Source: a virus. From it: a stretch of DNA of 29,374 bases. The stretch lies in IMG/VR virus record IMGVR_UViG_3300042520_002364, positions 1-29,374 of that record. One strand, 5' to 3'. A program made the translations under genes and the position numbers. Below are positions 1 through 29,374 of this stretch, in pieces; positions within the stretch are counted from its first letter, which is position 1, and every line of letters begins with the position of its first letter. The notes under the pieces are model-generated. The model had not been told where the DNA came from, made no database searches, and saw only the letters and a list, made by a program, of their open reading frames with translations.

Positions 1-21
1 CATAGGTACTTAGAAAAAGTG

Positions 22-59
22 ACATGTGAATAGGTACATTATAACACCCATTCACATGT
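22..59 (-). terminator. Hairpin terminator after the transglycosylase gene, with a promoter-like loop
   Basis: A perfect 10-bp inverted repeat (22-31 with 50-59) can extend to 14 bp with one G-U pair, leaving a 10-nt loop. On the minus strand the hairpin is followed by CACTTTTTCT, a terminator-like U tract, 8 nt after the stop of the transglycosylase gene. The loop contains TGTTATAAT (plus 38-46), a full extended -10 element, so the same structure may host a promoter for a gene left of the window. Confidence 0.7.
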
Positions 60-66
60 TCTGTCG

Positions 67-741
67 TTATAGATTTAATGTGTCAATATGTTTATTGACC
101 ATTCTAACATAATGAAGTTTTGATGGGTTACGTAGCTTTTTAACACCACCTTCACCCATGTTATAACTTGCAATCAATGCATCTCCTCGATACATTGTAC
201 TCAGATAAACAAGATACTTACTTGCCACTGCCACATTGAACTTGTCGTTATGTGCAAGAGCATTTGTTATCTGGCTATCTGGGATTCCAAACTTTTTCTT
301 CAATTCAGGAAATCTTTTTAGAACTGCTTTCGCTGTTCCTGTTTTGATTTGCCCTAAGCCAACAGTTTGGTCACAAGCCTTCTTATGTTTTGAGGTTCTA
401 AACTTAGCCGCCTCACCGGCTTTGCTTTCCTGGAAAATGATTCCAGCTAGAACTTCTGGTTGTCTAAGTCCATCTTCCTTTGCCGTATTATAAGCTAAAG
501 TAATGATGTTCTTTTGATTTACAGAAAGCGGTTCATTCTTATGCGATGACTTTCCACTTTCACCCCTTCCATGCCTTACTCTTACAACTTTTTCTGATAC
601 ATTATCAGTGTCATTAGAAAAGTTATTGTGATGATGACCTTTCTGGTGACGGTCGTAAACATGGTGCACTTTCGCAGAAACAGACGGAGATAGCAATGCC
701 ATCCCCAGTGTTGCCACTAAGGTTAGTGTGTTGAGTTTCAT
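67..741 (-). CDS. Secreted lytic transglycosylase (SLT family)
   Basis: This is a peptidoglycan-cleaving lytic transglycosylase, 224 aa. Residues 1-23 form a signal peptide (Lys2, hydrophobic core, cleavage expected after SVSA), followed by a His/basic low-complexity linker to about residue 70. The catalytic domain (about 77-224) has the family-1 SLT motifs in order: the catalytic glutamate in FQES (Glu105), GLGQI (128-132) and ASYNMG (191-196). The start is supported by a GAGGGAG Shine-Dalgarno sequence just upstream. It sits at the end of a probable late transcript behind a long structured leader. It may act in lysis by degrading murein from the periplasm, or less likely as a virion murein hydrolase; the Sec signal favours the first. 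A dedicated terminator follows. The enzyme class is confident, the stage of infection is inferred. Confidence 0.9.
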   Translation of the reverse strand: MKLNTLTLVATLGMALLSPSVSAKVHHVYDRHQKGHHHNNFSNDTDNVSEKVVRVRHGRGESGKSSHKNEPLSVNQKNIITLAYNTAKEDGLRQPEVLAGIIFQESKAGEAAKFRTSKHKKACDQTVGLGQIKTGTAKAVLKRFPELKKKFGIPDSQITNALAHNDKFNVAVASKYLVYLSTMYRGDALIASYNMGEGGVKKLRNPSKLHYVRMVNKHIDTLNL

Positions 742-1019
742 TTACTCCCTCTCTATTTGTTTAGTTCGCATCAAGCACTCCATAAAGATTCTCATCAGAT
801 AAATCAACGTGAATCTCATTCTCTATGTTGCCCAACGGGGTGCAAGCCTTCGGTTTTTTGGCTTTTCCGCACCGTTACCTTGAATCACATGAATATGGAA
901 CTGTAGAATGTTCCCGTGCTTCAAGGCCATTGAAAGACCACTCTATGCATAATACATTAGAGTAGATGGCTAATCAGGTAGCCGCCTTTGGTGGTCACAC
1001 CAGCTTTTATGGAGCTGGT
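742..1019 (-). ncRNA. Hairpin-rich structured leader or small RNA upstream of the transglycosylase
   Basis: This gap has no convincing ORF but is rich in inverted repeats. In minus-strand order they are: a 7-bp hairpin (999-1005/1013-1019), GGCTA/TAGCC (968-972/979-983), a 6-bp hairpin (940-945/958-963) that can be closed by GCCAT/ATGGC (926-930/966-970), GGAAC/GTTCC (897-901/910-914), and a bulged long hairpin (834-848/860-876; inner stem AAGCC/GGCTT, outer stem GGTGC/GCACC). The 968-970 bases are shared by two alternative stems, so mutually exclusive folds are possible. A late-promoter-like GATAAATA at 1024-1031 would start a minus transcript close to 1018, at the first hairpin, making this the roughly 275-nt leader of the transglycosylase mRNA. 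No known riboswitch or ribozyme family was recognised. The strand is inferred from the promoter. Confidence 0.45.
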
Positions 1020-1023
1020 CTAT

Positions 1024-1031
1024 TATTTATC
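1024..1031 (-). promoter_or_regulatory. T4-type late promoter -10 element (GATAAATA)
   Basis: The minus strand reads GCGATAAATAATAG, one base from the T4 late consensus TATAAATA and identical in core to the elements upstream of the tail genes at 28521 and 29274. The predicted start near 1018 is the first base of the structured leader. It lies between the Thg1-like gene and the transglycosylase gene, so it would uncouple late lysis expression from the early operon upstream. Confidence 0.5.
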
Positions 1032-1050
1032 GCTTCTTAATTTATAGCTT

Positions 1051-1860
1051 TCATTCAATTCCTATTACATCTCTAAATTGTGGTTCTTCGGCTCTAAATA
1101 TCATCCCAACTGCATTTGATACTTGAACTAACCGTGGAAAGTTCATTCTTACCACTCTACTCCGAGATATTGCTCCAGCAGGTCTGTGTTGTGCCGGAAT
1201 TCTTTCGCATTCTTCTTCAGTCAAGAACTCCATGAACGTCTTACGTTGCCAGTAAGAACCGCGTTTGAAGTTATCAGCCAATCCGTTCCAATCGAACCCT
1301 ACTTCGTATAGCATTTGAACCCGACGTTTAGTTGGAACCCCTTTAAGTTGGACATTCGTAAACTTTGTATGAGCACACATGCTTACACTGTTCTTAGAAG
1401 CATCCCATTCCCGCCATGTCAAATTATCAACCGCAGAACTTAATGATGGAACATGCCATACACGACAATCAAATGTTGGAACAATGCCACGTGGAATTGG
1501 AAACCGATATTGGTCCATTTCTTTTGCAAAAATTACCGATGCATATGACGCAAGAGTTGAACATATCTTTTGGATTCGACCATCAAACATATCCAAACTT
1601 TCCCAGACCAAAGTTATCTCATCGCTTTGAGTATAACCAACATCTGGTTGAAAAGCTTCAACCAATGTTTTAGCAGTATGCTCCATTGAACCAACAATAC
1701 GACAGTCAAACGGCTTATTCGCATCTTTAGTCAGAGTATGAAAAGCTCGCCCGTCAAGACGAGCAATCACTGGCACTCCAGAAACTAATCGAGCTCCAGC
1801 TGAAATCAACTCTAACTTCTTCTGTTCGTCACCCAATGATTGGAAATCTATACTTGCCAT
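1051..1860 (-). CDS. thg1: Thg1-like protein (tRNA-His guanylyltransferase family, 3'-5' nucleotidyltransferase)
   Basis: A 269-aa member of the Thg1/TLP family, enzymes that add nucleotides to RNA 5' ends in the 3'-5' direction: G-1 of tRNA-His in eukaryotes, and templated 5'-end repair of truncated tRNAs in bacterial and archaeal TLPs. Metal-binding residues are visible in RLDGRAF (Asp36) and TQSDEIT (Asp80, Glu81), followed by FDCRVW (Asp131) and the WREWDASKNS block (149-158). The eukaryotic HINNLYN motif is absent, so a repair-type TLP is more likely than a dedicated G-1 transferase. An AAAGAGG Shine-Dalgarno sequence precedes the ATG, 4 nt after the stop of the 69-aa gene upstream, which places it third in an early operon. 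No tRNA gene is visible in the window. A plausible role is repairing tRNA 5' ends damaged during infection; that is inference. Confidence 0.88.
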   Translation of the reverse strand: MASIDFQSLGDEQKKLELISAGARLVSGVPVIARLDGRAFHTLTKDANKPFDCRIVGSMEHTAKTLVEAFQPDVGYTQSDEITLVWESLDMFDGRIQKICSTLASYASVIFAKEMDQYRFPIPRGIVPTFDCRVWHVPSLSSAVDNLTWREWDASKNSVSMCAHTKFTNVQLKGVPTKRRVQMLYEVGFDWNGLADNFKRGSYWQRKTFMEFLTEEECERIPAQHRPAGAISRSRVVRMNFPRLVQVSNAVGMIFRAEEPQFRDVIGIE

Positions 1861-1864
1861 CGTC

Positions 1865-2074
1865 TTATGCCTCTTTCAAAATTTGTGCAAGTTCTGATAA
1901 ATCTCCAGACCATTGTGATATATCAACCACTCTTGGTCCTTTATCATCAGCCTTTAGAAAATAATAAGAAGCAATTTTTTGGCCCCACATAAATGTTACA
2001 ACAGACGAAGCATCATAAAAAAGCTGAGTGTTACCAGTTCTTTTGTGTATTACATAATAGGTCGTGTCAGCCAT
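1865..2074 (-). CDS. Small 69-aa protein, downstream copy of a tandem duplication
   Basis: I do not recognise the family. It is clearly paralogous to the gene immediately upstream (2079-2288): both are 69 aa, both begin MADTTYYVIH-[KR]-RTG, and both share F.(A)S near residues 19-24, a [KR]-G-x-RVVD / ERIVD-like segment near 45-51 and an LEQILEEA / LAQILKEA ending. Divergence is concentrated in residues 15-45. The spacing and Shine-Dalgarno context (GAAGAGGCATAAG) is also duplicated. It is cytosolic in appearance, with no signal or membrane segment. It lies between its paralog and the Thg1-like gene with 4-nt gaps on both sides, so it is translated from the same early transcript. Function unknown. 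Confidence 0.82.
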   Translation of the reverse strand: MADTTYYVIHKRTGNTQLFYDASSVVTFMWGQKIASYYFLKADDKGPRVVDISQWSGDLSELAQILKEA

Positions 2075-2078
2075 TTTC

Positions 2079-2288
2079 TTATGCCTCTTCTAAAATTTGT
2101 TCAAGTTCTGACGTTTTATCAGAACATTTTGATACATCAACTATTCGTTCGCCTTTTTCATCAACTTTTACAAATAATCCTGATGATAATCTTCGCACCA
2201 ACATAAAAGATGAAACTAAAGAAGCATTATGAAAAATCTCAGTATGTCCAGTTCTTCTATGTATTACATAATAGGTCGTATCAGCCAT
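2079..2288 (-). CDS. Small 69-aa protein, upstream copy of a tandem duplication
   Basis: First gene of the three-gene transcript that ends with the Thg1-like protein. It is 69 aa and starts MADTTYYVIHRRTG, with a C-terminal acidic helix ending LEQILEEA. It matches the next gene over its whole length and shows weaker, position-specific resemblance to the 74-aa product of 2374-2598 (VI-[HK] near the start, a hydrophobic-K-x-D-x-[KR]-G-x-RI segment, and an LE-rich end), suggesting three related genes. The start is set by a GGAG Shine-Dalgarno sequence and the promoter at 2323-2350. There is no recognisable catalytic motif. Small proteins in such early T4-like operons often bind host targets, but nothing in the sequence shows that here. 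Confidence 0.82.
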   Translation of the reverse strand: MADTTYYVIHRRTGHTEIFHNASLVSSFMLVRRLSSGLFVKVDEKGERIVDVSKCSDKTSELEQILEEA

Positions 2289-2322
2289 CGTAGTTCTCCA
2301 CTCTTCTTTATAATATGAGTCT

Positions 2323-2350
2323 ATTATAAACGGTTTTCTAGATTTGTAAA
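2323..2350 (-). promoter_or_regulatory. Sigma70-type early promoter (TTTACA, 16 bp, TATAAT)
   Basis: The -35 box TTTACA is at plus 2345-2350 (read as TGTAAA) and the -10 box TATAAT at 2323-2328. The -35 is preceded on the minus strand by AACCA, giving AACCATTTACA, a context shared with the promoters at 3043 and 12731. It would start transcription about 25-30 nt before the 69-aa gene. Confidence 0.72.
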
Positions 2351-2373
2351 TGGTTATTTTTGATAACTGGTTA

Positions 2374-2598
2374 TCACATTATGCTTTCTAATAAGCACAT
2401 TTCAAGAGCATCATATGACATAGTACAACCATCAAGCTTGATGATACGATGTCCACGATGGTCCGATTTTATAACAAGAATGGTATCCTCTTCATCACTT
2501 TGCAAAAGATAACAGATAAGTTCATTCAGATTATCAGTGACATAAAGCGAATTGATTGATGTCTTGATAACTCTAAAGGTTGGTAACGTGTTGTTCAT
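2374..2598 (-). CDS. Small 74-aa protein of unknown function
   Basis: A 74-aa acidic protein that I cannot assign by family. It begins MNNTLPTFRVIK and has a hydrophobic strand (TILVIKSD) followed by HRGHRIIKLDG and a C-terminal acidic helix (ALEMCLLESI). That order resembles the two 69-aa paralogs downstream (FVKVD, [KE]-x-RIVDVS, LEQILEEA), so it may be a diverged third member. Its ATG overlaps the stop of the upstream gene as ATGA (4 nt), indicating translational coupling to 2595-2981. No signal peptide or membrane helix is visible. Confidence 0.75.
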   Translation of the reverse strand: MNNTLPTFRVIKTSINSLYVTDNLNELICYLLQSDEEDTILVIKSDHRGHRIIKLDGCTMSYDALEMCLLESIM

Positions 2599-2981
2599 TT
2601 ATTGACACTCTCTTGTGGTTCTACAGGTAAAGATTTGAAAGACCGAGCATCATCGCAAAGAGCTTCACCTGGTGCCATCCAATCCAGCTTGGAACGTAAG
2701 TGCATATCGTCTTTCATACTAATATGATTGCCTTCTTCGTCAATCATCCACATCAATTCAATTGCGACTTTATCTAACATATAGTTAGGAATGAGTGGGT
2801 TCATTGTATGAAAAACATTTATAGAAATATTCAATGTTTTCATTGCATGTATCAATTCATCAACTGCTTTGTCAATCAAATAGTCATGTTTTTCCATAAA
2901 GCCTATGAAAAAATCATCAATTTTCATTGAATTTTCAGGTTTGCGACCAAAATACAACCGAACGTTTTTTTCATCAGACAT
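2595..2981 (-). CDS. Hypothetical 128-aa protein under a promoter-in-hairpin control element
   Basis: A 128-aa protein that I do not recognise. It looks soluble and mostly helical, with an aromatic and charged N-terminus (RLYFGRKPEN) and a central IHAMKTLNISINVFHTMNPL stretch; no catalytic signature was found. Its start codon lies 5 nt after the 3' arm of a perfect 11-bp hairpin (2987-3036), and the only plausible Shine-Dalgarno sequence (AGGG) lies inside that arm. Transcripts begun at the promoter within the hairpin would lack the 5' arm and leave the site open. It is followed by the 74-aa gene with an ATGA overlap. The promoter type suggests early expression. Confidence 0.75.
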   Translation of the reverse strand: MSDEKNVRLYFGRKPENSMKIDDFFIGFMEKHDYLIDKAVDELIHAMKTLNISINVFHTMNPLIPNYMLDKVAIELMWMIDEEGNHISMKDDMHLRSKLDWMAPGEALCDDARSFKSLPVEPQESVNK

Positions 2982-2986
2982 AAAAA

Positions 2987-3036
2987 TGGACCCTGTGTAG
3001 TAGTATAAATGTTAGTTTATTATACCACAGGGTCCA
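2987..3036 (-). terminator. Hairpin that doubles as terminator and ribosome-site blocker, with a promoter inside
   Basis: A perfect 11-bp inverted repeat TGGACCCTGTG (2987-2997 with 3026-3036) continues inward with GTATAA/TTATAC (3003-3008/3020-3025). On the minus strand it is followed by ATTTTTATG, a T run merging into the start codon of the 128-aa gene. It lies about 25 nt after the stop of the gene ending at 3061, so it can stop read-through. The AGGG of the next gene is in the 3' arm. Confidence 0.7.
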
Positions 3037-3048
3037 TCTAAATGTAAA
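3019..3048 (-). promoter_or_regulatory. Sigma70-type early promoter with extended -10 (TTTACA, 18 bp, TGGTATAAT)
   Basis: The -35 box TTTACA lies at plus 3043-3048 in the context AACCGTTTACA. The -10 box TATAAT lies at 3019-3024, preceded by TGG (extended -10). The spacer includes the 5' arm of the hairpin at 2987-3036, so RNA starting here lacks that arm. Confidence 0.72.
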
Positions 3049-3060
3049 CGGTTTTCTTTT

Positions 3061-3537
3061 TTATGCGAACGTTTTTGTGTTCTGGTCTAACATTGCTTCT
3101 GCAGGATTGACAAAGTCTGCGCCAATCATGTGGTCAGCATCTTTGAAAATACTAGTTGAAAGGATGCTGTTAGATGTCATAGACGCACCTTTTGGTCTTT
3201 TGATTTTCACAAAGTTAGTGTGAATGTAATCAAGTGCGTTAAGACCGTTACTGAACTTAGCTTGTGACAAAAGTTCAAACAATGGATATTTGTCAGCATG
3301 AATGCTAGTTACAACTTTTTTCAATCTTGCTTTATCAATTGGATGAAGTGTATCAATTTGAACATAAGCAATTGAACCATCTTCAAAAAGTTTTACGACG
3401 GCACACTCGCGATACATACCAGAATCATCGATGTCAATCATGAAGATATGAGGAATGTTTGTAGCTTTCATCTCAATTTTGCCGGAAGAGACTGGTCCAG
3501 TTGATGCGGTATTGACTGATTTTGGTGCAGTTGCCAT
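3061..3537 (-). CDS. Hypothetical 158-aa protein
   Basis: A 158-aa soluble protein of unknown family. The N-terminal 25 residues are Ala/Thr/Ser-rich and look disordered; a compact region with alternating hydrophobic strands (HIFMIDIDD, CAVVKLFEDG, IAYVQIDTLHPID) follows, then a helical part (ARLKKVVTSI) and a Ser/Thr-rich C-terminus. It has its own transcript context: a hairpin (3627-3648) separates it from the 5' nuclease gene upstream, and a strong hairpin follows it. An AGGAG Shine-Dalgarno sequence (TAGGAGAAATC) precedes the ATG. Its single-gene unit and disordered ends would fit an abundant binding protein, but this is inference. Confidence 0.72.
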   Translation of the reverse strand: MATAPKSVNTASTGPVSSGKIEMKATNIPHIFMIDIDDSGMYRECAVVKLFEDGSIAYVQIDTLHPIDKARLKKVVTSIHADKYPLFELLSQAKFSNGLNALDYIHTNFVKIKRPKGASMTSNSILSTSIFKDADHMIGADFVNPAEAMLDQNTKTFA

Positions 3538-3626
3538 TTAGATTTCTCCTATTATATGGAAATAGAATAACGACTATAAACCTATCATTATTCTTTTATA
3601 AGATTATAAGTATTTTTACTAAAACA

Positions 3627-3648
3627 AACATAAATGTCAGTTTATGTT
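3627..3648 (-). terminator. Hairpin terminator after the 5' nuclease gene
   Basis: AACATAAA (3627-3634) pairs with TTTATGTT (3641-3648) around a 6-nt loop. On the minus strand it is followed by TGTTTTAG, a short U-rich tract. It sits 36 nt after the stop of the 5' nuclease gene. Confidence 0.5.
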
Positions 3649-3655
3649 CTAATCT

Positions 3656-3663
3656 TATTTATT
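3656..3663 (-). promoter_or_regulatory. Weak late-promoter-like element (AATAAATA)
   Basis: The minus strand has AATAAATAAG just after the 5' nuclease gene, resembling the late elements elsewhere in the window. It lies about 119 nt before the 158-aa gene, further than the others, and a TATAAT nearer the gene (minus ACTTATAATC) is an alternative. The call is weak. Confidence 0.25.
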
Positions 3664-3683
3664 AGTAGGAAAAATCATCATAT

Positions 3684-4655
3684 TTAGAATGTTAGAATAC
3701 CACGTTTACCAGATGTTGATATTGTAGATTGAGTTGAAGAAGTTGGTCTGCAGCTTAACAGATTGACAAACTTTTGAGAGTTATCGCCTATTTGTTTTAG
3801 ACCATGCTGACCTAAAAACTTTGTAAATGCAAATAGCGAAAACTTACCATGAGTATTAAAACCATGTTCAATTGTTTCATCAATAATTTGACGAATTTCA
3901 GATGGTTGTTTTTCCAAGTTCATTAGCAAGTTGTTTTCTTCAAATAACTCACGTACGATAAACTCTTTAGGTTCTTGTGTTACTGGGTCAATACCTTGAA
4001 AAGTTTCATTCATTAGAAGTGTCATTTCATACGGGTCTTTGAATGCTTTTTCCAATCTTGTCACTCTTACTCGTGGGAAAGCAGACCTTACATTATCACC
4101 AGTATCACCACGAATTGCTTTTTCAAACATAAAGAATTCCGGGTCATCACACTGACGAGGTTTTCCGTCATCAGGATTGATAAGTGATACTTTTGAATGT
4201 TTTAGGAGTTGTTTGAAGTCCTTATCACCTGACAAAATAACCACTTCATCACCGTTAGTAGAATACTTTTGAACCACTCCAGCAATCAAATCATCGCCTT
4301 CTAATTCAGGTGCAGAAAGGCAAACGATAGAAGTATGTTCTCGTGCTAATTTTTCAAAGTCGTTGATGACTTCATACAAGTGTTCCATACTTGGGTCTTT
4401 AACACGATTCCCCTTATATAGAACTTTAGATTTGCAATCATTGCTAGCAGTATAGCTTTTTCGCCAGTTTTTATTGCCTTCAAACACTACAGCTAATTGG
4501 TCTGGCTTTATAGTGTTATACCACTTGTTCATACCAATCAAACAAGAATGTAATGCCAATCCAGCTTTATCTTCAGCTGTTCCACCATACTTGTTGGAAT
4601 GAGCTGACACTGTACGATAGAATAAGTTTGGAACGTCAATGATTAGTAATTTCAT
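3684..4655 (-). CDS. rnh: 5'-3' nuclease of the T4 RNase H / flap endonuclease family
   Basis: A 323-aa FEN-superfamily nuclease, the enzyme that removes RNA primers and 5' flaps from lagging-strand fragments. The acidic metal sites are visible in order: IDVPNLFYR (Asp7), ELEGDDLIAG (Glu119, Asp121, Asp122), LSGDKDFKQL (Asp144, Asp146) and IRGDTGDNV (Asp184, Asp187). The C-terminal GKFSLFAFTKFLGQHGL region resembles the end of T4 rnh, but here a Ser/Thr linker and RGILTF tail are added; a hydrophobic C-terminal peptide of this kind could dock on the sliding clamp (inference). It overlaps the upstream 108-aa gene by 4 nt (ATGA) and closes the polymerase-clamp replication block. A hairpin terminator follows. 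Confidence 0.88.
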   Translation of the reverse strand: MKLLIIDVPNLFYRTVSAHSNKYGGTAEDKAGLALHSCLIGMNKWYNTIKPDQLAVVFEGNKNWRKSYTASNDCKSKVLYKGNRVKDPSMEHLYEVINDFEKLAREHTSIVCLSAPELEGDDLIAGVVQKYSTNGDEVVILSGDKDFKQLLKHSKVSLINPDDGKPRQCDDPEFFMFEKAIRGDTGDNVRSAFPRVRVTRLEKAFKDPYEMTLLMNETFQGIDPVTQEPKEFIVRELFEENNLLMNLEKQPSEIRQIIDETIEHGFNTHGKFSLFAFTKFLGQHGLKQIGDNSQKFVNLLSCRPTSSTQSTISTSGKRGILTF

Positions 4656-4978
4656 ATGTTATCAGATAATCCACGTAGAAGAGATTTGACTTTATATTCT
4701 TTGAACTTTATGCTAAAACGATAATGTGCTTCATCTAAAAGGGGTTGCCAATATTGTAATCTATTTCGGAGTACAAATGTAGTTCGCAAGTACCCAATGG
4801 TCACTAAGACTGGCTGAGCATGTACAAAGAACTTTGCAATTTTCAATGTAATGTCTAGCTTTTGAATGGTTGCTTCTACAAGAGCTTCATCGGAATCCGG
4901 ATTATGAATCACCGAAATCATTTCAAAAAGCTCTTTAAGAAAGTCTTTATATTGAACGTCATTCACCGTACGCAACAT
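4652..4978 (-). CDS. Hypothetical 108-aa protein in the replication operon
   Basis: A 108-aa protein of unknown family, predicted largely helical and basic towards the C-terminus (FKEYKVKSLLRGL). No metal-binding or nucleotide-binding motif is visible. The start lies 4 nt after the upstream stop and its end overlaps the 5' nuclease start as ATGA, so it is translationally coupled to replication genes. The size and helical basic character would allow a small replication or transcription accessory role, but there is no motif to support a specific name; it does not match T4 gp33 as I recall it. Confidence 0.72.
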   Translation of the reverse strand: MLRTVNDVQYKDFLKELFEMISVIHNPDSDEALVEATIQKLDITLKIAKFFVHAQPVLVTIGYLRTTFVLRNRLQYWQPLLDEAHYRFSIKFKEYKVKSLLRGLSDNI

Positions 4979-4981
4979 TCG

Positions 4982-5374
4982 TTATTTTCCTTTAGATGTA
5001 GAAGCTATACCAGCCGCTAATGGGGATTTTGCATTACCATCTCTAAATCTAAAACCTTTCATTGCGTCAGAAGCTTCACTTGATAAGTTAGGATGCGAGT
5101 TCGATTCAACTGAGGATTCTTCGTACAAACCATCAAGTTCATCAAATATCGATTTAGGAGCCATGAATGTACCAAACAAAAAGTTTTGAACAGTCTCTTC
5201 ATCATTAGCACCAGTCAAACCTTGAGCATCTAAGTTTCGAATAAAAGCTTTATTATAAGCAACTTCAAACTTAACTTCATTAGTCTTGCTTATACCATTC
5301 AAAACCAATCGTGCCCAAGGTTTCTTACGTCTTGACATTAGTTTTTCAACTAACCAGTTTAGGAACTTTACCAT
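4982..5374 (-). CDS. Hypothetical 130-aa protein in the replication operon
   Basis: A 130-aa protein of unknown family. The N-terminus (FLNWLVEKLMSRRKKPW) is an amphipathic basic helix that could bind a membrane or nucleic acid. The middle is a mixed alpha/beta region, and the last 50 residues (Ser/Asn/Ala-rich, ending TSKGK) look disordered. The start overlaps the end of the 120-aa gene upstream by 7 nt, and the gene downstream follows after 3 nt. Position between clamp and nuclease suggests a replication-linked role, which is inference only. Confidence 0.72.
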   Translation of the reverse strand: MVKFLNWLVEKLMSRRKKPWARLVLNGISKTNEVKFEVAYNKAFIRNLDAQGLTGANDEETVQNFLFGTFMAPKSIFDELDGLYEESSVESNSHPNLSSEASDAMKGFRFRDGNAKSPLAAGIASTSKGK

Positions 5375-5730
5375 ATGCCTTTCTTCCTAAGCTGTTCAAT
5401 GTTTGCATCAGCTTTTACTAAGATGGGTTTAATTTCATCGACAATATACTGATGAAGTATCTTACACATTTCATCTGCAAACAATAAAGCTTTATTGTTT
5501 GCATCATTGTAATCAACATCAATTTGTGGCATCGTTACGGCCAACACTTTGCCGAGATGTGTAATTTTTCCAGTAATGCTTTTGTCATCAGTGTTGATAG
5601 ACATAAAAAGGCCTGGTTTATACTTTTCCAGTTCTTCACGAAGTCGAGCATTTTCTTGTTGGGTCGTATGCAGTATTTCATTCAATACTGCATAATCGTT
5701 TAAGCTTGCGGTGCTTATTGAGCTATTCAT
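5368..5730 (-). CDS. Hypothetical 120-aa protein with N-terminal coiled coil
   Basis: A 120-aa acidic protein of unknown family. Residues about 12-38 (LNEILHTTQQENARLREELEKY region) have the heptad and charge pattern of a coiled coil, suggesting it oligomerises. The rest shows strands around LGKVLAVTMPQID and a C-terminal helix (IEQLRKKGIW). It starts 3 nt after the clamp-like gene and overlaps the next gene by 7 nt, so it belongs to the same polycistronic message. Confidence 0.72.
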   Translation of the reverse strand: MNSSISTASLNDYAVLNEILHTTQQENARLREELEKYKPGLFMSINTDDKSITGKITHLGKVLAVTMPQIDVDYNDANNKALLFADEMCKILHQYIVDEIKPILVKADANIEQLRKKGIW

Positions 5731-5733
5731 ATT

Positions 5734-6468
5734 TTAGTTATCAATTGGAGAAATCATTGTAAGAACATATCCATTTACAACAATTTTAGCAGAAGCTTCA
5801 TATATATCGATTGCAACTAATTCGTTTTCTACTGATGCAGCACGAACTAATGGAGAAAATCCATCAGTATGGAAATATGAAATGACAGTATCTTGTGGGT
5901 CATCGCTAATATCTTCGGCCAAAGTTGTTAATGGAATTGAGAATAAATCATTGCCGCCATCTGATAGTTCAATACTAACGTTCACGCCTTTTTTGATAGC
6001 AATAGTAATCTTTTTAGAACCCATTGCTTTTTCAGCATTTAAGAACAGTGCTACTTCATCGCGAGTCATCTTAATCGTTTTTAACGGAGTATCGTCAATG
6101 CTTTTTGGGCATTGCACACTATTGATATTAGCAGCACGATACTGAGAAGAAGCTTTTGAACCTTTCAATACCAAATCATTGACATCACCATTAGCTTTCT
6201 TTTTTAGTTCAATTGAAAGTTGAGGGTCAGTTTTGAACAAATCTAAACGTTGTTTCAATACCTTGAGTTTTTTAAGTGCTAACTTAGTTCCTGATTCAAG
6301 AACAGGGATATTATCTTCAGTGATAACAACACAAGTTCTATCGGAATTGATTCCTGATAAACGAGGAGTATCCCCAGATGCATCAAGTAAAAGCATATCA
6401 ATGCCAACTAAAGAGCAGACATTGATAACGTTATTTAAGTTAGTAATATCAGTTGCGGTCAATTTCAT
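5734..6468 (-). CDS. 45: Probable DNA sliding clamp (T4 gp45-like)
   Basis: A 244-aa protein with the length, N-terminus (MKLTATDITNLNNVINVCS) and two-domain strand-helix layout expected for a T4-type trimeric sliding clamp (T4 gp45 is 228 aa). The second half begins with LKTIKMTRDEVALFLNAEKAMGSKKITIAI, matching the helix and strand order of clamp domain 2. It would tether the polymerase to DNA and, as in T4, may also serve late transcription by engaging the late sigma and coactivator. It is the first gene after the polymerase and has its own extended -10 promoter. The family assignment rests on layout and context, since clamps are poorly conserved; a structure prediction would settle it. Confidence 0.62.
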   Translation of the reverse strand: MKLTATDITNLNNVINVCSLVGIDMLLLDASGDTPRLSGINSDRTCVVITEDNIPVLESGTKLALKKLKVLKQRLDLFKTDPQLSIELKKKANGDVNDLVLKGSKASSQYRAANINSVQCPKSIDDTPLKTIKMTRDEVALFLNAEKAMGSKKITIAIKKGVNVSIELSDGGNDLFSIPLTTLAEDISDDPQDTVISYFHTDGFSPLVRAASVENELVAIDIYEASAKIVVNGYVLTMISPIDN

Positions 6469-6505
6469 ATGTTTATAGTCCTATGTTTATGTATTATGTG
6501 TATGT

Positions 6506-6514
6506 ATTATAACA
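6506..6514 (-). promoter_or_regulatory. Extended -10 promoter (TGTTATAAT) before the clamp-like gene
   Basis: The minus strand carries TGTTATAAT 38 nt before the clamp-like ATG, in an AT-rich 91-bp gap. No good -35 box is present, so it would rely on the extended -10 or on a phage activator, as T4 middle promoters do with MotA. Confidence 0.5.
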
Positions 6515-6559
6515 CTATTTTTATCATATGTGTTATATATTGTTTGAAAAATATGATTA

Positions 6560-9421
6560 TTAAAAGACCATAAGTTTATTGACACGAGCACTAAATGGTG
6601 TTGGAACTTCTTTTCCTAAAGCTGAAAAGATACCTTCAAGTTTAGCAGTAATCAATTTTTCTTCAGTCTTTTTGAAATCGATTTCAAATTCTTCTTCAAG
6701 CCAAAATGGAAACTCTTCAGCTTCAGCAGGAATGGCAATACTTGTAAAGTTATGGTCATTAGGTCTCAATTCAAAGATTTTGACTTTATCACCAGAGCTT
6801 ATCTGGAACCCGTCAGCACCCTCAAACAATGTTGATAGTTTATTGAAGTTGATTGCCGCACGACAATGACCAGGGATTGTCAGCTTACCTTTACCCTTCG
6901 CATTCAACATCGGTTTTCCTGCAAGTTCAGCGTCATATGCACGAGTCATTAGTTCAAGATTGTTTGCTGCTTTAGAAATACCAAAAAGAAGTTTATCTTC
7001 GGAATCAATATCACCTTTGAACAATCTGCTTCTTTCGTTATTCACAAATTCTACAAGAGCATCATAAGAATCACCATTTAGAATCATATCAACAGTTTTC
7101 TTTAGAAACTTTTGAATGATTTTTGGAGTATCAGATTTCTTAATCTCCGAACCCATAGCTTTCATCTTATTAGTAGCAAAGCCATCTAAATCGACAACTT
7201 TCAACATATACTTTTTACGAGCTTGAAATAATCCACGTTCTGCAACTACTTCTCGACCTGCTGCAATCAAAGTATCGAATCCTGGCTGACAACAGAAAGA
7301 ATCTCTCATAAACTGAGGAAAGCTATCATTGATTTCATCAGCGATAGCATCAGCTATTTCTACTGCTTCATCTTTAGTTGATGCAAAGGTTTTGAAATAC
7401 GCACTATCAGTATCTCCATAGATAATAGCTTCATTATCAGTTGTATAGACATTTGATATTCTAGCCTTATCTCCACCTTCAACTTCATATGATTTAGTTA
7501 GAATGACATTGTTATTAGTCAATGCATGACCTGCAAAACAAATCATATGCGAAGTAATAGCTCGACCACAATATGTAGTTGAAGCTCCTAACCATTCTCT
7601 GAATGCCCAGCGGAAACCTTTCGCTAATAATGCTCCATAAAGTGAATTGAGTGAGATTTTCTTAGTTAGCTGAAGCAGTTCATATTGAGCTTCTTGAATC
7701 TTTGCTTCGTTTAGGTCAGAAGAATCTTTTCCTTCAAGTTCTTTGAGAATCTTAGTCCATTTCTTTTTCTCTGCTTGCATCTTTTTACGTTCAGAATACC
7801 AAGATTCCAAAAGCATAGGCACAATACCCTTACCTGAAGATTGGTCGAATACCGTTCCATAAGCAGAGATAGCCCATTTTTGTTCAAGCAGAACTTCTTT
7901 CCATTCTTTACCAGTTAGAGTTAGAGATTCTTCACCATTTACAAAATGTAAAGTATGCGGATGATTATCTTCATCACGAATACCTTTCCAATCCGCTTCT
8001 TTAGCAGTTGATTTGATAAAAGAAATAGTATCAATACCTGCTCGTTCTGCTTTTTCTACAGCTTCAGCAAATTCAGGATTCTCAATAAACAATCTTTCAA
8101 TCGTTTCGTCAGTATCAAATTGACCTATAACCTTTTCAGGTGACATATTAAGACTACGAATAGTTGAAGGATATAGCGAGTTGATATCAACTGAACCAAC
8201 CCATTCATGTAATCCTATTCGAGGTGTCATAACGATAGCACCTTCGACTTTACCTGTTACTACATAGGAATCTTTATCTTTTACCCTAACCCCAATGTTG
8301 TTAATCGCAAAGTTGGAGATACCCATATCAACATACTTAGTTGTACCAAGTATAGCTTCAAATGGAACAGTATTCTCATGTGCCATTTGATTGACAAGTT
8401 CAACGAATCTAAACTTTTCATTGAGCAACTTAATAAGAACAACGTCGATAATGTTGTAATGGATGAACTTAACAAAGTCTAATCGATATAGCTTTTCTAA
8501 ACCTTCATGCTTTAGTTTAGAAGCACCTACTTCTTCAGATGCAATTGCTTCCAAAGTATAACTTTCTCGTCCTTCAAATGTAAACTTCTTGAACATGTCC
8601 ATATAGTCAAGGTGAGTCCTACCTTGTAACTGGACAGTTAGTTCTTCTTTGCCATATCGTTCAACCAATTTTTCACGAGGTCTTCCCGCACCAGGAAAAC
8701 ATAATCGTAAAGTAGCCTTATCACCTAATAGCTGTTCGATTCGTTTGTAGATATATGGCAAGTCATAAAACTCAGAATGCCATCCTGAAATAAAATCAAT
8801 ATCTTCCAATTCATCGAGAAAGATGCTCAACAATTCTACTTCAGATTCAACGAGAATTAAGTCGCAATCAATTGGGTCGTAATCATAATCTTCGACTTTG
8901 ATTGGAAACTTGTTTAAACCATTAGTCCAAGTAGTTTCAAGATTTGGAATAAATGATGGTGGAACCGCAATACATACAAACTTATTAAGCCATTGTTTGT
9001 AAATGGTTATTGCATTGATTGGAGCAAATGGGTCAGAAGGTTTCGAGAACCCTCTTCCCTTCATTACTTCTGATTCAATGTCAAAAAACGCAAAGTGAAT
9101 TTTAGGAACAGGACGGCCATAATACTCATCCATCATAATACGTTGAACAGGATTGATATCACTTTCAAACTTTAGTTTGAAGATGTTCTTAGCTGCTTCG
9201 TATTCTTCTTTGGTGTCAAAAACTATCTTTTTTAGAGGAGTACCATACATTGAATTGTATGGTCCATCTTCGTCTTCAACAAAGAAATAGCGAGGAGGAG
9301 TATATGTCTGGGAGGTCCTAGGACCTCCCAGTGAGGTCCGTTCCCAAGCAATAATCTTATCACTTCGGTAGTCGTTACAGACTCCAATATAAGATGAATT
9401 ATTTTCTTGAGGATTAGACAT
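6560..9421 (-). CDS. 43: Replicative DNA polymerase, family B (T4 gp43-like)
   Basis: A 953-aa family-B replicative polymerase with proofreading exonuclease (T4 gp43 is 898 aa). Exonuclease motifs: FFDIESE (Asp114, Glu116), the SGWHSEFYDLPYI block (212-224) and YNIIDV (322-327). Polymerase motifs: DINSLYPS (motif A, 412-419), KKISLNSLYG (motif B, 587-596) and YGDTDS (motif C, 668-673). All catalytic residues are present and the frame is uninterrupted, so there is no intein or intron. The C-terminus ends NKLMVF, a hydrophobic tail that could bind the clamp. An AAGGAC Shine-Dalgarno sequence precedes the ATG, 8 nt after the dsbA-like stop. Codons 31-38 form a perfect 24-bp GC-rich palindrome (9308-9331), unusual in this AT-rich gene. 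Confidence 0.97.
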   Translation of the reverse strand: MSNPQENNSSYIGVCNDYRSDKIIAWERTSLGGPRTSQTYTPPRYFFVEDEDGPYNSMYGTPLKKIVFDTKEEYEAAKNIFKLKFESDINPVQRIMMDEYYGRPVPKIHFAFFDIESEVMKGRGFSKPSDPFAPINAITIYKQWLNKFVCIAVPPSFIPNLETTWTNGLNKFPIKVEDYDYDPIDCDLILVESEVELLSIFLDELEDIDFISGWHSEFYDLPYIYKRIEQLLGDKATLRLCFPGAGRPREKLVERYGKEELTVQLQGRTHLDYMDMFKKFTFEGRESYTLEAIASEEVGASKLKHEGLEKLYRLDFVKFIHYNIIDVVLIKLLNEKFRFVELVNQMAHENTVPFEAILGTTKYVDMGISNFAINNIGVRVKDKDSYVVTGKVEGAIVMTPRIGLHEWVGSVDINSLYPSTIRSLNMSPEKVIGQFDTDETIERLFIENPEFAEAVEKAERAGIDTISFIKSTAKEADWKGIRDEDNHPHTLHFVNGEESLTLTGKEWKEVLLEQKWAISAYGTVFDQSSGKGIVPMLLESWYSERKKMQAEKKKWTKILKELEGKDSSDLNEAKIQEAQYELLQLTKKISLNSLYGALLAKGFRWAFREWLGASTTYCGRAITSHMICFAGHALTNNNVILTKSYEVEGGDKARISNVYTTDNEAIIYGDTDSAYFKTFASTKDEAVEIADAIADEINDSFPQFMRDSFCCQPGFDTLIAAGREVVAERGLFQARKKYMLKVVDLDGFATNKMKAMGSEIKKSDTPKIIQKFLKKTVDMILNGDSYDALVEFVNNERSRLFKGDIDSEDKLLFGISKAANNLELMTRAYDAELAGKPMLNAKGKGKLTIPGHCRAAINFNKLSTLFEGADGFQISSGDKVKIFELRPNDHNFTSIAIPAEAEEFPFWLEEEFEIDFKKTEEKLITAKLEGIFSALGKEVPTPFSARVNKLMVF
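9308..9331. repeat. Perfect 24-bp palindrome inside the polymerase gene
   Basis: The sequence starting CTGGGAGGTCCT is its own reverse complement over all 24 positions, covers codons 31-38 exactly in frame, and is far richer in G+C than its surroundings. A further partial copy (GAGGTCC) follows at 9333-9339. The coded loop aligns with a loop of similar length in T4 gp43, so it does not look like an insertion. Confidence 0.85.
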
Positions 9422-9429
9422 TAATGTCC

Positions 9430-9732
9430 TTATTGAGAATCAGATTCAGGGAATAAGATTTCGATTGCACTTTCAAGTGCTGAAATTTCAGCTCTGGTTT
9501 CGATGTAAGAGTTGTTGAAAGACACTTTGACCAATTGATTGAATAGCTTTGATTCAAGTCCAAGTTTTTCAGTTGCTTCTTCACGTAAGCCTTTGATTGC
9601 TTCCATTTCGTCCGCAATACGAAGCTTACAACGAACTGCTTCATCCAAGAACGTCATTAACTTAGACTTGTCACTTGGGTTAGCCAAGATAGATTCAATT
9701 GATACGATTTGTTTTTTCTCTTTAGCTGCCAT
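9430..9732 (-). CDS. dsbA: DsbA-like double-stranded DNA-binding protein
   Basis: A 100-aa basic/acidic helical protein resembling T4 DsbA (89 aa), a double-stranded DNA-binding protein linked to late transcription. The match is in the order and spacing of F-[LI]-x-EA....KL-[RK]-I (about 28-40), an IK-x-[LI]-R-x-x-A segment (46-53), LGLESKLFNQLV (57-68) and the acidic helical end (ALESAIEILFP). The T4 protein has the corresponding F-I-K-EA, KLKI, IKDIRIRA, LGVDGKMFNRLL blocks. It lies directly ahead of the polymerase gene with 8 nt between, and is preceded by an extended -10 promoter and a pair of 11-bp direct repeats. The start is ATG at 9732 with AAAGG upstream. Confidence 0.72.
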   Translation of the reverse strand: MAAKEKKQIVSIESILANPSDKSKLMTFLDEAVRCKLRIADEMEAIKGLREEATEKLGLESKLFNQLVKVSFNNSYIETRAEISALESAIEILFPESDSQ

Positions 9733-9770
9733 ATGCTTTATGCCTTTTATGTGATGTTGAACAAAAAATT

Positions 9771-9779
9771 ATTATACCA
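9771..9779 (-). promoter_or_regulatory. Extended -10 promoter (TGGTATAAT) before dsbA and the polymerase
   Basis: TGGTATAAT on the minus strand lies 39 nt before the dsbA-like ATG, identical in core to the element at 3019-3027. No -35 match is present, but the 11-bp sequence ATGTAGAAGTG (plus strand) is repeated at 9787-9797 and 9809-9819, where an activator would sit. This suggests a middle-type, activator-dependent promoter. Confidence 0.55.
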
Positions 9780-9786
9780 CACTTTT

Positions 9787-9819
9787 ATGTAGAAGTGATG
9801 CTAACAAGATGTAGAAGTG
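9787..9819. repeat. Pair of 11-bp direct repeats, 22-bp period
   Basis: ATGTAGAAGTG occurs at 9787-9797 and 9809-9819. The 22-bp spacing is about two helical turns, placing both copies on one DNA face upstream of the TGGTATAAT element. The distal copy overlaps the last codons of the gene ending at 9801. Confidence 0.6.
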
Positions 9820-10223
9820 TCTCGTTTGCCAGTAAAGATTGAACCCCGTACAACCGGGTCAAGATTGCTGTTGTTGATTGGGCCTTGTTGATTGACTACA
9901 AGGTAAAGTCTTACGAGCTCGCCTTCAAGCCATTCGTTAGCAGGTGTAATATGAGGTAATTCACCAGAGTTAGTTTTAGGATTTGATTCCCACGCAAGTA
10001 AATGTTTCAATGAATGATTCAACTCGTTAAGGTCTGCAGCCAATTCGTTAAAAAACTTATTGCAAGAAGTAACACATTCTTTATAATCATTGAATCCATT
10101 ACTTTCTATAGTTGCATTAACACCATTGAATAGTTTGATAAACTCATGATGTTCAAATGAAGGTTTCTTCAATTCTAAACTAACTACAAATGAAAAGAAT
10201 CTATTATCTATATCTTGTATCAT
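9801..10223 (-). CDS. Hypothetical 140-aa protein
   Basis: I do not recognise this protein. I place the start at the ATG at 10223 (MIQDIDNRFF), one base after the TAA of the upstream gene; an in-frame TTG at 10256 would extend it by 11 residues but overlap that gene. The product is helical (KSF-rich N-terminal half, LNELNHSLKHLL near 80) with a Pro/Asn-rich C-terminus ending DTSTSC. There is no signal or membrane segment. Its stop region carries one of two direct repeats that belong to the dsbA promoter. Confidence 0.68.
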   Translation of the reverse strand: MIQDIDNRFFSFVVSLELKKPSFEHHEFIKLFNGVNATIESNGFNDYKECVTSCNKFFNELAADLNELNHSLKHLLAWESNPKTNSGELPHITPANEWLEGELVRLYLVVNQQGPINNSNLDPVVRGSIFTGKRDTSTSC

Positions 10224-10224
10224 T

Positions 10225-10716
10225 TTAATGCACCGTTCTATTAGTATCGAAATCAATCAATTCAGCTGCTTCAGGTGTAGTTACTATATTAAGCCGTAAT
10301 TGTAGTGCATGCATTTCTTCATCAGCTAATACGTAAGTTAATTGAATATAGTCATTGATAGTTAAATCTCTTTCTGTTCGAGGTAATCCATCTAATGCAA
10401 TTTGAAATAGGTTATCATCTTCTTCACCTAATTCTTGGAGTTCTAGTTCTTTGATTAGTTCTTCTTCCTCTTCATCGGTATCTTCGCCATATGCAACTGC
10501 TGCAGGATAGAAATCAGGATTAAACTCAATAGATAAAAATTCCTGTTCTTCAGTTAGAAGCAATTCATTTATAGCTTCTTCTGCTGCTTCTATAGCAAAC
10601 ATATCATATTGATACTCATTTGAGATAACGGTAACCTTAAACAAGTCATCGCATGAAATTCCAGGCAATAACCGTTCAAGAAACGGTTGAAACGCTTCTA
10701 TAGTATAAAAGAACAT
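10225..10716 (-). CDS. Highly acidic 163-aa hypothetical protein
   Basis: A 163-aa strongly acidic protein with runs of Asp/Glu between about residues 76 and 102 (GEDTDEEEEELI and following), flanked by helical segments. Such acidity is common in phage chaperone-like, scaffold or DNA-mimic proteins, but there is no family motif to choose among these. The ATG directly follows the stop of the probable virion protein upstream (TAAATG), and the next gene starts after one base, so it is translated from a shared message. Confidence 0.75.
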   Translation of the reverse strand: MFFYTIEAFQPFLERLLPGISCDDLFKVTVISNEYQYDMFAIEAAEEAINELLLTEEQEFLSIEFNPDFYPAAVAYGEDTDEEEEELIKELELQELGEEDDNLFQIALDGLPRTERDLTINDYIQLTYVLADEEMHALQLRLNIVTTPEAAELIDFDTNRTVH

Positions 10717-11874
10717 TTATATTGGGCCGATGATTTTTGGATTGTTAGGAATTAACGAAGTATCATCCGTGATGACATCTGCTGATGATAACCATTCTAA
10801 GTTATCATCAGCGACATGTATTAAAGGGGCAAAGCTAACGTAAGAAATAGAATTTTTAGAAACTTCTAAAGTAATAGAGCCATTATTTGAATAAAGTCGT
10901 AAATGATAATCTACATCTGAAAGATTATTAAAATCAACAAAAGCTGAATAAATTCTATCAATAACAGAAAATGGAGGATACGCTAATAAAAATCTAAAGT
11001 TATTCAAATCAGTGTAAATAACATTGCTTGAAAAATGATTTCCATTTGGATACAAATTCAAAATTTGATTAGCAGGTAAAGATAAAGTATCTAAACATGT
11101 ATAAACATCATAAGTATCATTTCCATATTCAATAGTAGAAACATTTGTCCATGAAGTTTGATTTTCTAAATTAGAAACTAATAAAGTATTACGAGTAAAA
11201 GTTATTGGATTAGATAAAACAATATTTTGATTTTGATAAACTATTACTTTTACTACTGAACTAATTGAATAAGAAGTATTGAAAACTACTTGATAACCAT
11301 TTTGACCATTATAGTTTAATCTATAATCATTGATTAGCGTTCCTTCAATTAATTCAACTCCATTCAAAAAAACTTTTACAATATCTGAAGATGTAAATCG
11401 CAAAACCTTTTTACTTGATGTAGAGTCAGGGCCAGAAACAGAATTGAAAGTAGAAGAAATAAAGTATGTAAATTCATCAAAAGTATTTACTTCAGATTGT
11501 TGAGTAGCAAACGAAATTGATAAAGAAGACGGATTGTTGTTTATTGACGGATTTTGACGTTTGACTGCTAAAGATAAAGCCAAAGAACTAGAAGATGCTA
11601 AAGTAACATAAAGATTTTGTTCAGAACTATTTATAGTTGAAGATGTTTGATTTCTACTAATTTCAAAACGAGAAATCCAATCAGGAACGCCGTCGACAGG
11701 GGCAGAAGCCAAAACATTACGCAAACTTTTAGTAGCTATAGGTAATAACTTCCCACTACAGTTCAAAGTAATTGAACATAGGTTTATGAAGCTGTGTAAA
11801 GACGAAGCCTCAACATCTTTTGTTCTATTACATGTATTGCATTTATAAGTAACGAATTTTTTATTTGCAGCCAT
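10717..11874 (-). CDS. Probable virion protein with N-terminal four-cysteine motif
   Basis: A 385-aa protein. Residues 11-45 contain Cys12-x2-Cys15, Cys33 and Cys39 (YKCNTCNRTK then LCSITLNCSGKL), the spacing of a small zinc ribbon. The remainder is dominated by Ser/Thr/Asn and alternating beta strands (for example VVKVIVYQNQNIVL, YQVVFNTSY), as in tail-associated or fibre-like proteins. It has no signal peptide. Base composition is more AT-rich and Asn/Ser codon-heavy than its neighbours. It follows the 66-aa gene by 2 nt in an operon that begins at the exonuclease. A structural role is inferred from composition and I cannot name the component. Confidence 0.7.
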   Translation of the reverse strand: MAANKKFVTYKCNTCNRTKDVEASSLHSFINLCSITLNCSGKLLPIATKSLRNVLASAPVDGVPDWISRFEISRNQTSSTINSSEQNLYVTLASSSSLALSLAVKRQNPSINNNPSSLSISFATQQSEVNTFDEFTYFISSTFNSVSGPDSTSSKKVLRFTSSDIVKVFLNGVELIEGTLINDYRLNYNGQNGYQVVFNTSYSISSVVKVIVYQNQNIVLSNPITFTRNTLLVSNLENQTSWTNVSTIEYGNDTYDVYTCLDTLSLPANQILNLYPNGNHFSSNVIYTDLNNFRFLLAYPPFSVIDRIYSAFVDFNNLSDVDYHLRLYSNNGSITLEVSKNSISYVSFAPLIHVADDNLEWLSSADVITDDTSLIPNNPKIIGPI

Positions 11875-11876
11875 TA

Positions 11877-12077
11877 TTATTCTGATGGATGTATTACATA
11901 AAGGTCTTCAGGTCTTACCCATTTGAACCATAAACCTGCATCAAGAGCAGGAGTTATTTCAACTATAGTCTGCTCTTTAGCTCGCAGATTTTTGCCAATA
12001 GTTTTAACTGCCGTTCGACCAGTTTGACGGACTTCTAAACCGTCATAGACATAACATAAATCTTTATCAATTACCAT
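11877..12077 (-). CDS. Small 66-aa hypothetical protein
   Basis: A 66-aa, strand-rich protein (LEVRQTGRTAVKTI, then TIVEITP, LWFKWVRPEDLYVI). Short proteins ending with a KWV-x-x-x-DLY-x-I pattern occur among T4-like phages, but I know no function. The ATG overlaps the exonuclease stop by 11 nt, and the next gene follows after 2 nt, so it is translationally coupled. No catalytic residues stand out. Confidence 0.72.
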   Translation of the reverse strand: MVIDKDLCYVYDGLEVRQTGRTAVKTIGKNLRAKEQTIVEITPALDAGLWFKWVRPEDLYVIHPSE

Positions 12078-12672
12078 CAGTTAAAGCCATCTCAACTAAG
12101 TCTCGCATAAACTTTACAGCAGCAATTGTCATGAACACATCAGCCAATGCATTATGTGTATCACGGTCGCCAACTCCTGTTATTTCGAACAAGTGGTCTG
12201 ATTTATATGTCACAAAATTGACAAAGCTAACACCTGCAGTATCAATCTTCACATTATGAACATGAAACATCATGTTATGTGGAACTAACATCTGACGCAT
12301 AAACAATAAGTCATAATCGACATTGTGACCCATGACCATGATTTCCGGATTAGGTCCAAAATACTTCAACAAAAATTCGACAATTTGCACAACCGCATCT
12401 TCGTTAGACAGCCCGTGTTCTTCCAGATATGCTTGTGAAAGTCCGTGTATTGCTTCAGCTTCAGCAGACCATTTGTATCGGCTTGCATCAAACTTCATCT
12501 CAAGATAGAGAGAATCCACAACATCTAACGTTCGAGTGTTGAACACTGCCATACCCAAACTTAGTGCTTGATGGTCAATAGAACTATCACCGCCCCACGT
12601 TGAACCTGAAGTCTCAAAGTCAAGGCAAAGACCTAACTTAGGGGCACGAGATGTATAAAGTTGCAAAGTCAT
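12067..12672 (-). CDS. DEDDh-family 3'-5' exonuclease
   Basis: A 201-aa DnaQ-like exonuclease. The catalytic set is visible: CLDFET (Asp18, Glu20), GHNVDYDLLF (Asp119 region) and HNALADVFMT (His173, Asp178), the DEDDh order. The length equals a bare exonuclease domain, as in RNase T, oligoribonuclease or the T4 DexA type. It could degrade host DNA or process RNA; the sequence does not decide. It has its own early-type promoter (12708-12736), and a 6-bp hairpin (12682-12687/12700-12705) lies in its leader. The ATG at 12672 is preferred, with no earlier in-frame start before the promoter. Confidence 0.85.
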   Translation of the reverse strand: MTLQLYTSRAPKLGLCLDFETSGSTWGGDSSIDHQALSLGMAVFNTRTLDVVDSLYLEMKFDASRYKWSAEAEAIHGLSQAYLEEHGLSNEDAVVQIVEFLLKYFGPNPEIMVMGHNVDYDLLFMRQMLVPHNMMFHVHNVKIDTAGVSFVNFVTYKSDHLFEITGVGDRDTHNALADVFMTIAAVKFMRDLVEMALTDGN

Positions 12673-12707
12673 ATAAAGTTAAACCTAATAAAAGTAGTAT
12701 AGGTTCA

Positions 12708-12736
12708 ATTATATCAGGTGTTGCTACGAATGTAAA
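12708..12736 (-). promoter_or_regulatory. Sigma70-type early promoter (TTTACA, 17 bp, TATAAT)
   Basis: The -35 box TTTACA is at plus 12731-12736 in the context AACCATTTACA. The -10 box is at 12708-12713, preceded by TGA (extended -10). The -35 box lies in the last codons of the P-loop gene. It would initiate the exonuclease operon. Confidence 0.75.
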
Positions 12737-13353
12737 TGGTTCAAAAAGTCAGTAACAAGTTCAACACGTTCTGTTCTTCCTTCGCAGAAGACATCCAACT
12801 TAGCATAAAAGTTCTTAGTTGCTGGACGACGTATAGCATCACCATATAAAGTAGAATATGAAATCAGCAAGTTTTCAAATTGAGCTCTACTTTGTTCATC
12901 AGCACGATTCGGGTCAAGTTCAAATGGAATGTTTGGATGAGCATGTACGATGACTAACCCGTTGTAGATACGTTGAGCTTCAATACATCTTGCTTTGAAA
13001 TCTGCAAACCAGGTACGTTGTGCTTCAGAAGTTCTATTTAGACGAGATACCCAAATCTCAGTATAAGCTGCAATATCGAAGAATGACCTTTCAGTCAAAA
13101 CGAGTTTGGAATCTTCTGCTTTAGCTAAAGCACTATCATGACTCCATTTGTATTCAAAAACTTTTTCTTGATAATCTTTCATTTTGTAGAAAGATGTCAA
13201 TACTTCTTGAAGATTTTCTACACCGAGTTCTTCTTGAACAGCACGAGATACTTTGAATGTATCTACTGTAAATTGAGAATTTGCTGATAATCCCTCAAGA
13301 ATTGCGGATTTTCCAGAACCGTGAGTTCCGCTAACTGCGACTAAAATTGACAT
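12724..13353 (-). CDS. P-loop nucleotide kinase-like protein
   Basis: A 209-aa P-loop NTPase. The Walker A motif GTHGSGKS is at residues 9-16, right after strand ILVAVS, and a kinase-type second motif TERSFFDIAAY is at about 87-97. The C-terminal region contains Arg-rich segments (DPNRADEQSRAQF) expected for a lid. Size and layout fit the AAA_28 / deoxynucleoside-kinase-like group, so phosphorylation of a nucleotide, a nucleic-acid end or a related small molecule is plausible. The substrate cannot be read from the sequence. It is followed by, and overlaps, the exonuclease promoter. The ATG at 13353 has a distant GGAG. Confidence 0.8.
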   Translation of the reverse strand: MSILVAVSGTHGSGKSAILEGLSANSQFTVDTFKVSRAVQEELGVENLQEVLTSFYKMKDYQEKVFEYKWSHDSALAKAEDSKLVLTERSFFDIAAYTEIWVSRLNRTSEAQRTWFADFKARCIEAQRIYNGLVIVHAHPNIPFELDPNRADEQSRAQFENLLISYSTLYGDAIRRPATKNFYAKLDVFCEGRTERVELVTDFLNHLHS

Positions 13354-13386
13354 ATGAAAAGATACTCCAGAAATAAGTGTTGCGAA

Positions 13387-13824
13387 TTACATGAGAAGTG
13401 CTAAGTATAACAAGCTCTCATCAATTGCGGTAACCCATTTAGAAGTTCCTGCAGTATTTCCTATCTGCACCATCAACATGCTTGTAGTAGTATTATACCA
13501 CATTTGACCTTTTGCGATAAAAGTTGGAGCAGTTGGACCAACCTGACATGCGCAAGACTGTGAAAGTATCCAAGCTGTCCCATCCCAGACTTTCAGTTGT
13601 TTTAGCGTCTTACTGTACCATTGTTGTCCGTAAACAGGATGAAGAGGCGCAGTATCAGAAGCAAAGTTTTCAAGTATTTTCAAAAAATTTGTTTGATGTA
13701 TTTGCCCATGATTTGGAACTCCACGACCAACAAAGGTCAATGAAGTTGAAGTATCATCTGTAGTAAGCGGCGCAAGAGGTATATCTGCGACCGAAGTATC
13801 AGCATGTTTTATTTGATAAGTCAT
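13387..13824 (-). CDS. Fibre-like virion protein with repeated GQ-x-W motif
   Basis: A 145-aa protein with two imperfect copies of a motif common in phage tail-fibre and tail-associated proteins: GQQWYSKTLKQLKVWDGTAW (66-85) and GQMWYNTTTSMLMVQIG (106-122). These are beta-rich repeats that usually form shaft or collar parts. The N-terminus (about 1-65) contains Thr/Asp-rich strands and HGQIHQTNFLKILENFA. The late-promoter-like AATAAATA at 13871-13878 lies 47 nt upstream, supporting late expression. Which virion structure it belongs to is unclear. Confidence 0.72.
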   Translation of the reverse strand: MTYQIKHADTSVADIPLAPLTTDDTSTSLTFVGRGVPNHGQIHQTNFLKILENFASDTAPLHPVYGQQWYSKTLKQLKVWDGTAWILSQSCACQVGPTAPTFIAKGQMWYNTTTSMLMVQIGNTAGTSKWVTAIDESLLYLALLM

Positions 13825-13870
13825 GTTAATTTAGCTCCATCTATAGAAAGCGAGTATTTGAATATAATAA

Positions 13871-13878
13871 TATTTATT
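13871..13878 (-). promoter_or_regulatory. Late-promoter-like element (AATAAATA) before the fibre-like gene
   Basis: The minus strand reads TTAATAAATATTAT, overlapping the stop of the upstream gene and 47 nt ahead of the fibre-like ATG. It has the same placement as the other late elements but a weaker first base. Confidence 0.4.
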
Positions 13879-14293
13879 AATGTTGAGCCTTCGTTACAAG
13901 GCTTATCCATTTATTCAATGCCATTTCAGGATTATGATAAAGTTCCAAATCTTCATTTGCCTCAACGATTGCAAGTTGACGTAATAGCCATTCTGCTAAC
14001 TTGACTTGTTCATCATCTTTCAGACCTTTGATATCATCAAGTAATTCCTTAGGAGTTGGATTCTCATAGACATAACGAGGTTTCATTGCACTATGAGATT
14101 GTTGGAACTGAAGAATATCATTCTGCGGATTGACTGGTGAAAACTTGAACAATTGAACAAGTTGTGCAATCAGAACAGTTTGTGCAGTGTTAGTGATTTT
14201 GCCTGCGTTTCTTACTTCGTCAAGAAGCATAGTCATATGTATAGGAGTGCTTGACTCACTGATAACATGTGGTTTGATGTCGATAAGTTTCAT
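13877..14293 (-). CDS. Hypothetical 138-aa protein
   Basis: A 138-aa protein of unknown family. The N-terminus MKLIDIKPHVISESS contains I-S-E, a weak resemblance to prohead-protease sites. Residues 17-52 and 84-138 are predicted helical (DEQVKLAEWLLRQLAIVEAN). A GAGAGAG Shine-Dalgarno sequence precedes the ATG. It is the first gene after a long non-coding region with repeats and a late-type element at 14545-14552, so late expression is plausible. Confidence 0.72.
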   Translation of the reverse strand: MKLIDIKPHVISESSTPIHMTMLLDEVRNAGKITNTAQTVLIAQLVQLFKFSPVNPQNDILQFQQSHSAMKPRYVYENPTPKELLDDIKGLKDDEQVKLAEWLLRQLAIVEANEDLELYHNPEMALNKWISLVTKAQH

Positions 14294-14651
14294 GATAGAT
14301 GTTCTCTCTCTCTTTATATAAATGTTTGATTTACTATTTACACCTAAGCCATAATCTATGCAAGCTAAAAAACTGACAGACTATATAATTGATTTCGCTC
14401 GTGTCTAAGCAGTTGATTTTATTACTCGAAAAACTGACAGACTAAGGGTATATATTATATTCAGTTGTCTCTCTCCTCTCCTCTTCAATTTCGTTATTAC
14501 TAGAAGTTGACGTTTTTCTAAGTAGTTGATTTTATTACTAAAAATATTTATCATTATCTTCGTAACTTATTGATTTTATTACTAGTTTTCAAACACATCA
14601 TTTTCCATGACTAATCACTCGGCAATTTTTTAAGAAAAACGAGGTTTTTCC
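14294..14651. repeat. 358-bp non-coding region with direct repeats, after the large terminase gene
   Basis: No ORF is convincing here. TTGATTTTATTACT occurs at 14413-14426, 14526-14539 and 14570-14583; the first two belong to a 23-nt repeat with one mismatch (14404-14426 and 14517-14539). AAAAACTGACAGACTA occurs at 14368-14383 and 14429-14444. A pyrimidine-rich tract (14465-14485) and very AT-rich segments are interspersed. The arrangement suggests iteron-like binding sites, a replication start or a packaging-related locus; none can be proven. Confidence 0.6.
14545..14552 (-). promoter_or_regulatory. Late-promoter-like element (GATAAATA) in the repeat region
   Basis: The minus strand reads ATGATAAATATTTT, the same TGATAAATA core seen before the tail-tube gene. 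It would give the 138-aa gene a leader of about 245 nt that includes two of the three TTGATTTTATTACT repeats. Confidence 0.45.
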
Positions 14652-14653
14652 TC
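14634..14653 (-). terminator. Terminator of the large terminase gene
   Basis: On the minus strand GAGG-AAAAA-CCTC is followed by GTTTTTC, a short hairpin with U tract whose first arm overlaps the terminase stop codon (14652-14654). Confidence 0.55.
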
Positions 14654-16211
14654 AAAGCACCATAAAAGGTATTGCTTCATCACTTTCATCTAATGGAGTG
14701 TCAGGTCCAAAGCTATTTACCGCTGGGTTATAATCTTCGGCATTATATTCATATAACAACTTTCTAGCTTTGTCATCAAACTCACTTACATGCTTTAGCA
14801 ATCTAATAATAAGTAATAATGCAGACACACTGTCATCAGTAGCTCCAATCTTAGCGGCATAAGAACCACCTGAAGCAATAAAGTTCTTAAGTTCAAAGAT
14901 ATTGATTTCAGACCTTATCTCCAATCCGTTCTTTATCTTTTCAACCATAGACTTTAGTTGAAGACAAGCGAGGATTTTGTTACGATTTGTTGTTTGCATT
15001 CCTAACTTGCCAGGCACATCATTGATAAGTTCGGCATACTCAGGTGGATGTTCATCGGTATTATAAAGAGCACCAATAGCTTCACCAACTCCATTTCGTT
15101 CAAATGTCCAGAATACTTCAGGTCGTTTGTTATTCATAGTATGACTTGACATTTTGTTTAGTAACCACTTTATTCTATCATATAAGTCAGGTATGTTTAG
15201 ACTATTAGTTCGAAGCTCAGCAACTTGAATAAGTGATGGAAACTCAAACACTTCAACAACACTGTAATCTCGACCCGAACCCGTTGCAATATCAACACCT
15301 ACAAGATAAGCAGCATCAGCACGAATGTTTTCCCAGAAAGAAAAGCCCTTGTCAATAAAGATTGGTTGTTGATGTCTAAGTTCGATAAGACGTTGTGATT
15401 GGATAAGAAGAGCATCAGAAGAAAGGAATTCGCAATCAAGTTCTACTCGTACAACAAGTTCCCCTAGTTTTGCAAGCATTTCTTCTCGATAACCAGATTC
15501 AGGACCACGTTCAGGATGTTGAGTATAATGAGCAAAAGTATGACTAAAGCTGTTTAGACCTGCAAGACATTCTCTCCACAATCTAGCAAACAAGTCAGTA
15601 TCACCATTAGGAGTAGTTGTCATAATCAACTTACCACCAGTTGAAAGAGCCGGAGCAATTGAAGCCCAAATCTTTTCTTGGATACGAGTTGAAATAAAGC
15701 TAATCTCGTCAAGCATTAGAATTGATGGTGAATTACCACGACCAGTTTTTTCTGTAGTTGCTTGTGATTTGATGATTGAACCATTGTCAAATTCGATTGA
15801 TGTACGATTGTAGAACTTGACTCCAGGCTTCAACCAATTTGGAAGCTCTTCATATGCAAATTTGATTTTGGCCATGATGTCTGTAGCATGGTCCATGTTC
15901 TTAGATGCTATCACACATGCTTGGTCATCAGTAAAAGCAGAAAGCCAAAAGATGTAGATTGCCGCAGTAGTTGTCTTACCAAGCTGGCGAGACATTAGTG
16001 CTAACGTATCTTTGTTATTGTGAATTGCTAGAATGAATTCTTCTTGATAGTCAAACAGCTCAAATAGAACCGTACCTTTAATAGCATGCTGAATTTTGAC
16101 ATAGTTTTTGATGAAGTATATCGGGTCATTCATACACTTCTCAAGTTCTTGGATTTGCCAAGCTTCGTATTCAGTTTCTGTATTCGCTCGCTTTAGATAA
16201 GGATTTGCCAT
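14652..16211 (-). CDS. 17: Terminase large subunit (T4 gp17-like)
   Basis: A 519-aa DNA-packaging motor ATPase and nuclease. ATPase motifs: SRQLGKTT (Walker A, 74-81), ILMLDEI (Walker B, Asp168 and Glu169) and TTTPNG (coupling, 198-203). RNase H-like nuclease residues: VGVDIAT (Asp317), Glu391 in FERNGVGE and the ATDDS motif (Asp469/Asp470). It is shorter than T4 gp17 (610 aa) but complete. Unusually, it is separated from the small terminase by the 10-kb paralog array and has its own late promoter. The leader forms a 13-bp hairpin that ends 2 nt before the ATG, and no Shine-Dalgarno sequence is visible. A terminator follows. Confidence 0.95.
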   Translation of the reverse strand: MANPYLKRANTETEYEAWQIQELEKCMNDPIYFIKNYVKIQHAIKGTVLFELFDYQEEFILAIHNNKDTLALMSRQLGKTTTAAIYIFWLSAFTDDQACVIASKNMDHATDIMAKIKFAYEELPNWLKPGVKFYNRTSIEFDNGSIIKSQATTEKTGRGNSPSILMLDEISFISTRIQEKIWASIAPALSTGGKLIMTTTPNGDTDLFARLWRECLAGLNSFSHTFAHYTQHPERGPESGYREEMLAKLGELVVRVELDCEFLSSDALLIQSQRLIELRHQQPIFIDKGFSFWENIRADAAYLVGVDIATGSGRDYSVVEVFEFPSLIQVAELRTNSLNIPDLYDRIKWLLNKMSSHTMNNKRPEVFWTFERNGVGEAIGALYNTDEHPPEYAELINDVPGKLGMQTTNRNKILACLQLKSMVEKIKNGLEIRSEINIFELKNFIASGGSYAAKIGATDDSVSALLLIIRLLKHVSEFDDKARKLLYEYNAEDYNPAVNSFGPDTPLDESDEAIPFMVL

Positions 16212-16213
16212 AT

Positions 16214-16249
16214 AATATAGATATTAGAATAGTAATTAATATCTATATT
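16214..16249 (-). promoter_or_regulatory. 13-bp hairpin at the large terminase start, overlapping its late promoter
   Basis: Arms 16214-16226 and 16237-16249 are perfectly complementary around a 10-nt loop. On read-through RNA the hairpin ends 2 nt before the terminase ATG and should obstruct initiation. The late promoter (16246-16253) starts RNA near 16240, inside the 5' arm, so its transcripts could not form the full stem. Confidence 0.65.
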
Positions 16250-16253
16250 TATA
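16246..16253 (-). promoter_or_regulatory. T4 consensus late promoter (TATAAATA) for the large terminase
   Basis: The minus strand has an exact TATAAATA, 35 nt ahead of the terminase ATG and just after the last array gene. It gives the terminase expression independent of the long upstream operon. Confidence 0.65.
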
Positions 16254-16256
16254 TTC

Positions 16257-16958
16257 TTATAATTCAGCATATTCATCTAAATCCTTTTCAATTAGTTCTC
16301 GTTGACATGCAATAAAGTCTCTATTACCATTTAAATGTTTATTTAGAATACTAAGAGCTTCTTTACATGATTCACTTTCGTCATTTACATCCCCCGTAAA
16401 TGCATATACATCTGTTAAAGTTGGAATCTTTAAAAATGATAAAATAGGTCCAACATAATTAGGATTTATTCTTATTGTTTCTGCATCCAAAATATGTTTA
16501 TGAATATTTGAAAAAGAAGCATTTACAAATGCCTCTAGTTGTATTTCTCCATTAGGACAATATTTTGGAAAATTCTCAAAAGATGTAATTTTACGATACT
16601 TAAAAAGATGATATGTTATAAAAACATCCCTATAATCTGATTTACATACTAATTTTTCAGGAAAGTTTTTGAATGATTTTAATTTTTCTAAACGCTCCAA
16701 AATCATATATTTTGCATTTCGGATTTTGAATGGGAATTCACCATTAGCATCTAACATTTCATCATAAATTATAAGAGTTCCTAACTGACAATCAACTATC
16801 CCAGATGCAGATATTTTGAAACCGTGCAAAGAGTTTTTCTTTGGGTCATTCGGTATAAGTTCTTGACTTGCCCAATCATTTAATAGGTCTCGAATACGTT
16901 GAACGTATTCGCTATTTGAAGCCGTGTCTTCTTGTAAGTATTGTTTAAAGCTCTGCAT
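16257..16958 (-). CDS. Array paralog 14 (class A), putative internal head protein
   Basis: The last array gene, 233 aa from the ATG at 16958; an in-frame ATG two codons earlier is possible. The start MQSFKQYLQE|D lies within the YAE codons of paralog 13 (14-nt overlap). Leader L-Q-E fits a prohead-protease site at residue 10. The class A middle contains HGFKI, an MLDANGEFPFKI segment, SFKNFPE and ITSFENFP, then SFSNIHKHI and VGPILSFLKI. The C-terminus is ACQRELIEKDLDEYAEL. Closest in plan to paralogs 1, 3, 4 and 5 by pattern. A late promoter and the terminase follow, with no terminator between. The internal-protein role is inferred. Confidence 0.82.
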   Translation of the reverse strand: MQSFKQYLQEDTASNSEYVQRIRDLLNDWASQELIPNDPKKNSLHGFKISASGIVDCQLGTLIIYDEMLDANGEFPFKIRNAKYMILERLEKLKSFKNFPEKLVCKSDYRDVFITYHLFKYRKITSFENFPKYCPNGEIQLEAFVNASFSNIHKHILDAETIRINPNYVGPILSFLKIPTLTDVYAFTGDVNDESESCKEALSILNKHLNGNRDFIACQRELIEKDLDEYAEL

Positions 16959-17619
16959 ATTCATCTAAATCCTTTTCAATTAGTTCTCGTTGACAAGCTA
17001 CAACATTTCTATCACCATCTAAATGTGTTCTGACAATTCGAATGGCCTCATTTAATTTATCGTATTTTGCTAATCTAATACTATTAGAAGAAAACCAAAC
17101 TTGAGTTGGATGAGGTATTTGTAATAATCCTAATAACCCTCCATTAAAATACTCCATTTGATAAATGTGAATCGCATCACATTTTACTAGCTTTTTGATA
17201 TTTGTAAAAACTGTATCAACTTGAACATTGATAGACAATAAATGACAAACTACTTGAAATGGAAGTAATCTATTCAATCCTATATTACAATTAGCCGAAA
17301 ACTTATGATGATTAATGACATGCGCAAAGTTCATTTTATACTCAGAGCAAACTGCTTCCATAATCTTACCATGCAAATCAAACTGAGCTTTTTCAGATTT
17401 CAACCAATTACTATCAGGGTCTATAATAACTACAACAAAACCTTCAGTGCTTACATCTTGAAGTGAAAACTTAAAGCCTTTCAACACTGGTGAGACTATA
17501 CCACGAACTTTTGCTGAAGTTATGTCTGTTATAGGATTTCCTGGAAAGTAATAACAACATTCAAGATAAACTGAATTCTGAGTTTCACCTTCTTGCAAGT
17601 ATTGTTTAAAATTCTGCAT
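16945..17619 (-). CDS. Array paralog 13 (class C), putative internal head protein
   Basis: This 224-aa member starts MQNFKQYLQE|G, a leader very close to the T4 capsid-targeting sequence, with L-Q-E at residues 8-10. The start is inside the tail codons of paralog 12 (14-nt overlap). The class C middle, shared only with paralog 2, has LECCYYFPG, a VLKGFKFSLQDVS segment, SPDSN / DPDSNWLKS and HGKIMEAVC. The shared C-terminal half has FTNIKKLV and GGLLGLLQI, then ACQRELIEKDLDEYAEL. Class C members lie 11 genes apart, which argues for movement of the middle module between positions. Confidence 0.83.
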   Translation of the reverse strand: MQNFKQYLQEGETQNSVYLECCYYFPGNPITDITSAKVRGIVSPVLKGFKFSLQDVSTEGFVVVIIDPDSNWLKSEKAQFDLHGKIMEAVCSEYKMNFAHVINHHKFSANCNIGLNRLLPFQVVCHLLSINVQVDTVFTNIKKLVKCDAIHIYQMEYFNGGLLGLLQIPHPTQVWFSSNSIRLAKYDKLNEAIRIVRTHLDGDRNVVACQRELIEKDLDEYAEL

Positions 17620-18274
17620 ATTCGTCTAAATCACGTTCAATTAGTTCTCGTTGACAAGCTACAACATTTTGACGTTCAGGATTCAAATGCTTATTGATAA
17701 CATACATCCAATGCAATTCATGATAATCTGATGTTGATAAGTTGATTGCTTTACCTTTCTTAGCTAACCTAATAATGCCTAATGCCTTTCCGGTAACGTT
17801 TTCACAATTACGAATATATAAGTTTCTAAAAGAAGATATAATTTTATCAATTCCGGATAATGAAGATTTATTTTCTACATTTACATAAACAGTATCATAT
17901 GAAATTGGAATTGAAAGTTTAGGAACCTCATGTGAAAAGAATAGATTAACATGGTGGTCTTCATGATTTTCTCGATAGTTAGAAGAATCACCTGCAAATT
18001 CATTCAATACGTCTAAAACATTTTCACGATAATTATCAAAAGCATCAACATTTTTATCTTCAATCAATAATTTAATAGAAAATGAAATAGTACTAACTAA
18101 TATAATACTATCAGTTCCAGTCTTTTCATTGATAAGTTTTTTGAACTGTTGCAAATTTGCTTTCATCTTCTTACATAAGTCAGTCAATCCGCTAAATTCT
18201 AATGTAAGCTCTATCATATGATTTTGTTTTAACTTTGGAATAGCTTCGTGTTCAAATAGTTCTTTTACTTTCAT
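17606..18274 (-). CDS. Array paralog 12 (class B), putative internal head protein
   Basis: A 222-aa member starting MKVKELFE|H, with L-F-E at residues 6-8. Its ATG shares one base with the stop of paralog 11 (TAATG). The class B middle (MIELTLEFSGLTDLCKKM, then FKKLINEKTGTDSIILV, FDNYRENVLDVLNEFAG) is clearly related to paralog 8 and more distantly to paralog 7. The C-terminal half contains LSGIDKIISSF, ENVTGKALGII-[RK]-L and ACQRELIERDLDEYAEF. It lacks the leucine-rich SFKNFP segments of class A, so the array is not simply a repeat-protein family. Function unknown. Confidence 0.83.
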   Translation of the reverse strand: MKVKELFEHEAIPKLKQNHMIELTLEFSGLTDLCKKMKANLQQFKKLINEKTGTDSIILVSTISFSIKLLIEDKNVDAFDNYRENVLDVLNEFAGDSSNYRENHEDHHVNLFFSHEVPKLSIPISYDTVYVNVENKSSLSGIDKIISSFRNLYIRNCENVTGKALGIIRLAKKGKAINLSTSDYHELHWMYVINKHLNPERQNVVACQRELIERDLDEYAEF

Positions 18275-19212
18275 TAAAACTCCGCGTACTCGTCTAGGTC
18301 GTTTTCAATTAGATCACGTTGGCACGCAATCCTGTTGCGCCCTGCAAATATATGTTTAGTTAGAATTTTACCTAAGATAAGATCAACTTCTTGTGGTGGT
18401 TTTGTTTGTCGAACACCTTGTTCTAATCCTTTAATTTTCAAAATAGAAAGAACACCACTTTTAATAGTTGGGTCAAATTGTAACATGATGCCTATTCTTT
18501 TTACTAACTTATCTAAATTGTCAAAAGAAGTAATTTTTGCATTACGATAAATTTGTAGATTACCATCAATATCAGAAGCAATATGTTCTAATGATGATAA
18601 GTTTTTATTATCCCATATAGCTAAATTTGTTAATTTAGATGGACAACCTTCTAAAGATATTAGATTTTCATTGTCACTTATCATCAAATGTTCAATTGTT
18701 GGCGGACAACCTTTTAGGGAACGAATTGAAGATTTAAGAACATTGAGATAAATTGTATCTTTTGGGAATTCAATTTGAGTTAAGTCAGGGCCCATTTCTC
18801 CAGATAATATAATTGTTTTATTTTCTTCTTTCTTAGCTAATTTTTTTTCAGCTATGTCTTTCAGCTTTTTTAAACAGTTGATATAACGAACATATAGATT
18901 AGGAACGGGAATAGGCGAATTCATCTTAGTGGCTCTATCAGCATGTGCTGCCTGAGCTCTTATCTGTCCATTAGAATAAATCGAATAATCCATAGTTCCA
19001 TTTTTCAACTTGAATGTTAAAGTTCCGTTTTTTAGTTTTATAGCAGAACTGATATCAAATGTTTTTGAAAGTATTTCTTTATATTCGTTTGATTGTTTGA
19101 CTTTATTTAGAGTATCAGCTAAATCAACCGGGTCAATAGGCGGCAAATCTTTAACAGCAGGTATCGAAACACCGGCTTCTTTTAGTAATGGAAATAGTTC
19201 ATTTAGTTTCAT
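18274..19212 (-). CDS. Array paralog 11 (class D, leucine-rich), putative internal head protein
   Basis: The longest member, 312 aa, starting MKLNELFPLLKE|AG, with L-K-E at residues 10-12. It overlaps paralog 10's stop by one base (TAATG). The N-terminal part (ISSAIKLKNGTLTFKLKNG, YSNGQIRAQAA) resembles paralog 9. The centre has clear leucine-rich repeats of about 20-22 residues: SLKGCPPTIEHLMISDNENL, then SLEGCPSKLTNLAIWDNKNL, SLEHIASDIDGNLQIYRNAK and SFDNLDKL. The C-terminus is GVLSILKIKGL then ACQRDLIENDLDEYAEF. Leucine-rich repeats usually form protein-binding surfaces, so a host or phage partner is likely (inference). Confidence 0.85.
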   Translation of the reverse strand: MKLNELFPLLKEAGVSIPAVKDLPPIDPVDLADTLNKVKQSNEYKEILSKTFDISSAIKLKNGTLTFKLKNGTMDYSIYSNGQIRAQAAHADRATKMNSPIPVPNLYVRYINCLKKLKDIAEKKLAKKEENKTIILSGEMGPDLTQIEFPKDTIYLNVLKSSIRSLKGCPPTIEHLMISDNENLISLEGCPSKLTNLAIWDNKNLSSLEHIASDIDGNLQIYRNAKITSFDNLDKLVKRIGIMLQFDPTIKSGVLSILKIKGLEQGVRQTKPPQEVDLILGKILTKHIFAGRNRIACQRDLIENDLDEYAEF

Positions 19213-19937
19213 TAAAACTCCGCGTAATCGTCTAGATTATTTTCAATTAGTTCTCGTTGGCAGGCAATAGCATTTTTTTCGTCTGTTTGTAAATGGTTAT
19301 AGACTATTCCAATTGCTTGGCGAAGTTCATTAGAGTATTTAGCTCTTTCAGTTGCTGGATATGAAATAGTTCTCAATCCTGGTATCTTTAGCAAGCCTAA
19401 TATAGAATTAGTCAAAGTATGCGGAACGACAATTTCACCATCACCTTGTCTATTAGGTCTTATTTCTTTGATGACTTTGTGAATGCCACTCAAAGAAGTA
19501 ATACCAGTTCCACGAAGTATATATGAAGAAGCTCTTTCAGGAAAATAATCAAGTGATGTGATTTCTGGATTGTTGCTAATGCTAAAACGACCACCCACGA
19601 TTTTAGGACATCCTTTCAAAGAACCTAAACTACAATTTGCTATAAAGAAGTTCCTTTCTATTTGTCCAAACTGACATGGCAAATAACGAAGATGAGTTGA
19701 ACCATTAATACGTGGCAAACATTCTTCATCACCAGATAATAACACAGCCGTAGCATTTACAATACCATAATCATACTTTGCATTTTCAAAGTTGCCAGGG
19801 TCTAAATCTTCAATGTTATACTTCTTTAGAACTCGATGACCATTTCTAGTAATCCAGTCGATAATATCTTCTTCCGGCCAAAAGTCGAAATCGTTGTTAG
19901 CCTGTTCTTTTAATAAGTATTGTCTAAAACTCTGCAT
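19212..19937 (-). CDS. Array paralog 10 (leucine-rich), putative internal head protein
   Basis: I choose the ATG at 19937 (MQSFRQYLLKE|Q), which lies inside the tail codons of paralog 9 and gives 241 aa; an upstream in-frame ATG at 19958 would extend the overlap without adding a sensible leader. L-K-E falls at residues 9-11. The middle has leucine-rich segments (SLGSLKGCPKIVGGRFSISN, ITSLDYFPERASSYILRGTG, ITSLSGIHKVI). The end is ILGLLKIPGL and ACQRELIENNLDDYAEF, one of two members with LDD instead of LDE. The MQSF leader with an LRR body shows that leader type and body class assort independently. Confidence 0.82.
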   Translation of the reverse strand: MQSFRQYLLKEQANNDFDFWPEEDIIDWITRNGHRVLKKYNIEDLDPGNFENAKYDYGIVNATAVLLSGDEECLPRINGSTHLRYLPCQFGQIERNFFIANCSLGSLKGCPKIVGGRFSISNNPEITSLDYFPERASSYILRGTGITSLSGIHKVIKEIRPNRQGDGEIVVPHTLTNSILGLLKIPGLRTISYPATERAKYSNELRQAIGIVYNHLQTDEKNAIACQRELIENNLDDYAEF

Positions 19938-20850
19938 AATCATCCAAGTCGTTTTCAATTAGTTCACGTTGACATTTGATAGCACTTCGTTCACTAGAGA
20001 ATAAATGCTTAGAAACAATTTGAGCAACTAAACCAAATTCTCCATCTTCTGTTTTTCTACCATTTATAGTAAATGCAATTGAAGTACAATCTTTTACTTT
20101 GAAAAATGCTAAGACCCCAGTTTTGACTGGCGGTAAAGTAAATCCTTGACACCTCGGAATATGCTTATGAACGTCAGAGAATGAAGTGATTGGATTACCA
20201 TACGCTTGAATAAACTGAGCATGCTTTGGAAATCCTTCAAAAGATGTTAGCTTATTATTAGCAGCATTAAACAATCTACATTGTTCAGGACCACCAACTA
20301 AAGGCGAAGTCAGTTCATTGTTGTTACAATAGAAATCCCCACCTACTGAGAAATCCCCCGCCGCATTAAGTTCAGGTGCTCCTTCTAAGGTTGTAAGATT
20401 ATTGTAAGAACAATTGAAGTTTGAAATCTTATTTGGATAAATTCTGCCTTTTAGCGTAGTAAGACTAAGATTACGCACATCATCTTTAGCATTCTTTAGA
20501 CGTTTTGCAAACCAATTCACAAAATGGGTATGTATTGTATCTAAACAGTTCAGATACATTTGTAATGAACCGTCTGGACCCGCACCATAACCCGCTTTAC
20601 CCCAAATAGAGGCGTAAGAATTTTTGACTTTGATATCACCTGCATAATTGACAAAGTATTCTCGTGGTTCTTTTAGATAGGTATCTTTAGTCACTATTTG
20701 CAAAGAACCATTCTTTCTTTGTATTTTCGTGGAGTTCAAGTCAAAGTACTTCGAGAAGTCCTTAAACTCTGGAGTTTGTTCTAATTGGTCAATGACCGCT
20801 GAATAGTCTGCACCTTTAGATGCTTCATTTAACAATTCTGATATTTTCAT
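19924..20850 (-). CDS. Array paralog 9 (class D, leucine-rich), putative internal head protein
   Basis: A 308-aa member starting MKISELLNE|A, with L-N-E at residues 7-9, matching the T4 prohead-protease consensus including the following Ala. It overlaps paralog 8 by 4 nt (ATGA). The N-terminal region (FDLNSTKIQRKNGSLQIV, VNYAGDIKVKNSYA, LQMYLNCLDTI) is related to paralog 11. Leucine-rich segments follow (NFNCSYNNLTTLEGAPEL, FYCNNNELTSPLVGGPEQ, NAANNKLTSFEGFPKH). The end is SFSDVHKHI, GVLAFFKVKD and IKCQRELIENDLDDYAEF, with Lys in place of the usual Ala before Cys. Confidence 0.85.
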   Translation of the reverse strand: MKISELLNEASKGADYSAVIDQLEQTPEFKDFSKYFDLNSTKIQRKNGSLQIVTKDTYLKEPREYFVNYAGDIKVKNSYASIWGKAGYGAGPDGSLQMYLNCLDTIHTHFVNWFAKRLKNAKDDVRNLSLTTLKGRIYPNKISNFNCSYNNLTTLEGAPELNAAGDFSVGGDFYCNNNELTSPLVGGPEQCRLFNAANNKLTSFEGFPKHAQFIQAYGNPITSFSDVHKHIPRCQGFTLPPVKTGVLAFFKVKDCTSIAFTINGRKTEDGEFGLVAQIVSKHLFSSERSAIKCQRELIENDLDDYAEF

Positions 20851-20902
20851 AGTTCTGCGTACTCGTCTAAATCCTTTTCAATTAGTTTTCGTTGACATGC
20901 AA
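20842..20902. repeat. 61-nt junction block identical to 24838-24898
   Basis: The block spans the tail of paralog 8 and the first codons of paralog 9, and is identical base for base to the paralog 2/3 junction although the flanking genes differ in class. Identity at synonymous positions points to recent exchange or duplication. Confidence 0.85.
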
Positions 20903-21482
20903 TGACATCACCCGAGTTTAAATATTTTAAAACAATGTTAGCCCATTCAGGATTTGGAGTATTGATTTTTATTACTCCATGTTTTGCTAACTTTATCAAA
21001 CCCAAAACACCACCTGTAATATTCTCAGAATTATTGATTTCTAAATAACTAAAATCTTTTATTATTTTATGAATACCAGATAATGAAGTTTTATTAAGGT
21101 TCTGAATAAAGATATTCGGAAACTCAATTGGTATTGGTAATGAAGGAACCTGTTTGTCAAATGTTAAATGAACTATATGCGACCCTGAATCTTCACGAAT
21201 TTCAGTGATATCAAAAAACGCTTTAAGAACAGCATTGACATCATCTATGTAATTCGCAAAATCATTCACCTGATGTTCTGGAACTTCAAGGCTAATATCA
21301 AATGTACCTTTACCAACTTGAATAATTGAACTCAATCCGGTTTTTTTGTCAATAGCATCAGTTATCTTTTTAGGATTTTCATTGAGTTTTGTTAAAGTAG
21401 TAGTTAGAGCATTATACGACAGCCATAAGTCTATAAAATAATCTTTTCTAACTGAGGTTTCAAATAGTTCTTTTATTTTCAT
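20847..21482 (-). CDS. Array paralog 8 (class B), putative internal head protein
   Basis: The shortest member, 211 aa, starting MKIKELFE|TS, with L-F-E at residues 6-8 and a one-base TAATG overlap with paralog 7. The class B middle (IDLWLSYNALTTTLTKL, ITDAIDKKTGLSSIIQVG, FANYIDDVNAVLKAFFD) aligns with paralog 12. The C-terminal half is LSGIHKIIKDFSYLEINN, ENITGGVLGLIKLAKHG, then ACQRKLIEKDLDEYAEL. The last 56 coding bases equal those of paralog 2, a class C gene, so the tail has been exchanged independently of the body. Confidence 0.84.
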   Translation of the reverse strand: MKIKELFETSVRKDYFIDLWLSYNALTTTLTKLNENPKKITDAIDKKTGLSSIIQVGKGTFDISLEVPEHQVNDFANYIDDVNAVLKAFFDITEIREDSGSHIVHLTFDKQVPSLPIPIEFPNIFIQNLNKTSLSGIHKIIKDFSYLEINNSENITGGVLGLIKLAKHGVIKINTPNPEWANIVLKYLNSGDVIACQRKLIEKDLDEYAEL

Positions 21483-22138
21483 TAAAATTCCGCGTATTCG
21501 TCTAAGTCTTGTTCAATCATTTCACGTTGACATGCAACTATATCTTGATTTTCTGATTTTCTATAACTAGTAATAATTTTAACCCATTCAACAGTTTTAA
21601 ACTTATTACCCCAATCTGCATTATTTAGAATGAGTTTGCCTTTGATTTTCAATAACCCTACAACACTATCGCTAATCATATTAGCATATTCAATTCTAAA
21701 TAATTCATCTGCTTTAATAAGTTTATCAACACCTGCTAATGAAAGAGCTGTATTACTATTTGAGTTCAAATAGATAACCGGCCATTCAATTGGGCTATTT
21801 GGCATATTGTCAATAAAGACAATAGGAAATGATGAACCTTCGTTATAAGGGCTTTTATCGATTTTGTTAAAGCTTTCGACTACTTCGCGAACTCTTTCTA
21901 ATTGATGTTCAATATTAGTTTTGTTGAATGGAAGTTTTCCGTTCAAAGTTATTCGTACTTGGTTACTTGATGATGGTTTATCGACAAGTTTAACTTTTAC
22001 GCCAGTAAGATTAGCTTTAATCAAAGCATCTCGAATAGCAATTACTTTTGGTGCAAAATGTGTTTCAAACGATAACTTTATTTCAAAAGTATCGGTTCTA
22101 TTACTTGTTGCTTCATTTAATAATTCTGATATTTTCAT
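21482..22138 (-). CDS. Array paralog 7 (class B-like), putative internal head protein
   Basis: A 218-aa member starting MKISELLNE|AT, with L-N-E at residues 7-9 and a 4-nt ATGA overlap with paralog 6. The middle (FEIKLSFETHFAPKV, IRDALIKANLTGVKVKLV, VRITLNGKLPF, LERVREVVESF) follows the strand-helix order of class B at lower similarity. The C-terminal half has LAGVDKLIKADELFRIEY and SVVGLLKIKG. The tail is the most diverged: ACQREMIEQDLDEYAEF, with Met in place of the first Leu of the LIE motif. Confidence 0.82.
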   Translation of the reverse strand: MKISELLNEATSNRTDTFEIKLSFETHFAPKVIAIRDALIKANLTGVKVKLVDKPSSSNQVRITLNGKLPFNKTNIEHQLERVREVVESFNKIDKSPYNEGSSFPIVFIDNMPNSPIEWPVIYLNSNSNTALSLAGVDKLIKADELFRIEYANMISDSVVGLLKIKGKLILNNADWGNKFKTVEWVKIITSYRKSENQDIVACQREMIEQDLDEYAEF

Positions 22139-22776
22139 AATTCTGCGTACTCGTCCAGGTCGTTTTCAATTAGTTTTCGTTGACATGCAATCCAATCATT
22201 GGCTGTTTGATAACTATTTATGATAGATATAGCTTTTAATAAAGTATTATAACCTTCTTTCCATCTATCAGTTGAAGCAGTAGAAAGTAAAGGAATATTT
22301 TTCATCTTCAATACACCTAATAAGTTTGATTGAACTGATACAGGAACATAAATCTTACTGCAACTCTGAATATGTTTATGAATATCTTTGAATGAAGTGA
22401 TAGGATTATCAATCAAATCTAAAGAACCACTTATATTATAAGGAGCACCTTCAAGTGAAGTAATATTATTTTTATAACAATTTACAGCACCATGAACCGA
22501 GTTTGGAAAGTTTTTGAATGAAACTATTTGTCTATCTTCAATATCAAAATCACCTAATACTACGTCAAGTTTATATTTTAGTTCATATCCATTTTCAACT
22601 TTATCAGCGAAAGCTCCAAATGCCGTATCAGATTGCGATAAGTCTAATTTAGAATTAGCATATAATATGCCCATTTTATTTAGATTGATAGTACCTTGAG
22701 TAAGCATTCTCAATTGCTCTGCTACTTTATATGGTATTTGTTCTTCTTCCTGTTCAAACAATTCTTTTATTTTCAT
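22135..22776 (-). CDS. Array paralog 6 (leucine-rich), putative internal head protein
   Basis: A 213-aa member starting MKIKELFE|QE, L-F-E at residues 6-8, with a one-base TAATG overlap with paralog 5. After a helical N-terminal part it has three leucine-rich segments: IVSFKNFPNSVHGAVNCYKN, ITSLEGAPYNISGSLDLIDN and ITSFKDIHKHIQSCSKI. The end is NLLGVLKMKNI and ACQRKLIENDLDEYAEL. It shares SFKNFP with class A and the N-x-ITSLEG pattern with paralogs 9-11, so it looks intermediate between the two groups. Confidence 0.84.
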   Translation of the reverse strand: MKIKELFEQEEEQIPYKVAEQLRMLTQGTINLNKMGILYANSKLDLSQSDTAFGAFADKVENGYELKYKLDVVLGDFDIEDRQIVSFKNFPNSVHGAVNCYKNNITSLEGAPYNISGSLDLIDNPITSFKDIHKHIQSCSKIYVPVSVQSNLLGVLKMKNIPLLSTASTDRWKEGYNTLLKAISIINSYQTANDWIACQRKLIENDLDEYAEL

Positions 22777-23441
22777 TAAAACTCCGCATACTCGTCTAAG
22801 TCATTTTCAATTAGTTTTCGTTGGCACGCAATGGTGTTGCCATTAGGTAAGAATTCATTGAGAATATCAATTGCTCTTTCGAAATCGTCAATACTTTCAC
22901 TTGATATCCAAACAGTTTTAAGGTTTTTGATTTTCAAAAATCCTAATATCGGACTTGGCTTATTCCCAGAAATATAAATCTTATCAGCTTCTAAGATATG
23001 GTTATGAACATTAGCGAATGATAAATTTTGAGCTTCCCATAAATTCAATACTCCTTTGGAATACTTTGGAATACTTTCTAAAGAAGTAAGCTTAGGGAAA
23101 TTTACTCCCTCTAATTTTAGAGCATCAATCTTTGAGCTTTTAGGAGTTTCAATATACTCTGGAAAGTTTTTGAATGAAGAAAGTGCAGACGTATAAACGT
23201 GAATACATTTAGCTCGGGTAATCTTGAATGGAAGAGTTCCTTCTGGCGTTAGCATTCTTTCCGTAATTTGAAATTTTGGCATATTGCATGAAACTGTTCC
23301 ATCTTTAGCGACTACAAATTTGTCATAGTAATCATGCGGAAAAGTTTGCCAACTTCGCCATTCATCAATAATAGCAAGTACTTCATCCTTAGACATTTGT
23401 TGATTACTAGATGTTTGTTCAAATAGTTCTTGTATTTTCAT
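22776..23441 (-). CDS. Array paralog 5 (class A), putative internal head protein
   Basis: A 221-aa member starting MKIQELFE|QT, L-F-E at residues 6-8, with a one-base TAATG overlap with paralog 4. It is a close relative of paralog 1 along the body: Q-[QM]-[MS]-[ST] near 15, MLTPEGTLPFKITRAK near 64-80, LSSFKNFPE, LTSLESIPKY, LSFANVHNHILEAD, ILGFLKIKNL and NEFLPNG, then ACQRKLIENDLDEYAEF. The pair probably arose from a duplication with three different genes now between them. Confidence 0.84.
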   Translation of the reverse strand: MKIQELFEQTSSNQQMSKDEVLAIIDEWRSWQTFPHDYYDKFVVAKDGTVSCNMPKFQITERMLTPEGTLPFKITRAKCIHVYTSALSSFKNFPEYIETPKSSKIDALKLEGVNFPKLTSLESIPKYSKGVLNLWEAQNLSFANVHNHILEADKIYISGNKPSPILGFLKIKNLKTVWISSESIDDFERAIDILNEFLPNGNTIACQRKLIENDLDEYAEF

Positions 23442-24133
23442 TAAAACTCCGCGTACTCGTCTAAATCTTTTTCAATCAATTCGCGTTGACATGCAATGGC
23501 ATCTCGTTTAGAACTTGCTAAATGTTTATTTAGTATCTGTTGCCACTTATCACCATGGTCTGTAACTGAACTCAATCCATTTATCTTTAGAAATCCAAGA
23601 ATAGGACCTTTATACGGATATGGAAATTTAACACCTTCAACATAATCGATATGTTTATGAACATTTGCAAAAGATAGTTTCGGAAAATGAGAAAAATCTG
23701 CGGAACCATTAATATGTCGAGGCACACCTTCTAATGAATGAATATTAGGCCCTTTCATTGTGCTATTAACTCCGAATATGTTCAGCATTGTGCCATTACT
23801 ATTATTAAGAACTTTATCTGGAAAGTTTTTAAACGTTGTCATTGCATTAACACCATAAACATCAAGTGAAATACATGATATAAACTTGAATGGAAGCTCT
23901 CCGTTCTCAAACATCCATTCATAAAGTTTTAGATTTTCGCTCAAATGCTCTACACCATAACCTCCACCTTTATATGGAACTATTTTATATTTTCCGAATG
24001 GTGGATACCATGAAGAATATGTTGCAGCTTTTTCAGAAGCAATTTTGGTTCGCCATTTATGTATCTTAGCCATGATAGCAAATTCTTCCGGATGCTTCTT
24101 TACTGCTTCATTTAACAACTCTCCAATTTTCAT
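23441..24133 (-). CDS. Array paralog 4 (class A), putative internal head protein
   Basis: A 230-aa member starting MKIGELLNE|AV, with L-N-E at residues 7-9 and a 4-nt ATGA overlap with paralog 3. The class A middle includes IHKWRTKIAS, WMFENGELPFKFISC, MTTFKNFPDKV, IHSLEGVPRHING, and LSFANVHKHIDYV. The C-terminal half has GPILGFLKINGL and ACQRELIEKDLDEYAEF. It has an added Gly/Tyr-rich segment (WYPPFGKYKIVPYKGGGYG) near residues 42-60 not seen in the other members. Confidence 0.84.
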   Translation of the reverse strand: MKIGELLNEAVKKHPEEFAIMAKIHKWRTKIASEKAATYSSWYPPFGKYKIVPYKGGGYGVEHLSENLKLYEWMFENGELPFKFISCISLDVYGVNAMTTFKNFPDKVLNNSNGTMLNIFGVNSTMKGPNIHSLEGVPRHINGSADFSHFPKLSFANVHKHIDYVEGVKFPYPYKGPILGFLKINGLSSVTDHGDKWQQILNKHLASSKRDAIACQRELIEKDLDEYAEF

Positions 24134-24846
24134 AGTTCTGCGTACTCGTCTAAATCCTTTTCAATTAGTTCTCGTTGGCACTCAATGATGTTTCTTTTAC
24201 CTTTTAAATGTTCAGTAACAATAGCACAAGCTTTTTCTTTATTAGTTGTAGCATTTTGTAATGTTGGACCATTAATTTTTTGCAAGTTTGGTATTTTCAG
24301 AAAACTTAGTAATGGGCCAACATAATCACGGTCAATAGCAACAACAGAACAACTTTTGATATACTTATCAACATTAGAAAAATTCACTTTTTCTAGCATG
24401 CTCATATCAATACCACCCTGAACTTCTGGAGTAATTCCTTCTAACGAAGTGATATGATCATATCGTTCATCATTTGAATAAACCCCTCCAAAGTTAAGTG
24501 ACCAATCAAATCTTCCAAATCCTACTTTATTTCTATAATCTCTAAGTATTTCATTAGGAAAGTTTTTGAATGACTTAATTTTTGGAGTTCCAACTGATAA
24601 CTTATAACAACTATGGATTTTGATTGGTAATTCTCCATTTTCATCTAACATGTAGTTTCGAATTACTAATGCTCGTCCTTTATGAATAAGATGATTATCT
24701 GGGGTTAGCTCGAAGTGACCAAAAGCAGATTCTGAAAATTGCGGATTAGCTTTTATTTCTTCTCGCCATTGTTTAATAATGGCTCTAACTCGTTTTGTTT
24801 CTTCTGAAACTTTAGGTGCTTCTTGAAGTAGTTCTCGTATTTTCAT
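24130..24846 (-). CDS. Array paralog 3 (class A), putative internal head protein
   Basis: A 238-aa member starting MKIRELLQE|AP, L-Q-E at residues 7-9 followed by Ala, a textbook T4-type prohead-protease site. It overlaps paralog 2 by 4 nt (ATGA). The class A middle has IIKQWREEI, FGHFELTPDN, YMLDENGELPIKIHSC, IKSFKNFPNEI and HITSLEGITPEVQG, then NFSNVDKYIKSC and VGPLLSFLKIPNL. The tail is IECQRELIEKDLDEYAEL, with Glu where most members have Ala before the invariant Cys. Confidence 0.84.
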   Translation of the reverse strand: MKIRELLQEAPKVSEETKRVRAIIKQWREEIKANPQFSESAFGHFELTPDNHLIHKGRALVIRNYMLDENGELPIKIHSCYKLSVGTPKIKSFKNFPNEILRDYRNKVGFGRFDWSLNFGGVYSNDERYDHITSLEGITPEVQGGIDMSMLEKVNFSNVDKYIKSCSVVAIDRDYVGPLLSFLKIPNLQKINGPTLQNATTNKEKACAIVTEHLKGKRNIIECQRELIEKDLDEYAEL

Positions 24847-24898
24847 AGTTCTGCGTACTCGTCTAAATCCTTTTCAATTAGTTTTCGTTGACATGCAA
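24838..24898. repeat. 61-nt junction block identical to 20842-20902
   Basis: This copy spans the tail of paralog 2 and the first codons of paralog 3. The paralog 3/4 junction at 24130 matches the first 40 or more positions too. These blocks are the natural sites for unequal crossing-over within the array. Confidence 0.85.
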
Positions 24899-25514
24899 CG
24901 AGATCACGATTTTTTGATGATAAATATGTTTGAATAATGTTCCAAGCACTAGCTAATTCCGGGTACATTTTTCCGTTTATACTAAGTCTTACTGTAGTTG
25001 ACGGGTTAAGTTTCAATAAACTTAATAAGCCCCCACCTTTGAAATTATGAAAGTCATTTAATTGTAATTGGAAACAATCTAATACTTTATGTATTCCAGT
25101 AAATTTGATATCTGGAGTTATTGTCAATTTAAAGAACTCACATTCAACCGGAAAAGTTGGGATATAGTTACTATAGATATTACAAAATACTTGAAATAAC
25201 TGATTATTGATAACGTCAATATAATTTTCACCAATAGCATCACAAACAGCTTCCATTACTTTATCATGAAACTTGAATTGATTTGCTTTTGATTTTAGCA
25301 AATTACTATCAGGACTTTTTATTTTGATATTGAATGAGTGTTCGCTAACATTCTCTATTGAGTATTTAAATCCTTTTAAAAGATTATATACAGCTTTTCT
25401 AATCAATGTTTTAGAAAGTTTATCATAACCGTTAACTGTAAATGGAAAATAATAAACGCATTCTAATGTGCATTCTTTGACAGTATCTTCTGATAATAGT
25501 TCTTTAATTTTCAT
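24843..25514 (-). CDS. Array paralog 2 (class C), putative internal head protein
   Basis: A 223-aa member starting MKIKELLSE|DT, L-S-E at residues 7-9, with a one-base TAATG overlap with paralog 1. The class C middle (CTLECVYYFPF, NLLKGFKYSIENVSEH, IKSPDSNLLKSKANQFKFH, DKVMEAVCDAIG) is shared with paralog 13 only. The C-terminal half has FTGIHKVLDCFQL and GGGLLSLLKLN, then ACQRKLIEKDLDEYAEL. Class C lacks leucine-rich repeats and may be a distinct fold joined to the common C-terminal module. Confidence 0.84.
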   Translation of the reverse strand: MKIKELLSEDTVKECTLECVYYFPFTVNGYDKLSKTLIRKAVYNLLKGFKYSIENVSEHSFNIKIKSPDSNLLKSKANQFKFHDKVMEAVCDAIGENYIDVINNQLFQVFCNIYSNYIPTFPVECEFFKLTITPDIKFTGIHKVLDCFQLQLNDFHNFKGGGLLSLLKLNPSTTVRLSINGKMYPELASAWNIIQTYLSSKNRDLVACQRKLIEKDLDEYAEL

Positions 25515-26191
25515 TAAAACTCCGCGTACTCGTCTAAATCATTTTCAATTAGTTTTCGTTGGCATGCAACAGAATCTCCTTTTGGTAGATACTCATTGAT
25601 AATCTCTGCTGCTTCAGCTAATTTTCCATTTTCTGAATATAAGTGTCTAATTTCTTTAAGATTGACTATCTTTAGAAATCCTAACATTGGGCCAACATAT
25701 TCTTCATTTATAGAAATCACATCTGCAGCTAAGATATGTTTATGAACGTTAGCATATGATAGATTTTTTGCTCGTGATAATCTCGCGTGACCTCTACAGT
25801 ATTTTGGACATCCTTCTAAAGATGTAAGATGAGGGAAGCTAGGTGCTAACATGTCAAGACACAAAAGATTGCCAGAAATTCGATGTTCAATTTGTTCAGG
25901 AAAGTTTTTGAACGAAGAAAGATTATTTGCTCTAACTGCGACATACTTAGCACGAGATAACTTGAACGGAAAGGTTCCTTCAGGAGTTAGCATTTCATTC
26001 ACTATTTCTAGCTTATCAAGTTTACGTTCAGCAGAACCATCAGAAGCTACTTGGAAACCATGTATAGAATCACCATTGTTAAAACCTTCCTTTAGCCAAC
26101 CCTTATCAACCCAGTATTGAATTAACTCACGGACTTCTGGATTAGTCATTTGTTGAGTACTTGATGTTTCAAATAATTCTTTTATTTTCAT
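25514..26191 (-). CDS. Array paralog 1 (class A), putative internal head protein
   Basis: The first array gene, 225 aa, starting MKIKELFE|TS with L-F-E at residues 6-8. Its ATG shares one base with the stop of the small terminase (TAATG), so the array is translationally coupled to the packaging genes. The class A middle has IHGFQVASDG, EMLTPEGTFPFKLSRAK, LSSFKNFPEQI, LTSLEGCPKYCRG and LSYANVHKHILAAD, then VGPMLGFLKIVNL and ACQRKLIENDLDEYAEF. Closest relative in the array is paralog 5. Virion-internal localisation is inferred from the leader, not shown. Confidence 0.84.
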   Translation of the reverse strand: MKIKELFETSSTQQMTNPEVRELIQYWVDKGWLKEGFNNGDSIHGFQVASDGSAERKLDKLEIVNEMLTPEGTFPFKLSRAKYVAVRANNLSSFKNFPEQIEHRISGNLLCLDMLAPSFPHLTSLEGCPKYCRGHARLSRAKNLSYANVHKHILAADVISINEEYVGPMLGFLKIVNLKEIRHLYSENGKLAEAAEIINEYLPKGDSVACQRKLIENDLDEYAEF

Positions 26192-26664
26192 TAGTCTAAC
26201 GAATCCTTGTTTTTGTTACGTAACATTTCTAATATCTGATTTCTATCCGCGACAACGATGTTGTTCCCAGAAATATTTGTATTATTTCCAAATGGAATAA
26301 ATGGAGCAGTCTTTCTTTTGTCATTTTTAGTTCTTGCTTTAAGAGCCGTTGCATTCAACGCAGTATTGAGGTACTGTGCCGCCACTTCTGCATTCCTTGC
26401 AGCATATCGAGGTTCTACTATTTCAGTAAGTGCTGTTTGGTTTTCATAAGCATCCATAGCAGCTTCAAAAATACTCTCAATCTTATTGTTGATATCAATA
26501 TCTTCTGCATCATCTTGATATGATTGGGCAACCGTTTGTTGAGGAACAGCAATCATATCATCTTCATATGAAGATGATGAACTTGTAGTCATATCATAAG
26601 TTGAACCTGGTTCAATGTTGAAGATATCTTCAAGCGGATGTTTTTTTAGATTTTCTTTTATCAT
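26191..26664 (-). CDS. 16: Terminase small subunit (T4 gp16-like)
   Basis: A 157-aa protein with the layout of T4 gp16 (164 aa): an acidic, low-complexity N-terminus (SSSSSYEDD, DDAEDIDIN), a central helical oligomerisation core (YAARNAEVAAQYLNTALNATALKARTK, compare the T4 R-H-x-EV...T-T-N-x-x-x-L-x-LHK pattern) and a C-terminal NISGNNIVVADRNQILEML segment equivalent to the T4 NATVF-x-x-x-x-x-ELMDEI end. It would form the ring that recognises DNA and regulates the large terminase. The start overlaps the gp4-like gene by 35 nt, and the stop overlaps the first array gene. The large terminase lies 10 kb downstream, whereas in T4 the two genes are adjacent. Confidence 0.75.
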   Translation of the reverse strand: MIKENLKKHPLEDIFNIEPGSTYDMTTSSSSSYEDDMIAVPQQTVAQSYQDDAEDIDINNKIESIFEAAMDAYENQTALTEIVEPRYAARNAEVAAQYLNTALNATALKARTKNDKRKTAPFIPFGNNTNISGNNIVVADRNQILEMLRNKNKDSLD

Positions 26665-27205
26665 TTGTTGGCGCTCTTGTTATAGATGTCTTACTTGCAG
26701 TTTTCGGTTTTCTTGGTGCTACAGGTTTCTTAGTTCCATTGGCAGCTAGCTTTTTGACTTTTGGTGCTTTCTTCTTTGCAGTTCGTGGCATCATTCGATA
26801 GATATCAACTTCAGTGATGACCTTGAATTTCATTCCATTGACCTGGCAAAACCTTTCAGCGGCAATCCACTTCGCTTCATTGACCATAAGTGCAACTCTA
26901 TCATAAGCTGACTTAGCATGTTCAGCACTTGCTTCTTTCAACGGTTTTACTTCAACTATCCATCTTTCAACTTCTTGATTTGTATTTATCATCTCAAACA
27001 TAAAGTCAGGATAATACCGATGGACTCGTCCATCTTTTGGAGAAATGTAAGGTATTGCAACTTCTTCACTATTCCATCTAGTAACACTTATAGAACTATC
27101 AAAGAACTTCATGACAGTTAGTTCCCATGAAGAACGAAAGAAGATTTGAGCAGCATTTCCAAAATACTTTTGAGGATTGCGCGGAATAAAACGACCTTGA
27201 GCCAT
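26630..27205 (-). CDS. 4: Head completion protein (T4 gp4-like) with a basic tail
   Basis: A 191-aa protein matching T4 gp4 (150 aa), needed to complete DNA-filled heads before tail attachment. Shared blocks: RFIPRNPQKYFGN near the start, FRSSWELTVMKFFD (24-37), W-N-SEEVAIPYISP (44-56), RRYYPDF-like HRYYPDFMFE (63-72), and WIVEVKPLKE (82-91), which carries the nuclease-like E-x-K core. A 50-residue Lys/Ala/Pro/Thr-rich basic tail (about 140-191) absent from T4 gp4 is added; it could bind packaged DNA. It starts 4 nt after the upstream gene and its tail codons overlap the start of the small terminase. Confidence 0.87.
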   Translation of the reverse strand: MAQGRFIPRNPQKYFGNAAQIFFRSSWELTVMKFFDSSISVTRWNSEEVAIPYISPKDGRVHRYYPDFMFEMINTNQEVERWIVEVKPLKEASAEHAKSAYDRVALMVNEAKWIAAERFCQVNGMKFKVITEVDIYRMMPRTAKKKAPKVKKLAANGTKKPVAPRKPKTASKTSITRAPTNDKRKSKKTSA

Positions 27206-27209
27206 AATC

Positions 27210-28478
27210 TTATTCTTCTCTTATTTTCCTAAACATTTCATCAGATGTTTGAGTTCCTACTGGCGGTGAAGTTTTCCCCATGTTAGACACCGAGTCACTT
27301 ATCCATCGTCCAGCACTTGATGCTGAGTTAGAGATAGCTGAACTTAAACCGCCAGTTACACCAAATAAAGTATTACGAGTAGTATTGGTAATCTGACGTG
27401 AAGCTCCAAAGACAACATTTCGTGCTGCTTGTCCAAGAATTGGAATTTTGATGTTACCTACTATTCCACTTGCTACTTGATTGACTGCTCCTCCTACAAC
27501 ACCTGATAACACATTACCTAACCATCCTCCACCTCCACCAAATCCTCCAGGACCGGCACTATCACCGTACCAATGAGGAGAAGGAAAACCAATGTTTTGA
27601 ACTGGGATTTCTGGACTAAACATATCAGACCCTGGAGCAGCATATTCTGAACGACCTGTGACTTGTGTCGGTTGTCCAATTGACAAAGCATCATAATCAA
27701 ATCTTATAGTGGCATGGTTACCAACATCTCCACCTTCATTATCAGCAGAGTCATAAGAAATGTCAAGGATACGTGGATTGACAAACCAAAAAGTATTCAA
27801 TTGTGTAGCATGTCCAAAGTACTGAATAAGACGAATAGAACGAAATGGATTGATAGCATCATCAGGTAAAGCACCTCGCGCAGCAGAGTCAATCTGCGTT
27901 CCGTCACGTGATTTGGAAAAAGCCATACCACTGCTTTCCATCATAGCTAATGACTTTTCTGGTGTCCATGAACGAGCCGCTGGTGAATGAGCACGAAGAT
28001 AAGCAGCAAAGAACGCATGAAAAGTATCTGCGATATCGTCAATCAACGTCATTGACAAAGGTTCATGGTTGATTGTCTTCAAAACCTTTGTCTTATAGTT
28101 ATACATATTGACAGCTTCATAATCAAAGTTCAATTTAGGTCTATCAATATTTTTGATAACATATTGAAATACGTCTTTTCTTCCGCCTATCAGTTCAGTA
28201 AAGTTAGGATTCATTTCGAACAATACACGAAACATAAACCTATGTTTCGGTTGATACGTAATTAAATCCTGCGCATAGTTAGCAGGTCGCCATATTCCTT
28301 TTTGGTCTGGTCTAAAATGCGGGTCTAAACCTCCAAAACTCGAAGTCCTTGCGGTAATCATGTCAGAAAATGGAGCACGAGTAAACTGGTCGACCGCTGC
28401 TCCAAATTTGTTATAAGCTGCTTGTTCGAGCTGTATCCCTGCTCCACTGACTATTTTGCTAAAATCAATTGCTGACAT
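27210..28478 (-). CDS. Tail-tube-fold protein, possibly a baseplate tube initiator (gp54/gp48-like)
   Basis: A 422-aa protein whose first 270 residues have the tail-tube pattern seen in the gp19-like neighbour: PKHRFMFRVLFEM (77-89), IDRPKLNFDYEAVNMYN (110-126), a KVLKTINHEPLSMTLIDD segment (130-147) and a closing strand RFDYDALSIG (about 258-267). The C-terminal 150 residues are Gly/Ser-rich (GGFGGGGGW) with small hydrophobic segments. In T4 such tube-like folds occur in gp19, gp48, gp54 and the terminator gp3. The longer size and single copy suggest gp54 or gp48, but I cannot decide which. AAGGAA and a late promoter lie upstream. Confidence 0.68.
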   Translation of the reverse strand: MSAIDFSKIVSGAGIQLEQAAYNKFGAAVDQFTRAPFSDMITARTSSFGGLDPHFRPDQKGIWRPANYAQDLITYQPKHRFMFRVLFEMNPNFTELIGGRKDVFQYVIKNIDRPKLNFDYEAVNMYNYKTKVLKTINHEPLSMTLIDDIADTFHAFFAAYLRAHSPAARSWTPEKSLAMMESSGMAFSKSRDGTQIDSAARGALPDDAINPFRSIRLIQYFGHATQLNTFWFVNPRILDISYDSADNEGGDVGNHATIRFDYDALSIGQPTQVTGRSEYAAPGSDMFSPEIPVQNIGFPSPHWYGDSAGPGGFGGGGGWLGNVLSGVVGGAVNQVASGIVGNIKIPILGQAARNVVFGASRQITNTTRNTLFGVTGGLSSAISNSASSAGRWISDSVSNMGKTSPPVGTQTSDEMFRKIREE

Positions 28479-28520
28479 TTATATAAGTTCCTTGTTTTCT
28501 GGTAATACATGTACTAAATG

Positions 28521-28528
28521 TATTTATC
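28521..28528 (-). promoter_or_regulatory. Late promoter (GATAAATA) before the tail-tube-fold gene and packaging genes
   Basis: The minus strand reads AAGATAAATACATT, 43 nt before the ATG at 28478. Transcription from here would cover the tube-fold gene, gp4, the small terminase and probably the whole paralog array, since no terminator is seen before 16257. Confidence 0.55.
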
Positions 28529-28565
28529 TTTATTTGGAAAACTAATATTTACTAATAATATAAAC

Positions 28566-28600
28566 AAAAAAGGGGAGAATACTTTATTGGTATTCTCCCC
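28566..28600 (-). terminator. Strong intrinsic terminator after the tail-tube gene
   Basis: On the minus strand GGGGAGAATAC (28590-28600) pairs perfectly with GTATTCTCCCC (28572-28582) around a 7-nt loop and is followed by TTTTTTGTTT. It separates the abundant tail-tube message from the genes downstream. Confidence 0.92.
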
Positions 28601-28619
28601 CCTTCTATGAGTATGAAAC

Positions 28620-29213
28620 TTACAACAAGAAACCAGCTGTAGCATTTATACCATCAGTTCCAACTACGCCATTATTCAATTCTTGCCATGCATGGTCATA
28701 TTTGATTGATAATTGGATTTGAACTTGGTCAGCTGACGAATAGTCAAGGTCTCCATAAGTTGCTTCTTTTATCCAAGCACCTTCCATTTTCCATTGTTCC
28801 GCAATAGCTTCATTACCATCAAGCATTTGAAGAACTACACCAAATTTGTAACCTGATGCAGTCGCTGCAGTATTCAAAAATTGACCTGAAGCATGGTCAG
28901 CACCAATCAAACGCTGTTGTCTTTCTAATTGAGCTTGAACAGCAGAAGATGCTAAACCTGTCAAGTCATCTTCCAAAGTTACTTGGAAATCTGACCAAGA
29001 ATGCTTTCCTGCAACAAATGAGATTGAATTGTAACGATGTAATGGGACTTCATCAAATGTTAATGTTGGACGATTACATGTAACAACCTGTCTTGTTAGG
29101 TTTGTGCCGTCGTTCAACATACCTACGAATTGAACTTGAAATCTATTACGGTGTTTAGGATGAAGAATACCGTTACCAGATAATGGTATCCCTGTTTGTG
29201 ATAAAGTTGCCAT
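28620..29213 (-). CDS. 19: Tail tube protein (T4 gp19-like)
   Basis: A 197-aa major tail-tube subunit (T4 gp19 is 163 aa). Family features in order: NRFQVQFVG (22-30), the VVTCNRPTLTFDEVPLHRYN block (43-62) with the GKHSWSDFQVTLEDD strand and turn (69-83), a helix TGLASSAVQAQLERQ (85-99), and the closing MEGAWIKEATYGDLDYSSAD then IQLSIKYDHAW (142-177), which matches the T4 KGLWP...LDWDS...VTLALDYW ending. An AAAGGAG Shine-Dalgarno sequence, a late promoter and a strong private terminator fit a gene made in many copies. Confidence 0.82.
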   Translation of the reverse strand: MATLSQTGIPLSGNGILHPKHRNRFQVQFVGMLNDGTNLTRQVVTCNRPTLTFDEVPLHRYNSISFVAGKHSWSDFQVTLEDDLTGLASSAVQAQLERQQRLIGADHASGQFLNTAATASGYKFGVVLQMLDGNEAIAEQWKMEGAWIKEATYGDLDYSSADQVQIQLSIKYDHAWQELNNGVVGTDGINATAGFLL

Positions 29214-29273
29214 AAGTAAGCTCTCCTTTGAAATTGAATTATATATATAAAGAATTATATTTCTATATGAGAG

Positions 29274-29281
29274 TATTTATC
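29274..29281 (-). promoter_or_regulatory. Late promoter (GATAAATA) before the tail-tube gene
   Basis: The minus strand reads ATGATAAATACTCT, 61 nt before the ATG at 29213, giving a leader of about 55 nt. It is identical in its 9-base core TGATAAATA to the element at 14545. Confidence 0.6.
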
Positions 29282-29323
29282 ATTAGAGCCTTCTAATTCT
29301 CGAAATATGTATGTAACCCTACA

Positions 29324-29331
29324 TATAAATA
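29324..29331 (+). promoter_or_regulatory. Possible plus-strand late promoter (TATAAATA)
   Basis: An exact T4 late consensus lies on the plus strand 7 nt before an ATG at 29338. It is divergent from all other genes in the window. The distance implies a leaderless or nearly leaderless start, so it could also be chance in AT-rich DNA. Confidence 0.3.
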
Positions 29332-29337
29332 GAGTAT

Positions 29338-29374
29338 ATGGAAATCAAATCTCAAATAGAACAATCTTTATTAG
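29338..29374 (+). CDS. Possible start of a plus-strand gene cut by the window edge
   Basis: An open frame begins ATG GAA ATC AAA (MEIKSQIEQSLL) and stays open to the end of the window, with AGAG before it and TATAAATA at 29324. Only 12 codons are visible, so it may be a chance frame. If real, it is the only plus-strand gene here and the region 29214-29337 is a divergent promoter region. Confidence 0.22.
   Translation, partial: MEIKSQIEQSLL

Follow-up and report, generated by a model that had tools for sequence, protein, structure and literature searches.

Phage T4 injects three known internal proteins, and each has been shown to block a different type IV restriction enzyme variant; these proteins (Ip1-3) have their leader alone in common (PMC12373910, in part). 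In the leader of IPIII, targeting depends mainly on positions 4 and 7 and processing on positions 8 and 10 (PMC9026906, in part). Larger sets of related head proteins are found in phages of the SPN3US/phiKZ type, whose paralog families A and B are multi-member head-protein families of up to 20 (PMC5694885, in part). Here we describe a tandem gene array in a 29,374-nucleotide stretch of viral DNA (IMG/VR record IMGVR_UViG_3300042520_002364; hereafter the window) whose products are probably a diverse set of related head proteins, brought into the head by a leader of the T4 capsid-targeting type.

A first-pass annotation had proposed that positions 16257-26191 of the window hold 14 consecutive paralogs that all begin with a leader ending in L-x-E. 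Both parts of this claim were borne out: all 14 tandem open reading frames are real and lie on the minus strand, and L-x-E closes a leader of 8-12 residues in each of them (from member 0 to member 13: LQE, LQE, LFE, LKE, LKE, LNE, LFE, LNE, LFE, LFE, LNE, LQE, LSE and LFE; Table 1). For member 4 this requires an ATG start at 19937 in place of the TTG at 19958 chosen by the ORF caller. In 8/14 members L-x-E is followed by Ala, Gly, Ser or Thr. The array, which is flanked by the genes for the small (TerS) and large (TerL) terminase subunits, encodes proteins with bodies of 211-312 residues and pairwise identities of 24-52% (mean 33%), and 10 of the 11 invariant columns in their alignment fall within a C-terminal tail. 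A scan of 10 of the 14 against Pfam returned no match above the curated cut-off and no functional hint, and none of the 14 matched a PADLOC defence-system model. The bounds initially given to the array describe these 14 genes correctly and understate the system, since the window phage has 34 members on longer contigs.

Table 1. Array members and neighbouring features in the window.
Feature	Coordinates	Strand	Details
Array member 0 (last transcribed)	16257..16964	-	235 aa; leader MNMQSFKQYLQE; third codon may be the start
Array member 1	16945..17619	-	224 aa; leader MQNFKQYLQE; overlaps next gene
Array member 2	17606..18274	-	222 aa; leader MKVKELFE
Array member 3	18274..19212	-	312 aa; leader MKLNELFPLLKE; LRR-like repeats, phrog_21719 weak
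Array member 4	19212..19937	-	241 aa; leader MQSFRQYLLKE; inferred start ATG at 19937
Array member 5	19924..20850	-	308 aa; leader MKISELLNE; LRR-like repeats, phrog_21719 weak
Array member 6	20847..21482	-	211 aa; leader MKIKELFE; modelled ferredoxin-like N domain
Array member 7	21482..22138	-	218 aa; leader MKISELLNE
Array member 8	22135..22776	-	213 aa; leader MKIKELFE
Array member 9	22776..23441	-	221 aa; leader MKIQELFE
Array member 10	23441..24133	-	230 aa; leader MKIGELLNE
Array member 11	24130..24846	-	238 aa; leader MKIRELLQE
Array member 12	24843..25514	-	223 aa; leader MKIKELLSE
Array member 13 (first transcribed)	25514..26191	-	225 aa; leader MKIKELFE; LRR-like model, C-terminal helices
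Terminase small subunit, directly upstream	26191..26664	-	phrog_445, E = 5e-5; one base in common with member 13 start
Head closure (T4 gp4-type), same gene run	26630..27205	-	phrog_218
Tail-tube-like protein, same gene run	27210..28478	-	phrog_4542
Tail tube protein, same gene run	28620..29213	-	phrog_4542
Terminase large subunit, directly downstream of array	14652..16211	-	PHROGs and phage relatives
TATAAATA, T4-late-promoter-like octamer between array and TerL	16246..16253	-	window count at chance level

Beyond the window, too, the leader is commoner than chance. Across the wider family (112 members, after removal of 12 fragments, duplicates or LRR-only matches from 124 family ORFs), 71 members have [LI]-x-E at most 14 residues from the first listed Met, and 85 do so when the count may start at any Met among the first 45 residues. 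Of the non-family ORFs on the contigs, 42/376 satisfy this rule (66/376 with any Met). Composition predicts 10.5 of 112 (no more than 23 in any of 500 draws), and internal windows give 6.4 of 112 (no more than 15 in any of 200 draws). Leaders occur in 10-, 9- and 8-residue registers (12, 26 and 30 of 112 members, respectively), and a gap-free alignment of the 10-residue forms MQSFKQYLQE and MQNFKQYLQE with MKTYQEFIAE, which the T4 record gives as the leader of IPII and IPIII, puts aromatics at positions 4 and 7 and L/I-x-E at positions 8-10. The suggested resemblance to the T4 capsid-targeting sequence holds position by position. In AlphaFold2 models of members 13 and 6, confidence is lowest in the leader block (73 and 57), and most other blocks exceed 90.

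A genome lacking a gp21-type prohead protease would have refuted the first-pass annotation; two overlapping contigs of the window phage (G004 and G010) do encode one, which has GELxHP and GVSSRG in common with T4 gp21. Three family members, along with other small leader-bearing genes, lie downstream of this protease and ahead of the scaffold and capsid genes. L-x-E also occurs in the N-terminal part of the capsid proteins from the window phage, a diverged 360-kb phage (G013) and PA5oct; in the window phage this is L-M-E, 37 residues before a shared [VI]QPM, against 48 for L-T-E in T4, which places it 11 residues nearer and in a different column. The tightly packed run that the array forms with terminase and tail genes suggests late expression. 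The octamer TATAAATA occurs 8-80 nt upstream of 10/207 ORFs in G004 and 8/129 in G010, two contigs whose overlap means that some of these ORFs are the same genes; TerL and scaffold are included, none of the ORFs listed is an array gene, and the search for an array promoter came up empty.

Similar arrays are present in other phages. G013 has 40 members, 34 of which form a main array at 280-306 kb, far from the head genes at 188-203 kb, and none is located between its protease and scaffold genes. In G015, also a diverged phage, family genes are scattered among those for head closure and for the tail (sheath and tube). Among 17 loci compared with G004, 12 agree with it at 99.99-100% wherever they align and the other five (L009, L015, L016, L024 and L033) had no aligned stretch longer than 400 bases, which left no polymorphism between contigs to study. 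Profile searches detected no family member in XacN1 or Phosso, and none at E 0.01 in RAS14, Atu_ph07, PA5oct or Serratia BF; one Vibrio phage matched the profile only in part, and partial profile matches came from three megaphage records and Vibrio phage phiKT1024. Single members compared by tblastn with a phage collection gave either no match or the LRR-like part alone, and 248 pattern matches in bacterial and archaeal genomes yielded 0 confirmed members. Four BFVD entries matched at E <0.001, all in the A0A8D4G accession series, which may belong to a Ralstonia phage. In the open literature (titles and abstract starts), no such array is described among the matches listed.

If the leader is a capsid-targeting tag, it might also mark virion proteins in distant relatives, and here the outcome was mixed. 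In PA5oct, neither plain L-x-E (11/93 proteins detected by mass spectrometry vs 34/316 other ORFs, p = 0.45) nor a stricter form (3/93 vs 4/316, p = 0.20) was enriched, and a family-derived pattern, which fits 74/124 family ORFs, was found in 9/93 detected proteins vs 6/316 others (p = 0.0017), a post hoc result from the third pattern tried. Applied unchanged to a 150-kb stretch of CBB, the family-derived pattern gave 2/59 structural-labelled vs 2/96 other ORFs (p = 0.49) and 1/37 among the proteins seen in the accessible part of the mass spectrometry table (p = 0.63), and plain L-x-E gave 8/59 vs 13/96 (p = 0.59). The "other" sets in both phages are ORF calls of the present analysis and not annotated coding sequences. 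These tests agree with a reading in which the proteins form a set of cytoplasmic LRR-type binders and the leader is an uncut helix that docks on a phage or host partner in the infected cell. The 27-41 of 112 members that lack L-x-E, depending on the rule used, fit this reading as well, as does the remoteness of the G013 array from head genes; the leader is absent from all three members of locus L019 and present in 23/40 members of G013 (26/40 with any Met). Nevertheless, the in-register match to the T4 leader, the gp21-type protease of the phage and, in G015 and the window phage, the company of head or tail genes all argue against it, and we regard a cytoplasmic role as unlikely, if worth serious attention.

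Also improbable in our estimation is that the family consists of core- or scaffold-associated proteins, either prohead assembly factors similar to T4 gp67 and gp68 or filler that shapes a large head, with no arsenal directed at the host. The three members and small leader-bearing genes between protease and scaffold sit near the place of gp67 and gp68, whose genes in T4 lie between portal and protease, and giant phages of the SPN3US type contain very abundant inner-head paralogs (PMC5694885, in part). On the other hand, 34-40 paralogs would be unexpected for assembly factors, the window members are only ~33% identical with differing N-terminal parts, and in G013 the interval from protease to scaffold is free of members.

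The conserved C-terminal tail is a new observation and is under protein-level selection. It reads [LM]-I-E in 14/14 window members, and since T4 Alt is cut near both of its ends (PMC5694885 and PMC9026906, both in part), gp21 might be imagined to cleave the tail L-I-E as well, making both ends propeptides. Across the family, a conserved L/I-x-E near the C-terminus of the kind expected from Alt-like double processing did not hold up. L-I-E becomes L-I-D or L-Y-D in relatives, such that the third position of the motif is Asp in 54, Glu in 53 and another residue in 3 of the 110 members scored, and in T4 an Asp placed at the processing position keeps the leader from being processed (PMC9026906, in part). 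Furthermore, AlphaFold2 packs the tail of member 13 as a folded helix (block pLDDT 98). A C-terminal propeptide is thereby rejected as a general feature, and cleavage at both ends seems to us very improbable. The models instead suggest that the C-terminal helix belongs to the folded body and is not a second propeptide; a common end of this type would cap the repeat or contact one shared partner. Recent copying of DNA was likewise rejected as the source of tail likeness: codons for identical residues agree in 65% of cases (875/1356) vs 57% expected, and in the ten closest pairs tail dN is 0.02-0.14 vs dS of 0.36-2.23 (two pairs gave no dS). For the bodies, positive selection is unsupported in the ten closest pairs (dN 0.50-0.82, dS 1.16-2.54).

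The bodies themselves appear LRR-like in structure predictions. Member 13 is modelled as an LRR-like fold with a pLDDT of 93.3 and a pTM of 0.88, and member 6 as an LRR-like body with an added ferredoxin-like domain at its N side. VIA-align retrieved mostly LRR proteins (best Z 7.7 over 129 residues, rmsd 3.4) and a profile search of PDB sequences gave an LRR protein as its best match (E = 0.0007); the best E from Foldseek against the PDB was 1.0, and one of the 10 members scanned matched Pfam LRR_4 at E = 0.7. LRR-like folds frequently bind ligands, and tail genes adjoin the array, yet the possibility that the members are tail fibre, receptor-binding or decoration proteins varied to change host range is very improbable, given that PHROGs scans of 5/14 window members gave no fibre or baseplate-type match and that a leader of this type suggests a place inside the head. 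The bodies are for the most part acidic to neutral: the median pI of the family is 5.8 and only 14/112 members exceed 8, compared to 7.9-9.7 for T4 IPI-III after residue 10. The earlier view of these proteins as virion-internal therefore stands in part: leader match, gp21-type protease, clustering with head and packaging genes and arrays elsewhere support it, whereas the mostly non-basic bodies do not, and for this reason we describe the family as working like the T4 internal proteins and do not file it as one of them.

Taken together, we favor a model in which members of the array are head proteins, and loading into the head is likely. The array would be expressed late, and the first 8-12 residues of each product would serve as a short helix for docking to the prohead core. 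Once the shell is complete, the gp21-type protease would cut after L-x-E, the leader would be lost and the folded body would be retained in the head with the DNA. Less firmly, the bodies would probably leave the head along with the DNA and enter the next host, where their differing LRR-like faces could conceivably bind differing host targets, plausibly defence enzymes. A broader and less probable extension is that some T4-related jumbo phages deliver 30-40 different LRR-type binders with their DNA, using the same kind of tag and the same end with a varied binding part directed at targets in host defence or takeover. The tail DNA, read in another frame, begins the next protein at 13 of 27 gene borders; with tag and end partly the same DNA in two frames, an array could grow or swap members and still have both ends correct.

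If true, this system would amount to a variable receptor repertoire on the phage side, and its 34-40 candidates on one scaffold would mean that head-delivered proteins can form a large, expandable arsenal. The leader and conserved tail would then supply a sequence rule to find such arsenals in uncultured phages, and the members would represent many natural folded cargoes for protein delivery of the T4 type.

Among known systems, the predicted repeat fold resembles that of LRR proteins such as internalins, the SDS22 type and the FNIP-repeat proteins of giant viruses, from which the family differs by its helical C-terminal end and leader and by the marginal scores noted above for Foldseek (E 1.0) and LRR_4 (E = 0.7). 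The SPN3US/phiKZ-type families are comparable in being multi-member; family A there corresponds to PF12699, which matched none of the 10/14 window members scanned, and the proteases cut after A-x-E or S/A/G-x-E. T4 Alt, a head protein with a gp21-cut propeptide, is similar in that the window members have L-x-E or L-I-E at both ends; unlike Alt, however, relatives of the window family do not keep the tail site, and no Alt-like domain was found by Pfam in 10/14 members. A further likeness is to T4 IPI-III, with which the family has in common, at sequence level, a short leader, aromatic or aliphatic residues at the targeting positions, a terminal L/I-x-E, a gp21-type protease in the genome and several such genes per phage. 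The ends of IPI-III contain nothing that resembles the conserved C-terminal element, and while T4 has three proteins of 95-193 aa with pI 7.9-9.7, the phages described here encode 34-40 mutually homologous LRR-like proteins with a shared folded C-terminal end and a median pI of 5.8.

ORF calls confirmed the run of 14 consecutive paralogs described in the first-pass annotation, each beginning with a short leader that ends in L-x-E: the leader is present in 14 of 14 translated ORFs, and the proteins can be aligned as a single family (pairwise identity 24-52%). In order, this run comprises tail tube, tube-like protein, head closure, TerS, the 14 array genes and TerL, and for TerL the named phages that match best are T4-like jumbo phages (XacN1, 40%; PA5oct, 39%; RAS14 and CM1, 38%; Atu_ph07, 38%). 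The record of 29,374 bases is probably a fragment of a virus genome, with positions 9611-29374 being 99.995% identical to the start of contig G004 (118,937 bases), whose other end shares a 26-kb overlap, 99.96% identical, with contig G010 (113,509 bases). Taken as one phage, the three cover about 215 kb by simple arithmetic and hold 34 family members. The G004/G010 break point carries a repeat of about 290 bases, in which the overlap of both contigs ends and whose copies agree at 88-90% in the two longest matches. Elsewhere in the window, two adjacent 69-residue paralogs, both starting MADTTYYVIH, lie at 1865-2074 and 2079-2288.

Family members, head genes and repeat copies of the window phage
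Feature	Location	Strand	Basis or family
14 consecutive genes (array, 14 members)	window 16257-26191	minus	ORF calls
13 members	G004 20252-29076
Two single member genes	window-phage contigs
Three members	G004 106075-107896
Two members	G010
Portal			phrog_213
Protease			phrog_207
Scaffold-like			phrog_10922
Capsid			phrog_138
Repeat copies, up to ~290 bases	window 14365-14649; G004 4757-5039, 92630-92922; G010 37161-37451, 88112-88268

The proposal of head loading had looked to a gp21-type prohead protease elsewhere in the genome, and one was found on the contigs of the same phage, sharing with T4 gp21 the motifs GELxHP and GVSSRG, which we take to hold the catalytic residues. The three-member cluster on G004 lies downstream of this gene, separated from it by a single leader-bearing gene, and precedes the scaffold-like and major capsid genes. 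A second, shorter protein weakly matching the gp21 protease family (30.3 bits) is encoded far from the head genes at G010 74811-75233 (L055), and two PA5oct genes, both with MS notes, are annotated as head maturation proteases. G004 contains 18 copies of TATAAATA, the T4 late promoter octamer, and G010 contains 10; 10 of 207 ORFs and 8 of 129 ORFs, respectively, have a copy 8-80 nt upstream, TerL, scaffold and baseplate hub among them. The octamer is also found upstream of a gene at G010 88785-89546 (L056) whose product has the leader MGTSFKQYLHE and matches a nucleotidyltransferase weakly, below cut-off (E = 0.005).

Among the 112 family members kept for leader counts (12 of 124 were dropped), 71 carry [LI]-x-E within the first 14 residues, or 85 when the start may be a later Met. 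The corresponding control figures are 42 (66) of 376 for other ORFs, 10.5 on the basis of composition and 6.4 for internal windows. In the T4 record, IPII and IPIII start MKTYQEFIAE, and IPI starts MKTFKEF and has ITE at residues 17-19, thereby failing the 14-residue rule. According to one study, IPIII is targeted mainly via residues 4 and 7 and processed via 8 and 10 (PMC9026906). The family leader MQSFKQYLQE has F4, Y7, L8 and E10; in shorter ones (MKIKELFE, MKISELLNE, MKFKQFLQE) the spacing close to the cut is preserved, with one or two front residues lost. Capsid proteins read L-M-E (window phage), L-V-E (the diverged phage G013) and L-V-E (PA5oct) at one alignment position. The L-T-E at which we presume the T4 capsid protein is cut falls in an alignment stretch missing from the others, and its distance to a shared [VI]QPM is 48 residues versus 37 in the window phage, which places these sites near each other without establishing that they are the same.

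Virion proteomics of distant relatives was compared with the leader in PA5oct, where 93 MS-detected ORFs (MS notes in the record) were set against 316 others. Plain L-x-E did not distinguish them (11/93 vs 34/316, p = 0.45), nor did a stricter form (3/93 vs 4/316, p = 0.20); a third pattern, from the family's targeting half and fitting 74 of 124 family ORFs, did (9/93 vs 6/316, p = 0.0017). In 150 kb of phage CBB, whose MS is described in PMC5259590, the same pattern unchanged gave 2/59 structural-labelled vs 2/96 other ORFs (p = 0.49) and plain L-x-E 8/59 vs 13/96 (p = 0.59). With one positive among three patterns and these nulls, the link from leader to virion in distant relatives is unproven. 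PA5oct also encodes at 260677-262099 (L132) an adjacent MS-detected pair with leaders MRLNEINLIE and MKILEFNLTE, both bearing a zinc-protease-like HELxHALD, and these are possibly leader-tagged virion enzymes.

The most conserved part of the family, in the alignment of 14, is the C-terminal tail, typically IACQRELIEKDLDEYAEF. Its synonymous codons differ almost as much as expected from codon usage (65% vs 57%), while among the ten closest pairs its dN stays at 0.02-0.14, so it is the protein sequence that is conserved. AlphaFold models of member 13, first in transcription order (93-sequence alignment; mean pLDDT 93.3, pTM 0.88), and member 6 (26 sequences; 92.6 and 0.84) place the leader in blocks of pLDDT 73 and 57, respectively; the tail of member 13 is in a helix (block pLDDT 98) and the last blocks of member 6 reach 96 and 86, so that the tail looks like part of the predicted fold. 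The third residue of the tail L-I-E is Glu in 53 and Asp in 54 of 110 members scored, and this motif might be a gp21 site in some phages only. The member at G004 24438-25100, possibly a decaying copy, starts without L-x-E (MRSYNMSNGAQR) and its tail reads LII, not LIE.

Foldseek searches of the PDB with member 13 listed mainly LRR proteins at E 1.0 or worse, and BFVD gave four models of unnamed proteins at E < 0.001; the modelled fold appears to resemble LRR proteins. At its N-terminus member 6 has a predicted domain of ferredoxin-like fold (Foldseek E 0.0085 at best), and its C-terminal part would be LRR-like on the basis of the family alignment. VIA-align Z values (up to 7.7 for member 13, 6.9 for member 6) fall in a range where common arrangement alone may be meant.

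At the 27 adjacent junctions in G004, genes overlap by 14-20 nt (13), by 1 nt (TAATG; 9) or by 4 nt (ATGA; 5), and the window's 13 junctions divide into 3, 6 and 4 of these classes; TerS and member 13 share one base. Where the overlap is long, the DNA of the tail YAE[FL]-stop encodes in another frame the next protein's start, for example MQSFK, and this start lacks L-x-E at one of the 13 (G004 24438). We infer that the array members are made as one coupled set.

Members of the family were also present in other phages. Two scans of viral contigs returned 39 and 43 loci, many from near-identical contigs, and the family spans at least six lineages grouped by hand. G013 (360,227 bases) carries 40 members, of which 34 lie at 279,969-306,456, and its head genes are at 188-203 kb; MKFKQFLQES is one example of its leaders and CQNELIDEDLEEFAKL one of its tails. 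The 12 members of a second diverged phage, G015, are scattered among genes for sheath stabiliser, sheath, tube and head closure; near the last (L112 4893-8541 = G015 23893-27541), three leader-only proteins without the family tail start very like T4 leaders (MITFKQFLTEE, MITFKQFLLEI, MMTFKQFLLEA). Further members occur in contigs G014 and G016, locus L019 and the group L009/L024/L033. No relatives were confirmed in bacterial and archaeal genomes, and profile searches of eleven phage-collection records gave six without a match, PA5oct among them (at E 0.01), and five with partial matches only.

Our best reading, and a reasonably probable one, is that a T4-type leader loads the array proteins into the head, at slightly lower weight because the capsid site does not align with that of T4; if this reading holds, delivery into the host is likely. 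Family bodies are mostly not basic, PADLOC matched no array member, and Pfam gave nothing above cut-offs for the 10 of 14 members scanned. By analogy with T4 the array could serve counter-defence, and any defence target is a guess. According to two sources, T4 Ip1-3 each block distinct GmrSD enzymes and have only the leader in common (PMC12373910), and T-even internal proteins are highly diverse defence proteins in which the targeting sequence alone is conserved (PMC3012670). The T4-type loading rule is already known; in the literature searched on this theme, judged from titles, opening lines of abstracts and passages, no account was found of the member number, of an LRR-like scaffold common to the family, of its conserved folded end or of its two-frame junctions.
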